In this document: positions 1 to 64,000 of the stretch, one piece after another | Layout: every line of letters begins with the position of its first letter | Numbering within the stretch: the stretch's first letter is position 1 | Assembly: GCF_000420465.1 (NCBI RefSeq) | Contig: NZ_ATUZ01000015.1 | Location: 124,001-188,000 of the forward strand | Direction: 5' to 3' | Origin: Desulfovibrio desulfuricans DSM 642 | GTDB lineage: Bacteria; Desulfobacterota; Desulfovibrionia; Desulfovibrionales; Desulfovibrionaceae | DNA: 64,000 nucleotides | Translations under genes and position numbers: made by a program | Notes under the pieces: generated by a model | What the model was told of the DNA's origin: nothing | Seen by the model: the letters and a program-made list of their open reading frames with translations, nothing else | Databases searched by the model: none

Positions 1-1
1 C

Positions 2-67
2 TCTGCTTTTTGGGTCAGCCGCAACTGTTCTGCGGAAAATATGGACGAGTACATCAAGGCGTATTGA
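2..67 (+). CDS. C-terminal tail of a gene truncated by the window start
   Basis: An open frame runs from base 2 to a TGA at 65-67. It encodes 21 residues ending in MDEYIKAY. The frame has no in-window start, so only the end of a protein is present and no family can be recognised. It is taken as real because it is open from the window edge, reads in the same direction as panD, and is followed at 277-300 by a canonical terminator on the same strand. The other two plus frames give less protein-like text. Confidence is low. Confidence 0.4.
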   Translation, partial: SAFWVSRNCSAENMDEYIKAY

Positions 68-276
68 TTTTTTTGCGCCGTCTGCTTAGGTTCACACCGC
101 TTTTGCGGCCCGGAGCGTAGCGACCAAACCGGAGCCGCGCCCGGTGAGGCTTGCGGTGCGCTTCATAGTTGTTGCATGCCGTGCTCATGCGTCCGCCGCT
201 ACCGGGTGGCGCGAGGGGTTGCCCTGTGCTGGCAACTCCTGCGGTGCGGGCAACTGCCGGATTCGGCATCATTCAT
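68..276. other. Non-coding GC-rich stretch before a terminator; possible RNA
   Basis: About 210 bases separate the partial upstream gene from the terminator at 277-300. The stretch is GC-rich and no frame in it looks like a protein. I do not recognise 4.5S RNA, 6S RNA, tmRNA, RNase P RNA or a standard riboswitch core. It may be only a long 3' UTR, or it may hold a small RNA that uses the terminator. Confidence 0.3.
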
Positions 277-300
277 GGTCGCCTGTGCGACCTTTTTTTT
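277..300 (+). terminator. Rho-independent terminator
   Basis: GGTCGC (277-282) pairs with GCGACC (287-292) across a 4-base loop and is followed by eight T residues at 293-300. It ends the upstream plus-strand transcript just before panD. An attenuator for panD is a less likely alternative. Confidence 0.75.
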
Positions 301-331
301 AGGCGCGACCAATCGCGCAAGAGAGTTTGTC

Positions 332-745
332 ATGCTGCAAATACTGCGGGCAAAACTGCATTGCATTCGTGTTACCGGGTGCGAACTGAACTACCACGGC
401 TCGGTGACGCTTGACCCGGAGCAGTGCCGCGAGGCGGGCATCTACCCGCTGGAATTTGTGTATATCTGGAACAAGAGCAACGGACAGCGCATTTCCACCT
501 ACGTCATCTACGGCGAGCCGGGTTCGCGTTGCTGCATACTTAATGGTGCGGCGGCCCGGGCCTGCCAGCGTGGGGATGAAGTCATCATCAGCGCTTACGA
601 ATACGTGAACGGCCCACAGGATCTGTACAGCCGCAAACCCGTGGTGCTGACCTTTAACGAGGACAACAGCATTCATGAGCGCCTGCGCTATGTGGTGGAT
701 GGGGAAGAAGATGGCGACTTTGGCTTTCATGTGGAAACCGAATAG
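332..745 (+). CDS. panD: Aspartate 1-decarboxylase
   Basis: Converts L-aspartate to beta-alanine for pantothenate and CoA synthesis. The protein is cytoplasmic and pyruvoyl-dependent. At 137 residues it has the normal family length. The self-cleavage site is visible as YHGSVTLD, with Gly23-Ser24 matching the family Gly-Ser that generates the pyruvoyl group. The conserved segment [20 protein letters not shown] follows near residues 72-91. The ATG at 332 was chosen because homology begins MLQILRAK, so the longer upstream open frame (from 176) is not used. A weak purine run (gagag) lies 5' of it. The gene is monocistronic here, with a terminator upstream and a convergent dnaJ-like gene downstream. 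Confidence 0.95.
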
Positions 746-802
746 CCGCAGGCTCCGGCAGAACTCGCAGGACGCTCTTGCGGCGCGCATGAAAGCGCGT
801 GA

Positions 803-1819
803 TCATTCGTTGGTGATAATAAGGTACAAATCGCCTTGCCACGGCCCCACACGCTTGCCCAGCCCGCGCAACCGAATGGGTTTGCCCACGGCAAAATCCG
901 GCGGCAGGGTGATCTCGACAGTTTTCAGCTCGCCAGAAAGGGCCTGGCGTATTTGCAGACGGATGCGCTTGCCGGGCGCAAGGTTTGCTGACGGCAGGGC
1001 AAGGGTTTGTTCTTCATCAATCTGACGGCGCAGCCAGCCTTTGACCATGCCGGTAACGCCCTTGCTGTGGTCTTTGTTCCACTTGGGCGTGCCCCAGGCC
1101 AGATTGCTCTTGTGCAGTTTTACATTGCGCTTTTCTACCGTGGGTTTTTCCTTGGGCTGACCCAAAGTGGATCCTTCCTTTTGGTAAGGCGCTTCCTGCT
1201 GGGGGGGCGTTTCTTCCTGATGCTGGCGGTTCAGTTCGCTGTAAATGTCTTCAAAAACACGACGGGCAAAGGGATCTGTCAGCAGGTCGCGCAGCACGTC
1301 ATGCTCTGAATAGCCGTTCTGCGCGTTTTTTTGGTCTGCAGTTTTGTTTTTTTGCTGCTCTTGATTCTGCTCTTTTTGGGCTTTCCCGGTCTCGTCTGCA
1401 GCCTGTGCCCCGGCAGCGGCGTCAGCCGGGCCAGAGCTGTCTTCTTTTGCGTCAGAGCCAGCTTGCTGCCCGTTGCTGCCTTGAGAGCCATTTTCAGCCT
1501 GGGTCTTCTGCTCGGCCCTGTCGTCAGCGGGTTCTTCCTTTGCGGCCCGTGTCTTGCTCTCTGCCTGCGCAGCCCTGCTGGCCTCTGTTGAAGCCCGCAC
1601 GCCGTCCTCATGCTTGAGTATGGCAGAAAGGGCCACATAGGCCTCGTTGAGCAGCTGAAATTCGCGGCTGGCATCCGGGTTGCCGGGGTTGAGGTCGGGG
1701 TGCAACTCAAAAGCGCGACGCCGGTAGGCCCGCTTGAGGTCAGCCGTATCGGCGTCCTTTTTAAGCTTGAGAATGTCGTAGCATTCTTTCAACGATATCT
1801 GGCGAGGGCGGCGTCGCAT
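803..1819 (-). CDS. J-domain (DnaJ-like) co-chaperone
   Basis: A 338-residue protein with an N-terminal J domain (about residues 11-72) carrying the HPD motif at 40-42 that stimulates DnaK ATPase. A long charged, low-complexity linker rich in Ala, Gln, Glu and Lys follows (about 75-190). The end (about 265-338) resembles the DnaJ C-terminal substrate-binding fold, with IRLRGLGKRVG resembling the family RLxGxG motif. There is no Gly/Phe region and no CxxCxGxG zinc finger, so it is not canonical DnaJ. It is probably a CbpA-like or specialised J protein. It starts two bases after the stop of the cysteine-cluster gene and is likely co-transcribed with it. Confidence 0.85.
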   Translation of the reverse strand: MRRRPRQISLKECYDILKLKKDADTADLKRAYRRRAFELHPDLNPGNPDASREFQLLNEAYVALSAILKHEDGVRASTEASRAAQAESKTRAAKEEPADDRAEQKTQAENGSQGSNGQQAGSDAKEDSSGPADAAAGAQAADETGKAQKEQNQEQQKNKTADQKNAQNGYSEHDVLRDLLTDPFARRVFEDIYSELNRQHQEETPPQQEAPYQKEGSTLGQPKEKPTVEKRNVKLHKSNLAWGTPKWNKDHSKGVTGMVKGWLRRQIDEEQTLALPSANLAPGKRIRLQIRQALSGELKTVEITLPPDFAVGKPIRLRGLGKRVGPWQGDLYLIITNE

Positions 1820-1821
1820 GA

Positions 1822-2274
1822 TTACTTCAGGATAAGCGCATTGGCTTCACAGGTGGCATCGGAAGCAAGCAGGCCGTTTTCGCGCAGATAGTCGCGGCCT
1901 TCGCGCGCAAAATCCGCATGCAGCGCGCCAGTTTCGATGCCGGGGCAGAAGTCCTTGGCCATGGCAAGGCTGGCCGGGTCTTCGATGTTGCCGCGAAAAA
2001 AGGGCCATGCGCGGCAGATTGAAGGCTTGCCCTCGTGCACGCCGCAGCCGCTGCCCTGGCGAAAAAATACACAGTAGCCGTCTTCGCCACAGCGAATTTT
2101 GAGCTTTCCGCCAATGCGTTCGCAATAGCTGCCTGCCACTGCTTCCGGTGCTTGCTGCATGTGCGCTGCCAGCCGGATCAGGTCTGTGGGGCTTACGACA
2201 ATGCCGCCTCTTCCTTCGCAGCAGTGGCCGCACATGCGGCAGTTGAAAACAGATTCTCCGTGAGCGGCAGACAT
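1822..2274 (-). CDS. YkgJ-type cysteine-cluster protein (putative metal-binding)
   Basis: A 150-residue protein with the N-terminal signature CRMCGHCC (Cys12, Cys15, Cys18, Cys19) and later cysteines in CGVHEGKPSICRAWPF and DFCPG. This is the UPF0153/YkgJ family, thought to bind a zinc or Fe-S centre through a Cx2Cx2CC...C array. No enzymatic role is established. It sits upstream of the J-domain gene with a 2-base gap and downstream of the CoA-binding gene with an 18-base gap, so the three probably form one minus-strand operon. Confidence 0.85.
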   Translation of the reverse strand: MSAAHGESVFNCRMCGHCCEGRGGIVVSPTDLIRLAAHMQQAPEAVAGSYCERIGGKLKIRCGEDGYCVFFRQGSGCGVHEGKPSICRAWPFFRGNIEDPASLAMAKDFCPGIETGALHADFAREGRDYLRENGLLASDATCEANALILK

Positions 2275-2292
2275 GGGCTATAATCCTTGGCC

Positions 2293-2718
2293 TTAAAAAG
2301 TGAGCGAGGGGCGCATGAGGCGCTCGTGTTCCACCATGATGCAGGAATCTTCAACCACTGTCATGCCTGTAGGGGCTAACAGCTGACGTGCCTCGATCGA
2401 GCGTATGCCAAGCTGCATCCAGAAAACTTTTGGTTTCCAGGGCAGATCCAGTACTTCCTGCGCGTGGGCGGGGCAGTATTCCGGCGCGCGAAACAGATTG
2501 ACGATATCCACTGGCTCGGGCAGCTCCGCAAGGCAGGTTGCCGCAGGCAGCCCCCATACGGTTTTGCGCACAGGATGGACAGGAAAAATCCTGTACCCCT
2601 GCTCCAGCAGATAGCGCCCGACCCTGTCCACGGCCTGTCCGGCTTTGTCCTTGGCGCCGATAATGGCGATGCTGCGTGATTCGCCAAACATGGCGCGCAT
2701 CAGTCTGTCGTCAAGCAT
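2293..2718 (-). CDS. CoA-binding (YccU-like) protein
   Basis: A 141-residue Rossmann-like protein of the CoA_binding_2 family. SIAIIGAKD near residues 16-24 is the nucleotide-binding first strand and loop. PVHPVRKTVWG and KVFWMQLGIRS match the family's later conserved segments. It is the size of the stand-alone YccU proteins, whose physiological role is not known. The start MLDDRLMRAM was chosen because the six extra upstream residues lack family similarity. It is first of a probable three-gene minus-strand operon. Confidence 0.8.
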   Translation of the reverse strand: MLDDRLMRAMFGESRSIAIIGAKDKAGQAVDRVGRYLLEQGYRIFPVHPVRKTVWGLPAATCLAELPEPVDIVNLFRAPEYCPAHAQEVLDLPWKPKVFWMQLGIRSIEARQLLAPTGMTVVEDSCIMVEHERLMRPSLTF

Positions 2719-2895
2719 AGTACATCCATGCCGCAAGAGGGCGGATTATCAGCGGGCAGCCCTTTGGGTTGCTCCCGTTAGTATATCTGTAATCAGTTTT
2801 AATAGACGGCAATGGCAAAATGCGCAAGTTCCCATCTCCGGTTTGGCAGAATCTTTTACCGAGGCAACGCTAACACCTTGCCTAATTTGGCAATT

Positions 2896-2923
2896 AAAAG
2901 GAGGCAGGGCAAGCCCCGCCTCC
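2896..2923 (-). terminator. Terminator of the antiporter gene
   Basis: GGAGGC-x-GGGC at 2900-2910 pairs with GCCC-x-GCCTCC at 2913-2923 with one internal mismatch. Reading the minus strand it is followed by TTTTAATT. It lies about 25 bases past the stop of the gene ending at 2949. Confidence 0.65.
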
Positions 2924-2948
2924 CTTGACGCAGCAATTGTGGAATGCG

Positions 2949-4967
2949 CTATACAGCCTTGGGCGAAGGGCTGGTTTCCTTGCCGGATTCGCGCAAAGGG
3001 CCGGAAAAGAGCGGGGTTATTGCCAGAAGTTTATCTGTTTTGCCAAAGAGGTACACCACATCGTCGGCTTCAAACAGGTCATTAGCTTCGGGCGAGGCCT
3101 GGGTCACGCCGTTACGCAGAATGGCAATGGCCGTTACGCCGTACTTGCGGCGCATCTGGCTTTGGGCAAGGCTGATGCCGCAAAGGGGCGAGGCGGCGGC
3201 AAGGCGCATGGCCTGAACGCCCATCTCCGGCAGGCGGCTGACCATGGAATCAAGCGAGTTTACCGATGCGCTCATGCGGCGGATCATGCGGTAATTCTCT
3301 TGCCGGATACGCGCGGCAAAGGTGTCTATATCCTGCCGGGGAACCAGATAGCGCGTCAGCACGCGGCTGAAAACCTCAATGGAGGTTTCAAATTCTTCCG
3401 CGATCACTTCGTTCGCGCCAAGCGCGCGCAGGGGGGCCACCTCGCTTACAAAGCGGGTGCGCGCAATGATGTGCAGGTTGGGGTTGAAACGGCGGGCTTC
3501 AATAACAATGGAGCGCACCGCCGCCGGGTCGGAAATGACGATGGCGAGCACACGCGCCTTGGTGACGCCCAGATGCTCCAGCACAATGGGCTGCGAGGCA
3601 TCGCCGTGCGAAATGGGTTCCTTGTGCCGATAGCGGGTAACGGTTTCAGGATTCATTTCAAGGATTGTGTAGCACACGCCGGATTCGCGGGCCACATGGG
3701 CCAGATGTTTGCCGCTGATGCCAAAGCCCACAATAATCAGGTGGTCATCCATGGCGCAGGCGCCTTCGTGGTCTTCGGCCTTGGCGAGCATCCTTTCGTT
3801 GCGCTTGCCCGCAACCTTGTCGGCAATACGCGGGGCCACAGCCATAAGGCCGGGGGTCAGCATCATGGTGAGCACGCTTACGTCAAGGAATGTCTGGTAG
3901 GCGTTCATGTCGAACAACCCGGCCGCCAGACCCGATGCCGCCAGAACAAAGGCAAATTCGCCCACCTGCGCGAGAGAAAGGGAGGTGATGATGGCTGCGC
4001 GCAGGGGATAGCCCTGCACCAGCACCGAAGGCAGGGTGAGCAGGGATTTTATGACGATGAACAGCACCGTCAGAACAATGATGGCGACAAAATGCTCTAA
4101 AAAAAACTCCAGATTCAGCATCATGCCCACCGAGATGAAAAACAGGCTCATGAAAACGTCACGGTAGGGCAGAATACCCGAAATAACGCTCATGCTGTAT
4201 TCTGAACGGGCGAGCATCAAACCGGCCAAAAAGGCCCCGAGCGAGAGCGAAAGGCCCAGATGGTTGGTCAGCATGGCCATGCCGAGGCACAGGCCAAGGG
4301 TGGAGAGCAGCAGTATTTCCCTCGTGCGGGTGCGCACCACGGCTTCCATAAGCCTGTTGAGGCCAAAGCGGGCAAACAGCAGCACGCCGCCCAGTACCAC
4401 CACCACGCGCAGGGTGGAGAACACCGCGCCCTGGAGCGAAAGTTCAAGCGTGCCCGCGAGCAGGGGCACCGCCAGCAGCATGGGTGCTACCATAATGTCC
4501 TGAAAAACAAGAATGGCGAGGGAAAGGCGGCCCGTGGGCGTGTTGGTGGCCCCGCGCTCCTGCAAAATGCGCAGTACGATGGCCGAGGACGAAAGCGCCA
4601 CCAGACAACCCCAGAAAAGGCCTTTCTGGTAGGTGGCGTCGCGCAGCAGCATGGCAATGCCTGCCACGGCAAGAACCGTCAGGCCGATTTGCAGGCTGCC
4701 GCCCAGAAAAACGGGCCGTTTCAGCCGGTTGAGGGCCTCGCCGGAAAGTTCCATGCCTATTGTGAACAGCAGCATGGCAACGCCGAGTTCTGCAATATGG
4801 TCAATGGCCTGCATATCCTTGACGATACCCAGCAGGGAAGGGCCGCACAAAACGCCTGTAAGCAGAAAGCCCACGGTGGCGGGCAGTTTTATTCTGTTGC
4901 AGACGATGGTGACGAATATTGAAAGAAGAAAAATAATGACGATTTCATAGAGCAAAGGAACTTCCAT
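2949..4967 (-). CDS. CPA2-family K+(Na+)/H+ antiporter with RCK domains
   Basis: A 672-residue KefB/YbaL-type monovalent cation:proton antiporter. The N-terminal ~390 residues form many hydrophobic segments of the Na+/H+ exchanger fold in the inner membrane. They include the glycine-rich GVAMLLFTIGMELS segment and the SLAQVGEFAFVLA segment typical of CPA2. A TrkA-N/RCK Rossmann domain follows (from about 412; IIVGFGISGKHLA). A TrkA-C domain lies near 590-655. RCK domains gate transport by binding nucleotide or ligand. A rho-type hairpin follows it, and it is probably its own transcription unit, separate from the nif operon. The exact ion is not decidable from sequence. Confidence 0.9.
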   Translation of the reverse strand: MEVPLLYEIVIIFLLSIFVTIVCNRIKLPATVGFLLTGVLCGPSLLGIVKDMQAIDHIAELGVAMLLFTIGMELSGEALNRLKRPVFLGGSLQIGLTVLAVAGIAMLLRDATYQKGLFWGCLVALSSSAIVLRILQERGATNTPTGRLSLAILVFQDIMVAPMLLAVPLLAGTLELSLQGAVFSTLRVVVVLGGVLLFARFGLNRLMEAVVRTRTREILLLSTLGLCLGMAMLTNHLGLSLSLGAFLAGLMLARSEYSMSVISGILPYRDVFMSLFFISVGMMLNLEFFLEHFVAIIVLTVLFIVIKSLLTLPSVLVQGYPLRAAIITSLSLAQVGEFAFVLAASGLAAGLFDMNAYQTFLDVSVLTMMLTPGLMAVAPRIADKVAGKRNERMLAKAEDHEGACAMDDHLIIVGFGISGKHLAHVARESGVCYTILEMNPETVTRYRHKEPISHGDASQPIVLEHLGVTKARVLAIVISDPAAVRSIVIEARRFNPNLHIIARTRFVSEVAPLRALGANEVIAEEFETSIEVFSRVLTRYLVPRQDIDTFAARIRQENYRMIRRMSASVNSLDSMVSRLPEMGVQAMRLAAASPLCGISLAQSQMRRKYGVTAIAILRNGVTQASPEANDLFEADDVVYLFGKTDKLLAITPLFSGPLRESGKETSPSPKAV

Positions 4968-5014
4968 GCAGCCTCCTGCGGCAATCTAGCACTGCGACCA
5001 TATACAGCGCAAGA

Positions 5015-5046
5015 CGCGCTGCCGCAACAATGTTTGCGGCAGCGCG
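5015..5046 (-). terminator. Stable hairpin after the last gene of the nif unit
   Basis: A perfect 13-base inverted repeat, CGCGCTGCCGCAA (5015-5027) and its complement (5034-5046), with a 6-base loop. It lies 55 bases after the stop at 5101. No clear U-tract follows on the minus strand, so it may be a weak terminator or an mRNA 3'-end stabiliser. Confidence 0.5.
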
Positions 5047-5100
5047 ATGCTCGTCCAACTGGTTGCAATGTAAGGCAGGGTGTGGTTGCTGCGCAAAACC

Positions 5101-6042
5101 TCAGCGGCTTTCGCGCATGTCGGGCAGAGCCACAAAAGGCCCGACAGTTATGCCCTGCGCCGGGGCCTGCATGACCTGTTTGCCATCCTCCATGCGTACC
5201 TGACCATTGGGCAGAAATTCTACCCGCAGGGGAACAACCACTGTGCGCAGCATGGTGAGCTGATCTTTTTCCATGCGCGGCGACATGCATTTCTGCTCCT
5301 TGCCCTGCTGCCAGCGCAAGGAACAGGCGGCGGTGACAAGGCTGGAAACCGTGCCGTCTTCACCAAAGCACAGGGAATTGGTGTCCCCGCAGATGGCCGA
5401 GGCAGCGGGGTCGTAGGCCGCAATCTGCCCAACGGCGGTCGGCACATGCGCAGGCCGCGCCGGTTCGCAGCTTCGCAGCGCGCCGCACTCGTAAAAGGCG
5501 CAGCCGTACCTCACGGGCATGGGGCCAAGTGGGGTAACGAGCCTGATTGTTTCGCCGGGCCAGAAGGTGACGCTTTCCAGCACGCCTGAAGGATAGAAAC
5601 GCAGGCCCTGAACCTTGGCGCTTATTTCCTGCCCGTGCAGGGAAAGGGATATCTGGCTTGCCAGTTTGCGCTCGTCCTGCTCTGTCCAGTAGCCGCTGAG
5701 TTTGCCTTTGCGCAGCAATATGCGCTTGAGCGCGCCGTTTCCGTGCCATGCCAGCCATTCGGCGGGCATGTCGCCAAGGGGCGTGCTTACGGTTGTTTGA
5801 TTTTGCAGCTCCAGACTGCGCCACATGCCGTTGGGGTAGAGGCAAAAGCTTTTGCCGCTGCTGCGGCGCACGTCTTCGGCTTCGTAAAGGGGCGTGAGCC
5901 AGCCGTGGGGCGTGGGCACGGTATCTTCTGCCAGCAGGCGGCAATCCTGCGGCGCGCCGCCGGGCCAGCGGGAGAGCACATGCACGTTGGCGATGGTGCC
6001 GTAGGGCGTATCAACAGTTTCAAATTGTAGGGCGGTACCCAT
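5101..6042 (-). CDS. Uncharacterised repeat protein at the 3' end of the nif operon
   Basis: A 313-residue protein with no signal peptide, no membrane segment and no family I can name firmly. It contains an imperfect repeat with aromatic-x-x-x-Gly-x-x-x-Ser strands. Examples are CLYPNGMWRSLEL, LRFYPSGVLESVTF, AFYECGALRSCE and VEFLPNGQVRM, alternating with TP-x-G turns (VDTPYG, VSTPLGDMP, VTPLGPMP). This pattern recalls MORN-variant or YwqK-like beta repeats. The start at 6042 is supported by AAGGAG eight bases upstream; an earlier in-frame Met at 6069 lacks one. It follows the AnfO-like gene on the same strand across a structured 135-base gap. Co-expression with nif is plausible but unproven. 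Confidence 0.7.
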   Translation of the reverse strand: MGTALQFETVDTPYGTIANVHVLSRWPGGAPQDCRLLAEDTVPTPHGWLTPLYEAEDVRRSSGKSFCLYPNGMWRSLELQNQTTVSTPLGDMPAEWLAWHGNGALKRILLRKGKLSGYWTEQDERKLASQISLSLHGQEISAKVQGLRFYPSGVLESVTFWPGETIRLVTPLGPMPVRYGCAFYECGALRSCEPARPAHVPTAVGQIAAYDPAASAICGDTNSLCFGEDGTVSSLVTAACSLRWQQGKEQKCMSPRMEKDQLTMLRTVVVPLRVEFLPNGQVRMEDGKQVMQAPAQGITVGPFVALPDMRESR

Positions 6043-6071
6043 ATCATAGACTCCTTGGAGCTGTAACACGT

Positions 6072-6179
6072 GAAATGCTCGCTCGCGTCAGGCAAAGCCT
6101 CTCAGCTCGCATTTCGTGGCAAGGATTTTTCTGAAAATCCTTGCAGAGCAGTTAACCCAGTTCATCCGTGAACTGCTCT
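6072..6179 (-). repeat. Triple-hairpin palindromic element after the AnfO-like gene
   Basis: Three inverted repeats are packed end to end. AGAGCAGTT (6145-6153) pairs with 6171-6179, whose outer end overlaps the TAG stop of the upstream gene. GCAAGGATTTT (6119-6129) pairs perfectly with 6134-6144 across a 4-base loop. GAAATGC (6072-6078) pairs with 6109-6115. The unit lies between the AnfO-like gene and the following gene, so it would be transcribed. It looks like a REP/BIME-type element or an intercistronic RNA structure. No second copy was seen in this window. Confidence 0.6.
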
Positions 6180-6828
6180 AACGTCCATTTGGCGCGGATT
6201 CGCCGCAAAGCGCATGCGAAATACGGGCTCGGACAGTTCCGTCTTCCTGTCGGGTGAGGGCGCATGTCAGGCGCTGCTGGCGCATGTGCTCCTCAAGCCA
6301 GGGGGGCATGTGCCCGCAGATGAGTTCCAGTTCCACAAAGGGCGTTGACGCAAAAAAGGGGCGCAAGGCTTTTTTTGACGTAATTTCCGGGTGTGCTGCC
6401 TGCACTTCCATAAGATTTATGCTGTATACACCGGGTGTATCTGTGGGCGTGGGCGCGGTGGGAACCTGCGCCTCCCCTTGGGCGGAAGCCAGAATCTCGC
6501 TGGCCAGGGCATCCAGAATATCGGGCGAGAATGCGTCCAGCTCGCACAGGCAAAAGCCCATGCGGCTCAGTTCATTGTAGGCAAGGCCGGAAATACTGGC
6601 CCCGGCTATGGCAGCCTCTGCAGGCAGCAGAAGGGCCAGCTGACGCAGCCGGTCGCGTATCTGGGGCAGGGTGGCACAGCCTTCAAGAGAAAAAGGCACA
6701 GGATCACAGGCATGCCAGCCCTTGCCCGTGCTCCAGTCGCGCTGCCAGACGGAAAGGTGGGTGCAGTTTTCCATGGCGGTGATTGAATTATCTGTATTTT
6801 CCAGCACGGCAATGCAGTCGCATTTCAT
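6178..6828 (-). CDS. AnfO-like nitrogenase accessory protein
   Basis: A 216-residue protein resembling the AnfO family (Fe-only nitrogenase accessory protein, role unproven). The family-like features are an N-terminal IAVLEN...LSVWQRD block, a central PFSL...LPQIRDRL helix near residues 45-60, and GASISGLAYNELSRMGFCLCELD near 78-100. The start at 6828 is chosen for GGAG six bases upstream; ATG 6840 lies inside that ribosome site. It follows nifV(alpha) by about 64 bases on the same strand, inside a molybdenum-type nif operon without anfHDGK in the window. It is thus more likely a general nitrogenase accessory here. Family assignment rests on pattern recognition only. Confidence 0.65.
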   Translation of the reverse strand: MKCDCIAVLENTDNSITAMENCTHLSVWQRDWSTGKGWHACDPVPFSLEGCATLPQIRDRLRQLALLLPAEAAIAGASISGLAYNELSRMGFCLCELDAFSPDILDALASEILASAQGEAQVPTAPTPTDTPGVYSINLMEVQAAHPEITSKKALRPFFASTPFVELELICGHMPPWLEEHMRQQRLTCALTRQEDGTVRARISHALCGESAPNGR

Positions 6829-6892
6829 GGCAATCTCCATATGCTTGGGGCAGGTGTCCGTGAGTATACTGGCGCAAAAGGCTCTTGTGTCT

Positions 6893-7756
6893 CTACAAGC
6901 CAAAAGGACGTGTGCCGTAGCTGTACCCCAAATGCTTGCCCCAGCCGTTCATGGATTTTTGCGGTAAAAGTGTGGCCGCAAGGCGCTCCAGCTCAAGAGC
7001 TTTGCGCGCATCCACCGCGCAGGAGGTATTGCCAAGCCGCGCGGCCGCCGCCGTAAAGGTGGCAAGCCCGCAGTTGCCCGCCCGTTCGCCAATGCCCCAC
7101 AGCGTGGTATTGACGTAGCGCGCCCCGGCGTTCACAGCCATGAGCGAATTGGCAACAGCCATGCCAAAGTCGTTGTGCGCGTGGATTTCCACATCCACGC
7201 CTGCTTCGCGCAGCATGCGCACGGCCCGCCAGACCTTGTCTGGCGTGTAACAGCCCACGGTATCGCTGAGCCGCACCCGCACCACGCCGCACTGACGCGC
7301 GGCCCTCGCCGCATCGCGCAACTGGTCGGGCGAGGCGTGGGAGGAATCTTCAAAACCAACTGTCACTTCCGCACCACGGCTTGCGGCGAGTGCCGCGCAC
7401 TTGGCAAGGGAGGCCATTACCTCGGCGCGGGTTGTTTTGAGTTTGTCCTTGATCTGCCGGTCAGAAACCGGGCAACACAGATGAATGATATGCGGAGAGC
7501 AGTCAAAGGAGTGGCGCACGTCGCTTTCGCGCAGGCGGTTCCAGGTGGAAACGCGGGCGTTGGAACAGGCCTCGCGGATGGAGCGGATGGTGGCCTTTTC
7601 GTTTTCGCCCATGGCGGGGACGCCCGCCTCGATCTGGTCCACGCCAGCTTCGTCCATCATGGCGGCAAGGCGGATTTTCAGGGCAGGGGGGAATGCAAAG
7701 CCGGGAGCCTGCTCGCCGTCGCGCAGGGTGGTATCGACAATAATGATCTCAGGCAT
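6893..7756 (-). CDS. nifV: Homocitrate synthase, alpha (catalytic) subunit
   Basis: A 287-residue TIM-barrel protein of the HMGL-like/NifV family. It joins acetyl-CoA to 2-oxoglutarate to make homocitrate, the organic ligand of FeMo-cofactor. Catalytic motifs are intact: DTTLRDGEQAPGF at the N-terminus, metal-binding HAHND, and GIGERAGN. It lacks the C-terminal accessory region of single-chain NifV (about 380 residues in Azotobacter). That region is supplied by the gene just upstream, as with nifV-omega/nifV-alpha of Clostridium pasteurianum. The two reading frames overlap by 8 bases (7749-7756), suggesting translational coupling and stoichiometric assembly. Confidence 0.88.
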   Translation of the reverse strand: MPEIIIVDTTLRDGEQAPGFAFPPALKIRLAAMMDEAGVDQIEAGVPAMGENEKATIRSIREACSNARVSTWNRLRESDVRHSFDCSPHIIHLCCPVSDRQIKDKLKTTRAEVMASLAKCAALAASRGAEVTVGFEDSSHASPDQLRDAARAARQCGVVRVRLSDTVGCYTPDKVWRAVRMLREAGVDVEIHAHNDFGMAVANSLMAVNAGARYVNTTLWGIGERAGNCGLATFTAAAARLGNTSCAVDARKALELERLAATLLPQKSMNGWGKHLGYSYGTRPFGL

Positions 7757-8693
7757 GGCCCACCTCCACAGAAACCGTTGTGCCCGAAAGACCGCAACAG
7801 TCCGTTCGGGCAGAAGACAAGGATTCGGGGGGATGGCATGCGTGACACAGGTCGAGAAACTGGGCATCGGTCAGGCTGCATTGCTGGCGCTCGGCAAGCT
7901 GCTGAACCAGTTCCAGCATATGTTCTTCCTCCGTGCGCGGCAAGTTCAAACCAAGCTGGCGGGCCTTGATGCGCAACGAAACGTGCCCTGAGTGCTTGCC
8001 CACCACTATCTGGCGTTCAAGCCCCACAGTAGCTGGAGCATATGGTTCGTAAAGAAAGGGCTTTTTGACAATGCCGTCCACATGGATGCCGGATTCAACA
8101 GCAAAAATATCCGTGCCCAGCACGGCCTTGTGGTGGGAAACTTCCAGGCCCGCCTCCCTGAGCAGGGCGGTTGCTTCGGGCAGTTTGTCCAGATGCGTCA
8201 GGCCTGTCTCCAGACCCTGAGCATACAGGCTCAGGGCCACTTCTTCCAGCGCAGGCCCGGCATCTGGGCCGTACAGGGCAGAGCCGCCAATGCAGCCTGC
8301 CACACGGGGGCCGCCCTTGAGCAGCCACAGCACGGCAAGAGCCGTGGCGCAGCCCGCATGATCGCCGGGGCAGAACTCCACCGTATCCTTGATGGCGGCA
8401 AAGCGCGGCCAGAATTCCGTTTCAAAGGTATAAAGAGCGTCACAGCAACCGCTCAGGCGCGCCCAGGGGCCGTTAAGGATCGGGCGTTTGCCCGTGCGGC
8501 GGGCCTTGACGCTGGCTGCTGTAAATTGAAGGTCTGGGGGAATTTCGACCACAAAACCCATGTGGTGCATGAGGTCGATCCATTCCCCGGCCCAGAGCGC
8601 AAATGCGTCTGCGGTCTGCCTTTCCTCTAGCGAGTGCGCGGCTGGCAGCACCCGGTAGAGCAGGCAGAGCGTTCTGTCCACCAGTTGCGGCAT
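7749..8693 (-). CDS. nifV: Homocitrate synthase, omega (accessory) subunit
   Basis: A 314-residue partner of the catalytic subunit. The C-terminal half carries the accessory-domain signature of isopropylmalate/homocitrate synthases (GIHVDGIVKK, LYEPYAP, VVGKHSGHVSLR). The N-terminal ~190 residues look like a decayed TIM barrel. The position of the HxHND metal motif reads PGDHAG, and GxGERxGN is replaced by IGGSALYG, so this chain should not be catalytic alone. This matches the omega half of a two-gene NifV. The stop codon lies inside the alpha start (ATGCCTGA overlap). It is separated from nifN/B by a gap holding a strong hairpin. Confidence 0.82.
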   Translation of the reverse strand: MPQLVDRTLCLLYRVLPAAHSLEERQTADAFALWAGEWIDLMHHMGFVVEIPPDLQFTAASVKARRTGKRPILNGPWARLSGCCDALYTFETEFWPRFAAIKDTVEFCPGDHAGCATALAVLWLLKGGPRVAGCIGGSALYGPDAGPALEEVALSLYAQGLETGLTHLDKLPEATALLREAGLEVSHHKAVLGTDIFAVESGIHVDGIVKKPFLYEPYAPATVGLERQIVVGKHSGHVSLRIKARQLGLNLPRTEEEHMLELVQQLAERQQCSLTDAQFLDLCHACHPPESLSSARTDCCGLSGTTVSVEVGHA

Positions 8694-8727
8694 GGAAATA
8701 ACCTCTTGGCAAAGATGGCGTGTGCCC

Positions 8728-8758
8728 CGGCCTGACCGGTTTGCCTCCGGCCAGGCCG
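8728..8758 (-). promoter_or_regulatory. Intercistronic hairpin between nifN/B and nifV
   Basis: CGGCCTG-A-CCGG at 8728-8739 pairs with CCGG-C-CAGGCCG at 8747-8758, with one mismatch and a 7-base loop. It sits 16 bases after the nifN/B stop and 35 bases before the omega start. With no U-tract it is better read as an attenuating or RNA-stabilising structure than as a full terminator. Confidence 0.6.
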
Positions 8759-8774
8759 TTGGATTGGGCCGGAA

Positions 8775-11489
8775 TTATCCGCAGAGCGCCCTGGCGGCGT
8801 CATTCACGGCCTTGTCCACATTTTCATAGAGGGTGAACACGCGTATTCCCTTGGTCTCAAGCTTTTTCAGCGGGCTTTCGCCTATGCGCAGGGCCAGCAC
8901 TCCCTTGCAGTCGTCCACGGCGGCCAGAATGCCCGCCATGCGCCCGGTCTTTTCTCCGCAGTCGTCCATGCCGTTGCAGTATTTGGAGACACTGCGGGTT
9001 TCCACGTAGCTGGCGGCGTCGCCGTCGCTTTCGTAGATGTAGAACTGCTCGGCCTGACCAAAGTGCTGATCAACGGTCATGCCTGTCTTGGAAGCCACGG
9101 CAATGCGTATCTTGCGGGCCACGGCGGGCTTGGCTTCCACAGCGGCAGCGGGGGCCTTTTCGGCCACGGGCGGGCGGTAATCAATGGACTTGTCGTCGCC
9201 CAGCAGGCCCACGGCGTCGGCGCGGCACTGCTTGCAGTGGTACATCTGCTTGAGCGTGGGCTCGCAGCTGCGGCGCATGTCCATGAGCTCCTTGTTGCTC
9301 ACAAGGGGCATGTTTTCAAAAACGCTGCCCTTGACCGGGATGAGCTGCATGATGTTGGTCATCACAGCGCCCAGTTCGCGCGCGGTTTCCACCACCTGCG
9401 GGATGTGCCCGTCGTTGATGCCCTTGAGCAGCACCGTGTTGACCTTGCTCACAATGCCCGCCTGGGAGAGGGCGCGCAGGCCAGCCATCTGGTTTGCCAG
9501 CAGGAGGGCTGCTGCGGTTTCGCCCGTGTAGCGCTTGCCTCTGTACATGGCGAATTTGTAAATCTGCGCGCCAATGGCGGGGTCAACGGCGTTGATGGTC
9601 ACGGTGGCGTGGCTCACGCCCACGCGCTTCATGTCTTCCACGTATTCCGGCAGGGCCAGGCCGTTGGTGGACATGCAGAATGTGATATTGGAGTCTTCCC
9701 TGCGGATCATCTCCAGCGTGCGGAAGGTTTCCTCGGGATTTGCCAGCGTGTCGCCGGGGCCGGCGATGCCCACAACAGTAAGATTGGGCATGTCGCGCTT
9801 TACTTTCATAAAGTGGTCAAAAGCCTGTGCGGGCGTGAGCACGGCGGTGGTGACGCCGGGGCGGCTTTCGTTAACGCAGTCGTACTTGCGCAGGCAGTAG
9901 TTGCAGCTCAGGTTGCACTTGGGCGCGATGGGCAGATGCAGACGCGCCGAGGTGGCGCAGGCCCCACAGGAAAAACAGGGGTGGGACTTGGTGCGCTCAG
10001 CATTCAGGGCGGCGGCGCTGCCAGCGGCATGGGCGTCTGTAGGGGCAGTTACAGGCACAAGCGGCTCGCTGGCGGGGGCCACAACTTCTATGCGGGTGGC
10101 ATCAGCTTCCATGACGGCTTCATCCTTGAAGTATTTGTTGAGAAGCTCCTCGCGGAAGCTGCCCTCGGTGAACTGCAACATGGCGTTGGCCGTGGCTTCC
10201 ATGAGGCTGAGCGAACCGTCATAGAAGAGCATGCGGGTGCGCTGGCCGCCAACCCTGTCGTGGATGGGAAAGCCGTAGCGCAGCAGCGGAATGTGGTGGC
10301 GTTCCTCAATGCGGCGGCCATCGGAATTGCCAAGCATGAGGTTGGCCTTGCGCGCCAGCATGGCGTTTTCAATGGCGGCAAAGTCTGCAAAATTCAGAAT
10401 GTCGTAATCGCCGCTGAACTGGGTTTCCGTAGCCTGAGCCATATCGGGCGCAAGCGTTTTTTCAAAGGCGGCGCAGCGGCTGCCGGTGGCGGCCACCACG
10501 GGGACGGCTCCATTTTCGCACGAGGCGCGCACAAGGGCCAACACCATGTCCGGCTCGCCAAATACGGCAACGCGGCTTTGGGCGTTATACTTGTGCGCAT
10601 CAATCATGGCGTCAAGGTAGCGGGCGCGTTCTTCGCGCACAGTGGCGGGGATGGTTCCGCCAAGGGCTTCAAGCGTGGCGACAAAGGCATCGGTATCGCG
10701 CAGGCCCACAGGCAGGTTCATGCGCAGGAGCGGTACGCCGTAGGTATCGCGCAGGTACGCGCCAGGGGAATAGCCCTCGGGGCAGAAGGGCGCAAGTTCG
10801 AGCGTCATGCGCGCGCCAGCCATGAGGCCGATGCGGGCAAGTGTGGTACCGTATTGGGGCAACCGGTTGTAGTCGTCTTCATGCCCGCCATCAAGATTCT
10901 GCGAAAGGTCGGGCAGCAGCACATATTCAAGGCCGCTGGCCTCAAGCAGCAGCTTGAGCGCTCTGGTATCCGCCGCAGAGAAGTGCCCGGTGATGATGTT
11001 GATCACGTTGTTGGGCGTGGCGTTCATGGGCACATGGCGCACAATGGCGTGCAAAGCGCGGAAAAAGCCCTCGTACTGCGAGCCGCTGTAGCCCGGCGAG
11101 ACCACGGGAATGATGGTGGCCGTCACTTCCGGGTGTTCATCCTTGAACTGCTTGATGATGGCGGGCACGTCCTCGCCGATGGTTTCGGCAAGACAGGTTG
11201 TGGAAACGCCGATCACCTCGGGGTTGTAGAGCTTGATGAGGTTTTCAAGCCCCTTGAGCAGGTTCTTGGTGCCGCCAAAGACCGTGCCTTCTTCCGTAAG
11301 CGAAGAGGAGGCGATATCCACCGGCTCATTGTAATGGGTTGCCATGTGCCGCCGAATGTAAGTGCTGCACCCCTGCGAACCGTGCAGAATGCTCATGCTC
11401 TTGCTGATGCCGTAAAAGGCGCTTACCGAACCCATGGGCATGCACATCTTGCAGGGATTTGTATTCAGGTTGACAAGATTGGCGCTCAT
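8775..11489 (-). CDS. nifB: NifN-NifB fusion (FeMo-cofactor assembly scaffold plus radical SAM)
   Basis: A 904-residue fusion. Residues 1 to about 460 are NifN, a NifK-like partner of NifE in the scaffold where the cofactor precursor matures. Conserved cysteine segments include NPCKMCMPMG, HGSQGC and TTCLAETIGED. An Ala/Pro-rich linker follows (about 465-500). From about 500 comes NifB, with HPCFSCGAC and the radical-SAM Cx3Cx2C motif KCNLSCNYC (Cys525, Cys529, Cys532); it builds the carbide-containing NifB-co cluster. Residues from about 793 form the NifX/NafY-like cofactor-binding domain (VDQHFGQAEQF). A similar fusion is known from Clostridium pasteurianum. ATG 11489 has AGGAG upstream; an earlier Met at 11549 does not fit homology. 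Confidence 0.93.
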   Translation of the reverse strand: MSANLVNLNTNPCKMCMPMGSVSAFYGISKSMSILHGSQGCSTYIRRHMATHYNEPVDIASSSLTEEGTVFGGTKNLLKGLENLIKLYNPEVIGVSTTCLAETIGEDVPAIIKQFKDEHPEVTATIIPVVSPGYSGSQYEGFFRALHAIVRHVPMNATPNNVINIITGHFSAADTRALKLLLEASGLEYVLLPDLSQNLDGGHEDDYNRLPQYGTTLARIGLMAGARMTLELAPFCPEGYSPGAYLRDTYGVPLLRMNLPVGLRDTDAFVATLEALGGTIPATVREERARYLDAMIDAHKYNAQSRVAVFGEPDMVLALVRASCENGAVPVVAATGSRCAAFEKTLAPDMAQATETQFSGDYDILNFADFAAIENAMLARKANLMLGNSDGRRIEERHHIPLLRYGFPIHDRVGGQRTRMLFYDGSLSLMEATANAMLQFTEGSFREELLNKYFKDEAVMEADATRIEVVAPASEPLVPVTAPTDAHAAGSAAALNAERTKSHPCFSCGACATSARLHLPIAPKCNLSCNYCLRKYDCVNESRPGVTTAVLTPAQAFDHFMKVKRDMPNLTVVGIAGPGDTLANPEETFRTLEMIRREDSNITFCMSTNGLALPEYVEDMKRVGVSHATVTINAVDPAIGAQIYKFAMYRGKRYTGETAAALLLANQMAGLRALSQAGIVSKVNTVLLKGINDGHIPQVVETARELGAVMTNIMQLIPVKGSVFENMPLVSNKELMDMRRSCEPTLKQMYHCKQCRADAVGLLGDDKSIDYRPPVAEKAPAAAVEAKPAVARKIRIAVASKTGMTVDQHFGQAEQFYIYESDGDAASYVETRSVSKYCNGMDDCGEKTGRMAGILAAVDDCKGVLALRIGESPLKKLETKGIRVFTLYENVDKAVNDAARALCG

Positions 11490-11510
11490 TGTCTTCTCCT
11501 TATGTTCCAG

Positions 11511-11526
11511 GCGGCCTTTGGGCCGC
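11511..11526 (-). promoter_or_regulatory. Short intercistronic hairpin between nifE and nifN/B
   Basis: GCGGCC (11511-11516) pairs with GGCCGC (11521-11526) around a 4-base loop, in the 75-base gap between the nifE stop and the nifN/B start. It is the weakest of the three nif intercistronic structures. Confidence 0.4.
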
Positions 11527-11564
11527 GGCGGCGGGCAAACTGCGTGCAAGCCGATTACGCTGTG

Positions 11565-12992
11565 CTAGAAATGTGCTGCTCTTGCTGCCAGGGCTTCACG
11601 CACCAGACTGGCCTGCGCCTGCGTTGCCTCGGCAAATGAGGCAGAGCTGCGCGTGAACTGCCACACGGGGCTGTTGATGGAAAGGTTCACCTCGCGGGTG
11701 AAGTTTTCCACGCCTTCAAAGCCGCCCAGAGCGTGCTTGCGCTCGTGGTTATGGTCGCAAAAGGCAATACCCAGCTTGTAGGCGAGCGGGCGTTCCTTGA
11801 CGCCGCCAACCAGAATATCCGCGCCTTTCTGCTTCATGAAGGTTTCAAGCTCTGCGGGATTGGCGTCGTCCAGAATGACGGTGCCGGGGTTAACGAGGCT
11901 TGAAATGATTTCATAATCTTCAGGCTTGCCGGTCTGGGTGCCGACCACCACGGTTTCAATGCCCATTTCGTTAAACTGACGGATGAGCGATATGGCCTTG
12001 AAGCCGCCGCCCACAAAGATGGCGGCCTTTTTGCCCACAAAGTGCGGCTTGTACTGTTCAAGAAAAGCTTCAGCCTTTGCGCCGCGTTCAGAAATAAGGG
12101 CCTCTGCCTTGCGCTTGGCGTAGTCGTCATTGAGGCGCTCGGCCACCTGCCGCAGGGCGGTGGAGGTGTCTTCCACCCCAAAGAAGCTGGCGCGCATCCA
12201 GGGAACGCCCATTTCGTCTTCCATGCGGTGGGCCAGATACATCATGGAGCCAGCGCACTGCACGATGTTGAGCTGGGCAGCCGGGGCCTTGATGAGCGTT
12301 TCGTACGCGGCATCGCCCGTGAGGGTGGCGACAATGGGAATGCCCATCTCGCGCAGGTAGTTGCGGATAATCCACATTTCGCCCGCAAGGTTGTAGTCGC
12401 CAAGAATGTTGACGCCCTTGATCTTGGGCTGTTCCTTGTGCGGCTCCATAAGCTGCACAAGTGCGTTGCAGGCCATGCGGTAGCCCGTGGACTTGGTGCC
12501 AGAAAAGCCCGGAGCCTTGACCGCGATCACGCGGATGCCGTGCTTTTTTTCCGCATTGCGGCACACGGCTTCCACATCGTCGCCGATAACGCCCACAATG
12601 CAGGTGGCGTACACAAAGATAAGCTTGGGCGAATAGTTGGCTACGGCTTCGTCAATGGCGCGGGTGAGCTTTTCCGCACCGCCAAAGACGATGTCTTTTT
12701 CCTGCAAGTCAGTGGAAAAACTGTTGCGGAACAGTTCCGACCCGCTGGTGAGGCTGCCGCGAATGTCCCAGGTGTAGCTGGCGCAGCCGATGGGGCCGTG
12801 AACGATATGAAAGGCATCGGTAATGGGGTTTAACACCACGCGCGCACCGCAGTACACGCAGGCCCGCTGGCTCACGGAACCGGCCACGCTGGCCGTATCG
12901 CAACGCAGGCCGTCGCCGCTACAGCAGCCCCCGCCCTTGTTTCCCTTTTCCTTGATGGACGTACGGCGTTCTTCAAGTATTTCCATAGCCAT
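11565..12992 (-). CDS. nifE: FeMo-cofactor biosynthesis scaffold protein NifE
   Basis: A 475-residue NifD-like subunit of the NifEN scaffold, which matures NifB-co by adding molybdenum and homocitrate. Cluster-binding cysteine regions are visible: ACVYCGARVVLNPI (Cys45, Cys48), HGPIGCASYTWD (Cys70) and YATCIVGVIGDD. The N-terminus has an extra GGCCSGDGLRC cysteine-rich stretch. The partner NifN is encoded next, fused to NifB. The start MAMEILEERR has an AAGGGGG ribosome site directly upstream and lies 61 bases after nifK, with a GC hairpin in that gap. Confidence 0.95.
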   Translation of the reverse strand: MAMEILEERRTSIKEKGNKGGGCCSGDGLRCDTASVAGSVSQRACVYCGARVVLNPITDAFHIVHGPIGCASYTWDIRGSLTSGSELFRNSFSTDLQEKDIVFGGAEKLTRAIDEAVANYSPKLIFVYATCIVGVIGDDVEAVCRNAEKKHGIRVIAVKAPGFSGTKSTGYRMACNALVQLMEPHKEQPKIKGVNILGDYNLAGEMWIIRNYLREMGIPIVATLTGDAAYETLIKAPAAQLNIVQCAGSMMYLAHRMEDEMGVPWMRASFFGVEDTSTALRQVAERLNDDYAKRKAEALISERGAKAEAFLEQYKPHFVGKKAAIFVGGGFKAISLIRQFNEMGIETVVVGTQTGKPEDYEIISSLVNPGTVILDDANPAELETFMKQKGADILVGGVKERPLAYKLGIAFCDHNHERKHALGGFEGVENFTREVNLSINSPVWQFTRSSASFAEATQAQASLVREALAARAAHF

Positions 12993-13007
12993 GGGAACCC
13001 CCTTGCA

Positions 13008-13034
13008 AGGGCGGGGGGATGCCCCCCCCGCCCT
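13008..13034 (-). promoter_or_regulatory. Strong GC hairpin between nifK and nifE
   Basis: AGGGCGGGGGG (13008-13018) pairs perfectly with 13024-13034 around a 5-base loop. It starts 19 bases after the nifK stop and is just upstream of the nifE ribosome site. It could protect the nifHDK part of the transcript or attenuate reading into nifE. There is no U-tract, so it is not a full terminator. Confidence 0.65.
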
Positions 13035-13053
13035 ATTGCGGCTTTGAGCCGTC

Positions 13054-14418
13054 CTACATAATCAGATCCATGTCTTCGTCAGCACAGTTGCGGTCAAACT
13101 CTTCCATGAGCGTATCAGCGATCCGGGTGGCGAGCTGGAAGGCTCCACGGTAGCCGACCATGGGCAGCGAGGCGTGTCCGTAGCGGTCAAGCACCGGGAA
13201 GCCGGCGCGAACCAGCGGAATGCCCTCGGCCTTGGCGATCTGCTTGCCGTGAGAGTTGCCAAGCAAGAGATCAACGGGTTCTTCCTTGATGAACTGGTGC
13301 AGGTCAAAGAGATCCTTGGCGGCAAAGGCCTGGCACTCTTCTTCCTTGCCGTATTCCTTGAACATGCCTTTGGCCAGCTTGACGAAGGTTTCGCCGGGCG
13401 TACCGGTGAGCACGTACTTGGGGATCATGCCCAGTTCGAGGCAGAAGCGGGTCATGCCAAGCACGGTGTCGGGGTCGCCGTACACGGCAACCTTTTTACC
13501 GTAGAAGTACGGGTTGGCGTCCAGCATGAGGTCGAGCAGGCGACCGCGTTCTTCGTCAATAAGCGGGTCGACTTCGCCGCCGTTGAGGTTTGCCATGGCC
13601 ATGACAAAGGCATCGGTATCGGCCAGGCCGATGGGCAGGGGCAACAGGTCGTAGTCCACGCCGCATTTGCGCTTGAGCTGGGCGGCGGGTTCCTCGCTGG
13701 TCAGGCGGCCAAGGGCCAGAACCTTGCGGCAGGTGCCGAGGGCGCGGATTTCTTCAACCGTGGTGCCGCCATCAGGGTACATCTTGTATTCGCCGGTCAT
13801 GGGGGCATCCATGACGTTGCTGCAATCGGGGAACATGATGGACTTGAGCTTCATCAGGTTCACAAGGTGCTTGTATTCACGGATGTCGCCGGGGTTTACG
13901 AAGCCGGGGAACACCGCCACGGTTTCCGTGGTCTTGCCCTTGGCGGCAAGGTATTTGATGAACCCGGCCATCATGTTGGCAAATCCCGTCACGTGCGAGC
14001 CAACGTAGCTCGGCGTGTTGCAGTGCACCACGATCTTGTCGTCCGGAATTTCCATTTCGTCGATGTAGGTCTTGAGGTCATCGCCGATGGTTTCAGAAAG
14101 ACATGTGGTATGCACGGCAATAATATCAGGGTTGTAGACCTCAAAAGTGGTCTTGACGCCCTGACGGATGTTGGGGCCGCCGCCGAACACGCAGGCGCCT
14201 TCGGTAAAGGAACTGGTGACGGCTATGGCGGGTTCCTTGAAGTGACGCGTAAGGTAGGTGCGGTGGTAAGAAGCACAACCCTGCGATCCGTGGCTGTAAG
14301 GCATGCAGTTGCGCACGCCCAGGGCGGCAAACAGCGCACCCACCGGCTGACAGGTCTTGCACGGGTTGATAAGAACGCCCGATCTGTTCACATGTGTCTT
14401 TGGGGTGAGGTCAAGCAT
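13054..14418 (-). CDS. nifK: Nitrogenase molybdenum-iron protein beta chain
   Basis: A 454-residue beta subunit of dinitrogenase. P-cluster ligand regions are present: NPCKTCQPVGA (Cys23), HGSQGCASY (Cys48) and TTCLSETIGDD (Cys106). It lacks the roughly 50-residue N-terminal extension of Azotobacter NifK, as in the Clostridium pasteurianum type. The ATG at 14418 lies one base after the nifD stop (TAG-T-ATG), so translation is coupled and the alpha2beta2 enzyme should be made in equal amounts. Confidence 0.97.
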   Translation of the reverse strand: MLDLTPKTHVNRSGVLINPCKTCQPVGALFAALGVRNCMPYSHGSQGCASYHRTYLTRHFKEPAIAVTSSFTEGACVFGGGPNIRQGVKTTFEVYNPDIIAVHTTCLSETIGDDLKTYIDEMEIPDDKIVVHCNTPSYVGSHVTGFANMMAGFIKYLAAKGKTTETVAVFPGFVNPGDIREYKHLVNLMKLKSIMFPDCSNVMDAPMTGEYKMYPDGGTTVEEIRALGTCRKVLALGRLTSEEPAAQLKRKCGVDYDLLPLPIGLADTDAFVMAMANLNGGEVDPLIDEERGRLLDLMLDANPYFYGKKVAVYGDPDTVLGMTRFCLELGMIPKYVLTGTPGETFVKLAKGMFKEYGKEEECQAFAAKDLFDLHQFIKEEPVDLLLGNSHGKQIAKAEGIPLVRAGFPVLDRYGHASLPMVGYRGAFQLATRIADTLMEEFDRNCADEDMDLIM

Positions 14419-14419
14419 A

Positions 14420-16009
14420 CTATTCTCCCACAGTTCCTTGCAGGGTGGCGCGGTTCTTCCAGGGCGGGGTTACCATGTGCCATGCGGGGGTGAAGTACCC
14501 CATGCAGAGGTCGTAACCGAACTGCGTTGCGCCCTTGAAACCCGCGTAAGGCCCGCTGTAATCGTAGCTGTGCAACTGGCGCGAGAGCGTCCCGGCCTTT
14601 TGCAACGCGTACTTGTCCTTGATGCCGGAGAAGAACATGTCGGGCTTGAGGATTTCCATAAATTTTTCAGCTTCGTACATGTTGAGGTCGTCAACCACGT
14701 AGGTTCCCTCATCCATGTCGCGTATCATGCCATCGTACTTTTCAAGCGGGATTTCGGCGGCCAGCTTGTCGTATTGTTCCTGCGTAAGGTAGGCGTGATA
14801 CTTCTTTTCGTCCTTTTCCACGGTGATGTGTTCGATGTTCTTGCTGTCCGCGTCGTCCTTGATGTTGGGGATGATTTCCCGGCCTTCGTAGTCGTCGCGG
14901 TGGCCGAATTCGTACCCGGCAAGCACTGTCTTGATGCCCAGATCCTGCAACAGGCCCTGATAGTGGTGCGAGCGGCTGCCGCCCACAAAAAGGGCTGCGG
15001 TCTTGCCGTTGAGGCGGGCCTTGTAGGCCGCCATCTGATCCTGCACTTCGGCCAGTTCTTCGGCGATAACCTGTTCAGTACGCTGTGCAAGCTCTGGGTC
15101 GCCAAAGTAGGCAGCCATGTCGCGCAGGCTCTGAACCGTTCCTTCCAGGCCGATAAAGTTGACCTTGAGCCAGTCCACGCCGTACTTGGTCTTCATCATT
15201 TCGGCGATGTAGTTGATGGAGCGGTGGCACTGCACAAGGTTCAGGTTGGCCTTGTGCGAGCTGGCGATGCGGTCCACTTCGCCATCGCCCGTGAACACCG
15301 AAACCACTTCGTAGCCGATCTTTTTGAGAATGCGTTCCTGTTCCCAGCCGTCGCCGCCGATGTTGTATTCGCCAAGGATGTTGATCGAATACTTGGTGGC
15401 GGGTTCATAATCGCCAGTACCGATAACGCGCTTCATGAGGCCGTTGTTGGCGATGTGGTGGCCCGCCGACTGGCTTACGCCCTTGTAACCCTCGCAGCTG
15501 TACGCCACGCAGCGGATGCCGTATTCTTGTTCAGCTTCTGCGGCCACGGCCTGAATGTCGTCACCGATCAGGCCCACAGGGCAGGTGGCGGCGATCATGA
15601 TGGTCTTGGGGTGCATAAGCTCCATGATTTCATCAATGGCCTTCTTGAGCTTCTTGGTGCCGCCAAAGACGATGTCCGGTTCCTGCATGTCTGTGGTAAA
15701 GCAGTACTGGATGTAATTGGGGGTATCCCCTTCCGCCTTGGCCTTGTTGCGGCGCGTACCCCAGCTATAGAAGCCGCAGCCCACAGGGCCGTGGGTAATC
15801 AGGACCATATCCTTGATTGGGCCGAGCACAACGCCCTTGCAGCCAGCGTAACAGCAGCCCCGGTTGGTCATGATGCCGGGAATGGCACGCGTGTTGGCGA
15901 TAATAATCTGGTCTTCCGCAGGATTGACCTTGAGCATATGCTCCTTGCGGTTCTTGAAGACCTTGGCGTTGTAGCGCTCAAGCACTACTGCGTTGGCGTC
16001 AATACTCAT
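14420..16009 (-). CDS. nifD: Nitrogenase molybdenum-iron protein alpha chain
   Basis: A 529-residue alpha subunit carrying FeMo-cofactor. P-cluster ligand regions are RGCCYAGCKG (Cys52), GPVGCGFYSWG (Cys78) and ATCPVGLIGDD (Cys143). Cofactor ligands are the Cys in LVQCHRSINYI (Cys261) and the His in LSRQLHSYDYSGPY. Around residues 385-440 there is an extra charged segment (KDEKKYHAYLTQEQYDKL region), like the insertion in the Clostridium pasteurianum enzyme. Together with short NifK and the nifI genes this marks a group II molybdenum nitrogenase. The His and Cys pattern argues against a vanadium or iron-only type, supported by the absence of a delta-subunit gene. Confidence 0.97.
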   Translation of the reverse strand: MSIDANAVVLERYNAKVFKNRKEHMLKVNPAEDQIIIANTRAIPGIMTNRGCCYAGCKGVVLGPIKDMVLITHGPVGCGFYSWGTRRNKAKAEGDTPNYIQYCFTTDMQEPDIVFGGTKKLKKAIDEIMELMHPKTIMIAATCPVGLIGDDIQAVAAEAEQEYGIRCVAYSCEGYKGVSQSAGHHIANNGLMKRVIGTGDYEPATKYSINILGEYNIGGDGWEQERILKKIGYEVVSVFTGDGEVDRIASSHKANLNLVQCHRSINYIAEMMKTKYGVDWLKVNFIGLEGTVQSLRDMAAYFGDPELAQRTEQVIAEELAEVQDQMAAYKARLNGKTAALFVGGSRSHHYQGLLQDLGIKTVLAGYEFGHRDDYEGREIIPNIKDDADSKNIEHITVEKDEKKYHAYLTQEQYDKLAAEIPLEKYDGMIRDMDEGTYVVDDLNMYEAEKFMEILKPDMFFSGIKDKYALQKAGTLSRQLHSYDYSGPYAGFKGATQFGYDLCMGYFTPAWHMVTPPWKNRATLQGTVGE

Positions 16010-16020
16010 ACATACCTTCC

Positions 16021-16398
16021 TTATGCGTCAGCGCGCTCGCCCGTGCGAACCACATAGGATTCTTCCACCGGCATCACAAAGATCTTTCCATCGCCGGGGT
16101 GGCCGGTGCTGTTGGCCTCTATAATGGCCTTGACCACAGCTTCGACCTTTTCATCGGGAACGCAGATATTGAACAACCGCTTGGGGATCAGCCTGCCCAC
16201 TTCGGTCAGGGATTCGCCCGCCGGAGTGCGCGGCAGCTCGCCGCTTTCCATAACCATGCGCAGGGTGGCGGGATCCATACCTTTTTTGCCGCGTCCCAGG
16301 CACTTGGTGCATGAGAATGAGGGGCATCCGGCCTTGGACAGGGCGTTCTTTGTAGCCGCCACCATGTTGGCTCGAACCATTGCAACTATTTCCTGCAT
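16021..16398 (-). CDS. nifI2: PII-like nitrogenase regulator NifI2
   Basis: A 125-residue PII-superfamily protein. NifI1 and NifI2 form a complex that binds dinitrogenase and switches its activity off in ammonium, relieved by 2-oxoglutarate and ATP (known from Methanococcus). The PII core is seen in the N-terminal EIVAMVRANM strand and in the C-terminal HPGDGKIFVMPVEESYVVRTGE. A long T-loop-like insertion starts near residue 24 (CPSFSCTKCLGRGKKG). It is placed between nifI1 and nifD, the standard order. Confidence 0.92.
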   Translation of the reverse strand: MQEIVAMVRANMVAATKNALSKAGCPSFSCTKCLGRGKKGMDPATLRMVMESGELPRTPAGESLTEVGRLIPKRLFNICVPDEKVEAVVKAIIEANSTGHPGDGKIFVMPVEESYVVRTGERADA

Positions 16399-16407
16399 GG
16401 GAGCCTC

Positions 16408-16731
16408 CTACAGGCCGGACTTGCCGCTGCTGATGGTCCAGGCCTCGCTGACGCTTGAAACAAATATTCTGCCATCGCCAAAGTGACCGTCGCCCGTTTT
16501 TGCCACGCGCAGGATAACGCGGATGGCATCGTCCTTGTCTTCATCGCTGACCACAAGCATGAGCATCTGCTTGGGAATTTCGTCGTACTGAATGTCGCCC
16601 ACCATGATGCCTTTCTGCTTGCCACGGCCCACCACATCAAGCTTTGTAACGGCGGGAAAGCCCGCTGACAGCAGCTCGGAGAGAACCTCGGTGGTCTTTT
16701 CAGGCCGAATAATCGTGCGAATCATCTGCAT
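16408..16731 (-). CDS. nifI1: PII-like nitrogenase regulator NifI1
   Basis: A 107-residue PII-superfamily partner of NifI2 in post-translational ammonium switch-off of nitrogenase. Core strands are MQMIRTIIRPEKTTEVLSEL and GDGHFGDGRIFVSSVSEAW near the C-terminus. The T-loop region reads GRGKQKGIMVGDIQYDEIPK and lacks the canonical uridylylated Tyr context of GlnB, as expected for NifI1. It starts 27 bases after nifH and ends 9 bases before nifI2. Confidence 0.92.
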   Translation of the reverse strand: MQMIRTIIRPEKTTEVLSELLSAGFPAVTKLDVVGRGKQKGIMVGDIQYDEIPKQMLMLVVSDEDKDDAIRVILRVAKTGDGHFGDGRIFVSSVSEAWTISSGKSGL

Positions 16732-16758
16732 TGTTGTTCTCCGTTTCGTGCTGTTGGT

Positions 16759-17650
<892 letters not shown>

Positions 17651-18384
17651 TAGATTAACTATATAATATTATTACTTAATTTTATAATCTGCATGCACAA
17701 TCAATACAAAATTGTTAAGGTGGCCCACCGTGCAGAAAAAACCGCCCTGCCTGTAACTTGCTTTAATGATAGATTTTTATTTGAAGAAAAAGTTCTGCCG
17801 AAAATCGCCGATACAAATTTGTTTGAAATTGGGAACAGGTTGCAGGGAAATTGCCATGCGTGAATGTGCTGGGGCAGAATGGGCTGCATTTGGGACACAT
17901 GATGATGGAAACGGCAGAGGAAAACAGACAGGGCAGTGATGGCTGCTCATGAACGCAGAAAGCCCGGCCCATCTGGTAAATGGGGCGGGGGCAGGGATTG
18001 AATAGCAAAAAAGCGGCGAATTGAGGGCAGTGTGAGGGGAGGAAGGGAGCGGTTCAGGCAAGAACGCATCTGCTCGGACGGTTTTGCCAGTAGGGGAGAG
18101 AAAAGGGCTTATTCATCGAGCATGGTCAGGCCTGCATGGCCGCAAAGATATTCATAGCCGAGACAGGAAGATTTTGATTCAAAATTGTATCAAAATAGGA
18201 ATGGAAGCGTAAAACTTGCAAAGCGTGAACAATCAATCCGCGTAAGAGATACAGCGGGCAAGACCAAGCACGCGGCTTATGCGTGGCATATGCGGCAGAA
18301 ATGCAGACAGTGGTTCGGCGATGGGAACGGGAATTTACGCGCAGCCAGAAGTTTTTAAAGTACCTTGGCGGGTTAGAGTCGTGA
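17651..18384. other. Long non-coding region upstream of nifH
   Basis: About 730 bases between the sigma-54 promoter and the methyltransferase stop. The part next to the promoter (17650-17700) is AT-rich. An inverted repeat TTTTGAT (18072+100 offset: 18172-18178) and ATCAAAA (18189-18195) is present. No convincing protein frame or known RNA was seen. Activator sites for the nif promoter are expected here but not identified. Confidence 0.5.
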
Positions 18385-19140
18385 TTAGGATGTATGCCAG
18401 ATCAGCATTTCAAGGGAATAATCCGTGCGTTCCACATACTCCCCGTTCTGGTTGCGAAATACCTCAAGATGCGCGGCCAGATGGGCCATATCCGGTTCAG
18501 CGCCACGGGCGCGCAGGTTGGCGGCGCAGGCTCCAAGCAACTGGTCGCGGGTGTGCGGCACAATCCATTGGCCGTCAACGGGCAGCGTAGTATAGGGCAT
18601 GCGGCGGCCCTCAAGCCATGCGCGCATGTCGGGAGCATCGGCAAACTGCGGCGGCGTAATGCCGTAATGCGTGTACAGCCCGGCCATGACATCCGAGGTT
18701 TTGCGCTCGGTAAATCCCATAAAGACCACCTGCTCCAGAGCGTAGTGGAGCAGTTTTTCGCGGGCGGCGTCATCGCTCAGGGCCGGGGTCATGGAAGCAA
18801 AAACAATCTGAAAGCGCTCATCAAGGGCAAAGTGCTCCCAGTCGGAAAGCACGGGCCGGATGTTGGCAAGGCCCTGCGCGGCGGCATCCTGCATGAGGAT
18901 GCGGAGCATTTCGTCTGATATATCCACGGCAGTGACCGATGCGGCCTCCTGCGCAAGGCGGATGGTGTACATGCCGCTGCCGCAGCCCACATCCAGAACC
19001 GTTTTGCCGCGAAGATCCACGCCGTTGTCGCGCGCCAGTTGCAGCATGCGGCCCTCGTAGGTGTCGGCCCCGGCTTCATAGCGGGGAAAGGACTCGGCCC
19101 TGCTGTTCCAGAATTCCCTGGTGCTGTTTTTGGCTGTCAT
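18385..19140 (-). CDS. Class I SAM-dependent methyltransferase
   Basis: A 251-residue methyltransferase. VLDVGCGSGMYTIRLAQ near residues 48-64 is SAM motif I, followed by VTAVDISDEML. The substrate cannot be deduced; the closest pattern is the UbiE/SmtA-like group of small-molecule methyltransferases. ATG 19140 has AAAGGA upstream, and the longer open frame to 19428 is not family-like. It is flanked by a hairpin after glpC on one side and the long nif upstream region on the other, so it may be transcribed alone. Confidence 0.8.
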   Translation of the reverse strand: MTAKNSTREFWNSRAESFPRYEAGADTYEGRMLQLARDNGVDLRGKTVLDVGCGSGMYTIRLAQEAASVTAVDISDEMLRILMQDAAAQGLANIRPVLSDWEHFALDERFQIVFASMTPALSDDAAREKLLHYALEQVVFMGFTERKTSDVMAGLYTHYGITPPQFADAPDMRAWLEGRRMPYTTLPVDGQWIVPHTRDQLLGACAANLRARGAEPDMAHLAAHLEVFRNQNGEYVERTDYSLEMLIWHTS

Positions 19141-19270
19141 GGCGTATCCTTTGGGCTGGCGGCAAACCGTCTGGACAAACGGGTGCAATGCACGGAAACC
19201 ATTCATCTGACGGCGTGGCAAAGCCGCTGCCTGCTCTTGATTTTCGGTAGTATTGGCAAAGCCGATATGC

Positions 19271-19300
19271 ATGTGGCAGGCGGCGAACCGCCTGCCACAT
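19271..19300 (-). terminator. Hairpin after glpC
   Basis: A perfect 13-base stem (19271-19283 with 19288-19300). Its loop reads TTCG on the minus strand, closed by G-C pairs, giving the very stable UUCG tetraloop. It lies 35 bases after the glpC stop. There is no U-tract, so it may stabilise the 3' end or act as a terminator with help. Confidence 0.6.
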
Positions 19301-19334
19301 GAGTTAAGCAGAAATTGTTGCGTAAACCAGAAGC

Positions 19335-20546
19335 CTAGCGGGCTTCGAGCCGCTGCCTCAGAATGGTGACGGGATGCAGGCTGAATTTGCCGGAACCGTG
19401 CGTGATCTGCACGCGGCAGGTGCCGCATTCAGAAACCGCCGCCTGAGCGCCGCTGTCGCGAACTTTGGCAAAGAGTTCCGAGCCTACAGTCTGGGCAATG
19501 TCATATTTTTCCTTTTTAAAGCCATAGCTGCCGGAAATGCCGCAGCAGCCTGCATCAGCATTTTCCACGGTCACGCCGTCAAGGCGGCGCAGCAGTTCCA
19601 GCCCCGGCAGGCCGTTGCCCTGCGCCCGCAAATGGCAGGGCGCGTGGTAGATCAGCTTGAGGTCGGGCAGGGTTTGCTGTTTGCCATCGGCCTTCAGCGA
19701 AAGATCGCCGCTGTCCACAGCATCCAGCAGAAATTCCTGCGCGTCCGCAAGGCTGCATGCACCGTACTTTTCCGCCACATCGGGGAAGTATTCCGGCAGA
19801 TCCACCCGGAACATGAGGGCGCAACTGGGGCAGCCCGTCACTACGGGCAGGCCGGCATCGCGCCACTGGCCCAGAGCTTTCAGGTTATGTTCCGCATTGG
19901 AGCGGGCATGCTGCCAAAAGCCGTTGGCGACCATTGGCAGGCCGCAGCACACGAGTTCCTCGGGCACGATGACCTTGTAGCCCGCGCGGTTCATGGCCCA
20001 CACCATATCAAGGCCGGTGCGCGGGTCGTACACGTCCACGTAGCAGCCGGGGTAGAAAACAACGCTGCGCTTGTGGTCGGGCTGGTGCACATGGCGCATG
20101 AGCTGGCGGAAGGTCTGTGGCGCAAAGGCGGGCAGGGGCGCGCGTTTGTCGATGCCCAGCGCATCCAGCACCATGCGGGTAACGGGATTGAGCATGCCGA
20201 AGTTCTTGAGCGCGGCCGGAATGAGCCGCAGCCACTTGGCCATGAGCTCGCCGTGACCGAGCACCCAGTCGCGCAGGCCAGGGGAATGTTTTTTGAACTG
20301 GTCGGCCCTTGCCATCATGTTGAGGCTGGAAACCGGCACGCCGTGCGGGCACGAGATATCGCAGTTTTTGCAGTTGGCGCAGTAGTGCAGCGAGGGGTCT
20401 TCCGTCAGCCCAAGCAGGCGAAAGCGTTCATAGGCAGGGCCTATCATGCGAGGCCCCAGAAACTTGGGGGTCGCATCCGCCACGGGGCAGTGCACCACGC
20501 AGGTGGTGCAGGCTATGCATTTGTCTGGATTGATGTGCACGCTCAT
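19335..20546 (-). CDS. glpC: Anaerobic glycerol-3-phosphate dehydrogenase subunit C
   Basis: A 403-residue iron-sulfur subunit that anchors the GlpAB dehydrogenase and passes electrons to the membrane quinone pool. Two ferredoxin-type 4Fe-4S motifs are at the N-terminus (CIACTTCVVHCP and CANCKNCDISCP). Two CCG domains follow (PGCYVDVY...LVCCGLP and PCHLRAQG...GCCGISGSYG). It overlaps glpB by 4 bases (ATGA), so translation is coupled. Last gene of glpABC. Confidence 0.93.
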   Translation of the reverse strand: MSVHINPDKCIACTTCVVHCPVADATPKFLGPRMIGPAYERFRLLGLTEDPSLHYCANCKNCDISCPHGVPVSSLNMMARADQFKKHSPGLRDWVLGHGELMAKWLRLIPAALKNFGMLNPVTRMVLDALGIDKRAPLPAFAPQTFRQLMRHVHQPDHKRSVVFYPGCYVDVYDPRTGLDMVWAMNRAGYKVIVPEELVCCGLPMVANGFWQHARSNAEHNLKALGQWRDAGLPVVTGCPSCALMFRVDLPEYFPDVAEKYGACSLADAQEFLLDAVDSGDLSLKADGKQQTLPDLKLIYHAPCHLRAQGNGLPGLELLRRLDGVTVENADAGCCGISGSYGFKKEKYDIAQTVGSELFAKVRDSGAQAAVSECGTCRVQITHGSGKFSLHPVTILRQRLEAR

Positions 20547-21832
20547 TGGTTTTCCCCGGCAGCGGCGGCTGCGGCGGCCATAAGGCCCGCCTGCCAGCCC
20601 GTGGCGATGGCAACGCCGTGACCGCTTTTTTCTGTTGCGTAATCATATCCGCCAAGGCTGCGCCCGGCGAAAAAGACGTTTTGCCAGCGCACTACGGCGG
20701 CATCGTCAACAGGGCGCATGGTGCGGTCAACGCGCACACCCATGCGCGAGAACAGATGGTTGCCAAAAATCTTCGGCTCTGACCACTGCGAAACATCCTG
20801 CGGCACGGTGATGTCGATGCCGAACACGGAATCCCAGCACTGGCCGGGTTCAAGCGTCATGCCGCCGCCAAGGATGCCGCCGGTGGCGGTTACAAAGGCG
20901 CGGGCGGCGTGGTGGCGTTCCTGCCCGGAGGCCTCGACCACCAGCGCTGTGCATGTTTTGCCGCTTGTTTCGGCGCGCAGCGCAGTGCAGTTTTCCACCA
21001 GTTCAAAGTTGTGCCTGTGCAGGGCCTGCAACAGGGCATCACGCAGACGCAGGCCGCCAACCCCCGGAGGGATGGACAGCATTTCCACCACCGGGCAGCC
21101 CGCAGCGGCATTGACCGCCTGCCAGATTTCCGGATTGGCCTTGCTGCCGCAGAGCGGCGGGATAAGGATGAGGTCGTACTTTCCGGCATGCGGGGCTAGC
21201 GCATCCAGCAGCCAGCGGCGGCTGTGCGGCTTGTCCGCCATGCGGGCCAGATCAAGCGCCGATATGGCGCGGTGGGTTTCGCCAAAGGGCGAGGGCAAAA
21301 GCCCCTGGGTGAATTCCTTGTCGGCCCAGCTTTTGTAGCGCCGCAACTGACTGACCACCAAAGAGGGACGGCAGTCGCGCAAGCCCTGCACGCTCAGCAC
21401 CAGCACCTTTTTGGCGCTGGCGAGCGCCTCGGTGTGCAGGCTGGCTGGCAGCAGATAGGTGGGCTTGAGGGTTCCCATGATGGTGGGCAGCTGGGTGTTG
21501 CGCGGCGTGCCGTCCTGCGAGAGGGCGGGGCGCATGGGCCAGTGCTGGCCTTCCATCACATTTGCAAAGAACTGAAAGGCCGAGCGGACGCTTTCTGCCC
21601 CAAGCAGGCTGTAGGGATGGTCTTCAGGCAGCATTGCCAGTGCCTGCCAGGGGTCGGCGGCAAATCTGCCGTCCGCATAGCCAAGAAAATCCACCGAGCC
21701 GCCGCTGATAGCCAGCGAACCCATGCCCGTGGTGAGCAGCCGTACGCTGCGGCCCTGATCCGCTGCGGCAAGGGCGGCCACAAGGCCCGCCATGCCGGAG
21801 CCGACCACCAGTACGTCAACAATCCTGCTCAT
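20543..21832 (-). CDS. glpB: Anaerobic glycerol-3-phosphate dehydrogenase subunit B
   Basis: A 429-residue flavoprotein subunit. The FAD-binding dinucleotide fold is at the N-terminus (VLVVGSGMAGLVAALAAADQGRS, of which GSGMAG is the glycine motif), and the C-terminal FAGRSLGGYDYATEKSGHGVA closes the FAD site. ATG 21832 is chosen for GGAG six bases upstream; ATG 21844 is possible. Its start lies inside the 3' end of glpA (17-base overlap) and its end overlaps glpC. Confidence 0.9.
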   Translation of the reverse strand: MSRIVDVLVVGSGMAGLVAALAAADQGRSVRLLTTGMGSLAISGGSVDFLGYADGRFAADPWQALAMLPEDHPYSLLGAESVRSAFQFFANVMEGQHWPMRPALSQDGTPRNTQLPTIMGTLKPTYLLPASLHTEALASAKKVLVLSVQGLRDCRPSLVVSQLRRYKSWADKEFTQGLLPSPFGETHRAISALDLARMADKPHSRRWLLDALAPHAGKYDLILIPPLCGSKANPEIWQAVNAAAGCPVVEMLSIPPGVGGLRLRDALLQALHRHNFELVENCTALRAETSGKTCTALVVEASGQERHHAARAFVTATGGILGGGMTLEPGQCWDSVFGIDITVPQDVSQWSEPKIFGNHLFSRMGVRVDRTMRPVDDAAVVRWQNVFFAGRSLGGYDYATEKSGHGVAIATGWQAGLMAAAAAAAGENQ

Positions 21833-23423
21833 GGGCGGCTCCATCAAGATTGAGTGTTCCCGCGTATACGGCGCGGCCAAGTTCCATTTCACGCGCCTGC
21901 ATGCCCCACAGGGCAGGGCGCAGACCGCCCCAGCGCTCCTGAAGGAAGCGCCGCACGTTGTCGGTAGCTGAAAATTCAAGGGGAATGTCGTGTTCGGAAA
22001 GGGCGGCGACTGCCCGCAAGGAGCAGAACGTTCCCTGGCAGGTGCCCATGCCCAGGCGTGTGCGCAGGCGGATATCCGTAAGCGAATGGGTGGAGGCATC
22101 ACGCGCCACGCATTCAATTTCCGCCATGCTGACCATCTCGCATTCGCAGAGCAGGGGGTTGGAATCGGCTTTTTCCGCGCGTTCGATCACAGGGGTCAGG
22201 TCATCGCCCATGCGGTCGGCCATAAGCTGGATGCCCTGCACTGGAAAGTACTTGGCGGCGCGGGAAAGCGTGGCTTCGTCCGGATCCGGCACAATGGCTT
22301 CTTCTGCGGTGCGGCAGGGGGCGGTAACGCCAAGCTTGGCGCAAACCTTGTCCGCAGTGCGTTCGCCCATGAGGCGGTAGGTGGTCAGCTTGCCGCCGAA
22401 AATGGAAACCATGCCGTCAAGGCCCTGCTCGGCGTGATCCATAACATGGAAGTTGCGGCTGGCCTTGCGCCCGGCGGTATTGCCCGGCGTGTAGAGGGGG
22501 CGTGTGCCCGCAAATGCGCGCAAAATACGGTAGCTGCGCACATCGGGGAACAGCGGCTCGCCGATTTTGAGCAGGCGCAACACTTCCTCGCTGGTGGGGG
22601 TGGTGTCGTCCGGCCTGTCGGTGGGTATGGACGTGGTGCCAAGAATTGTGATGGAGCCGTGCGGCACAAAAATGTCGCCGTCCGAGCCGGGGTGCAGGCG
22701 GTTGACCACACGCGAGGTGAAGCGGTGGTTAAAGACCACGAGCGTGCCACGGTCGGGCGAAACCGCCACATCAAGCCCGGCCAGGGCCGCAATGCGGCCA
22801 GACCATGAACCGGCGGCGTTGACAACAACAGAACAGGCAATTTCAATGGTTTCGCCCGTGTTCTTGTTGATGGCCGTAACGCCGCAGACCTTGCCGTTCT
22901 TCTGGCAGATGCCGGTCACTTCATGATAGGTGAGCATCTGCCCGCCGTGGCGCCTGGCCGACATGGCGTTGTGCAGCACCAGCCGGAAGCCGTCCACGCA
23001 GGAGTCAGGCACGCGGAAAACGCGTTTGACCTCGGGCGACATGTTGGGTTCAAGGCGCAGGGCTTCCTTGACGTCAATTTCAGGGGCATCAATGCCCGCT
23101 CGGGCACAGGCCTCAACCCAGCGATCCACGTAGGCGGGGTCGTCCTCGGGCGTGAGCGCAAAAAAACCTTCGGTTTGTTCCACGCACTGCCTGCCAATGC
23201 GCCGCACGATCGTGTTTTCTTCAATACATTCACGCGCGGATTCATTATCTCCCACGGCGTAACGGCCGCCGCTGTGCAGCAGGCCATGAAAGCGCGAGCT
23301 TGTGCCGTGGGCCAGGCCGCCCTGTTCGAGCAATATGGCAGGAACGCCGCGCATGCAAAGATCGCGCAGGGTTCCTATGCCTGTTGCGCCGCCGCCGATG
23401 ACGACAACAGTAGTTTCAAGCAT
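21816..23423 (-). CDS. glpA: Anaerobic glycerol-3-phosphate dehydrogenase subunit A
   Basis: A 535-residue catalytic subunit oxidising glycerol-3-phosphate to dihydroxyacetone phosphate. It has the N-terminal FAD motif VVVIGGGATGIGTLRDL and the DAO-fold substrate segment TSSRFHGLLHSGGRYA. A C-terminal BFD-like [2Fe-2S] domain carries CECE and TCQGTFC. First gene of glpABC. The start MLETTVVVIGG fits the family. It is divergent from the HAD phosphatase at 23707 across about 280 bases without a recognisable gene. Confidence 0.93.
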   Translation of the reverse strand: MLETTVVVIGGGATGIGTLRDLCMRGVPAILLEQGGLAHGTSSRFHGLLHSGGRYAVGDNESARECIEENTIVRRIGRQCVEQTEGFFALTPEDDPAYVDRWVEACARAGIDAPEIDVKEALRLEPNMSPEVKRVFRVPDSCVDGFRLVLHNAMSARRHGGQMLTYHEVTGICQKNGKVCGVTAINKNTGETIEIACSVVVNAAGSWSGRIAALAGLDVAVSPDRGTLVVFNHRFTSRVVNRLHPGSDGDIFVPHGSITILGTTSIPTDRPDDTTPTSEEVLRLLKIGEPLFPDVRSYRILRAFAGTRPLYTPGNTAGRKASRNFHVMDHAEQGLDGMVSIFGGKLTTYRLMGERTADKVCAKLGVTAPCRTAEEAIVPDPDEATLSRAAKYFPVQGIQLMADRMGDDLTPVIERAEKADSNPLLCECEMVSMAEIECVARDASTHSLTDIRLRTRLGMGTCQGTFCSLRAVAALSEHDIPLEFSATDNVRRFLQERWGGLRPALWGMQAREMELGRAVYAGTLNLDGAAHEQDC

Positions 23424-23706
23424 GGTTTCTCCAGTGGAGCAAATTGTCGGAATCGTCCTGAAGCATGCAGGCGCTGTCAGATGCCGCGCCTGCGTGGCCG
23501 AAAAACAACGGCGCACCTACGCAACAAGATTGAAGGGGCAGAGCGGTTGGATAATTGCTGCGGTTATGCCCAGGATGATTGTTGATACCGTATGGTTATC
23601 AATTTGTGTAGTTGCGTCAAGATTGAATACAAGAGAATGTTGCGAGAGCGCTTGCCAGAGGAGGCAATGCCGCATAATGAAAGCAAAAAACTCAAGGATT
23701 GCATAT

Positions 23707-24486
23707 ATGGATTGGTCAAAAAAGCGTTGCGTTGTGCTTGATATGGACGGCACCGTCTACCTCGGTCATATCCCCATTGATGGGGCCGTGGGCTTTATTC
23801 AGCGGCACTGGAACAGTCTGGATTTTTATTTTCTGAGCAACAATACCTCCAAATCGCCCCTCACGTATGTGGACAAGCTCAATGGCATGGGCATTGCGGC
23901 GCGCGAAGACCTGCTGCTCTCGCCCGTGACGCCTCTGGTGGATTTTTTGCGGGCCAATGGTATTTTGCGCGTTTTCCCAGTGGGCAATGCCGATTTTCAG
24001 CATGATCTGCTCAAGCGCATGCCCGAGCTGCAACTGGTGGAAGAAGGCGCGCAGGCCGTGGTTCTGGCCTATGATACGGAACTCACCTACCACAAGCTTG
24101 CCCGTTCTGCCGTGCTGTTGCAGGACAGTTCGGTGCTCTTTCTTGCCACGCACCCTGATCTGGTATGCCCCTCGCCCGAAGGCCCGCTGCCGGATGTGGG
24201 CAGCTTCATCAGCCTGTACGCCACGGCCACGGGCAGAAAGCCGCAACATATTTTTGGCAAGCCCGACCCAGCTGTGCTCGCGCCTCTGCTGGCGCGCTAC
24301 CGCAAGGAAGAAATGGTCATGGTGGGCGACCGCCTGAGCACGGACATGCAGCTGGCGCGCAATGCGGGCATTGACTCCATTCTGGTGCTCAGCGGCGAAG
24401 CCACGCGCGCCGATCTTGCCAGGGAGGAACATCAGCCAACCCTGGTGCTTGAAGACCTGGGCCACGCTGATAAGAATTTGGCATAA
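23707..24486 (+). CDS. NagD-like HAD phosphatase
   Basis: A 259-residue HAD-superfamily IIA hydrolase. Motif I is VVLDMDGTVYLG (Asp nucleophile DMDGT), motif II is FLSNNTSKS, motif III is the Lys in HIFGKPDP, and motif IV is MVGDRLSTDM. The family dephosphorylates sugar phosphates, phosphoglycolate or glycerol-3-phosphate. Being divergent from glpABC makes glycerol-3-phosphate or its relatives a reasonable guess only. ATG 23707 is preferred over 23677 because AAGGA lies eight bases upstream. Confidence 0.85.
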   Translation: MDWSKKRCVVLDMDGTVYLGHIPIDGAVGFIQRHWNSLDFYFLSNNTSKSPLTYVDKLNGMGIAAREDLLLSPVTPLVDFLRANGILRVFPVGNADFQHDLLKRMPELQLVEEGAQAVVLAYDTELTYHKLARSAVLLQDSSVLFLATHPDLVCPSPEGPLPDVGSFISLYATATGRKPQHIFGKPDPAVLAPLLARYRKEEMVMVGDRLSTDMQLARNAGIDSILVLSGEATRADLAREEHQPTLVLEDLGHADKNLA

Positions 24487-24511
24487 AGCCCTGCCTGGCC
24501 GTTATCAATAA

Positions 24512-24556
24512 TAAAAAAACACCCGCTGTGGCCGAAAGACCAGAGCGGGTGTTTTT
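24512..24556. terminator. Bidirectional terminator between HAD gene and ggt
   Basis: ACACCCGCT (24519-24527) pairs with AGCGGGTGT (24544-24552). Runs of A before and T after let it work on both strands, serving the plus-strand phosphatase and the minus-strand ggt, which converge here. Confidence 0.85.
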
Positions 24557-24612
24557 GTGTCAGAGCCTTCGGCCCAACATGCTGCTGGGGCCAAAGCCAG
24601 TTTTAAGTCAGT

Positions 24613-26370
24613 CTAGTAGGCCACGGCAGCGCCATCGCCGCGCGGGTCCGTACCGCCCTGACGCACGCCGGTGGCCTGATCCACAAGGATTGCGCCAGCA
24701 TGGCCCATGGTGTCGGTGTAGTTTTCAATCAGGCGCACTGGATGCCCGCGCCGCTTGAGTTCGTCCGCCACCTTTTGGGGAATGCGGCCTTCAAGCTTGA
24801 GGTCGTTGGAAGAAGCGCCCCATGTGCGGCCATAAAGCCAACGGGGAGCTGCAATGGCCTCCTGCGGGGTCATGCCAAAGTCCACCACGCGGGTAACGAT
24901 GGCGGCCTGGGTCTGGGGCTGGCCTTCGCCGCCCATGGTGCCATACACAAGGTAGGGCTTGCCGTCTTTGAGCAGCATTGCCGGGTTCAGCGTGTGGAAG
25001 GTGCGCTTGCGCGGCTCAAGATGGTTCACGTGCTTGGGATCGAGGGAGAAGAAGCTGCCCCGGTTTTGCAGCAGCACGCCAGTGCCGCCCGCCACAATGC
25101 CGGAACCAAAGTCGTGATAGATGCTCTGGATGAGCGAAACCGCGTTGCCCTGCGCATCCACAACGCCAAGCCAGATGGTGTCGCCCTTGGGGTCAAGGGG
25201 TGTGAGGTTTGTGGCAGCCTTGCTCATGCTGATGCGCGCGGCCTGATCTTTGCCATGCTTGGCAGAAAGCAGGTAGTCGAGCGGAATTTTTACAAAATCA
25301 GGGTCAGAAAGGTACTTGTCGCGGTCAACAAAGGCTTCCTTGGTGGCTTCGATCAGCGCGTGGTAGTAATCCGCCGTGCCTTCGCCCATGGCCTTGATGT
25401 TGAAGTTGTTGAGGATGTTCAGAATTTCAAGGGAGGCCATGCCCTGCGTGTTGGGCGGGAAGTTCACGGCCTTGTAGCCACGATAGTTGACGGAAATGGG
25501 GTCAACCCAGTCCGCCTTGTGGTTGGCAAAGTCATTGAGGGTCAGCAGGCCGCCGTTGGCTTGCAGGTCGGCCACAATACGCTTGGCGATGTCGCCCTTG
25601 TAAAAGACCTGCGCGCCCTTGTCCGCAAGCTGGTTCAGCGTGACGGCCAGATCGGGCAGGCGCATGACTTCGCCCACGGTGTAGGGGCTGCCGTCTGCAT
25701 GCAGGTAGGCTTTGCGGAAGGCGTCAAAGCGTTGCAGGTTGCGGAATTCCGAATCATTGGGATTGGTGTTGATCTTGCTCCAGTAAGCCAGTGACGTGCT
25801 TACGGGAAAGCCGTTGGCGGCATAATCGGTGGCGGAAGCGAGCAGCTCCTTCCACTTCATTTTGCTGCCCATGCTCTGCTTGCTGTAGGCATAGGCCGCA
25901 TCCCAGCCGGAAACCACGCCGGGCACGGTATTGGCCGCAATGTAGCCTCGGGAGGGGATTTTTTTCAGCCCTTTGGAGGCATAAAAATCAATGGTAGCCA
26001 TTTCGCCCGAGCGGCCGCTGGCGTTGAGCGCCTTCAGTTCGCCGGTTTTGGCATTGTAAATGAGCCAGAAGTTGTCGCCGCCCAGGGTGCACATCTGCGG
26101 GTAGACAACGGCAAGGGTGGAGGCGGTGGCAATGGCCGCGTCCACAGCCGTGCCGCCGCGCCGCAGCACATCCAGCCCGGCCTGCGAGGCCAGATAGTTG
26201 GGGCTGGTAACAACGCCCCTGGTGCTCAGGGGGTTGGTGGCGGCGGAAATGGTCGCTGTGTACTGGGGGGCATCCTGCGCCTTGACTGTCGCGGTGGGCA
26301 GTAAGAGGCCGCATGCCATCAGAACCGGCAGGGTTTTGCGGCTGACCAGAGAGAGAAAATTCATGGACAT
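24613..26370 (-). CDS. ggt: Gamma-glutamyltransferase (glutathione hydrolase)
   Basis: A 585-residue Ntn-hydrolase precursor with an N-terminal signal peptide (LPVLMACGLLLP, cut near AQA), so the enzyme is periplasmic. It cleaves gamma-glutamyl compounds such as glutathione. The large-subunit part includes GGTAVDAAIAT and LGGDNFWLIYN. The autocleavage threonine is expected in GDTIWLGVVDAQGNAVSL, which starts the small subunit; usual families read THxSVVD, so the context is variant. The later YGTMGGEGQPQ matches the oxyanion GG region. The start has AAGGAG six bases upstream. Convergent with the HAD gene. Confidence 0.9.
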   Translation of the reverse strand: MSMNFLSLVSRKTLPVLMACGLLLPTATVKAQDAPQYTATISAATNPLSTRGVVTSPNYLASQAGLDVLRRGGTAVDAAIATASTLAVVYPQMCTLGGDNFWLIYNAKTGELKALNASGRSGEMATIDFYASKGLKKIPSRGYIAANTVPGVVSGWDAAYAYSKQSMGSKMKWKELLASATDYAANGFPVSTSLAYWSKINTNPNDSEFRNLQRFDAFRKAYLHADGSPYTVGEVMRLPDLAVTLNQLADKGAQVFYKGDIAKRIVADLQANGGLLTLNDFANHKADWVDPISVNYRGYKAVNFPPNTQGMASLEILNILNNFNIKAMGEGTADYYHALIEATKEAFVDRDKYLSDPDFVKIPLDYLLSAKHGKDQAARISMSKAATNLTPLDPKGDTIWLGVVDAQGNAVSLIQSIYHDFGSGIVAGGTGVLLQNRGSFFSLDPKHVNHLEPRKRTFHTLNPAMLLKDGKPYLVYGTMGGEGQPQTQAAIVTRVVDFGMTPQEAIAAPRWLYGRTWGASSNDLKLEGRIPQKVADELKRRGHPVRLIENYTDTMGHAGAILVDQATGVRQGGTDPRGDGAAVAY

Positions 26371-26720
26371 CAGATTCTCCTTTCAGAAATGCTAAAGGCA
26401 ATGAAACCGGCCATGTATATGCACCATTTGTTCCAAAGAGAAAGATAAACTATTTAAATATATTGAATTTTTTAATAGGCGCAATCTGGCGCATTTTTGT
26501 TTCATTATCGGGTAGTTGGGCCAATTATGTAACAAATTGCAGATTGCGCGGTAAACCCATAGACCCGCCCCCGACAATCGCGGGCGGCAACGTACGCACA
26601 CAACAGGCGTTACGGGAAATTCCACGTTGCAGCTGCGTGTTTGTTTATCAAACTCTGGAGGAATGATGGCGCGGTGCAGCAGGGCGCTTCACCTTGCCGA
26701 AGCGCCCTGAACATGCCGCA
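26371..26720. other. Upstream region of ggt with a long-range inverted repeat
   Basis: No gene is seen. The part from 26440 to 26550 is AT-rich. GCGCAATCTG (26479-26488) and its exact complement (26540-26549) form a 10-base inverted repeat separated by 51 bases, about 110-180 bases upstream of the ggt start. It could be a structured leader or paired operator half-sites. Confidence 0.45.
26681..26710 (-). terminator. Hairpin after the chemoreceptor gene
   Basis: CAGGGCGCTTC (26681-26691) pairs perfectly with 26700-26710 around an 8-base loop, starting 10 bases after the stop at 26721. No U-tract follows on the minus strand. Confidence 0.55.
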
Positions 26721-28529
26721 TTATTTGGTGTTTTTCAGTTCTGTGACCATGTTGTTGAGCTTTTTGGCCTCATCGGCAAGGGCAGCAACCGCTCGGGCCG
26801 ATGTGTGCATGATTGTGGCGGTTTCTGCCGCGATAGAGCTGACCTGGGTCACTGTCTGCGTGATGGATTCGGTCGCGGCGGACTGTTCTTCTGACGAAGT
26901 GGCAATGCCGCGCACCTGATCAACGGTCTGATCCACCATACCCACGATTTCTCGCAGGGCTTCGCCGGATTTTTGCGAAAGAGTGGTGGCGCTTTCCACA
27001 TTGCCAGCAGTCACGTCAACCTGACGGATGCTGGAATCCACGCTCTTCTGGATTGCGCCAATGGCATTGCCCACATCACTGGTGGAACTCATGGTTTTTT
27101 CCGCCAGCTTGCGCACTTCATCGGCCACAACGGCAAAGCCGCGTCCGGCTTCTCCGGCGCGCGCCGCTTCGATGGCGGCGTTAAGGGCCAGCAGGTTGGT
27201 CTGGTCTGCAATGTCGGAAATAACGCCCATGATCTGCGAAATGGCCCCCGCATGCTCGGCAAGCTTGGTCATTTCGTCTTTCAGCACAAGGGCATCCTTT
27301 TGCACGTTGCCAATGGCCTGCACGGACTGGAACACAACTTCCGCGCCTTCCGCTGCGCGCTGGCGCATGCTGGTGGAAAGATCCGCCGTAGCCGATGCGT
27401 TTTTGGCAACTTCTATGACCGTGCAGTTCATCTGTTCAACCGCAGTAGCAGCTTCTGTTGTGCGCGCCGCCTGCGTGGTGGCCCCTTGCTCGGCCTGTTC
27501 GATATTGCCGGAGATTTCGGCCGAAATGCTGGTTATGGCCGTTACCACCTGTTCCAGATGCTTGGCGGCGCTCAACATGCCTTCGCTGCGGGCGCTTCGC
27601 GCTTCTTCAGTCAGGCGTTCCGCCTGGGCAACGGCTTCGAGCGCCTTTGCCGCGCTCTGTTCGGCCTCGCGGGTTTTTTCTTCAGAAATCGCCAGCGATT
27701 TTTTCACGTTGGCTGTCATTTCCGACATGCAGCGCTCCAGAACCGTAACTTCGTCCTTGCCCGAGGCAATGATCTGCACGTCCATATCGCCGTTGGATAT
27801 GCGTTGCGCAGCCTCGCGCGCGGCCTTGATGGGCGTCAGGATGGAGCGGGTAATCAGCAGCATGAGCGGTATGTACAAAAGCACGATGCAGCAGACCACC
27901 GCGATGAGGATCTTTTTGAGATTGGCAAAAATGGCATCGCTGATTTGCCCCGCGATTTCATTTTTGACCTGCTCCACGTTGTCGATGTAGACGCCCGCGC
28001 CGACCCACAGGCTCGTGCCGGGCACCTGCGCGCCATAGGCGATTTTTGACTGGGTGCCGCCGCCGGGCTTGTTGAAAACAAAGCTTACAAAACCGCCGCC
28101 TTCAGCCGCTTTTTTGGCAAGCTCAGCGTTAAAGCGGACGCCGTTTTTATCAACGGAATTGCCAAGATCCTTGCCCACCAGATCAGGGAAAACGTGGGCA
28201 ACAACAATGCCGCCGTCATATACAAAGAAGTAGCCGGAGCTGTCTTTTTCGTAACGCGCTTTTTTTATGGCGCTGGCAATAATGGCATTGCGCTTGGTTA
28301 TGTCGGTAATGCCGCTGATCTGCTCGCCAATGCTGTTTGCCATGGTGGTTGAGAGATCGCGGATGCGTTGCTTCTGACCTTCATAAAACATTTCGCCCAC
28401 TTTCTGGGCGGAAAGCTCGGTGGCGGAGTTGGAGATGTGGATCAGGGAGTACACCAGCCCGCCTACAATAATCAGGGTAAAAATCAAGATCATGAACATA
28501 CGATACGAGATCGTGAACATCCTGAACAT
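26721..28529 (-). CDS. Methyl-accepting chemotaxis protein with Cache sensor
   Basis: A 602-residue inner-membrane chemoreceptor. TM1 is at about residues 10-30 ([19 protein letters not shown]). A periplasmic single Cache domain follows, with [18 protein letters not shown] and a [16 protein letters not shown] segment typical of sCache_2. TM2 is near 190-210 ([17 protein letters not shown]). A HAMP domain comes next, then a long coiled-coil signalling region whose hairpin tip reads [20 protein letters not shown]. The start MFRMF has GGAGG five bases upstream. The ligand is unknown; this Cache class usually binds small carboxylates. Confidence 0.92.
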
Positions 28530-29037
28530 GCATACCTCCAGTACCATTTACTGTTGAAGCAAATCAGCTGCGCCAACCTTTGGATTGGCCTAATGGTTCA
28601 GTCTGCAGATAAAAATTCCTGCTGAATTTTCACATTGATACCAATTAGCGTATCGTTCGGTGTATATATAACTTTATGCTTTGAATAAAAATCTTTTGTT
28701 ACCAGAAAACGACGATTTTTTATCGTCTGGCAGTATTTTGATGCATGCCTATTGAATTGTTCAAAAAAATGATGGCAGAGCTGTAAGGATGATAACCATG
28801 CGTTCTTCTTGGCAGAAGGCTGGGTTTGCGAGGTGGCTTTTTCAGTTGACGGCAATTTTTGTGCTTTTGACCTGAAAGTGTGGGCGATGGTAGGCCGTAT
28901 TGTGGAGTAAATAAACTATATTTGTATAATATTATTTTGTGAAAAAATCACTTTACTCCTGCTCCAGCACAAACTAGTATGAATGCACAACCAGTTGTGC
29001 TGGCTGTCGCAGTTACCCAAAAGACAGGAGAAGAGAA
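28530..29037. other. AT-rich intergenic region upstream of the alcohol dehydrogenase
   Basis: About 500 bases with no gene. The 28620-28960 part is AT-rich and would hold the promoters for the divergent chemoreceptor and alcohol dehydrogenase. TTGTGA (28937-28942) followed by TCAC (28948-28951) resembles a Crp/Fnr or Rex-like site but with a non-standard five-base spacer. A palindromic cluster at 28964-29003 is listed separately. Confidence 0.4.
28964..29003 (+). promoter_or_regulatory. Candidate operator upstream of the alcohol dehydrogenase
   Basis: Three related half-sites occur in 40 bases. CCAGCACAA (28964-28972) is the exact complement of TTGTGCTGG (28995-29003). Inside it GCACAAC (28985-28991) and GTTGTGC (28994-29000) form a 7+2+7 palindrome. 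It ends about 35 bases before the ATG, where a repressor site or leader hairpin would be effective. The binding protein is unknown. Confidence 0.5.
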
Positions 29038-30093
29038 ATGAAAGGTTTTGCAATGCTTGGCCTGAACAAGATCGGCTGGATAGAAAAAGAAAAGCCCCAG
29101 TGCGGCCCGCTGGATGCTCTTGTTCAACCCGTGGCGGTAGCTCCTTGCACTTCAGATGTCCACACGGTTTGGGAAGGCGCGCTGGGTGACCGGCACGACA
29201 TGATTCTGGGACACGAGGCGGTTGGCAAAGTTGTGGAAGTTGGTTCTCTGGTGCGTTGCTTTAAACCTGGGGACAAGGTCATCGTGCCTGCAATTACGCC
29301 AGACTGGAATTCGCTTGAGGCGCAGGCCGGGTATTCCATGCATTCCGGCGGCATGCTCGCGGGCTGGAAATTTTCCAACTTCAAGGACGGCGTATTCGGC
29401 GAGCTTTTTCACGTTAACGATGCGGACGGCAACCTGGCCCTGCTGCCGCCCTCCATTGACCCTGCCGAAGCCGTGATGTTGAGCGATATGGTGCCCACCG
29501 GCTTTCATGGTGCGGAACTGGCCGATGTGCAGTACGGCGATTCCGTGTTGGTGGTGGGCATTGGCCCTGTGGGCCTGATGGCTGTTGCGGGTGCGGCATT
29601 GCGCGGCGCTGGCGAAATTTTTGCTGTCGGCTCCAGGCCCCTGTGCGCAGAGGTTGCCCGTGAATACGGCGCAACAGCCATCATCAATTACCGGGATGGC
29701 GACATTGTCAGCCAGGTAATGGACCGCACCAAGGGCAAGGGAGTGGACAAGGCCATCATTGCCGGGGGCGATGTGGACACCTTTGCGGAGGTCATACGTG
29801 TGCTCAAGCCCGGCGGGCGCATCGGCAATGTGAACTATCTGGGATCCGGCGATTTCATCAAAATCCCGCGCATCGAGTGGGGCTGCGGCATGGGCCACAA
29901 GATCGTGGCGGGGGGGCTGATGCCCGGCGGCAGGCTGCGCATGGAAAAGCTGGCAAGTTTGCTGGTTCACGGGCGGTTGAGCGTTGCGCCCCTGCTGACC
30001 CACAGATTCAAGGGATTTGAGAATATTGAAAGCGCCTTACTCTTGATGAAGGACAAGCCGCGCGACCTGATCAAGCCTGTGGTTGTGGTGTAG
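29038..30093 (+). CDS. NADP-dependent secondary-alcohol (isopropanol) dehydrogenase
   Basis: A 351-residue zinc-dependent medium-chain dehydrogenase closely resembling the Thermoanaerobacter and Clostridium beijerinckii enzymes that interconvert secondary alcohols and ketones. Catalytic zinc ligands are Cys37 (APCTSD), His59-Glu60 (ILGHEAVG) and Asp150. The Rossmann motif is GIGPVG (174-179). Ser199-Arg200 (VGSRP) is the NADP-selecting pair of this family. It lacks the four-cysteine structural-zinc loop of horse-liver-type enzymes. The ribosome site is AGGAGAAGAGAA just before the ATG. A terminator follows; upstream is a palindromic candidate operator. Confidence 0.93.
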   Translation: MKGFAMLGLNKIGWIEKEKPQCGPLDALVQPVAVAPCTSDVHTVWEGALGDRHDMILGHEAVGKVVEVGSLVRCFKPGDKVIVPAITPDWNSLEAQAGYSMHSGGMLAGWKFSNFKDGVFGELFHVNDADGNLALLPPSIDPAEAVMLSDMVPTGFHGAELADVQYGDSVLVVGIGPVGLMAVAGAALRGAGEIFAVGSRPLCAEVAREYGATAIINYRDGDIVSQVMDRTKGKGVDKAIIAGGDVDTFAEVIRVLKPGGRIGNVNYLGSGDFIKIPRIEWGCGMGHKIVAGGLMPGGRLRMEKLASLLVHGRLSVAPLLTHRFKGFENIESALLLMKDKPRDLIKPVVVV

Positions 30094-30151
30094 TGCCCAG
30101 TAACGCTGAAGCTTGTCGGGCAACGCAATAAGCCCCGGCAGTTGCCAAATA

Positions 30152-30190
30152 AAAACCTCCCGGCATACCAGTGGCATGCCGGGAGGTTTT
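30152..30190. terminator. Bidirectional terminator
   Basis: AAAACCTCCCGGCAT (30152-30166) pairs with ATGCCGGGAGGTTTT (30176-30190), giving T-runs on both strands. It separates the plus-strand alcohol dehydrogenase from the convergent TRAP operon. Confidence 0.9.
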
Positions 30191-30210
30191 AACTTATGCG
30201 CAATGAGTTG

Positions 30211-31500
30211 CTAGTTGCCGCCCATCAGCCAGTTCATGGGAACGATCGAAAGGCTGGGGAAGAACATGAGCAGGAAGAGCATGACCACTTCCACAAGAAT
30301 GAACGGCACAAGTTTGACGATGAGGTCGGCAAACTTGATGTGCCCGATGCCGCACACCACGTACAGCACCGTGCCCACCGGGGGCGTAATAACGCCGATG
30401 CCCAGGTTGAGCACAAAGAGCAGGCCGAAGTAGTACGGGTCGATGCCTGCCTGCTGGATCAGCGGGTAGAACACCGGCGCAAAGATCAGGATGTTGGGCG
30501 TGAGGTCCATGACCATGCCGATAAGGAACAGGAAGATATTGATGCTGATGAGCAGCAATATTGGGCTGTCAATAAGCGGCGAGAAGAGCGCGGTCATCTG
30601 GTTGGGAATCTGCGCAATGGTAATGAACCAGCCAACAGCCGTAGCCGTGGCCACGATCAGCATGACCACCGAGGTGGTGCGGGCCGCGCGGGCGCTCACC
30701 CGCAGCAGATCGCGGAAGGAAAGCTCGCGATAATACAGCACGCACACCAAAATAGCGTAAATGGCTGCAAACGCACCGCCTTCCGTGGGGGTGAAAACAC
30801 CAAATCGAATGCCGCCAAGCAGCAGCACAGGCATCATGAAGGCAGGCGTGGAGTCAATAAGAATCTTGATGGCTTCTTTCTTGGTGAAGCGGATGGTTTC
30901 ATTATAGCCATCCTTGCGCACCACAAAGAACCACACCACCATGAGGGCCAGACCGATAAGGATACCGGGCACCAGACCGATCATGAACAGTTTGGTGATG
31001 GAAAGACCGCTGACCGTAGCGCCAAGCAGAATAAAGTTGGTGCTGGGCGGGATGATGGGGCCAAGGATGGCACCGGAGGCGATAACAGCGCCCGCACGGC
31101 CAGGGTGGTAGCCCACCTGCTTCATCATGGGCAGCAGCAGCCCGCCAAGAGCGGCGGCTTCACCCACGGAGCTGCCCATCAGGCCAGCAAAGATGATACT
31201 GGCGATAATGGCCGCATAGCCAAGGCCGCCGCGTACCCGGCCAATCATGAGCTGGGCAAGCTGCACCACGCGTTTGGAAAGGCCGCCCTCCGCCATGATT
31301 TCACCGGCGAACACAAAGAAGGGAATGGCCATCAAGGGGTAGTTGTTGGCGCCGTCCAGCATGCTGCCGGGAATAATCATGGCATCCCACATACCCGAGT
31401 GCCACATGAGCACAATGGAGCACAACACAAGCACAATGGCCAGCGGAACGCCAATGAGCATGAAGAAGAAGAGGGAGCCGAGGAAAATAAAGAGTTCCAT
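30211..31500 (-). CDS. dctM: TRAP transporter large permease (DctM)
   Basis: A 429-residue inner-membrane protein with about 12 hydrophobic segments, the proton/sodium-coupled channel subunit of a TRAP transporter. Family features include IPFFVFAGEIMAEGGLSKR, GLMGSSVGEAAALGG and GAILGPIIPPS. It belongs to the dctP-Q-M unit and is the last gene, 9 bases after dctQ. TRAP systems import carboxylates, sugars acids or sulfonates with a periplasmic binding protein; the substrate here is not known. Confidence 0.93.
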   Translation of the reverse strand: MELFIFLGSLFFFMLIGVPLAIVLVLCSIVLMWHSGMWDAMIIPGSMLDGANNYPLMAIPFFVFAGEIMAEGGLSKRVVQLAQLMIGRVRGGLGYAAIIASIIFAGLMGSSVGEAAALGGLLLPMMKQVGYHPGRAGAVIASGAILGPIIPPSTNFILLGATVSGLSITKLFMIGLVPGILIGLALMVVWFFVVRKDGYNETIRFTKKEAIKILIDSTPAFMMPVLLLGGIRFGVFTPTEGGAFAAIYAILVCVLYYRELSFRDLLRVSARAARTTSVVMLIVATATAVGWFITIAQIPNQMTALFSPLIDSPILLLISINIFLFLIGMVMDLTPNILIFAPVFYPLIQQAGIDPYYFGLLFVLNLGIGVITPPVGTVLYVVCGIGHIKFADLIVKLVPFILVEVVMLFLLMFFPSLSIVPMNWLMGGN

Positions 31501-31509
31501 TCTTCTCTC

Positions 31510-32070
31510 CTAGCCCTTGTGAAAGGTGGATGCAGGTCTGCGAACCAGGCTCACAAGAGAGCGCAGTTCTACAATAAAGCCAACAAGAGCCATGATGGGC
31601 AGGGTGCCGTTGATAAAGGCCATGTTGACATTGGTTGCCACAGAGTAGGTATCAAGCGTTTGCAGCACGTTGACCACGCCGCCGTAAAACAGCAGGCCAA
31701 GGGCAAAAAGGCCGCATACCGATGCCAGAATATCCACAGCTTTACGCTTTGCGCCTTCCAGCGTGGTTACAAGCAGGTCAACGGCAATGTGCTTCTTGCA
31801 GATAAAGGCTTCAATAGCGCCGAAAAACGTAATGTACATAAAGAGAAAACGCGCCCATTCTTCGCTCGGCGGGTAGCTGGAAGAAAAGATGTAGCGCAGC
31901 AGGGCATTGTAAAACACAAGACCGATCATGCCCAGAAAGATGACGGCGCAGAATACTTCAAACAGCAATTGCCCCGTGGTTTCATGCTTGGGTTCCTGTT
32001 CCGGCTCAAGCAAGGCATGCACGCCCGGCGCATGGTCCGGCGGAAAATTTTTGGAAATGTCGTCGCTCAT
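31510..32070 (-). CDS. dctQ: TRAP transporter small permease (DctQ)
   Basis: A 186-residue inner-membrane protein with four hydrophobic segments after a charged cytoplasmic N-terminus of about 40 residues. The SEEWARFLFMYITFFGA segment is the DctQ hallmark. It joins DctM in the membrane complex. The start MSDDISKN fits the GAGG ribosome site; the longer open frame to 32178 runs into a hairpin and is rejected. It lies about 200 bases after dctP with two hairpins in between. Confidence 0.9.
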   Translation of the reverse strand: MSDDISKNFPPDHAPGVHALLEPEQEPKHETTGQLLFEVFCAVIFLGMIGLVFYNALLRYIFSSSYPPSEEWARFLFMYITFFGAIEAFICKKHIAVDLLVTTLEGAKRKAVDILASVCGLFALGLLFYGGVVNVLQTLDTYSVATNVNMAFINGTLPIMALVGFIVELRSLVSLVRRPASTFHKG

Positions 32071-32176
32071 AACGAACCTCTGGAAAACGCTGCCCCAATC
32101 GCTGGCTACGCAGTGCCGTGCTGATGCTAGCAAGCCTGTTTGTGTACCCGCAGATGGCTGCGTGAAGAATTGTTGC

Positions 32177-32210
32177 AACCCCCGCTACCCAAAAAGGCCG
32201 CGGGGGTTTT
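32177..32210 (+). promoter_or_regulatory. Inverted repeat in the dctP-dctQ gap
   Basis: AACCCCCGC (32177-32185) pairs with GCGGGGGTT (32200-32208). The T-run TTTT follows on the plus strand only, so as a terminator it would face against the operon. In the dctPQM mRNA it can still form a stem. Confidence 0.45.
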
Positions 32211-32223
32211 GTCCATGAACTGC

Positions 32224-32257
32224 ACAGGCCGGAAAAGCCTATACTTTTCCGGCCTGT
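32224..32257 (-). promoter_or_regulatory. Strong hairpin between dctP and dctQ
   Basis: A perfect 14-base stem, ACAGGCCGGAAAAG (32224-32237) with 32244-32257, around a 6-base loop, 15 bases after the dctP stop. Such structures between binding-protein and permease genes commonly lower permease expression by stabilising the upstream message. Confidence 0.7.
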
Positions 32258-32271
32258 AAAGCGGGGAACAA

Positions 32272-33276
32272 TTATTTGGATTCGCGGTAGCTGGCGGCGC
32301 TGTCCAGAATGGCCTGGCAGTTGGGCACCGTGTCGTAAAAGAGCTTCCAGCTGCGCTTGCCGGCTTCAGCCATGTAATCGTGGAATTCCTTGCTGGGGGT
32401 ATTGATGCTGCCCTTGTTGGCAAGGATGGTCGCCTTGGCTTTTTCGTCGCCTTCCTTAACCATCGCCCACACGTCATCGGCGGAGCGCTTGGCGGCTTCG
32501 TCAAACCACTTTTTGTCCTCGGCGGGCAGCGACTGATAGAACTTGTCGTTGATGTAGAGGGAGTGGATTACGAGGATGTGGCCGGTAAGGGTGATCTGGG
32601 GCGTGATTTCGTACATCTTGAGGCTGACGATGTCGGCCAGGGGGCTGTCGCCGCCGTCGATGACGCCCTGGTCAAGCGCGCCGGGCACTTCGGCAAAGGG
32701 CATGGGCTGGCCGCTGATGCCGCATTCCTTGGCAAAGTTGGTGTACAGGGGAATGTTGGGCACGCGCATGCGCAGGCCCTTTACGTCTTCCACGGTGACG
32801 ATGGGCTTCTTGGTGTAGAAGTGGCGGAAGCCCAGGGGGAAGGCGTTCATGGTACGCAGGCCGGACTTTTCGGTGAAGCCTTCGTTGATAAGCTCAAAAG
32901 TCTTGCCTTCCATGGCGCGGCGGGCGTGGTCCAGATCATCGAAGAGCATGGGCGTTTCAAGCATGGCCATGGCAGGGTGCAGGGCAGAGGTCTGCGTACC
33001 GGTGGCGCACATCTGAATGATGCCCTTGCGGGTGGCGGCAATGTAGGCGTCTTCCTTGCCAAGCTGGCTGTTGGGGAAAACCTGCACTTCATATTTGCCG
33101 TTGGAAAGTTCGGCAAGATACTTGCCGAAAAGGTGCATACCGATGGTTTCCGGCTCGCCTTCGGGCTTCATGCCCGCGATCTTGATGATGGTCTTGGCTT
33201 CAGCGGCCTGGGCAAAACCAAGGGTCATGCCGCAAACAAGGCCCAGAGCAACAAGCAGAGCTACGATACGTTTCAT
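32272..33276 (-). CDS. dctP: TRAP transporter substrate-binding protein (DctP)
   Basis: A 334-residue periplasmic binding protein with a clear signal peptide (MKRIVALLVALGLVCGMTLG, cut near AQA-AEA). Family segments are VFPNSQLGKEDAYI, LRMRVPNIPLY, and GALDQGVIDGGDSPLADIV near residues 205-225, the DctP ligand-orienting region. The conserved arginine in LRMRVPN usually salt-bridges a substrate carboxylate, so an organic acid is likely. First gene of dctPQM; AGGAGG lies eight bases before the ATG. Confidence 0.93.
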   Translation of the reverse strand: MKRIVALLVALGLVCGMTLGFAQAAEAKTIIKIAGMKPEGEPETIGMHLFGKYLAELSNGKYEVQVFPNSQLGKEDAYIAATRKGIIQMCATGTQTSALHPAMAMLETPMLFDDLDHARRAMEGKTFELINEGFTEKSGLRTMNAFPLGFRHFYTKKPIVTVEDVKGLRMRVPNIPLYTNFAKECGISGQPMPFAEVPGALDQGVIDGGDSPLADIVSLKMYEITPQITLTGHILVIHSLYINDKFYQSLPAEDKKWFDEAAKRSADDVWAMVKEGDEKAKATILANKGSINTPSKEFHDYMAEAGKRSWKLFYDTVPNCQAILDSAASYRESK

Positions 33277-33399
33277 CCTGTAAACCTCCTCGCTAGTAAA
33301 ACTTAGATGCCGTTTGACAATGAAAACTTATCCCTGTCCACAGCAGGGGGGGCAATTATGACCAGCCGACGCGCCCACGTTTCCCAATACGTTCTGGTG

Positions 33400-33414
33400 C
33401 GTCAGACTCTGACG
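33400..33414. promoter_or_regulatory. Perfect 15-base palindrome upstream of dctP
   Basis: CGTCAGA-C-TCTGACG is fully symmetric and lies about 125 bases upstream of the dctP start. It has the size of a dimeric regulator site. No regulator gene lies next to it. Confidence 0.4.
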
Positions 33415-33964
33415 GGTCAAAAGCTGAGGCAAACTTAAGTGACGATCTACCTAAAATTCAACTGTTATTTGCAAAAAAAAGTTGAAGAAGCTCTTATATC
33501 CTGAATCCACGCCGAAATGATTGTTTTCAACAAAAATGTAGAAAGCTGAAACCTTGCCGCTTTTGCTGAAAATATGGCGACTACTACAGTTGATTTGTCA
33601 GTATGAATTTTTTTTTGAAAGAAAAGTTAGATAGTGTATGAAAATATTATTTAAAATTTATTAAATAATAAATTTAAGAACAATAAAATAAAATAGAATT
33701 ATGTAGTTTTTTTAAAAAATGCCTGCCCAGAATTTTTTTAGCGTAAAAAATTTATTTTTATTTTAAAAAATAAATTTCAAAATGCCTTTGAAACATAAAT
33801 AATAAACAAAATTTTTTAATATATCATACTTGGTCGTAATTATTGTGACAAATATATGACAATTTTGTGACAATTGCGTGGGCCATGTTTTCTGGAGGCT
33901 CCCCGCCATCTGCTCGTGTCCACAGATGGCAGCAGGGCAGGCAGTGAGAAGGCTGGTCAGCAAC
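33415..33964. other. AT-rich non-coding block
   Basis: No gene is supported. From about 33440 to 33870 the sequence is strikingly AT-rich with long A and T runs (for example around 33600-33780), unlike the GC-rich surroundings. Short open frames inside it are of the composition expected by chance. It lies between dctP and the DUF362 gene, both on the minus strand. Confidence 0.6.
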
Positions 33965-34026
33965 TGCGCATTACAACACCAGGGCACCTGACCGGGGAGC
34001 CATGTGCCCTGATGTTGTAATGCGCA
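33965..34026 (-). repeat. Near-perfect 23-base inverted repeat after the DUF362 gene
   Basis: Arms at 33965-33987 and 34004-34026 are complementary at 22 of 23 positions. The odd pair becomes G-U in one RNA strand. The loop is 16 bases. It begins six bases after the DUF362 stop. No U-tract follows, so it is an unusually long 3' hairpin or a small palindromic element. Confidence 0.65.
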
Positions 34027-34031
34027 GAGTG

Positions 34032-35129
34032 CTAGATTTTTTTGAGCTTGTATTCGCGGTTTCCCAGGCCCAGCGATTCGCCATAGCTGAGTTGTACCTG
34101 CCCGCAGGTGTGCGGCCAGCGGGCGGCGAACTTGTCTGCAACTGGCTGGGCCGAAGTCTCCGGATTGAGCGAAGGGGCTTTTGAAACAAGGTCAAAACAG
34201 GCCTGATCCAGGGCTACAGGGTCAGTGGAGGCCAGAATGCCTACGTCTGGTACCAGCGGCATGTCGCTCCAGGGTGCGCAGTCGCAGTCGGGAGTTACAT
34301 TGAGCACAAAGTTGATGTAGCAAACACTCTTTTTGCGGCCTTTTACTGCCCCATAGGCGTATTCTGTCATGCGCTCAATAAATGGCTGCATCTCTGTTTC
34401 CCAGTCTATGCTAATTGCTTTTTCTGGGCAAACAGTAATGCATTCAAAGCAGCCGATGCATTTTTCAATGTCAACAAAGCTTTTTTTGCTTTTCATACTG
34501 AGCGCGTGCTGCGGGCACACCTTGACGCACTTGGCGCAGCCAACGCATTTTTTTTCACTGACAGATACGTGGGTGGCGTGTTGCTCTTTTTTGCCGCGCA
34601 CGGCAGCGCCGCCCATGGCAAGGTTCTTGATCGCGCCGCCAAATCCCGCCATTTCATGCCCTTTAAAGTGTGACAACACCACCATTGCCGGGGCGCGGCG
34701 TATCTCTGTAGCGATATGCACGTCTTTGAAATGCTTGCCGTTGATGCGCACGGGCACGTCATTTTCGCCATACAGGCCATCGGCCAGAATGATTGGGGCG
34801 TGCACCACCGAGGGCGCAAAGCCATGGGCGTATGCCGTTTGCATGTGGTCAACGGCATTGTGGCGGCTGCCGGAATACAGGGTCGTTGTATCCGTCAAAA
34901 ATGGTTTGCCGCCTGCTTCCATAATCTTGTTTACTACCTGGCGCACCAGAGTTGGGTTGAGGTGCGTGTCGTTGCCGTATTCGCCAAAGTGCAGCTTGAT
35001 GGCGGTAAGTTCTTTTTTCTTGATGATTTTTTTCAGATTGAGCGCATCGCAGAGGCGCGCTACCTTGGCGATTTTGCTGTCCTCGTGCGACCGGCAGTGC
35101 ATATCTGCATAATAAACTGTGGCGGGCAT
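34032..35129 (-). CDS. DUF362 domain protein with two 4Fe-4S clusters
   Basis: A 365-residue cytoplasmic protein. The N- and C-terminal parts are DUF362 (LTAIKLHFGEYGNDTHLNP at about 41-59; PDVGILASTDPVALDQACFDL near 295-315). Between them, near 190-245, lies a bacterial ferredoxin-type insert with CVGCAKCVKVCP and CIGCFECITVCP. The family is widespread in anaerobes; its reaction is unknown, though some members act in redox or cofactor pathways. GGAGG precedes the ATG by seven bases. It is transcribed alone and ends at a long inverted repeat. Confidence 0.88.
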   Translation of the reverse strand: MPATVYYADMHCRSHEDSKIAKVARLCDALNLKKIIKKKELTAIKLHFGEYGNDTHLNPTLVRQVVNKIMEAGGKPFLTDTTTLYSGSRHNAVDHMQTAYAHGFAPSVVHAPIILADGLYGENDVPVRINGKHFKDVHIATEIRRAPAMVVLSHFKGHEMAGFGGAIKNLAMGGAAVRGKKEQHATHVSVSEKKCVGCAKCVKVCPQHALSMKSKKSFVDIEKCIGCFECITVCPEKAISIDWETEMQPFIERMTEYAYGAVKGRKKSVCYINFVLNVTPDCDCAPWSDMPLVPDVGILASTDPVALDQACFDLVSKAPSLNPETSAQPVADKFAARWPHTCGQVQLSYGESLGLGNREYKLKKI

Positions 35130-35344
35130 GGCGTGGCCTCCATGTGAGGATGTTTAAGGTACGGCAGGGCAGGGAATCTGGCACGGTTTTGCCCTGTGCA
35201 AAGCTGCAAAACACTAGCGCATGCCGCGCAGCCAAGGCAATAAGGCTGTCCGCAAGTATCGTTGACACGAGTCGCCATTAAGAATAGCGTAGTCCGGTTT
35301 TAATTTTTTCCACCCAGTCAGTTATGCATAGCTAAGGAGGCTTT

Positions 35345-35971
35345 ATGGCCGTTTATGTCGTTGATCATCCTCTTGTGCGCCACAAGTTGGGCATTTTGCG
35401 CATGGGGGCCACCTCCACGCGCGAATTCCGTTCTGTTTCCAACGAGATTGCGCGTCTGCTCATTTACGAAGCTACCAAGGCCTTTCGTACAGAAAAGCAC
35501 ACTGTTGAGGGATGGGCCGGGCCGGTGGAAATTGAGGCCATTTCCGGCAAGATGGTGACTGTTGTTCCCATTCTTCGCGCTGGCCTTGGCCTCATGGACG
35601 GAGTGCTGGACATGATCCCAGGCGCCAAGATCAGCGTTGTGGGCCTGTACCGCAACGAAGAAACCCTTGAACCTGTTGAATATTACGTAAAGCTTGCTAC
35701 CGATATGGATCAGCGGCTTGCCATCATCCTTGACCCCATGCTGGCAACCGGCGGCTCCCTTATTGCCGCCATCAGCCTGCTGAAGCGCCACGGTTGCAAA
35801 CAGATTTGCAGTCTCAACCTTGTGTGCGCGCCCGAAGGGATTGCCAAAGTCAAGGCCGCCCACCCGGATGTGGACATCTACACCGCCGCCATTGACGACC
35901 ATCTGAACGAAAACGGTTATATCATTCCTGGTCTCGGCGATGCCGGCGACCGTATCTTCGGAACCAAGTAG
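35345..35971 (+). CDS. upp: Uracil phosphoribosyltransferase
   Basis: A 208-residue enzyme making UMP from uracil and PRPP in pyrimidine salvage. The PRPP-binding loop is [16 protein letters not shown] near residues 128-143. The uracil-binding C-terminal segment [17 protein letters not shown] is intact, and family length is normal. AAGGAGG lies upstream. It is followed 11 bases later by the uracil permease, forming a salvage operon. Confidence 0.97.
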
Positions 35972-35982
35972 CGAGGGGCCCC

Positions 35983-37242
35983 ATGAGCACAGCCAGTACG
36001 CGGCGCGAGATTGCACCCACTGACTATAATTTTCGCTTCAGGGATTGTCTTATAGGCGCGCAGATGCTCTTTGTGGCCTTTGGCGCTCTGGTTCTTGTTC
36101 CCCTGTTGACCGGGCTTGACAGCAACGTGGCTCTTTTCACCGCAGGTGTGGGCACTTTGCTGTTTCAGGTCTGCACGCGGGGCAAGGTACCCATTTTTCT
36201 TGCTTCGTCCTTTGCCTTTATTGCGCCCATCATTTACGGCGTTCAAACCTGGGGCATGGCGCAAACCCTTGGCGGGCTTGTTTGCTCCGGTCTGGTGTAT
36301 TTTCTTTTGAGCGGGCTTATCCGCTGGCGCGGTACGGATGTGGTGCTGCGTGTGCTGCCGCCCATTGTGACCGGCCCGGTCATTATGGTTATCGGCCTTA
36401 TTCTTGCCCCGGTGGCTGTGCACATGGCCCTGGGCAAAACAGGCGATGGCGCGGTTGTGCTGGTGCCCGAAAACACGGCCCTGTGGATTTCCATGACATC
36501 GCTGGCCGTTACCGTGCTGGTGTCGCTCATGGGCAAGGGCTTTTTGCGCCTCATGCCCATTTTGTGCGGCATTGCGGCTGGGTTTATTGTTTCGATGTTT
36601 TTCGGCGTGGGCGATTGGACAAAGGTTGCCGCAACCCCCTGGCTGCAGATGCCCTCGTTCACCTTCCCCGAGTTTGCCTGGGAGCCCATACTTTTTATCA
36701 TGCCCATTACGCTTGCCCCGGCCATTGAGCATTTTGGCGATGTTGTCGCCATCAGCTCCATTACCGGGCGCGATTACCTTAAAGATCCCGGCGTTCACGC
36801 CACCATGTTTGGCGATGGCGTTGCCACCATGGCTGCCGGTTTTGTGGGTGGCCCGCCCTGCACCACCTATGCCGAAGTTATCGGTGCAGTGAGTCTTACT
36901 CGGGTGTTCAACCCCGCCGTGATGACCTGGGCGGCCATGTGCTCAATCTTGCTGTCGTTTGTGGCAAAAATCGGCGCGTTTCTTGGTTCCATTCCCGTGC
37001 CTGTTATGGGTGGCATCATGATTCTGCTGTTCGGCGCGATCATGGTTGTGGGCCTGAACACGCTGGTGCGGGCTGGCAAGGATCTGATGGAACCGCGCAA
37101 CATGATCATTGTTGCGCTCATCATCATCTTTGGCGTGGGCGGCATGCAGTTCAGCATTGGTTCGTTCAAGCTTGGCGGCATCGGCCTTGCCGCGGTTACG
37201 GGCGTATTGCTCAACCTGCTGTTGCCCAGAAGCCGCACCTAG
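35983..37242 (+). CDS. uraA: Uracil permease (NCS2 family)
   Basis: A 419-residue inner-membrane uracil:proton symporter of the nucleobase/ascorbate family with about 14 hydrophobic segments. Family features are QMLFVAFGALVLVPLLTG at the start, ITLAPAIEHFGDVVAISSI (the conserved Glu in the substrate site) and GGPPCTTYAEVIGAVSLT. It pairs with upp, which traps the imported uracil as UMP. A terminator follows at 37360. Confidence 0.95.
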   Translation: MSTASTRREIAPTDYNFRFRDCLIGAQMLFVAFGALVLVPLLTGLDSNVALFTAGVGTLLFQVCTRGKVPIFLASSFAFIAPIIYGVQTWGMAQTLGGLVCSGLVYFLLSGLIRWRGTDVVLRVLPPIVTGPVIMVIGLILAPVAVHMALGKTGDGAVVLVPENTALWISMTSLAVTVLVSLMGKGFLRLMPILCGIAAGFIVSMFFGVGDWTKVAATPWLQMPSFTFPEFAWEPILFIMPITLAPAIEHFGDVVAISSITGRDYLKDPGVHATMFGDGVATMAAGFVGGPPCTTYAEVIGAVSLTRVFNPAVMTWAAMCSILLSFVAKIGAFLGSIPVPVMGGIMILLFGAIMVVGLNTLVRAGKDLMEPRNMIIVALIIIFGVGGMQFSIGSFKLGGIGLAAVTGVLLNLLLPRSRT

Positions 37243-37359
37243 ATGCAGAGCTTTTCGGCGTGGATTTTTATAAGGTTCGCGCTGATCAGGCGCGGCATAT
37301 GGCTGACCTTGCCTGATCCCTGTTCTATGCGATTCGGCTGATGGGTTTTGTCTGTTTGC

Positions 37360-37398
37360 GGGCGGCATGGCGTTCTTCGCCGTGCCGCCCTGCTTTTT
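37360..37398 (+). terminator. Terminator of upp-uraA
   Basis: GGGCGGCA (37360-37367) pairs with TGCCGCCC (37383-37390), extended inward by GGCG/CGCC, with TTTTT at 37394-37398. Confidence 0.8.
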
Positions 37399-37839
37399 GG
37401 CAAAGTCATTGTGCAGCAAGTGTGGCGGAGGCAAGTGGCATGCGGGCCGCCCTGCGCATTCAGGGCTATGAAATTTTTAGGGATTGCCGCACTTGGTATC
37501 AATATTACACGGAGTTGATAGATATGCCATGCATTATATTTTATCAATTGGGCAAGTGCTGTAGATAATATACTGCAATAATAATTTATCATCACAGGTA
37601 ATTATGGTAATTATGTCTAGCTACTAAATCAAATAGTACATTTTTAAATAAATACTGCGTAGAAACTTTTTCTTTTGCCAGTAAATAGTTATATTAATGA
37701 GAAAGGTGTAGTAATTTTTTTTACAAATATTATTTTTTTAATAAAAATATATTAAATATATATAAAACAGTATAATTAAAGTGTAGCTTAAAACATCTGT
37801 ACCTGAGCAGAGAAAATCGGTATAGAGATATCCCCAAGT
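37399..37839. other. AT-rich non-coding region upstream of the diguanylate cyclase
   Basis: No gene is supported. From about 37490 to 37800 it is very AT-rich, comparable to the block at 33.5-33.9 kb. It presumably includes the promoter of the GGDEF gene, but I see no clear -35/-10 or -24/-12 pair. Confidence 0.5.
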
Positions 37840-39174
37840 TTGGATGGGCCTGCCAGCCAGCAGACCATTGTCAAAATCCCTTTTCTTTTTTGGGTAAATC
37901 CCGAGTCGCCAATGCAGCGTAGTAGTAATCATCAGTCCTGGGAATGGGTAGCCGGGCCAGATTTGTGTTATTGCGACGATGTCCCCTTCAAGTCCGCAAT
38001 TCTTGGCATTCCAACGGTAAAAGGGCAGTCCCTGTTTTTCGGTATGGATGCCGCTGACCAGCAGATGGCCATGGAAACCCTCATGGATGAATATGGCGAG
38101 CCGCGCGCCTTTTCAAACGTGATCGGCCATTATGTGCGGAAAAGTGATGGGGTTCTGTTTCTGCTGGAAATGAGCGGAGAACCTCTGTTTGATGATGGTT
38201 ACGGCCTGATGGGATTTAAAGGCGTAGAGCGGGTTATTGCCAACATTGCCCTGTATTCTGCGGGAATTTCCACGGCCATTGACCTCGATACCATCTATGC
38301 CACCGCCCCCATTGCCATGTGCGTTGTTGACCGCAACGGCGTGCTTATTTCTGCCAACGAGCACCATGTGCAACTATCCGGCCGGTCATTGTTTGATACG
38401 AGCGGCGCGCATATTTCTTTGTTGCACCCGGAACTGGAAGCAAACATCCAGAGTGACTTTTGCAATCTTGATGCCGGGGGGCGGGTTTCTGACCATGAAG
38501 TAAGAATCGACAACAGGGATTATGCTGTTTCTGTCACACCGGTTCGCAATGCCTCCGGTGGCATCACAGCGCTTTCGCTGGCGTATTTTGATATTACAGA
38601 GCGCAAATCGCTGGAACGCAAACTCAAGGAAGCCAACGAGCGCCTGCGCCATATGTCCATCCACGACCACCTCACGGGCGCGTATAACAGAAGATTTTTT
38701 GACGCCATCCTGCGCAGGGAGGCTGCCGTGTGCAACCGCCGCGCGGGCAACCTCTCTGTGATCCTCATAGATATCGACTTCTTCAAGTTTTATAACGACA
38801 AGTACGGGCATCAGGCCGGCGACGAATGTCTGGTCCAGGTCGCCAGAACCATGAAGGATTCGCTGGAAGATATGGGGGGCGAGCTGTTCCGCTATGGCGG
38901 CGAGGAGTTTGCCGTGGTGCTGCCTGAATGCGGTGACCGCAACGCCCGTGAGGTGTGCGAAGCTTTGCGGGCAGCAGTGTGTGATCTCAAAACGCCCCAC
39001 GCGGGCAGCGATCGCAATTATGTGACCATAAGCGCCGGGGTGGCCACAGTGCAGAGCCGCTTTGAAAAGGTATCGCCTTCCCAGCTTGCAGCCAAAATCC
39101 TTGAAGCCGCCGACAAGGCGCTTTACGAGGCCAAAAATTCAGGGCGCAACAGGGTCAAGGCCAGCACAGTATAA
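37840..39174 (+). CDS. PAS-GGDEF diguanylate cyclase
   Basis: A 444-residue cytoplasmic protein without membrane segments. Residues about 35-140 look like a degenerate PAS-like fold. A PAS domain at about 150-255 reads APIAMCVVDRNGVLISANEHH and ends in ITERKSLERKL. A short coiled coil leads to a GGDEF domain (about 275-440) with HDHLTGAYNRRFFDAIL, DIDFFKFYNDKYGH and the active-site RYGGEEF. It should make cyclic di-GMP. The inhibitory RxxD site before GGEEF is missing (DMGG instead). The start is uncertain: no good ribosome site precedes 37840, and ATG 37912 is an alternative. Confidence 0.88.
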   Translation: MDGPASQQTIVKIPFLFWVNPESPMQRSSNHQSWEWVAGPDLCYCDDVPFKSAILGIPTVKGQSLFFGMDAADQQMAMETLMDEYGEPRAFSNVIGHYVRKSDGVLFLLEMSGEPLFDDGYGLMGFKGVERVIANIALYSAGISTAIDLDTIYATAPIAMCVVDRNGVLISANEHHVQLSGRSLFDTSGAHISLLHPELEANIQSDFCNLDAGGRVSDHEVRIDNRDYAVSVTPVRNASGGITALSLAYFDITERKSLERKLKEANERLRHMSIHDHLTGAYNRRFFDAILRREAAVCNRRAGNLSVILIDIDFFKFYNDKYGHQAGDECLVQVARTMKDSLEDMGGELFRYGGEEFAVVLPECGDRNAREVCEALRAAVCDLKTPHAGSDRNYVTISAGVATVQSRFEKVSPSQLAAKILEAADKALYEAKNSGRNRVKASTV

Positions 39175-39203
39175 AGCCTTTATCTGGCACTACCTTTATG
39201 TTT

Positions 39204-39241
39204 TCCTGCCGCATCCCACTTTGGGAGGGCAGGATTTTTTT
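39204..39241 (+). terminator. Terminator of the diguanylate cyclase gene
   Basis: TCCTGCC (39204-39210) pairs with GGCAGGA (39228-39234). An inner TCCCA/TGGGA stem is present and seven T residues follow. Confidence 0.85.
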
Positions 39242-39325
39242 GTGGCATTTTGGCGTCAGTTTACCATTTCCCCGTCCCTTCCACTTAGTATCTGCTTGGC
39301 GGCTGTCGCCTGCAAAGCCTGCGCT

Positions 39326-39565
39326 CTACCTTTTGCCCTGTTTATTGCTGCCTGTGCCGGGGCATACGCAGGGTCGCGCCAGCAGTTTCTCAACGTGTTC
39401 TGTCATAAAATCCAGAAGGGTTCGCACACGCAGGGGCAAGCCTTTTTGCACAGGGTAAACCACATGGGCGGGCAGTTCACGCGCGCGCCATTGAGGCAAC
39501 AGGCGCACCAGCCGCCCCGCGAGAAGCTGGCCCGGTATGGTGTCGCTGGCGCAAAAAGGGAGGTT
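39326..39565 (-). pseudogene. C-terminal remnant of a LysR-type regulator
   Basis: An open frame of 79 residues ends at TAG 39326. It reads like the last third of a LysR effector domain: GQLLAGRLVRLLPQW, ELPAHVVYPVQKGLPLRV and RTLLDFMTEHVE correspond to the usual SGRLVRVLPDW...YPSRRHLSAKVRAFIDFL end. Upstream in frame there is a stop (39566-39568) and no helix-turn-helix region, so about 220 N-terminal residues are gone. It is a decayed or deletion-truncated gene. Confidence in the family is good; whether a short product is made is doubtful. Confidence 0.72.
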
Positions 39566-39919
39566 TTAGCGTCTCTTTTTGTGTTTGCAAGGACTTGTGG
39601 ACTAAGGTCAGCCGCAAAGCGCCGCCGTTTGAGCGCGGATTGTTACAGTTAAATGGTACATGTCGGTTTAAGGATTTGATTTCAGCCTGTTAGCAGTATT
39701 ACGGCATCGCACAAAAGCCCGATAACCTTCACTCTGCCAGCACACAAACCCTCTGGATTTTTTCTATAGTGCAGACCATGCAATACCCAGTACGCATCCG
39801 CATCATTTCAGGCAACGCTGTAAACGGCGGATGTGTCGCGCCGTTACGGCAACGTAGTTGCTGACGGCGTGATGATGGCGGAATCGCGAATGGCCACAGC
39901 ACATTCAGGAGGAAGCCGC
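39566..39919. other. Non-coding region at the LysR breakpoint
   Basis: No gene is supported between the LysR remnant and the PHP-glycosyltransferase start. An in-frame extension of the latter to 39833 lacks a ribosome site. No transposase trace or terminal repeats were seen next to the breakpoint. Confidence 0.45.
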
Positions 39920-42460
39920 ATGTTCCCAAGCCCAGACGGAAAGCAGAGTGAATCCAGCCCGTTCAATGCCTCGTTCTGCGTAGATCTGCACGTCCATTCC
40001 CGCCATTCAACCTGCCCATCGCAGTGGATTTTGCAAAAGATCGGCTGCGGCGAAAGTTACACCCCTCCCCGCAAGATTTACGACATAGCCCGAGCAAGGG
40101 GCATGGACTACGTTACGATTACAGATCACGATACCATTGCTGGCGCGCTGGAAATCGCCCATTTGTCGCAAACCTTCATCAGCGAAGAAATTTCGGCCTT
40201 CTTTCCTGAAGATAAGTGCGAGATTCATGTGCTCGCCTGGGATATCACGGAATCGCAGCACCGGGAGATAACCCAGCTCAGGGGCAACATCTTTGAGCTT
40301 GTTCCCTATCTGATGGGGCAGGGCATTGCCCATGCCTGCGCGCACCCCCTGTGCGCGGCCAATAACCGGTTGACCCTGGGCCATGTGGAGCAGCTCATAC
40401 TGCTGTTTTCAGTTTTTGAGCTCAACGGCGCGCGTAATAATGTGCAGAATGACGCGCTGCGCCAGATTGTGGCCGACCTGACCCCGGAAGCCACAGCCAG
40501 AATGGAAGAAAAACATGGCCTTGACGCGCTTGTTGCCCAGCCCTGGCGCAAGAGCTTTGTGGCCGGATCTGACGACCATTCCTCCTGCAATATCGCTAGA
40601 AGTTCCACAGTGATAGACGTTCCCCGCGCGGAACTGGGCTGCTCGGGCCACGCCCCGGCTTCGGCCCTGCTGCGGGCGGTCATGGCAGGGGGCACCACGC
40701 CCCGGGTCATCCCTGCAACGCCGCTGGGCTTTGCCCATAATCTGTATGCCATCGGTTACCAGTTCTATAAAAATTCCACTGGCCTCGCGCAGGATATCAA
40801 CAACAGCACCGTGCTGCGCTTTGCCGAAAACATGCTCACGGGCAAGCCAGATACGCGCACCCGCACTATCAAGACGCGCGTCATGTCCATCGGCGGATTT
40901 TTGCTAAACTGCGGCAGATGGGTGTCCCGCTCTGAAAAAAGTATGCAGGAAAACATGCTTGAGGCGGCTGGCAGGGCCATTGCCCAATCGCCGGAGCTTG
41001 CCGTGGCGGCGGACAGCGTCAACGTCATTGTGCCGCAGGAGCGCATGCCCCGGCGTGAGGCGCTGCTGGCCCGTTTTGTGGGTGATGTGGCGGAAAATGT
41101 GCAGCTTGCCTGCGCCAATTCCGTTTTGTCCGATGTGCTCAAGGGAAATTTTTTCAATGTGTTCAAGCTGGTGGGAGCCATGGGATCGCTCTACGCCATG
41201 CTTGCCCCTTACGGCATCGGCTATTCGCTTTTTGCGCAGGATAAAATGTTTACGCGCGAATGCCTGCGTCGTTTTCGTCCAAGGGGTGCCAGATCCGACA
41301 CGGCGGCGGACAAGGCCGCCATTGCCCATTTTACGGATACCTATCTTGAAGTGAACGGCGTTGCCAAAACCCTGCAATCCATGCTGCCCCTGGCGCGGGA
41401 GCAGGGCAAAAAAATGGATATCCTGACCTGCGCCCGGCCAGAAAATGTGGAAGGCCGGCACACCGATGGCCTTGGCCCCATAAATTTCAACCCCACGGGC
41501 AGCTTTTCCATTCCTGAATATCCAGAGCTGACACTGCACTATCCGCCCGCGCTTAAAATTGTGCAGCACTGCTATGAGAGCGGCTATACCCTGCTGCACT
41601 CCGCAACGCCCGGCCCCATGGGGCTTGCGGCCCTGCTGACGGCAAAAATGCTCAAGCTGCCCATCCACGCCACCTACCACACGGCATTTCCGCAGTATAT
41701 TTTGGAGCTGACGGGCGACACATCGCTGGAAGAAGCCACCTGGCGCTATGTGTACTGGTATTATAACCAGATGGATGTGGTTTTTGCGCCCTCGGCTGCC
41801 ACCATGAAGGAACTGATCTCCCACGGTCTGCCAGAGGAAAAAATCCGCCTCTATCCCCGCGGGGTGGACTCCTCGCGCTACACGCCAGCCTGGCGCAACA
41901 GCGGGAGGGAAAGCGCTCAGGGTACACGTTTTTTGTATGTGGGGCGGCTCTCAAGAGAAAAAAGCGTCAGCCGTCTTGTGGATGCCTTCCGGATGGTGCT
42001 GGAGCATATCCCCGGTGCGCAGCTGACCATTGTGGGCGACGGCCCGCAGGCTGGGGAACTTCAGGTGCAGGCTGCGGACATGCCCGTGACGTTTACGGGC
42101 TATCTGAGCGGGGCAGCGCTGGTGCAGGCCTATGAAGAAGCCGACATCTTTGTTTTCCCCTCAACCACAGATACATATGGAAAGGTTGTGCTGGAGGCGC
42201 AGGCTGCGGGGCTGGCAGTGGTGGTGAGCGGACAGGGCGGCCCCAGAGAGAACGTGGTGCCGGATAAAAGCGGCATAGTGGTGCGGCAGGAAACGGCAGA
42301 GGCCTATGCCTCGGCCATGGTGGCCCTGGCAAGCGATGAGGCCATGCTGTTTGCCATGAAGCGCGAGGCCCGCTGCTATGCAGAATCGCGCAGCTCGCAG
42401 AAGGCCTTTGCTGCCCAGTGGAAGCTCATTGAGACCCTGACGCCGCAAGCCTGCTGGTAG
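39920..42460 (+). CDS. PHP phosphoesterase-glycosyltransferase (GT4) fusion
   Basis: An 846-residue two-enzyme fusion. The N-terminal PHP domain (about 20-250) has metal motifs DLHVHSRHST, TDHDT, AHPLC and GSDDHS. A middle region of about 200 residues is unassigned. The C-terminal GT-B glycosyltransferase of family 4 (about 470-840) has DTYLEVNGVAKTL, HATYHTAFPQY, PRGVDSSRYTP, FLYVGRLSREKSV and FPSTTDTYGKVVLEAQAAG, with the Glu of the EX7E motif. It probably transfers a sugar to a lipid or glycan, with PHP acting on a phosphorylated partner; the substrate is unknown. ATG 39920 has AGGAGG seven bases upstream. Confidence 0.88.
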   Translation: MFPSPDGKQSESSPFNASFCVDLHVHSRHSTCPSQWILQKIGCGESYTPPRKIYDIARARGMDYVTITDHDTIAGALEIAHLSQTFISEEISAFFPEDKCEIHVLAWDITESQHREITQLRGNIFELVPYLMGQGIAHACAHPLCAANNRLTLGHVEQLILLFSVFELNGARNNVQNDALRQIVADLTPEATARMEEKHGLDALVAQPWRKSFVAGSDDHSSCNIARSSTVIDVPRAELGCSGHAPASALLRAVMAGGTTPRVIPATPLGFAHNLYAIGYQFYKNSTGLAQDINNSTVLRFAENMLTGKPDTRTRTIKTRVMSIGGFLLNCGRWVSRSEKSMQENMLEAAGRAIAQSPELAVAADSVNVIVPQERMPRREALLARFVGDVAENVQLACANSVLSDVLKGNFFNVFKLVGAMGSLYAMLAPYGIGYSLFAQDKMFTRECLRRFRPRGARSDTAADKAAIAHFTDTYLEVNGVAKTLQSMLPLAREQGKKMDILTCARPENVEGRHTDGLGPINFNPTGSFSIPEYPELTLHYPPALKIVQHCYESGYTLLHSATPGPMGLAALLTAKMLKLPIHATYHTAFPQYILELTGDTSLEEATWRYVYWYYNQMDVVFAPSAATMKELISHGLPEEKIRLYPRGVDSSRYTPAWRNSGRESAQGTRFLYVGRLSREKSVSRLVDAFRMVLEHIPGAQLTIVGDGPQAGELQVQAADMPVTFTGYLSGAALVQAYEEADIFVFPSTTDTYGKVVLEAQAAGLAVVVSGQGGPRENVVPDKSGIVVRQETAEAYASAMVALASDEAMLFAMKREARCYAESRSSQKAFAAQWKLIETLTPQACW

Positions 42461-42571
42461 CCAGCCTTGCGGCATAATGCAGGGTCAATCTGGCAAGTCC
42501 TGTACAACGCAGGCGCTGTAACTAACCGTCTGGACAGCATACCGCCGCAAGACGGGGTTTGATATCACCTG

Positions 42572-42603
42572 ACCGCCCTTGGCAGAATGCCTGGGGCGGT
42601 TTT
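42572..42603 (+). terminator. Terminator of the PHP-glycosyltransferase gene
   Basis: ACCGCC (42572-42577) with GGCGGT (42595-42600) and an inner GGCA/TGCC stem, followed by TTT. It abuts the stop of the convergent small gene. Confidence 0.65.
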
Positions 42604-42824
42604 CAGTCGCTGATTCTGTTCACAAGGCGGGCCAGCACATCGGGGCCGTCCTTGAGGAGCCTTTCGCGCATGGCCGAAGCCTCGCTGAAGGTAATTTCCG
42701 CAAGCAGGTCTTTGCCTTTATCCGGATTGCTGGAAATGATGGCTTCAAAGGTCTGGGCCACAGCTTCCTCATCACGGCCAGTCAACTGGCTGAGGGCACC
42801 AATCAAAACATCAACTCTGCGCAT
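42603..42824 (-). CDS. Small conserved-looking protein of unknown function
   Basis: A 73-residue, highly charged and mainly helical protein (MRRVDVLIGALSQLTG start, ending LARLVNRISD). No domain, cysteine cluster or membrane segment is seen, and I do not recognise the family. It is called because its codon usage is gene-like and AAGGAT lies seven bases before the ATG. The opposite frame is equally long, so strand is not certain. It lies between the convergent PHP-glycosyltransferase gene and the HD-GYP gene. Confidence 0.6.
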   Translation of the reverse strand: MRRVDVLIGALSQLTGRDEEAVAQTFEAIISSNPDKGKDLLAEITFSEASAMRERLLKDGPDVLARLVNRISD

Positions 42825-42925
42825 GAAAATTATCCTTAAGCCTGATGCGTTTTGACATTTCAAATTTCTGGGCAGGGGGTTGCCGCATCCCAGATGGTGA
42901 ACATACTGAAATAGCAGGTTTATCC

Positions 42926-42964
42926 CTTGCCCGGTGTATAGCGTTTACAGCACCTGCGGGCAAG
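42926..42964 (-). promoter_or_regulatory. Inverted repeat between the HD-GYP and small gene
   Basis: CTTGCCCG (42926-42933) and its complement (42957-42964) form an 8-base stem with a 23-base loop. It may be the 3' end structure of the HD-GYP message. Confidence 0.35.
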
Positions 42965-43072
42965 CCCGGATGTGTAAAAGAAATGTGAACATTGCGTATT
43001 TGTAGCAGAAAATGCCGTGGGTTGCTGGCTGAGCGGCTAAAAAGTGTTTGTCTGCACGACCAGTAATCTGGC

Positions 43073-44224
43073 CTACGCAGGCCCGCCCAGTAACAATGGT
43101 ATGTCAAAATGCGCTGATTCGGCAGCAGATAGCGAGCGCGTGATGCGCAGGCCAATGTAGCGCGTGAGGTCAACAAACTGCGGCTGAATGGTGCGTCCAT
43201 CCGGGTCTCGCGCCACAAGAACGCAGGGTTGGGCGGGAAAATTGGGGTTGGAGCGGCACACAATGCCCTGGTGTTCGTTTGAGAGTTCCACAGCAGTACC
43301 CACGGGAAAAATGCCCACCATCTTGATGAAGCGTTCCACATAGCCGGGTGCCCAGGCCTGGCCGCGCATTTTGTACATCATGCCTAGAGCCTTGTTGGGG
43401 GCCAATGCTCCTTTGTAAACACGCTTGGACGAAAGCGCGTCATACACATCGCTGAGCGAAAGAATACGTCCAAAAACGCCAATCTGCTTGCCAGAAAGCC
43501 GATTGGGATAGCCCGTACCATTGTGCTTTTCGTGGTGCTGCGCGATGCCTTCAATGGCTTCATGCTCAACACTTGAAAACTGTTTGATTTTTTCAACACC
43601 AAGCAGCACATGCGACCGCATGACCTCAAATTCCTGAAACGTCAGGGAACGGGGCGCGGTGAGAATTTCGTTGGGAATCAGCGCCTTGCCGTAATCGTGC
43701 AGCAGCCCGGCCAGCCCGACGTTGTGCAGGCGGTCATCGGGCATGCCCAGAAAATTGGCAAAGGCCACGGCAAAAATGGTTACGTTGACGCTGTGGGCGT
43801 AGGTGTATTCGTCTGTTTTTTTGAGCAGAGAAAGCGTCACCAGCGCGTCAACGTTGCGCGAAAGGCTTTTGATGATGTCGCCTACCAGCGGGCGCGCAAA
43901 GGTAAGGTCAAGCGCGCCGCCTCTGGCGGATTCGAGAAAGTTTTTCACATTCTCATAGGCGTCTTCATAAATTCTGTTGGCAGCCTGTAGTTCTATGGCA
44001 AGGGGGGTGTTTGGCTGGGGAGCAGCGGAATTTTCGTCGCGTGAGCGTTCCGGGTCGTAGTATGCTTCGGCAAATCCCTGAAGGATTATGCCGTTGATCT
44101 CGTCGTCCGAAGCCAAAATTCCCTCCTGCATATACAGCAGAGGGGCTTTCAGCCATGATATCCCGGGATCAATAATATACATCCCCGGGCGTAGGGTTGA
44201 AACGGGTATTTTGATGTGGGACAT
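43073..44224 (-). CDS. HD-GYP domain cyclic-di-GMP phosphodiesterase
   Basis: A 383-residue cytoplasmic protein. The N-terminal ~110 residues match the DUF3391-like segment found before HD-GYP domains (VSTLRPGMYIIDPGISW). The HD-GYP core has His144 (HSVNV), His176-Asp177 with Lys180 (LLHDYGK), His205, HHE at 230-232 and GTGYP. The usual DG before GYP reads NG. Metal ligands are otherwise complete, so degradation of cyclic di-GMP is expected. It may balance the diguanylate cyclase at 37.8 kb. ATG 44224 fits homology; the extension to 44296 is unlikely. Confidence 0.9.
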   Translation of the reverse strand: MSHIKIPVSTLRPGMYIIDPGISWLKAPLLYMQEGILASDDEINGIILQGFAEAYYDPERSRDENSAAPQPNTPLAIELQAANRIYEDAYENVKNFLESARGGALDLTFARPLVGDIIKSLSRNVDALVTLSLLKKTDEYTYAHSVNVTIFAVAFANFLGMPDDRLHNVGLAGLLHDYGKALIPNEILTAPRSLTFQEFEVMRSHVLLGVEKIKQFSSVEHEAIEGIAQHHEKHNGTGYPNRLSGKQIGVFGRILSLSDVYDALSSKRVYKGALAPNKALGMMYKMRGQAWAPGYVERFIKMVGIFPVGTAVELSNEHQGIVCRSNPNFPAQPCVLVARDPDGRTIQPQFVDLTRYIGLRITRSLSAAESAHFDIPLLLGGPA

Positions 44225-44561
44225 GTGGTCTTGATCGCCTGGATATAAGTTTTTGCCTTGATTTTCGCAGATAGCAAACCCCGCAGTAATGCCCACGCAA
44301 GGCCAACACGCCGCCGCAAATAGATTTTGAAATTATGCGATATTTGAAAAATAAATTCAACACGCAATTTGCTGAGAATTAATTCTTATGATTACAGGTG
44401 AGTATAGATGGCGCTCGTCACGGTTGTGGGCCGATTGTGTAAAGGATATAGACCTGTTTGGCAGAAAAAGGCTTCACCATGTGTGCAGCGCACTAATCTG
44501 TAAGCTATGGTTCCCCAAAGTTGCTGTTTGACGCCGTAGTGCGGCGCAGGAGTTTCCCTCT
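44225..44561. other. Divergent promoter region
   Basis: About 340 bases between the divergent HD-GYP and deacetylase genes, with no gene seen. It contains a 12-base palindrome AGAATTAATTCT (44375-44386) in an AT-rich part. This could serve either promoter. Confidence 0.4.
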
Positions 44562-45647
44562 ATGTTCAGCTCAGTCAGCTTGGTTTTGCGGTTGCGGCAT
44601 ACCGTTGCTCTTTCGGCAGGCGTGTTTTGCATTTTAGCGGGCATATGCGCTGCCCTGGTGGGGCAACCCGCAGTTGCTGCTCCTGTTGCTGCAGATGCGG
44701 CGTCTGCTGTCCCGGCTATTGCTTCGTCTGCTCCGGCCCCCTCATGGGCGCCCGATGCGCAGGATGCCCGCAAGGCTTTGCGCAACGATGCAACCCCGCC
44801 CGCCAAACGCGAACCTTCAGTGATGCTTCCACCGCTCGGCCCTGACGCGGTGGGTACCATCCGGCGGGTTGCGCTGGCCGATGGGGTCAAGGTGGTTGCC
44901 CTTACCTTTGATCTTTGCGAGCTGGATACCGTCACCACCGGCTGCGATATGGATATTCTCGGTTTTTTGCGGGCCGAGCATATCCCGGCCACGCTCTTTA
45001 TGGGCGGCAAGTGGATGCGCACCCATTCCCGCCGGGTGCTGCAAATCATGACCGAGCCGCAGTTTGAAATAGCCAACCATGCGTGGTCGCACGGCAATTT
45101 TGCCCTGCTTTCGCCAGCTGGCCTGCGCGCCCAGGTTTTGTGGACGCAGGCCCAGTATGAGCTGCTGCGCGAGGAGGCCTTGCGCGAAGCCAGGGCGCAG
45201 GGCCGCCCGGAGCCTGTCATTCAGCCCGTGCCCACGCTGTTCCGTCTGCCCTACGGGCGTTGCAGCGACCAGTCTTTACAGGCGCTGGCAAAGCTGGGCA
45301 TGCAGGTGGTGCAGTGGGATGTGGTGGCGGAATCCGGCGCGGACAATACCAATATCGAGCATGCGCGGCGCGAGGCCCATCTGGTTGCCTCGAAGGCCAA
45401 ACCGGGCTCCATACTGCTGTTCCACGCCAATCTTGTGCCCAAGGGTTCGGCGCAATTGTTGCGCGAGACTGTGGCGGAACTGCGCCGTAGAGGCTACAAT
45501 TTCGTTTCTGTGAGTTCCCTGCTGGGCATGGGGGGGCCGCAGCGCACCATGAACGGCTATTTTACATCGCCGGGCGACAACAAGGCGCTGGACAGCAAAT
45601 TCGGTGTTGACGGCACCGGGCGGCATACGCCCTTTAACGGCGAGTAG
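44562..45647 (+). CDS. Secreted polysaccharide deacetylase-like protein
   Basis: A 361-residue protein with a signal-type N-terminus (ALSAGVFCILAGICAALV, cut near AVA) and an Ala/Pro-rich linker to about residue 95. The NodB/CE4 fold follows. Motif 1 reads LTFDLCELD, so the catalytic Asp is kept but the second Asp of TFDD is Leu. Motif 2 is NHAWSHGN with the HxxxH metal pair. RLPYGRCS matches motif 3. It probably removes acetyl groups from peptidoglycan or an exopolysaccharide in the periplasm. It lies 36 bases upstream of the phosphatase gene and may be co-transcribed with it. Confidence 0.87.
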   Translation: MFSSVSLVLRLRHTVALSAGVFCILAGICAALVGQPAVAAPVAADAASAVPAIASSAPAPSWAPDAQDARKALRNDATPPAKREPSVMLPPLGPDAVGTIRRVALADGVKVVALTFDLCELDTVTTGCDMDILGFLRAEHIPATLFMGGKWMRTHSRRVLQIMTEPQFEIANHAWSHGNFALLSPAGLRAQVLWTQAQYELLREEALREARAQGRPEPVIQPVPTLFRLPYGRCSDQSLQALAKLGMQVVQWDVVAESGADNTNIEHARREAHLVASKAKPGSILLFHANLVPKGSAQLLRETVAELRRRGYNFVSVSSLLGMGGPQRTMNGYFTSPGDNKALDSKFGVDGTGRHTPFNGE

Positions 45648-45683
45648 CCCTTCGCCCGAAACAGGAAGCAAGGAAATCCCTTC

Positions 45684-46328
45684 GTGAAGCAATACCTTTT
45701 TTTTGATCTTGATGGCACGGTGACAGACTCCAAAACTGGCATCATCCGCTCTGTGCAGCATGCCCTGAAGTATTTTGATGTTACCCGCGCTGACGATGAG
45801 CTGCTGTATTTTATCGGTCCCCCGCTGAAGGATTCGTTCGGCAAGCTGTTTGGGGGCGATGTGGCCAAGGCTGATCTGGCCGTGCAGAAATATCGAGAAT
45901 ATTATTCGGTCACGGGTATATTTGAAAATGCGCTTTATGACGGCGTGGCAGACATGCTGACCGATCTGCGGCGCGAGGGCCGGGTGCTGTCGCTGGCTAC
46001 ATCCAAGCCGGAACCCTTTGCCCAGCGTATTCTGGAGCATTTTGGCATTGCCAGCCTGTTTGACCATGTGGCGGGGGCGGAGCTGACCGGCCCGCGCAAC
46101 AGCAAAACGTCCGTGCTGCGGCATGCCTGCGGCCTGTGCGGCGTTGCGGATATGGCGCAATGCCTGATGGTGGGCGACCGGAAACATGACATTCTGGGCG
46201 CGCATGCCGTGGGTATGGACGGCGTGGGCGTACTCTATGGCTACGGTTCGCGCGGCGAACTTGAAGAAGCCGGGGCGGACAAGTTGTGCGAAGACGTTCC
46301 CGCCCTGCGGCGACTGCTCCTTGCCTGA
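45684..46328 (+). CDS. HAD hydrolase, phosphoglycolate phosphatase-like
   Basis: A 214-residue HAD subfamily IA phosphatase. Motif I is FFDLDGTVTDS, motif II is LATSKPEPFA, motif III is the Lys in RNSKTSVL, and motif IV is MVGDRKHDILGA. A helical cap lies between I and II. It resembles Gph/PpaX-type enzymes; phosphoglycolate is the usual but not certain substrate. It starts with GTG, supported by AAGGAA eight bases upstream. No ATG fits the conserved N-terminus. Confidence 0.87.
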   Translation: MKQYLFFDLDGTVTDSKTGIIRSVQHALKYFDVTRADDELLYFIGPPLKDSFGKLFGGDVAKADLAVQKYREYYSVTGIFENALYDGVADMLTDLRREGRVLSLATSKPEPFAQRILEHFGIASLFDHVAGAELTGPRNSKTSVLRHACGLCGVADMAQCLMVGDRKHDILGAHAVGMDGVGVLYGYGSRGELEEAGADKLCEDVPALRRLLLA

Positions 46329-46437
46329 TATCTTCTCAGAGGTTACTTTTTGCATCATCGAGGTTTGGCGATAGCAAGAGGTAACCGTCAACGTGAACCT
46401 AGTATCGTGAATAGCACTATTATAGGTGATAACTGTC

Positions 46438-47550
46438 ATGTATTACGCAACAATATGTGCAATAGCGAAAAATGAAGAGTCTTTTATCAAAGAGTGGGTA
46501 GAGTATCATTTACTCACAGGCTTTGAACATATTTATATTTATGATAATAATAGTCGCGTGCCAATTTCAGAAGCGCTGTCTGAGTATATAGATAGTAGTT
46601 TGGTAACTGTCATTAATTCCACACGCGATGTAGATCCGCAACGCATTGCGTACATGGATTGTTTGCAGAAGTATGGAAGCCAATGTAAGTGGATGGCATT
46701 TATTGATATTGATGAATTTATAGTGCCGAAATCAGAACATGATATCCGCGATATTCTTGACAGATATATTGACTATGGCGGTTTGGCGATTCATTGGAAA
46801 ATATTTGGATCAGGTGGACACCGGACAAGACCTAATGGCGGTGTTATAAAGAATTATAATAAAGTTATTTCTTTTGATAGTCATATAAAATCAATTGTAC
46901 AACCGTCAAAAGTCGATAAGGTTTTTACTCCTCACAGTTTTGGATACCGCGATGGAAGCTTTTGCGTGAACGAAGATTATGTTCCCGTTGCTTCATACCA
47001 ATCATACCACATATCCAGAACTGTCCAGATAAATCATTATTACTACAAATCTCTGGAAGACTTTAAGGATAAGATTAAACGCGGCCGTGCAACAAGCCGT
47101 GACAGAGATTATGATGCTGCTCTTGCTGAATTTGCCATGCAGGAATCTCAGGAGGGGGAACTGGATCAGGGCATTCAGTCTCTTGTGGAACAAAAGAAAT
47201 CTTGCATGCCGACATTGTACGACATCCGTAAGAATGTATCTGAATGTCAGAAGGCGCTGATTGAATTTGAATCATTGATAACTGACTGCATATCAATAAA
47301 TAAAATTGGTCTGGCATTGAATGTTATACGGATATGCAGCAGGTATTATGACGTTCCGATAGTCTGGTTGTTGGCGGCAAGGGTTCATTTGCTGGCTGAA
47401 CATTATGCGGAATGCTTGCACTACCTTCAGAAGCTGCTTGCTGATGCTGATAATCCCTTGAGGGCAGGAGCTTATAGCTGTCTTGCCGACTATTACCAGC
47501 ATCTCCAAAATACCGATGCCACCAATAGCCTGCACCGGGCTTTGGCGTAA
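46438..47550 (+). CDS. GT92-like glycosyltransferase with helical C-terminus
   Basis: A 370-residue protein. The N-terminal GT-A domain (about 1-215) has the family-92/DUF23 pattern: CAIAKNEESFIKEWVEYH, IYIYDNNS, WMAFIDIDEFIVP (DxD-like metal site) and a late HISRTVQINHYYYKS. The last ~110 residues are helical and look like TPR-type repeats (ALNVIRICSRYY, CLHYLQKLL). It probably adds sugar to a surface glycan. The gene is visibly AT-richer than its neighbours and uses many A/T-ending codons, suggesting recent acquisition. ATG 46438 has AGGTGA upstream; GTG 46426 is less likely. Confidence 0.82.
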   Translation: MYYATICAIAKNEESFIKEWVEYHLLTGFEHIYIYDNNSRVPISEALSEYIDSSLVTVINSTRDVDPQRIAYMDCLQKYGSQCKWMAFIDIDEFIVPKSEHDIRDILDRYIDYGGLAIHWKIFGSGGHRTRPNGGVIKNYNKVISFDSHIKSIVQPSKVDKVFTPHSFGYRDGSFCVNEDYVPVASYQSYHISRTVQINHYYYKSLEDFKDKIKRGRATSRDRDYDAALAEFAMQESQEGELDQGIQSLVEQKKSCMPTLYDIRKNVSECQKALIEFESLITDCISINKIGLALNVIRICSRYYDVPIVWLLAARVHLLAEHYAECLHYLQKLLADADNPLRAGAYSCLADYYQHLQNTDATNSLHRALA

Positions 47551-47587
47551 GAGGCGAAGCCTCACAAGACCTTTGTATGCCCAGAAC

Positions 47588-47619
47588 AAAAAAACTCCCC
47601 GCAAGCGGGGAGTTTTTTT
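47588..47619. terminator. Bidirectional terminator
   Basis: ACTCCCCGC (47594-47602) pairs with GCGGGGAGT (47605-47613) over a 2-base gap, with A- and T-runs of seven on each side. It serves the glycosyltransferase and the convergent lysC. Confidence 0.9.
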
Positions 47620-47652
47620 GTTCAATATGTCGGTAAACTGTATGGCAGGCGT

Positions 47653-48876
47653 TTAGCCCAGATCCCAGTCCAGCCCGAAGGTGTCGTGCAGAATGCGCAC
47701 GGCAAGCTCAACGTATTTTTCCTGAATCAGAATGGTAATTTTGATTTCAGAGGTGCTGATCATAAGGATATTGATGCCTTCCTGAGTCAGTGCGGCAAAG
47801 GCCCGCGCGGCAACTCCGGAATGGTTGCGCATGCCCACGCCGATGGCGGAGACCTTGGCCACGCTCACATCGTGCAGCACTTCGCGCGCGCCGGTCTTCT
47901 GGGCGACTTCTTCCATCATCTGCAAGGTCTGCTTGAGATCCTTGCGCGAGATGGTGAAGGTCATGTCGGTATGGCCATCCTGGCTGGTGTTCTGCACGAT
48001 CATGTCGACCAGAATGCCCTTTTCGGAAAGAGGGCCAAACACCGCCGCAGCCGTACCGGGCACGTCGGGAAGGTCGCGCAGGGTCACGCGGGCCTGATCT
48101 TTATCATATGCAATGCCGGAAACGAGTACGGCTTCCATGGTGGAGTCCTCCTGAGTGACAAGCGTGCCTGGATCATCACTGAACGTAGAGCGCACGCGCA
48201 CGGGAACCTTGTATTTTTTGGCAAATTCTACCGAGCGGATATGCAGTACCTTGGCCCCCATGCTTGCCATTTCAAGCATTTCTTCATAAGCAACGCGGTC
48301 CATTTTGCGGGCCGTGGAGCAGATGTTGGGGTCGGTGGTGTAAACGCCGTCAACGTCGGTGTAAATGTCGCATTCCACAGAGCCGAGGGAGGCGGCAAGC
48401 GCCACAGCCGAGGTGTCCGAACCGCCGCGCCCGAGGGTGGTGATGCGGCCATCTTCTGTGCAACCCTGAAACCCGGCGACCACAAGCACATCGTAGTCGT
48501 TAAGGTATTTGCGCAGGGAATTGCTGTCGATGGAGCGAATGCGCGCACGGCCAAAATCGTTGTCCGTGGTGATGGGAATCTGCCAGCCGAGCAGCGAGCG
48601 GGCGCGGATGCCCGCATCTTTGAGCAGCATGGTGAACAGGCTGATGGAAACCTGTTCGCCAGTGGAAACGAGCGAATCAACTTCCGCGCGGTCAGGCGTG
48701 GAAGACCATTCATCAGCAAGGGCAAGCAGCTTGTTGGTGTCGCCAGCCCGCGCCGAAAGCACCGCAATGACCTTATACCCCTTGGCAAGGCCTCCCAGCA
48801 CTTTCTCTCGTACCTGCTTCATGCACTCCAGCTTGGCAACAGAAGTGCCGCCAAATTTCTGGACCAAAATTTTCAT
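47653..48876 (-). CDS. lysC: Aspartate kinase
   Basis: A 407-residue enzyme phosphorylating aspartate at the head of lysine, threonine and methionine synthesis. It has the kinase motif VQKFGGTSVAK at the N-terminus, VVAGFQGCTEDGRITTLGRGGSDTS near 155-178 (GRGGSD) and two C-terminal ACT domains (from about 265; GIAYDKDQARVTL and VSAIGVGMRNHSG) for feedback inhibition. ATG 48876 is chosen on homology; ATG 48888 four codons upstream is possible. It follows tsaE by about 60 bases, so no room exists for a lysine riboswitch. Confidence 0.95.
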   Translation of the reverse strand: MKILVQKFGGTSVAKLECMKQVREKVLGGLAKGYKVIAVLSARAGDTNKLLALADEWSSTPDRAEVDSLVSTGEQVSISLFTMLLKDAGIRARSLLGWQIPITTDNDFGRARIRSIDSNSLRKYLNDYDVLVVAGFQGCTEDGRITTLGRGGSDTSAVALAASLGSVECDIYTDVDGVYTTDPNICSTARKMDRVAYEEMLEMASMGAKVLHIRSVEFAKKYKVPVRVRSTFSDDPGTLVTQEDSTMEAVLVSGIAYDKDQARVTLRDLPDVPGTAAAVFGPLSEKGILVDMIVQNTSQDGHTDMTFTISRKDLKQTLQMMEEVAQKTGAREVLHDVSVAKVSAIGVGMRNHSGVAARAFAALTQEGINILMISTSEIKITILIQEKYVELAVRILHDTFGLDWDLG

Positions 48877-48937
48877 GCCTGTATCCATTGTCCTCAATCC
48901 TTGATGGGTACAACAGGTCAGCCCACCCCGGAACTGG

Positions 48938-49429
48938 TTACCCGTGGTCAGGACTGTCCACAGGCCAATTTCGGCGCAGGTGGCGCAAAAGCTCAGCGGC
49001 AATCGGGCCATGAGCTTGCAGCGTCAGTAGGCGACCTTCTTCGCACGGTTGCACCGAGATGTCCAGATAATCTTGCGGCATTTCCGCCTCGGGCAGGTAT
49101 TCCGACCATTCCAGCACCGACAGGATTTTCGGATTATCCAGACCTTCGGCAATTTCATCAGGCAGGCTGCCGGGGCTGCGATACAGATCGCTGTGTATGA
49201 CAGGCGGCTGGGTAGGGTAGTAGTTGCAGAGCGTAAAGGAAGGGCTGCCCACCTCGGCCTGATCGCCGCCGGGCATGGCCTCCACCAGGGCGCGGGTGAG
49301 CGTGGTTTTGCCGCTGCCAAGCGGGCCACGCAGCAACAATGCCGCAATGCCGCAGGTGGCGACAGCCTCGGCAAGCATATGCCCTAGGCGGTTGGTATCA
49401 GAAAGATTGCGCAGGATTATCTGGGCCAT
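48938..49429 (-). CDS. tsaE: tRNA threonylcarbamoyladenosine synthesis ATPase TsaE
   Basis: A 163-residue P-loop ATPase that cycles the TsaB-TsaD complex in making t6A37 on ANN-decoding tRNAs. Walker A is GPLGSGKTTLTRAL near residues 35-48. SPSFTLCNYYP and HSDLYR are the family's conserved central motifs, and VLEWSEYLP follows. It overlaps nnr by 13 bases and is likely co-transcribed with acpS-nnr-tsaE-lysC. Confidence 0.93.
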   Translation of the reverse strand: MAQIILRNLSDTNRLGHMLAEAVATCGIAALLLRGPLGSGKTTLTRALVEAMPGGDQAEVGSPSFTLCNYYPTQPPVIHSDLYRSPGSLPDEIAEGLDNPKILSVLEWSEYLPEAEMPQDYLDISVQPCEEGRLLTLQAHGPIAAELLRHLRRNWPVDSPDHG

Positions 49430-51084
49430 GGCAGAATGTCGTCCTTTGATTCACTGGCTGCCATGCAGGCAGAGAGGCCTTGCGGCAATGCATCCGCCAC
49501 TGCCGAGGGCGTATTGCCCCTGAGGGGCCATTGTTCGGCAAGGCTTTTGCCCGCAAGGGCATGCAGGGCCGCTGCCTGCCCGGCCAGCATGTGGGATGAG
49601 GTCAAAGTGTGGTTTGCGGTATTGTTGTGCACTTGCGCTTGCTCTTTTGCGGCCTGCATGCCGGGCAGCATTCTGGCAAGCAGCCCGCCAGCGCAGCCCG
49701 CCAGCACATCGCCCGAGCCGCCAACCGCAAGCTGCGGCACATCGTAGGGGCAGAGCAGGGTTGGCGCGTCAGCCTGCCCGATGAGGCTTGCCGCTCCTTT
49801 AAGAATAATTACGCCGAGGCAGAGGCCGCGCAGGCGCTCAAGCGCGCCTTGCCGGTCTGCCTGAACATCCGCTGCGGAACAGCCCAGCAGGGTTGCCGCT
49901 TCACCGGGGTGGGGCGTCAGAATATCGTCTGCGGTTATGCGGTCGAGCAGGTCTTGCCGCCCGGCCAGCAGCACCAGGGCATCGGCGTCAAATACCGTGG
50001 GCGGTCTGTGGTCCAGTGCCAAAAGAGCTTCAACAAAGGCCGCAGCGTCCTGCCCCCGGCCCATGCCGGGGCCGACCACAAGGGCAGCGCAGCGCTTTGC
50101 CAGTTCCACAAAATTTTGCGGCAGGCGGGCGGGCCACTGGCGTTCGCTCTCGCCCAGCGGCAGGGTCATTATTTCGGGCCAGCCGTTCTTGATATCCGCA
50201 ATGCCAGCACCAGGCGCAGCGGCAGTTACAAGGCCAGCGCCTGCGCGCAGTGCCGCGCGGGCGGCAAGATGCGCTGCTCCGCCAAGACCGGGCGCGCCCC
50301 CAACCACCAGCACATGACCGTAGGAGTTTTTGAAGCCGCCGGGCCGAATCGCCGCAAGTGGGGCGAGGCAATGCCCGTCAGCAACGTAAAAAGAGCAGGG
50401 AGCCTTGCGCCGTGCGGCAAGGGGAATGCCGATGCTGCGTACGTGCAGCGCGCCTGTCCAGTGGTGCGCCTCGGGCAGGGCCATCCCCGGCTTGGCGGCC
50501 GCAAAGCTGACTGTGGCCGTGGCGCGCACTGCTTCCGGCATGGGCAGGCCGGTGCGTCCGTCCAGCCCCGAGGGAATGTCAAGCGCCAGCACAAAGGGGC
50601 GGTTTTGCAAGGAATTAACCGAGCGCACAAGCTCCAGCGCATCCGGTCGCAATTGGCCGCTGAAGCCTGTACCCAGCAGACCATCCACAAGGATGTGGGG
50701 TAGCTTCGCCCTTTGGAAGACCGCCGGGCGGCAGCGTTCAAAGGCAACTTCTGCGGCTCTGGCAATGCGCACATGCTTGCCGCAGGCTCCCTTGCAGGCG
50801 GCAAGAGGCCGCGTGTGCAGCACCAGCGGTTCCGCGCCCGCGTCCAGCAAATGCCGCGCAAGGCATGCGGCATCGCCGCCGTTGTTGCCGCTGCCCATAA
50901 GCAGCCAGACACGCAGACCCGCCAGCCGTGGCTGGTATTCGTGCAGAACGTCAAAGGCCGCTCTGGCGGCATTTTCCATCAGCAGTTCTTCGGGCAGGCC
51001 AAGGGCCATGGCTTCCGCATCCCACTTGCGCATTTCTGCAGGCAGGGGAAGGGGAGGGAACAGATCGTCAAATGAGGTGGGCAT
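49417..51084 (-). CDS. nnr: Bifunctional NAD(P)H-hydrate repair enzyme
   Basis: A 555-residue fusion repairing hydrated NADH and NADPH. The N-terminal YjeF_N epimerase domain (about 15-235) has LMGSGNNGGDAACLARHL and the DGLLGTGFSG and LALDIPSGLDG segments. The C-terminal ADP/ATP-dependent dehydratase of the ribokinase-like fold (about 245-530) has VVGPGMGRG, TPHPGEAATLLG and AVGGSGDVLAGCAGGLLAR. It lies 2 bases after acpS and overlaps tsaE by 13 bases, so translation is coupled. Confidence 0.95.
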   Translation of the reverse strand: MPTSFDDLFPPLPLPAEMRKWDAEAMALGLPEELLMENAARAAFDVLHEYQPRLAGLRVWLLMGSGNNGGDAACLARHLLDAGAEPLVLHTRPLAACKGACGKHVRIARAAEVAFERCRPAVFQRAKLPHILVDGLLGTGFSGQLRPDALELVRSVNSLQNRPFVLALDIPSGLDGRTGLPMPEAVRATATVSFAAAKPGMALPEAHHWTGALHVRSIGIPLAARRKAPCSFYVADGHCLAPLAAIRPGGFKNSYGHVLVVGGAPGLGGAAHLAARAALRAGAGLVTAAAPGAGIADIKNGWPEIMTLPLGESERQWPARLPQNFVELAKRCAALVVGPGMGRGQDAAAFVEALLALDHRPPTVFDADALVLLAGRQDLLDRITADDILTPHPGEAATLLGCSAADVQADRQGALERLRGLCLGVIILKGAASLIGQADAPTLLCPYDVPQLAVGGSGDVLAGCAGGLLARMLPGMQAAKEQAQVHNNTANHTLTSSHMLAGQAAALHALAGKSLAEQWPLRGNTPSAVADALPQGLSACMAASESKDDILPWPR

Positions 51085-51086
51085 GA

Positions 51087-51458
51087 TTATGCCTCCAGCA
51101 CCACAACCGCCACGGCGGCATTGCGGTCATGACTTATGGAAATGTGGGCGGCGCGCATGCCCAGAGCTTCGGCCCGCGCAAGGGCGGGGCCGTGCAAATG
51201 CAGTTGAGGCTGCCCCAAAGGGCCGCGCAGCACCTCAATATGGTGAGGGCCAATCCCCTCGTTAAAGCCAGTGCCGAGCGCCTTGACCGCAGCCTCTTTG
51301 GCAGCAAACCGACCGGAAATGTAGGCAATGGGGCTTTCCGGCACGAGTTCCAGTTCATCGGGGGTAAGGATCTTTTGCAAAAAGCGCTCTCCAAACCTGT
51401 CGTAACTTGCCTTGATACGTGCCAGTTCCGTAATGTCAGTCCCAATGCCTATGATCAT
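51087..51458 (-). CDS. acpS: Holo-[acyl-carrier-protein] synthase
   Basis: A 123-residue enzyme moving 4'-phosphopantetheine from CoA to acyl carrier protein. Metal-binding Asp is in IGIGTDITEL (Asp8). The second motif GRFAAKEAAVKALGTG carries the conserved Glu and Lys. First gene of acpS-nnr-tsaE-lysC on the minus strand, divergent from ugd. Confidence 0.95.
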   Translation of the reverse strand: MIIGIGTDITELARIKASYDRFGERFLQKILTPDELELVPESPIAYISGRFAAKEAAVKALGTGFNEGIGPHHIEVLRGPLGQPQLHLHGPALARAEALGMRAAHISISHDRNAAVAVVVLEA

Positions 51459-51622
51459 CAGTTATCCACCATATACAGTACGGGCAAAATGTACTGCAAA
51501 CAGGGCTGTTGCCCATTAAAAAAAATTAGCGTATTGCTTGCCTTTCAACCTAAACTATTCTGACCCGTTCCCCGCTGTAACGTCAAGCGCGCTGGCTGTG
51601 GGAACGTACGGAGAAATTTTGT

Positions 51623-52957
51623 ATGAAGTTGTGCATTATCGGGACCGGCTATGTTGGCTTGGTCAGCGCCGCGTGCTTTGCTGAAATGGGTAATACCGTG
51701 ACCTGCGTGGATGTTAACCCGGCTGTTGTGGAAAAGCTCAATGCCGGTTCCGTGCATATTTTTGAACCCGGTCTTGAACCCATGGTTCGCCACAGCCGCA
51801 CTGATGGCCGTCTCAAGTTTACTACCCGTCTTGAAGATGGCATTGCGGATGCCGACTGCGCCTTTATCTGCGTTGGCACCCCGCCCCAGCCCGATGGTTC
51901 CTGCGATCTGAGCTACGTGCGTCAGGTGGCTGGCGAAATTGGCCGTCACATGCAGAACGACCTCGTGGTTGTGGACAAGTCCACGGTTCCCGTGGGCACC
52001 GCTGACGAAGTACGCGCTCTTGTGGAAAAAGAGCTTGCCGCGCGCGGCGTGTCCTACAAGGTGGACGTGGTTTCCAACCCCGAGTTCCTCAAGGAAGGCG
52101 ACGCCATCTCCGACTTCATGAAGCCCGACCGCGTTGTGCTTGGTACGGATTCTGAACGCGCCGCTTCGCTGATGCGCGAACTGTATTCGCCCTTTGCCCG
52201 CACCCGCGACAAGATCATCGTCATGGGCGTACGCAGCGCAGAAATGACCAAGTATGCGGCCAACTGCATGCTTGCCACCAAGATTTCCTTTATCAACGAA
52301 ATCGCCACCATTTGCGAAAAAGTGGGCGCGGACGTACGCGATGTGCGTACCGGCATCGGCTCCGACACCCGCATTGGCTACCAGTTCATCTACCCCGGCG
52401 TGGGTTACGGCGGTTCGTGCTTCCCCAAGGACGTGAAGGCGCTCATTCACACTGCTGAAAAGGCGGGCGTGGAACCCAAGCTGCTCAACGCTGTGGAAGA
52501 CGTCAACGCCCGGCAGAAAAAGCACATGGCTGGCCGCATCATGGAATATTTTGCTCCGCAGGGCGGCGTGAAGGGCAAAACCCTTGCGCTGTGGGGGCTG
52601 GCCTTCAAGGCCAATACCGATGACATGCGCGAAGCCGCTGCCATCAGCATTGTCAACGAGCTTACCGCCGCTGGCATGAAGGTTCGCGCTTTTGACCCGG
52701 TTGCCGCCGACAATGCCCGCGAAATCTTCAAGGACAACGCGCTTGTGGAAATTGTGGACAGCCAGTACGGCGCGTGCGAAGGCGCTCAGGGCCTGCTGGT
52801 GGTTACGGAATGGAACCAGTTCCGCAACCCCGATTTTGACAAGATCAAGGGTCTGCTGACCGCCCCCCTGCTGTTTGATGGCCGCAACCTGTATTCGCCC
52901 AGCTTCATGGCGCAGCGTGGGTTTGCGTACTTCTGCATTGGCCGCCGCGCCGATTAG
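51623..52957 (+). CDS. ugd: UDP-glucose 6-dehydrogenase
   Basis: A 444-residue enzyme oxidising UDP-glucose to UDP-glucuronate for surface polysaccharides. The NAD-binding motif is IGTGYVGLVSAACFA at the N-terminus. STVPVGTADEV follows near 115-125. The catalytic Cys is in GYGGSCFPKDVKAL near residue 260, and WGLAFKANTDDMREA begins the C-terminal UDP-binding domain. GGAG lies upstream. It is transcribed alone and ends at the terminator at 53142. It may feed the glycosyltransferases of the same neighbourhood. Confidence 0.96.
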   Translation: MKLCIIGTGYVGLVSAACFAEMGNTVTCVDVNPAVVEKLNAGSVHIFEPGLEPMVRHSRTDGRLKFTTRLEDGIADADCAFICVGTPPQPDGSCDLSYVRQVAGEIGRHMQNDLVVVDKSTVPVGTADEVRALVEKELAARGVSYKVDVVSNPEFLKEGDAISDFMKPDRVVLGTDSERAASLMRELYSPFARTRDKIIVMGVRSAEMTKYAANCMLATKISFINEIATICEKVGADVRDVRTGIGSDTRIGYQFIYPGVGYGGSCFPKDVKALIHTAEKAGVEPKLLNAVEDVNARQKKHMAGRIMEYFAPQGGVKGKTLALWGLAFKANTDDMREAAAISIVNELTAAGMKVRAFDPVAADNAREIFKDNALVEIVDSQYGACEGAQGLLVVTEWNQFRNPDFDKIKGLLTAPLLFDGRNLYSPSFMAQRGFAYFCIGRRAD

Positions 52958-53141
52958 AGCCTGTTGACACTATGGTTCTTTTGCCCCCTACCTGCGTCAG
53001 GAAGTCTTTTAATTCCGGTCGAGTACCGGTCGAGTACACTCCCTTCATAAAAAGGCTTCCTTCCTTGGCAGGGAACAAAATTACTCCTGGTGTTAACAGC
53101 CCCTTGTAAAAATGCTCAGCAGATGATTTGAAATGTTTGAA

Positions 53142-53174
53142 GCCGCCCGGAGCGTCAGTTCCGGGCGGCTTTTG
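53142..53174 (+). terminator. Terminator of ugd
   Basis: GCCGCCCGGA (53142-53151) pairs with TCCGGGCGGC (53160-53169), followed by TTTT. About 185 bases separate it from the ugd stop; that gap holds an 11-base unit CCGGTCGAGTA repeated twice (53015-53036) and no gene. Confidence 0.85.
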
Positions 53175-53178
53175 TCAT

Positions 53179-53215
53179 AAAAAAGGCTCTGTTCATGTGG
53201 AACAGAGCCTTTAAG
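53179..53215 (-). terminator. Terminator of ychF
   Basis: AAAGGCTCTGTT (53182-53193) pairs with AACAGAGCCTTT (53201-53212). Reading the minus strand it is followed by a run of T. It is back to back with the ugd terminator. Confidence 0.85.
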
Positions 53216-53235
53216 CTATTTATAGGCGGCAAAAA

Positions 53236-54336
53236 CTATACGTTGAACAGGAAGTGCATGACGTCGCCATCGTTGACCACGTATTCCTTGCCTTCCACGC
53301 GCAAGACGCCGTCGGCGCGACAAGCCGCTTCGCTTTCGTGGCTCATGTAGTCGGCGTAAGAGATCACTTCGGCCCGGATAAAGCCCCGCTCAAAGTCGGT
53401 ATGAATAACGCCAGCGGCCTGCGGGGCCTTCCAGCCCTTTTGGATGGTCCAGGCGCGGACTTCGTCCGGCCCGGCGGTAAAGTAGCTGTACAGGCCAAGG
53501 GTTGCGTAGCCAGTGTGGATGATGCGCACAAGGCCGCTTTCATCAATGCCGTAGGAGGACAGCAGTTCGGCCTGTTCCTCATCGGGCAGGCCTTGCAGTT
53601 CTTCTTCAAGCTTGGCGCAAATGCGCGCAAAGCCCGACTGACGTTCCTTGGCAAAGGCTTCAAGTTTGGCGGAAAATTCATTGCCCTCGGCAACGGCGGC
53701 TTCATCCACATTGGCGCAGTAAATAACGGGCTTGGCCGTGAGCAGGCCAAGTTCGCGCCATGTGGTCGAAAAACTCTCGTTATCAGGCAGGTCAAATCCC
53801 CGCGCGGGCTTGCCGTCGTTGAGCTGAGCCAGCAGGGTCTGCATGATTTCTGCGGATGCCTTGGCGTTTTTATCAAACTTGGCAAGCTTTTGCAGCTTGT
53901 CGAGGCGCTTTTCAACGCTTTGCAGGTCGGCCAGCAGCAGCTCGGTTTCAATGGTGTCCACATCGCGCAGGGGATCAACGCCGCCGTCCACATGGGTGAT
54001 ATTTTCATCCTCAAAGCAGCGCACCACATGCACAATGGCCGCGCATTCGCGAATGTTGCCCAAAAACTGGTTGCCCAGCCCTTCACCCTTGCTTGCGCCG
54101 CGCACCAGACCTGCAATGTCGATAAAATCCACACTGGCGTAGATGGTCTTCTTGGGCTTGGCCTTGGCGGTCAGGGCGTCCACCCGCTTGTCCGGCACTG
54201 CCACAGTGGCTTTGTTGGGTTCGATGGTGCAGAAGGGGTAGTTGGCGGCCTGAGCGTTCTGGGCCTTGGTCAGGGCGTTGAAAAGGGTGGATTTGCCAAC
54301 GTTGGGCAGGCCCACAATACCAATACTGAGCGACAT
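53236..54336 (-). CDS. ychF: Ribosome-binding Obg-family GTPase/ATPase YchF
   Basis: A 366-residue TRAFAC-class protein. G1 is [14 protein letters not shown] at residues 8-21, G3 is [17 protein letters not shown]. The G4 position reads CANVDE rather than NKxD, which is why YchF prefers ATP. A coiled-coil insertion lies near 130-170, and a C-terminal TGS domain (about 280-364) contains [14 protein letters not shown]. It binds ribosomes and is linked to stress responses. It is transcribed alone. Confidence 0.96.
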
Positions 54337-54502
54337 GTTGTCTCCTTGCTGCGCGCAAAAAGGCGTATAGCCCGCAGTGGGCGGCGTGCCCGCGCGGGAT
54401 TGGCCGCCAGCAAAATCAGCGGCCCGGGTTCACGGAACGTTTACGCTATTGCCCCTGTGGGCAAGACGGAATTGTTGAAACCAGCGGCTGCCCCAAAGGC
54501 AA

Positions 54503-54530
54503 CCCGCGCCGTCAAGCAGACAGGCGCGGG
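54503..54530 (-). terminator. Hairpin after the FlgO-like gene cluster
   Basis: CCCGCGCC (54503-54510) pairs with GGCGCGGG (54523-54530), 38 bases after the stop at 54568. There is no U-tract. Confidence 0.45.
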
Positions 54531-54567
54531 CATGTTATAGACGCAAAGCGCGTATGAGGCAAGGACG

Positions 54568-55176
54568 CTACTGAAGCCGTGTCCTCACCGAGGGCGCAAG
54601 CCCATCGCCGGGCCGGGCCTCGCGCACGAGGGGCCGCAGGTCGTCCGTAATGGGCACAGTGGCCGTGCCCATGGCCAGCACCTCGTTGCTTGAGGTGTGG
54701 ATAAGCCGGATGCTGAAGCGCACCTGATCGCTGGTAGTCACATAGGTGCCCGCCAGTATGGCCTGACTGGTGCCACTGGGGCTGGCAAGCTGGCGCACGT
54801 CGCGCGTCAGGATAAATTCGCCCTTGAGCTTGTCAAAGCGGATGTCACGCCCCTTGCGCAGTTCCTGAAAACGGTAACCCGCATTGATGAGCCAGCGGGA
54901 GATTTCTTCCGTCATCTGGCGCGCCAAGGGCGAGGCTTCGTCCAGGTTGTTGATGTTGACCGGGGTGGTGCCCATGATCATGATGCGCGCGCGGGCAAGG
55001 GATTCCCGATCTTTGCGGCTCATGTCCTGGCTGTCGCCCGAAAAGCGCATCATGATCTGTTCGTCAAGTTGCTTGGCAATGCTTACGGCAGCATTGGGCA
55101 CGTTTCCGGCTGCCGCCGCCGTGAGCGGAAAGAGCAGGGCCGCAAGCACAAGAATGGTAATGAAAAAGCGGTTCAT
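54568..55176 (-). CDS. FlgO-like envelope protein
   Basis: A 202-residue exported protein with a signal peptide (ITILVLAALLFPLTAAAA). The mature part fits the FlgO domain: IAKQLDEQIMMRFSGD, PVNINNLDEASPLARQMTEEISRWL and ILAGTYVTTSDQVRFSIRLIHTSSNEVLA. FlgO is an outer-membrane protein linked to flagellar stability in Vibrio, but the domain also occurs away from flagellar genes, as here. It is last of a three-gene minus-strand cluster. Confidence 0.82.
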   Translation of the reverse strand: MNRFFITILVLAALLFPLTAAAAGNVPNAAVSIAKQLDEQIMMRFSGDSQDMSRKDRESLARARIMIMGTTPVNINNLDEASPLARQMTEEISRWLINAGYRFQELRKGRDIRFDKLKGEFILTRDVRQLASPSGTSQAILAGTYVTTSDQVRFSIRLIHTSSNEVLAMGTATVPITDDLRPLVREARPGDGLAPSVRTRLQ

Positions 55177-55184
55177 GGTGATCC

Positions 55185-55538
55185 TCAGCGCATGGTGCGC
55201 AAAAGCAGTTCAACGCCGTTCAGTTCTCTTTTTATGATACCAAGGGTCTGGTCGTCTGCACAGATGGAAAGGGCCTGAAGATAACGCTGCCGCGCAAGCT
55301 CATAGCGCCCCTGTTCGCGGAACTGGCGGGCCTGACCAAGGTAGACAAGGCTGTGCTCGTTGGCATCAGAAAGATAGTTGGCCCGTTCCTTTGCCTCGCG
55401 CTTTGCCTGAGCATCATTGGCCTGCCCGCTGTAGGACGACATGCTGTCGGCCAGTGCGCTGGCTGGCAGCGCCGCAAGGGGCAGGGCGTATGAGGCCATA
55501 AGGCAAAGTGCGCAGATGTTGTTCAACATTTTTTTCAT
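55185..55538 (-). CDS. Small exported protein with a TPR-like helical pair
   Basis: A 117-residue protein with a signal peptide (LCLMASYALPLAALPASALA). The mature part has a helical pair around residues 60-95 (YLGQARQFREQGRYELARQRYLQALS) that fits one tetratricopeptide repeat. No other domain is seen. It lies 8 bases before the FlgO-like gene and 13 bases after the FlgO-like lipoprotein, so the three should act together in the envelope. Confidence 0.75.
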   Translation of the reverse strand: MKKMLNNICALCLMASYALPLAALPASALADSMSSYSGQANDAQAKREAKERANYLSDANEHSLVYLGQARQFREQGRYELARQRYLQALSICADDQTLGIIKRELNGVELLLRTMR

Positions 55539-55551
55539 GGCAATTCCGGCA

Positions 55552-56220
55552 TTACCGGCCTTGTTTGATTACAAGCGTGCCGCTGCTGATGCTGCTGGCA
55601 GGCGTATAGAGCGAAGTTAGAGCTGGTTTGGCTGCGGCGGTGCTGGCCGTGGCCTTTACCGGCGGGGGCGCATAGGCCTCGGCCATGCGCGTCACAATGG
55701 GGGTATTCACCAGCACAAGCTGGCCCGTGCGCATGACAAGGCCATCGCTGGCGCGCACCAGCCGGGCGTTGATAAAGGTTGCGTCCTTATCCACATAATA
55801 GGTGCCCACAACAAGGGCGGCCCACTTTTGCCCGGTGGTTGAAACCATCTGGTTGGCGGCAAGGGCAAGGTCGTCACGCCCGCCCTGAACGTTGATGGCC
55901 CCGTTCAGCCTGTATTCCCGCGTGGGAAAGCCCCGCTGGTTGAATTCATAAAACAGCGATTCAGCCATCAGCCTGCCCATGGGCGAGCTTTGCGAGGTGT
56001 TGTTCTGGTTCACAAAGGCCGTGGGCATGGCCACAAAGCCCTGAATGGCGTCGTTGGGCATGGTGGCAAGCATCTGCTCGGCCAGTTCGCGGCTTTTGAG
56101 CTTCAGCTCCACGGCGTCCGTATAGCCGGGCGAAAGCGCGGAAGGCCCACTTTTGGCGCAGCCGGAAAAGAGCGGCAGCAAAAGTGCGCAAAGCATAAGA
56201 AGACGCGGCATTATATGCAT
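55552..56220 (-). CDS. FlgO-like lipoprotein
   Basis: A 222-residue protein with a lipoprotein signal: LLPLFSGC places the lipid-bearing Cys near residue 21. The mature FlgO-type domain has LAEQMLATMPNDAIQGFVAMPTAF, SSPMGRLMAESLFYEFNQRGF and AALVVGTYYVDKDATFINARLVRASDGLV, parallel to the 202-residue paralog downstream. An Ala/Pro/Thr-rich tail follows. The next residue after the Cys is Ala, giving no inner-membrane retention signal, so outer-membrane sorting is likely. Start 56220 or 56211. First gene of the three-gene cluster. Confidence 0.82.
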   Translation of the reverse strand: MHIMPRLLMLCALLLPLFSGCAKSGPSALSPGYTDAVELKLKSRELAEQMLATMPNDAIQGFVAMPTAFVNQNNTSQSSPMGRLMAESLFYEFNQRGFPTREYRLNGAINVQGGRDDLALAANQMVSTTGQKWAALVVGTYYVDKDATFINARLVRASDGLVMRTGQLVLVNTPIVTRMAEAYAPPPVKATASTAAAKPALTSLYTPASSISSGTLVIKQGR

Positions 56221-56651
56221 ACAAACCCCGAGTGAAATTGCTCTGATGCAGTCCCTCGCGCCTTGATCCCGATGGATCCCCGGCGGGATAATTCCTCGTT
56301 TGCCGGGGCTATTGCCCACGGCCCAGCGGAACTGCTCTTACCATAGTCTTATCGTCACAATGGCCGTCAACTTGAGTGCTGACGGAAAAAACGTCAGCCT
56401 GCGACCTTTTTTTTAAACTTTGCAAGACACGTTCCAGATATCGCATTTGCCCCACAGTCGCTTACTGCCAGGCTGTCCAAATGGGGTTTATGCGGTTCAG
56501 AATCACGGTGCATGCGGCAAGGCTTGCCGCAAAGCCCGCAGTGCTGCCCGTGCTGCGCGCACTTGGCTTGCAGGGGGAAATAGCATAGAAGACTCGTTTA
56601 CGGAGTGCCGTGGCTTTGCGCCGTGGCTCCACTTGTTTTTGTGAGGGAAGC
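56221..56651. other. Intergenic region upstream of ispG and the FlgO-like cluster
   Basis: About 430 bases with no supported gene. CTGACG (56379-56384) and CGTCAG (56392-56397) form a hairpin, followed nine bases later by eight T residues (56407-56414). This could be a leader attenuator for ispG or a stray terminator. A short open frame to 56644 is not family-like. Confidence 0.4.
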
Positions 56652-57725
56652 ATGCAAAAGCACACAACCCGCGCCATCCGTCTGGGCGGGCTTTCCATTG
56701 GCGGCGGTGCGCCTGTTATGGTGCAGAGCATGACCAATACCGACACCCGCGATGCAGAGGCAACGCTTGCCCAGATTGCGCGGCTTGAGGCGCGCGGCTG
56801 CGAGGCCGTGCGCGTGGCTGTGCCGGACGAGGCTGCTGTTGCGGCCCTGCCCGCCATCCGCGCGGGTACGCGCCTGCCGCTCATAGCGGACATACATTTT
56901 GATTACCGTCTTGCCGTGGCCTCGCTGGAGGCCGGGCTTGAAGGCCTGCGCATCAATCCCGGCAATATTGGCCCCAAGGAACACGTGGACCGCGTGGTGG
57001 ATGCCGCCAAGGCCCACGGGGCGGTCATCCGCGTGGGGGTCAACTCCGGCTCGGTGGAAAAGCGCCTGCTCCAGCAGTACGGCGGCCCCTGCCCCGAGGC
57101 GCTGGTGGAAAGCGCTCTCACCCATGTGCGCATGCTGGAGGCGCGCGGTTTTTACGATACCAAAATTTCGCTCAAGTCCTCCTCTGTGCTTGATACCATT
57201 GCCTCCTACCGCAAGCTTGCCGAAGCTTGCGACTACCCCCTGCACATCGGCGTTACCGAGGCCGGGGGCCTCATGCGCGGCACGGTAAAATCTGCCGTGG
57301 GCCTTGGTATCCTGCTGCACGAGGGCATTGGCGACACCCTGCGCGTTTCGCTCACCGCCGACCCGGTGGAAGAAGTGACCGTGGCGTGGGAAATACTGCG
57401 CGCCCTTGGCCTGCGCTCGCGCGGGCCGGAAATCATCTCGTGCCCCACCTGCGGGCGCACGGAGATTGACCTGTTTTCGCTGGCCCGCGCGGTGGAAGAC
57501 CGCTTAGCCACCTCCAGGGCCGACATCAAGGTTGCGGTCATGGGCTGCGTGGTCAACGGGCCGGGCGAGGCCCGCGAGGCCGATCTGGGCGTTGCGGGCG
57601 GGCGCGACAAGGGCATCATATTTCGCAAGGGCGAGGTCATCCGTTCGGTCAAAGGGCAGGAGGCCCTGCTGGCGGCTTTTATGGAAGAACTGCAACAACT
57701 GCTCAACGAAAAGGAATCACAGTAA
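56652..57725 (+). CDS. ispG: 4-hydroxy-3-methylbut-2-en-1-yl diphosphate synthase
   Basis: A 357-residue iron-sulfur enzyme of the MEP isoprenoid pathway, turning the cyclic diphosphate (MEcPP) into HMBPP. The N-terminal TIM-barrel part begins [13 protein letters not shown]. The [4Fe-4S] ligands are in [13 protein letters not shown] and [14 protein letters not shown]. It is the two-domain bacterial form of normal length. ATG 56652 has GAGG five bases upstream. Its stop overlaps the proS start by one base (TAATG). Confidence 0.96.
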
Positions 57726-59455
57726 TGCGTTTCAGCAACTGCTATATTCCCACCCTCAAGGAATCTCCGGCGGATGCCGAGGTAATCAGCCACAAGCTTT
57801 TGCTGCGCGCCGGTATGGTGCGCAGGCTTACTTCGGGCATGTACACCTATCTGCCGCTGGGCCTGAAGGTGATTGAAAAAATAAGCCGCGTCGTGCGCGA
57901 AGAAATGGCCGTCGCCTACTTTGAAGAACTGCTCATGCCCATGGTGCAGCCCGCCGACCTGTGGAAGGAATCGGGCCGCTGGGAGCATTACGGCAAGGAA
58001 CTGCTGCGCTTCAAGGATCGCAACGAGCGCGAATACTGCCTTGGCCCCACGCACGAAGAAGTCATCACCGACCTCGTGCGCGGCGAAGTGCGCTCCTACC
58101 GTCAGCTTCCCGTGCGTCTGTACCAGATTCAGACCAAGTTCCGCGATGAAATTCGCCCCCGTTTCGGCCTCATGCGCGGGCGCGAATTTATCATGAAGGA
58201 CGGCTATTCCTTTGACGCCACGGAAGAAGGCGCACAGCAGAACTACTGGGCCTGCCACGCGGCCTACAAGCGTATTTTTCAGCGCCTTGGCCTCAAGTTC
58301 CGCCCTGTGGAGGCCGACTCCGGTTCCATCGGCGGCAACTTCTCGCACGAATTCATGGTGCTGGCTGAAACGGGCGAAGACACCATCGCTTTCTGCCATC
58401 ACTGCGACTACGCGGCCAACGTGGAGCGCGCCGAAGTGGCCTGGAACGGCAAGCCCTGCACGGAGACCTGCGTTCCGGCAGAGAAGGTTGCCACCCCCAA
58501 TGCCCACACGGTGGAAGAAGTGGCGGCCCTGCTGGGCGTGCCCGCCTCCTCCGTGGTCAAGACCATGCTCTTCAAGGTGGACGGCAAGCCCATGGCCGTG
58601 CTTGTGCGCGGCGACCGCGAAGTGAACGACATCAAGCTCAAGAACCTGCTCAACGCGCAGGATGTGGTCATGGCCGACGCCGCCACAGTGCAGCAGCTCA
58701 CCAAGGCCCCTGTGGGCTTTGCCGGGCCTGTGGGGCTGGAAATTCCGGTCTACGCCGATGCCGAACTGCAAGGCGCTACAGATTATGTGGTGGGCGCCAA
58801 CGCTGGCGATGCCCACCTTGTGCACGTTGACCTCAAGCGCGACGCCACGGTGACCGCCTGGGCCGACCTGCGCGCCATCACGCCAGAAGATACATGCCCC
58901 CGCTGCGGTGGCCGCATTGAGCTGACGCGCGGCATTGAAGTGGGCCACGTGTTCATGCTTGGCCGCAAATACAGCGATGCCATGCATGCCGCCTTCCTTG
59001 ACGAAAACGGCAAGGAACAGATCATGATCATGGGCTGCTACGGCATCGGCGTTTCCCGCGTGGCCGCAGCCGCCATCGAGCAGAACAACGACGAGCACGG
59101 CATTGTGTTCCCGCCGCCGCTGGCTCCTTACGACTGCATCCTGCTGAACCTTGACCCGCGCAATGCAGAGGTCAACGCCAAGGTCGAGCAGATCTACGCC
59201 ATGCTCAAGGATATGGGCGTGGACGTGCTCATGGACGACCGCGACGAACGCCCCGGCGTCAAGTTCAAGGATGCGGACTTGCTGGGTATTCCCATGCAGC
59301 TCGTTGTGGGTGGCAAGGGGCTGGCCAAGGGCATTGTGGAATGCAAGGATCGCCGTAGCGGCGAAAAGGGCGAACTGCCCGCCGATGCAATGGCTGAAGC
59401 CTTTTCCGCCTGGGCCGCCAAGGTTCGCGAGGGCTGGGCGCAGCAGCAGGGCTAG
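57725..59455 (+). CDS. proS: Prolyl-tRNA synthetase (bacterial type with editing domain)
   Basis: A 576-residue class II synthetase charging tRNA-Pro. Motif 1 lies near [22 protein letters not shown], motif 2 in [23 protein letters not shown], and motif 3 near [13 protein letters not shown]. The YbaK-like insertion that deacylates Ala-tRNA-Pro is present at about 240-390 ([20 protein letters not shown]). The C-terminal anticodon-binding domain contains [19 protein letters not shown]. It is translationally coupled to ispG. Confidence 0.97.
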
Positions 59456-59563
59456 GCCCGCACAGCAATCTGGTTGTGCCTTTAAAAAAACTGAGCCACG
59501 CCGCGATGTGAGGTAATACCTTTCGCGCCACGGTCTGAGGGTTTGTTATAGGTTGAGGTAATG

Positions 59564-59592
59564 TAAAAGGGGCACTGTCAGTGCCCCTTTTA
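59564..59592. terminator. Terminator between proS and xseA
   Basis: AAAAGGGGCACTG (59565-59577) pairs with CAGTGCCCCTTTT (59579-59591) with a one-base centre; a minimal loop will form by opening inner pairs. T-runs lie on both sides. It separates the ispG-proS unit from the xseA unit. Confidence 0.75.
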
Positions 59593-59638
59593 CAACAAAA
59601 AAGCTTTTTTTCAGATAGATAGCCTGACGCGGAGCACC

Positions 59639-61192
59639 ATGCAGGAAGCCATACTGTCTGTCCGTGAACTCACGGAACAGCTGCGCAAAACCCTTGAGGG
59701 ACGTTTCCCCTTTGTCTGGGTGCGGGGCGAGGTGACCAACCTGACCCGTCCCGGCTCGGGGCACGTCTATTTTACCCTCAAGGATGCCGATGCTCAGTTG
59801 CAGTGTGTGTGGTTCAGGCACATGCAGCGGCAGAACAGTCAGGGTTTTGATCCGCTGACGGGCGAGGTTTTTGACGCGCCGCGTCCATCGCCGCTGGAGC
59901 TTTTGCGCAACGGGCTGGATGTGCTGTGCGCAGGGCGCATCACCCTGTATGCGCCGCGCGGCCAGTATCAGCTAGCGGTTGAACTGGTGCAGCCAGCGGG
60001 CGAGGGCTTGCTTGCGCAGGCCTTTGAGGCCAGCAAGCGCAAGCTGGCGGCTCTGGGCTATTTCAGCCATGAGCGTAAGCGGTCCCTGCCGTATGATCCG
60101 CAGCGCGTGGCCCTTATCACTTCCCCAACGGGTGCGGCTATCCATGATTTTATGGAGCTTGCGGCCAGCCGGGGCAGCGGGGCGCGCATTCGTCTGTTCC
60201 CGGCTCTGGTGCAGGGGGCGGAAGCTGCTCCCTCCATTGTGCGGGCCCTGCACGAGGCCAACGCGCAGGGCTGGGCGCAGGCCGTGGTGCTGGTGCGCGG
60301 CGGCGGCTCGCTGGAAGATTTGTGGGCCTTTAATGAAGAAGCCGTGGCCGAGGCCGTGTTTGAGTCGCGCCTGCCGGTGCTGGCGGGCATCGGGCATGAG
60401 GTGGATGTTACCCTTGCCGACATGACAGCAGACCTGCGCGCGGCAACGCCTTCGCATGCGGCCCAGTTGCTCTGGCCCGCGCGGTCAGAGCTGATGCAAA
60501 AGGTTGACGAGGCGGAGGCGGCCCTTGTGCGGGCGGCGCGGCGGCGGCTGGAAACAGCGGGGCAAAGTCTTGCCCAGTTTGAAAACGCCCTGCGCTGGTT
60601 TTCGCCCATGCGGCATCAGGCCCGCCTTGCAGAGCAGCTTGACGGCTTGCACCGCTCCTTGCACCGGGCCGCGCGTCAGTGGCTCGATACCACGGAGGCC
60701 CGGCGCGACAGGCTTGAGCGTGCCCTGCAAAACGCCTTCAGCCCTTCGCGGCTGGATGTGCTGGGCAGCAGGGTAGAGGCGCTTTCTGCCAGTCTGGCTG
60801 CGGCTATGCCGCGCATGCTGACCGCGCAGGAGCAAAGGTATGATGCCGCGCGGCAGCGCTTGCAGGCGGCAGGGCAGGAAATGCTTGCCTGCACCGGGCG
60901 CGAACTGGAAAAATGCGAATTTGCTCTGGCAGCCGCCAACCCCCTGGCACCCCTCAGGCGCGGTTATGCCCTTGTGCATGGCGCGGATGGCGGCCTGCTG
61001 CGCACGGTGACGGCGGCCCCTGCGGGCAGCGCCATCACGGTGCGACTGGCGGATGGCAGCCTTGCCGCCGTGGTCAGCAAGGTGCTGCCAGACGTTGCGC
61101 CAGACGTTGCGCCAGACGTTGCGCCAGACGCTGCGCCTGGCTCTGATACAGTCGCGTTGCCGGTTGCCAAAAAACAAGGACGGAATAGCTGA
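59639..61192 (+). CDS. xseA: Exodeoxyribonuclease VII large subunit
   Basis: A 517-residue subunit of the single-strand DNA exonuclease VII. An N-terminal OB-fold (about 1-100; FPFVWVRGEVTNLTRPGSGHVYFTLKD) leads to the catalytic domain with RVALITSPTGAAIHDF, VLVRGGGSLEDLWAFNEEAVAEA and PVLAGIGHEVDVTLADMTADLRA. A long helical region and an AAANPLAPLRRGYALV segment follow. The C-terminal tail has a (PDVA)n repeat from tandem 12-base units. Partner xseB is two genes downstream, with an M23 gene between them. Confidence 0.95.
   Translation: MQEAILSVRELTEQLRKTLEGRFPFVWVRGEVTNLTRPGSGHVYFTLKDADAQLQCVWFRHMQRQNSQGFDPLTGEVFDAPRPSPLELLRNGLDVLCAGRITLYAPRGQYQLAVELVQPAGEGLLAQAFEASKRKLAALGYFSHERKRSLPYDPQRVALITSPTGAAIHDFMELAASRGSGARIRLFPALVQGAEAAPSIVRALHEANAQGWAQAVVLVRGGGSLEDLWAFNEEAVAEAVFESRLPVLAGIGHEVDVTLADMTADLRAATPSHAAQLLWPARSELMQKVDEAEAALVRAARRRLETAGQSLAQFENALRWFSPMRHQARLAEQLDGLHRSLHRAARQWLDTTEARRDRLERALQNAFSPSRLDVLGSRVEALSASLAAAMPRMLTAQEQRYDAARQRLQAAGQEMLACTGRELEKCEFALAAANPLAPLRRGYALVHGADGGLLRTVTAAPAGSAITVRLADGSLAAVVSKVLPDVAPDVAPDVAPDAAPGSDTVALPVAKKQGRNS
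61088..61135 (+). repeat. Four tandem 12-base repeats inside xseA
   Basis: The unit CCAGACGTTGCG occurs at 61088, 61100 and 61112, and a one-base variant at 61124. It keeps the frame and adds PDVA units near the XseA C-terminus. Copy number is likely to vary by slippage without frameshift. Confidence 0.9.
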
Positions 61193-62124
61193 TGTCTGTG
61201 CTCACGCGCATGCTCATGGTTCTGTTGGCGGGGGCTTTCCTTTTTGTTCCTACAGCCGTTCTGGCTGCGCCATCCCCCACGCCAGCCCTTGCGCTTGACG
61301 CGCCCGAATCCGTTGCCAGAGGGGATGCTTTTCCCGCCCTGGCTGTGAGCGACGCGCCCGCAAAGTCCTTGACGTTCCGCTGGCTGGGCAAGACCTACGA
61401 GGCCAGGGCGGAGCAGGTGAGCGCCACTACCGCTGCGGGCGCTGCAACGCGCTGGCAGGCCGTCATGCTGCTGCCCGTGCCGCTGGAAGAAAAGGAATCC
61501 GCGCGTGATCTTGCCGTCTCCACGGGCAACGGCAAGGATGCCCCCGCCGTAGCGCGCAAGATCGCTTTTTTTGACAAAGACCGCCCGGTGCAGAAACTGA
61601 ACGTGGATAAAAAATACGTCGATCCTCCGGCGGCGGAAATGGCGCGCATCAAGGCCGACAGGGAGCTTGTGCGCCAGGCCCTGGCCCAGCGTCTGCCCGA
61701 GCGCTTCTGGGTGCTGCCCTTTGTGCGGCCTGTGCCCGGCGATGTATCAAGCCTGTACGGCCTCAAACGCGTGTTCAACGGGCAGCCGCGCGGGGTGCAC
61801 AAGGGCCTTGATCTGCGCGGCCCACAGGGGCAGCCTGTGCTTGCCTGCGCAGATGGTCAGGTGGGCCTTACGGGGAATTTGTACTTCTCTGGTAATGTAG
61901 TGTACATCAATCACGGCGAAGGGGTGTTCACCGCGTATTTGCACCTCTCTGAAATACTGGTGCAAAATGGCGATCGGGTGCGCAAGGGGCAGGTTATCGG
62001 GCTGGTAGGGGCCACGGGCCGCGTTACCGGGCCGCATCTGCATCTATCGCTTCTGGTTCAGGGCGAGTCGGTTGACCCGCAGCCCTTTTTGACAACCGGG
62101 AACGCCAGGGGAAACAATCCATGA
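61192..62124 (+). CDS. M23-family peptidoglycan peptidase (LytM-type)
   Basis: A 310-residue exported protein with a signal peptide (MLMVLLAGAFLFVPTAVLA). The N-terminal ~160 residues are a beta-rich domain with RWLGKTYEARAEQ. The C-terminal M23 domain (about 185-300) has the zinc motifs HKGLDLRG and HLHLS, with YLHLSEILVQNGDRVRKGQVIG between them. All ligands are intact, so it should be an active endopeptidase, or a septal regulator, in the periplasm. Its ATG overlaps the xseA stop (TGATG) and its end overlaps xseB by 4 bases. Confidence 0.92.
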   Translation: MSVLTRMLMVLLAGAFLFVPTAVLAAPSPTPALALDAPESVARGDAFPALAVSDAPAKSLTFRWLGKTYEARAEQVSATTAAGAATRWQAVMLLPVPLEEKESARDLAVSTGNGKDAPAVARKIAFFDKDRPVQKLNVDKKYVDPPAAEMARIKADRELVRQALAQRLPERFWVLPFVRPVPGDVSSLYGLKRVFNGQPRGVHKGLDLRGPQGQPVLACADGQVGLTGNLYFSGNVVYINHGEGVFTAYLHLSEILVQNGDRVRKGQVIGLVGATGRVTGPHLHLSLLVQGESVDPQPFLTTGNARGNNP

Positions 62125-62381
62125 GCGCCAAGACAGACAATACTTTTGAAAAAAAGATGGCCCGGCTTCAGGAGATCGTGGCGGCGCTTGAAAGCGGCGA
62201 CCTGCCCCTGGAAAAGGGCATGGCCCTGTATAAGGAAGGAGCGGCGTGTTCGCGCTATTGCCGCGAACAGCTCGACAAAGCCCGGCATGAGCTTGAAATC
62301 TGGCAGGATGGTCAGGCTCGTCCCCTTGAGTCACGCCCTGTGACGGCAAGCGGGCTGAACGCAGAAGAGGAGGCGGAATAG
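62121..62381 (+). CDS. xseB: Exodeoxyribonuclease VII small subunit
   Basis: An 86-residue helical protein. The family pattern is FEKKMARLQEIVAALESGDLPLEKGMALYKEG, split by an exposed turn. Several copies bind one XseA chain to form active exonuclease VII. It overlaps the M23 gene by 4 bases and is 3 bases before ispA. Confidence 0.95.
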   Translation: MSAKTDNTFEKKMARLQEIVAALESGDLPLEKGMALYKEGAACSRYCREQLDKARHELEIWQDGQARPLESRPVTASGLNAEEEAE

Positions 62382-62384
62382 GCG

Positions 62385-63278
62385 ATGATGAGCGTTGCTG
62401 ACATGAAGGCCCTGCTGCACGCGCGGGGCAAGGATGTGGAAGCCTATCTGGCCACCTGCCTTGACGGCCGTGATATGCCGCAGAGGCTCAAGGATTCCAT
62501 GCTGTACAGCCTGCAAGCCGGGGGCAAGCGTTTGCGCCCTGTTTTGTGCCTGAGCACCGCCGCCCTGTGCGGCCTTTCGCCACAGCGCAGCATGCCCTTT
62601 GCTGCCGCTATCGAGATGATTCACACCTATTCTCTCATCCATGACGACCTCCCCGCCATGGATAACGATGATCTGCGCCGGGGCAAGCCCTCGAACCACA
62701 AGGCTTTTGACGAAGCCACGGCCATACTGGCGGGCGATGGCCTGCTGACGGACGCCTTCATGGTCATGTGCCGTACCGCAGAGGCCCCTGACCGTGTGCT
62801 GGACGCCGTGGCCGAGCTTTCGCTGGCGGCAGGGTCTTCCGGCATGGTTGGCGGGCAGGAATGGGACATGATCTACACGGGCGCGGCGTCCATCACGCTT
62901 GAGCAGATGCGTGCCGTGCACGCCATGAAAACAGGGGCGCTGCTGCGGGCATCGTGCGTGTGCGGGGCCATCCTTGCCGGGGCGGAAACTCCCGCGCGCG
63001 AGGCCATTGCCGCCTACGGCGCGGCGCTTGGCGTGGCCTTTCAGATTGCGGACGACATCCTTGATGTTGTTTCCGACACTGAAACCCTGGGCAAACCTGC
63101 GGGCAGTGACGAGGAGCAGGGCAAAAGCACCTATCCCGCCCTGCTGGGGCTTGAAAAAAGCCGTGAACTGGCGCGCGCGCAGGCTCAGGCCGCGCAGGAC
63201 GCGCTGGCCCCGTTTGACGGGCAGGAAGCGGATTTTCTGCGCGCATTGGCCGACTACACGGTAACGAGGGCGGCCTAA
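62385..63278 (+). CDS. ispA: Farnesyl/geranylgeranyl diphosphate synthase
   Basis: A 297-residue trans-prenyltransferase. The first aspartate-rich motif lies in HDDLPAMDNDDLRRGKPSNH, and the second in IADDILDVVSD. GGKRLRPVL and HTYSLIHDD are family segments. It condenses IPP with allylic diphosphates to C15 (or C20) products for quinone and cell-wall lipids. It lies between xseB and dxs, the common arrangement, and joins the MEP enzymes of this window. Whether ATG 62385 or the next codon 62388 starts it is open. Confidence 0.95.
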   Translation: MMSVADMKALLHARGKDVEAYLATCLDGRDMPQRLKDSMLYSLQAGGKRLRPVLCLSTAALCGLSPQRSMPFAAAIEMIHTYSLIHDDLPAMDNDDLRRGKPSNHKAFDEATAILAGDGLLTDAFMVMCRTAEAPDRVLDAVAELSLAAGSSGMVGGQEWDMIYTGAASITLEQMRAVHAMKTGALLRASCVCGAILAGAETPAREAIAAYGAALGVAFQIADDILDVVSDTETLGKPAGSDEEQGKSTYPALLGLEKSRELARAQAQAAQDALAPFDGQEADFLRALADYTVTRAA

Positions 63279-64000
63279 ATGGACATCACAGAGAGCCCAT
63301 TGCTGGATGCTGTCAGCAGCCCGGCGCAACTGAACAAATATTCTGACGCCCAGCTTGCCCAACTGGCTGGCGAGGTGCGCAGCCGCATCATTGAAACCGT
63401 CTCCCGCAACGGCGGGCACCTTGCGCCCTCGCTGGGCGTGGTTGAGCTGACGCTGGCCCTGCTGGCGACCTTTAATGTGGAGCACGACAAGCTCATCTGG
63501 GACGTGGGGCATCAGGCCTACGCCTACAAGCTGCTGACAGGGCGCGCCAAGAATTTTCATACTCTACGGTCTTTTGGTGGCATTTCAGGCTTTCCGCGCA
63601 TGGCAGAAAGCCCGTACGACCATTTCGGCGTGGGGCATTCCTCCACTTCCATTTCTGCTGCCCTGGGTATGGCCCTGGCCCGCGATCTTTCCTGTCTCAA
63701 GCACCACGTGCTGGCCGTTATCGGCGATGGCTCGCTGACGGCGGGCGAAGCCTTTGAGGGTCTGAACCTCGCGGGCCACATGGGGCGGCGGCTCATTGTG
63801 GTGCTCAACGACAATGAAATGTCCATTTCGCCCAATGTGGGCGCGCTTTCGCTGTTTTTGAGCCGCACACTTTCACAGCGCTGGGTGCGGCAAACCCGCA
63901 AGGAAGTGCTCAATTTCCTGCGTTCCATTCCGCGCATCGGCCAAAAGCTGGCCGTATACGCCATGCGCGGCGAATGGAGCTTCAAGTCGTTCTTTACGCC
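63279..64000 (+). CDS. dxs: 1-deoxy-D-xylulose-5-phosphate synthase, N-terminal part (cut by window end)
   Basis: The reading frame opens at ATG 63279, one base after the ispA stop, and runs past base 64000, so 240 residues are visible. It has the thiamine-diphosphate transketolase fold: NGGHLAPSLGVVELTLAL, WDVGHQAYAYKLLTGR, the GDGSLTAGEAFEGLN cofactor motif with Mg-binding LNDNEMSISPN. It makes the first intermediate of the MEP pathway from pyruvate and glyceraldehyde 3-phosphate. The full family length is about 630 residues. Confidence 0.96.
   Translation, partial: MDITESPLLDAVSSPAQLNKYSDAQLAQLAGEVRSRIIETVSRNGGHLAPSLGVVELTLALLATFNVEHDKLIWDVGHQAYAYKLLTGRAKNFHTLRSFGGISGFPRMAESPYDHFGVGHSSTSISAALGMALARDLSCLKHHVLAVIGDGSLTAGEAFEGLNLAGHMGRRLIVVLNDNEMSISPNVGALSLFLSRTLSQRWVRQTRKEVLNFLRSIPRIGQKLAVYAMRGEWSFKSFFT

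Follow-up and report, generated by a model that had tools for sequence, protein, structure and literature searches.

An AnfO-like protein and a co-occurring beta-rich protein at the end of a molybdenum nitrogenase cluster: a candidate maturation module

Introduction

What are a relative of AnfO, a protein named for the iron-only nitrogenase, and an unassigned protein doing at the end of a molybdenum (Mo) nitrogenase cluster? The question is raised by a 64,000-nucleotide stretch of the Desulfovibrio desulfuricans DSM 642 genome (contig NZ_ATUZ01000015.1, positions 124,001 to 188,000; hereafter the window). An earlier reading, made without database searches (the sequence-only reading), had inferred a shared nitrogenase-related role for the two genes from their position alone. 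It is still an open question how each nitrogenase comes to receive the correct metal cofactor, and the answer matters for attempts to assemble nitrogenase in other hosts. In A. vinelandii a role for AnfO against cofactor misincorporation has been demonstrated (PMC9310841, PMC11938142); its N domain binds the apo-FeFe protein, its C domain binds FeMo-co, and it needs His203 (PMC11938142). As far as the accessible part of a further source goes, anfO is mentioned in an Fe-only cluster only (PMC7341956).

We lean, by a modest margin, towards the AnfO-like protein and its 313-residue neighbour (p313) forming a nitrogenase-maturation module, here for Mo-nitrogenase, with p313 as an adaptor or partner.

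Results

A Mo-type nif cluster in a genome without a detected alternative nitrogenase

The cluster lies on the minus strand in the order nifH-I1-I2-D-K-E-N/B-V, followed by the AnfO-like gene and, at its end, p313. It opens with nifH (16759..17580; TIGR01287 over cut-off), which has a sigma-54-like site at -69 matching 9/11 consensus positions. The next two open reading frames encode PII-like proteins which, from their position, we take to be nifI1-like (16408..16731; PII model match, under cut-off) and nifI2-like (16021..16398; no NCBIfam match at 1e-10). These are followed by a Mo-type nifD (14420..16009; TIGR01282, 658.5 bits, over cut-off), nifK (13054..14418; best model TIGR01286, 422.0 bits, slightly below the cut-off of 427.3), nifE (11565..12992; TIGR01283 over cut-off) and a nifN-nifB fusion with a NifX-like tail (8775..11489; TIGR01290 over cut-off, with matches to TIGR01285 and TIGR02663). 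The AnfO-like gene had been placed directly after nifV; it does adjoin nifV, but this 'nifV' is really two genes, of which the C-terminal half comes first. These are nifV-omega, the C-terminal part of homocitrate synthase (7749..8693; HCS_D2 and NifV C-terminal match), and nifV-alpha, the N-terminal HMGL part (6893..7756, probable start 7756), which scores under the full-length cut-off because it is half the protein.

Both of the remaining genes were recovered as minus-strand open reading frames where they had been reported: the AnfO-like gene, encoding 216 residues (6178..6828, ATG at 6828, stop at 6178), and p313 (5101..6042, ATG at 6042, stop at 5101). Between them lies a 135-bp palindromic dispersed repeat containing inverted repeats (6043..6177), more copies of which occur at other places in the genome; in three relatives (L002, L004, L005) the gap is shorter or the genes overlap. 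No RNA family reached its gathering score in window positions 1-20000, and PADLOC returned no match to a defence function.

The absence of anfHDGK, noted earlier for the window, extends to the genome as a whole (3.39 Mb; completeness rated at 100%), in which the AnfD model matches just nifD and nifE, both below its cut-off, and the AnfG/VnfG model gives zero matches. We therefore reject the idea that the AnfO-like protein works for an anf system encoded at another site in this genome; the AnfO relative presumably serves Mo-nitrogenase. Among 28 AnfO-positive genomes, the only ones covered by this search (the residue comparison below includes others), AnfG/VnfG was not found in 20, several of which are incomplete metagenome-assembled genomes (MAGs). 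Within the window's genus, AnfG and a second AnfO occur in the same five genomes, and that second copy adjoins anfHDGK.

The AnfO-like protein combines a predicted NifX/NafY-type domain with a conserved histidine

The protein belongs to the Pfam family AnfO_nitrog (PF09582), scoring 121.8 bits over residues 6-192 where the cut-off is 30.3, and falls short of the NCBIfam AnfO equivalog TIGR02940 (61.2 bits against 129.15). The latter cut-off does not separate the isozymes: one copy from an anf cluster (L133) scores 94.1, below it, and another from a vnf cluster (L135) 149.8, above it. There is no match to the curated NifX family, the AnfO model was the only NCBIfam match at E up to 1, and no solved relative was found by sequence. 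The predicted structure has an N-terminal NifX/NafY-type domain (residues ~1-118) and a C-terminal domain (~123-208) whose relative placement is uncertain (pTM 0.55). In this model the first domain (matched over residues 1-119) superposes on the NafY core (1p90; Z 9.9, 3.8 Å over 111 residues) and on NifX (9ian_F; Z 10.0, 3.5 Å over 111 residues), with Foldseek E-values of 1.6e-4 and 5.9e-4, respectively.

The C-terminal domain carries the motif C171-x-H173-x-P-P-W. His173 is invariant in 12/12 aligned sequences, and its equivalence to A. vinelandii His203 is inferred from the C-x-H spacing that PMC11938142 reports and not from an alignment. The residue three positions past the conserved histidine is Pro in 33/33 nif-linked or unlinked AnfO copies and Arg or Lys in 11/11 copies of the alternative type; H-x-P-P-W versus H-x-P-[RK]-W thus splits by nitrogenase type (33/33 versus 11/11).

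p313 is a repetitive protein of no named family, modelled as nearly all beta

The sequence-only reading described aromatic/Gly strands alternating with TP-x-G turns in a protein that it could not assign, and both points hold. We counted five T-[PA]-x-G turns and nine overlapping aromatic/His-x-x-(x)-Gly matches; neither count was reached in 5000 residue shuffles, with the reservation that both patterns were written after the sequence had been seen. No Pfam or NCBIfam family is met over its cut-off. DUF7406 (PF24155) matches residues 76-97 at 20.7 bits, under the Pfam cut-off of 28.4, and is matched at E up to 0.01 in 10/28 aligned relatives, the window's copy included. No mention of DUF7406 was found in the literature searched, and no published description of p313 was recognised in a search conducted mostly at title level.

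Structure prediction, which had been proposed as a check, gave a model that is nearly all beta (pLDDT 93). The search for a solved relative by sequence gave just one chance-level match (E 0.32), and Foldseek found nothing at E up to 0.001 (best E 0.09); so weak a match does not show whether the fold is new or already known. The best fold matches are OspA and the TCP10 domain, both single-layer beta-sheets, the top eleven rows spanning Z 6.4-6.7 and rmsd 7.9-12.2 Å.

p313 occurs with nitrogenase genes and, in some genomes, pairs with AnfO

We found nifD in 100/101 p313 genomes of a 199-genome family sample, in 16/16 of a Bacillota order and in 45/47 source genomes across phyla; the taxa with p313 include sulfate reducers, Clostridia, Propionibacteriaceae, Spirochaetes and an archaeal MAG. 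A nifB search at E up to 1e-100 (63/199 genomes) was too strict, several matches lying right at the limit, and nifD at 1e-60 was used in its place. NifE and alternative alpha subunits can pass this limit too; the best match per positive genome was 9.3e-132 or better, stronger than NifE-type matches. The co-occurrence tests take no account of shared ancestry. In the other direction, p313 is missing from 16/116 nifD genomes of the family and 10/26 of the order, and neither p313 nor AnfO-like relatives were found on PLSDB plasmids, among which 253 records, mostly rhizobial, hold nifK relatives. Nitrogen fixation in itself can thus do without p313.

Physical proximity is less consistent. In just 39/101 p313 genomes of the family do p313 and nifD share a contig at a distance of 11 kb or less (tallied by eye from coordinates), and a nif-type match is near p313 in 22/64 loci whose DNA was examined. 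It had been proposed that a link to nitrogenase would fail if p313 homologues were mostly far from nif genes; taken literally this is met, but the distant copies are nearly all in nif-bearing genomes, so that the functional link stands and the physical one is often lost. Where neighbours are informative, nifB lies directly upstream of p313 in Desulfobacter, as does a nifV-like gene in Pseudodesulfovibrio. The gene before p313 in a further locus (L103) was considered as nifV and rejected, being aldolase-type and nearer 4-hydroxy-2-oxovalerate aldolase than NifV.

An AnfO gene adjoins p313 in 17/19 p313 cases of the Bacillota order. It does so too in 11 named loci, of which L076 is shared with the Bacillota-order sample; in an archaeal MAG the pair sits beside nif genes. 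On this pairing, together with the co-occurrence of p313 and nifD, we reject chance neighbours. Neither protein needs the other: AnfO over cut-off is missing from 89/101 p313 genomes of the family, so p313 does not depend on it, and p313 is missing from 7/19 AnfO genomes of the family and 1/17 of the order. Within the flanking DNA covered, p313 was not found near the AnfO copies linked to anf in the window's genus (L115-L119) and in C. intestinale (L149).

These distributions bear on the best-surviving alternative, namely that the AnfO-like protein is a plain FeMo-co chaperone, a NafY-like insertase, and p313 a separate nif-regulon protein that merely shares its operon. The NafY/NifX fold of the first domain and the many family genomes with p313 and no AnfO would suit such an arrangement. 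Against it, second AnfO-p313 pairs sit together within anf clusters of two Bacillota genomes and within a vnf cluster of a third, and five adjacent pairs of the Bacillota order have no nifD-type match within 15 kb on their contig, at least one of these contigs being short. We consider it unlikely, without dismissing it, and retain a joint maturation module as the preferred reading.

Stand-alone p313 genes often have their own sigma-54-like site

A sigma-54-like site precedes 19/34 stand-alone p313 genes and 5/354 control genes. The count uses the 34 of 40 loci with aligned starts and leaves out an AnfO-paired locus (L065), two cut by a contig end (L074, L109) and three with an uncertain start (L079, L080, L084). 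Upstream DNA is present for L065, L079, L080 and L084, none of which has a site of 9 or more; a harsher count is accordingly 19/38. Five of the 34 starts do not fall on a start codon (L059, L067, L096, L098, L105), control-gene starts came from our own simple gene caller, and the four propionibacterial loci that were kept (L081, L082, L087, L090) have no sigma-54-like site. NifA-type sites (TGT-N10-ACA) were seen before stand-alone p313 in 1/40 loci and before 19/388 control genes, in a scan that used mis-called starts in some loci. With nifD co-occurrence and AnfO adjacency, the sigma-54-like sites support the shared nitrogenase-related role that had been inferred.

Promoters of its own could also suit p313 as a regulator or sensor of nitrogen, Mo or Fe status that, like the PII-like NifI proteins, would control either the expression of nif genes or the activity of nitrogenase, and the C-terminal part of its model is weakly SH3-like (Z 4-5). 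Matches at such Z may be chance, however, neither p313 nor its relatives showed a recognised domain for binding DNA or small molecules, and the adjoining nif neighbour, where present, is often a cofactor gene (AnfO, nifB, nifV-like). This possibility seems to us less probable again than the separate-chaperone arrangement.

Discussion

In the maturation module that we favour, the N-terminal NifX/NafY-type domain of the AnfO-like protein would dock on cofactor-free NifDK, and the C-terminal domain would use His173 to retain FeMo-cofactor, or a precursor of it, ensuring that the enzyme receives the correct cofactor in its completed form. As an extended beta-sheet protein, p313 may be its adaptor or partner, either on nitrogenase that is still immature or when the cofactor is passed on. 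In genomes without AnfO, p313 would still have its role at the step of the cofactor, which agrees with the nifB and nifV-like genes next to it in other genomes. The binding partners, the cargo, direct contact between the two proteins and the mechanism are all inferred, with no experiment and no binding data behind them.

The weakest alternative makes the AnfO-like protein a generic anti-misincorporation factor guarding NifDK from wrong clusters (NifB-co, or W- or V-substituted cofactor), with p313 protecting nitrogenase otherwise, through folding or against stress; what A. vinelandii AnfO has been shown to do (PMC9310841, PMC11938142) speaks for it, but only one nitrogenase was found in the genome, hence no competing FeV- or FeFe-cofactor, and the cargo is unknown, and we hold it improbable.

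Beyond this genome, the maturation module might be a general one for isozyme-matched cofactor proofreading and not an Fe-only feature: each system (Mo, V, Fe-only) could carry its own pair, the residue beside the histidine (Pro for Mo, Arg/Lys for Fe or V) would tune it to cofactor or apo-enzyme, and p313 would be a previously unnamed family. We put this forward tentatively, as something short of an even prospect. The evidence does indicate that AnfO relatives serve Mo-nitrogenase where genomes have no alternative enzymes; p313 moves from an unassigned hypothetical gene to a strong candidate nitrogen-fixation protein, and the single-residue signature makes cofactor sorting directly testable.

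Among known proteins, p313 has only weak matches. It is like DUF7406, whose name leaves its function unknown, over one short stretch of 22/313 residues, below cut-off, and like OspA and the TCP10 domain only at Z-scores in the range of chance arrangement, with 7-15% identity and different biology. The AnfO-like protein shares with A. vinelandii AnfO, the Fe-only nitrogenase fidelity factor, the AnfO_nitrog family over its cut-off, two domains, a NifX-like N domain and a C-domain histidine in a C-x-H setting. It differs in falling below the equivalog cut-off, in being followed by p313, in belonging to a Mo nif cluster, with no anf found anywhere in the genome, and in having Pro three past the histidine where the anf/vnf-type copies examined, A. 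vinelandii AnfO not among them, have Arg/Lys. Compared with NafY, NifY and NifX, the carriers of FeMo-co and NifB-co of Mo nitrogenase, the AnfO-like protein is only 15-16% identical to the NafY core and to NifX when aligned by fold, and the key histidine, by analogy with AnfO, lies in a second domain that matched other folds; yet residues 1-118 share their fold at Z about 10, and docking on apo-NifDK with holding of the cofactor is what we propose for the AnfO-like protein as well.

A nif cluster ending in an AnfO-like gene and p313

The window (positions 124001-188000 of contig C15, from a genome of 3.39 Mb with a completeness rating of 100%) carries a minus-strand cluster in the order nifH, two PII-like genes, nifD, nifK, nifE, a nifN-nifB fusion, a split nifV, the AnfO-like gene and p313. 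The AnfO-like gene (6178-6828, minus strand; 216 residues) starts 64 bases past nifV, and p313 (5101-6042, minus strand), which encodes a 313-residue repeat protein, lies a further 135 bases downstream. The intervening gap (6043-6177) is a palindromic dispersed repeat with 11 matches genome-wide, counting itself and partial copies; in three relatives the spacing is smaller, at 47 bases (L002), 9 bases (L005) and an overlap of 4 (L004). Since our promoter and terminator scan listed no minus-strand site in this gap, p313 is likely transcribed by read-through from the nif promoter, although this has not been shown.

Homocitrate synthase is encoded by two overlapping genes (6893-8693), the C-terminal part first (nifV-omega, then nifV-alpha), as in Clostridium pasteurianum. 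NifN is fused to NifB and has a NifX-like tail (8775-11489). The next same-strand gene (2949-4967) encodes a CPA2-type K+/H+ antiporter with TrkA domains.

In best tblastn segments the window NifH and NifD match those of Ruminiclostridium at 89% and 69%, compared with 71-81% for NifH of six Desulfovibrionaceae loci (L055, L069, L088, L092, L095 and L097) and 52-53% for NifD of four of these. In a p313 tree obtained by a short search, the window's genus falls outside a 21-row clade containing most other family copies. Together these sequence comparisons suggest that the nif cluster (6893-17580), together with the AnfO-p313 pair, was acquired horizontally from a Clostridia-like source.

p313 co-occurs with nitrogen fixation genes

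A role of p313 in nitrogen fixation is, in our estimate, very probable. Among 199 sampled Desulfovibrionaceae genomes, 101 contain a p313 relative, 116 contain nifD (called at E up to 1e-60) and 100 contain both; the single genome with p313 and no nifD comes from an assembly rated 66% complete, and nifD is present without p313 in 16 genomes. Within the window's genus, p313 is found in 9/9 nif-bearing and 0/7 nif-less genomes. In the order of Ruminiclostridium (58 genomes), p313 is present in 16, nifD in 26 and AnfO above cut-off in 17; all 16 p313 genomes have both nifD and AnfO, and one AnfO genome has no p313. Fisher tests of p313 against nifD gave p values of 4.5e-38 for the family and 6.6e-8 for the order, shared ancestry being ignored.

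A scan of named genomes identified 64 p313 loci, including some from Desulfovibrionaceae, Desulfobacter, Clostridia, Propionibacteriaceae, Pontiella, Spirochaetes, a Lentisphaerae MAG and a Methanoplasma MAG. For 47 of these loci we checked the source genome, a set overlapping partly with the family sample: 45 had a nifD-type match, in one case (L064) only at NifE strength, and the two without are both MAGs (L062, L067). In the family, p313 and nifD share a contig and lie no more than 11 kb apart in only 39 of the 101 p313 genomes (tallied by eye), and local DNA contained a nif-type match at 22 of the 64 named loci. The search of PLSDB plasmids found no p313; nifK relatives were found on 253.

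The 200 bases upstream of 34 stand-alone p313 genes, those away from nif genes, were scored against the -24/-12 sigma-54 consensus. A sigma-54-like site (at least 9 of 11 positions, between -70 and -20) was found at 19 of the 34, compared with 5 of 354 other genes at the same loci. Six of 40 loci were left out, and taking the four with upstream DNA as negatives gives 19/38; related species are not independent in these counts, and for five of the 34 genes the start position is uncertain. No NifA-type upstream site accompanies the sigma-54-like sites of stand-alone p313. In D. vulgaris an AnfA/VnfA-related sigma-54 activator is predicted to control the nif operon; p313 is not mentioned in the available part of that report (PMC4641369).

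The predicted model of p313 is of high confidence (pLDDT 93, pTM 0.88, 49 sequences) and beta throughout bar one helix. The best fold matches were OspA variants and the TCP10 domain (top eleven rows: Z 6.4-6.7, rmsd 7.9-12.2 Å); the region from about residue 200 to 303 resembles SH3-like domains at Z 4-5. Unrelated folds commonly reach such values. The model would fit a partner-binding extended sheet, but this remains inference. Outside the window's genus (L053-L112), many relatives of p313 share, in the alignment consensus, a Cys close to the C-terminus as well as an S-x-C or S-L-C site; the aligned p313 of the window's genus mostly has neither feature.

AnfO and p313 as a pair

An AnfO gene adjoins 17 of 19 p313 genes in the order of Ruminiclostridium, and for five of those 17 pairs the contig shows no nifD-type match within 15 kb. 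Across the named loci AnfO adjoins p313 in 11 of 64, the genes overlapping by up to 22 bases or lying at most 118 bases apart, in Clostridia, Desulfovibrio relatives and an archaeal MAG among others; one of the 11 (L076) is also counted in the order sample. In three genomes of Bacillota (L133, L134, L135) a second AnfO-p313 pair is embedded in the gene cluster of an alternative nitrogenase. The alpha and beta subunits of L133 are AnfD and AnfK, above cut-offs, and the alpha subunit of L135 is VnfD, above cut-off; the L134 cluster was typed on similarity only. The second pair has nifB as its neighbour in L133 and L134; in L135 nifB is located at the cluster's far end. Given the family name, an AnfO gene within a vnf cluster is in itself unexpected.

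Where AnfO is not the neighbour, p313 directly follows nifB (above or at cut-off) in Desulfobacter (L064, L068), and in Pseudodesulfovibrio (L055) it directly follows a nifV-like gene that scores under the NifV cut-off; both are cofactor-making genes. Within Desulfovibrionaceae, AnfO above cut-off is missing in 89 of 101 p313 genomes and p313 in 7 of 19 AnfO genomes, and no p313 was found in the DNA surrounding the AnfO copies linked to anf in the window's genus or in C. intestinale.

The AnfO-like protein scores above the Pfam AnfO_nitrog cut-off (PF09582) and does not reach half of the cut-off set for the NCBIfam AnfO equivalog (TIGR02940). The latter does not tell the isozyme, since the L133 copy in an Fe-only cluster falls under it and the L135 copy in a V cluster over it. 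Because this cut-off is uninformative and p313 so often occurs without AnfO, we slightly lowered two estimates: joint action of AnfO and p313 as a module, where they are paired, still seems likely to us, and a cofactor-delivery or proofreading mechanism is favoured only by a little.

AnfO in molybdenum and alternative nitrogenase systems

The window's own genome has no AnfD above cut-off and no AnfG/VnfG. A search of 28 AnfO-bearing genomes found AnfG/VnfG in 8 and none in 20, several of the latter being incomplete MAGs. In the window's genus AnfO is above cut-off in 9 of 16 genomes, with two copies in five; these five are exactly those with AnfG, and the extra copy lies beside anfHDGK. The parts of the literature available to us already list an AnfO gene, uncommented, in the Mo nif cluster of Desulfotomaculum gibsoniae (PMC4148979), and the legend of a supplementary figure in the 2024 description of Desulfofundulus salinus names anfO together with nif genes (PMC11206085).

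Comparison of 44 AnfO sequences revealed a split beside a histidine: H-x-P-P-W in all 33 nif-linked (26) or unlinked (7) copies and H-x-P-[RK]-W in all 11 alternative-type copies, counts that near-copies inflate. Nine of the 11 lie inside anf or vnf clusters; L122 and L123 were typed from genome content only, with AnfG on another contig. Five of the seven unlinked copies (L136, L137, L139, L142, L143) come from genomes outside the AnfG search, each with only two nifD-type matches, the expectation for nifD plus nifE. Four genomes contain both motif types, each in its expected place (L065/L149, L133/L147, L134/L145, L135/L146). The split could in principle stem from one accident of descent; on the AnfO tree (short search) the alternative label must change at least twice, which makes this unlikely.

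In the predicted model of the AnfO-like protein, residues 1-118 match the NafY core (1p90; Z 9.9, 3.8 Å over 111 residues, Foldseek E 1.6e-4) and NifX bound to NifEN (9ian_F; Z 10.0, 3.5 Å over 111, Foldseek E 5.9e-4), and the top ten rows of the fold search are mostly titled dinitrogenase-cofactor proteins or carriers. How its two domains are placed relative to each other is uncertain (pTM 0.55). Across 12 aligned sequences H173 does not vary. According to the available portions of two reports, Azotobacter vinelandii AnfO excludes FeV- and FeMo-cofactor from Fe-only nitrogenase; its N domain binds the apo-FeFe protein, its C domain binds FeMo-cofactor and the full protein also FeV-cofactor, with His203 essential and Cys159 and Cys201 dispensable (PMC11938142, PMC9310841). 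The AnfO-like protein shares this two-domain architecture, as judged from its predicted model, and its H173 lies in a C-x-H motif with the same spacing as Cys201 and His203 of A. vinelandii.
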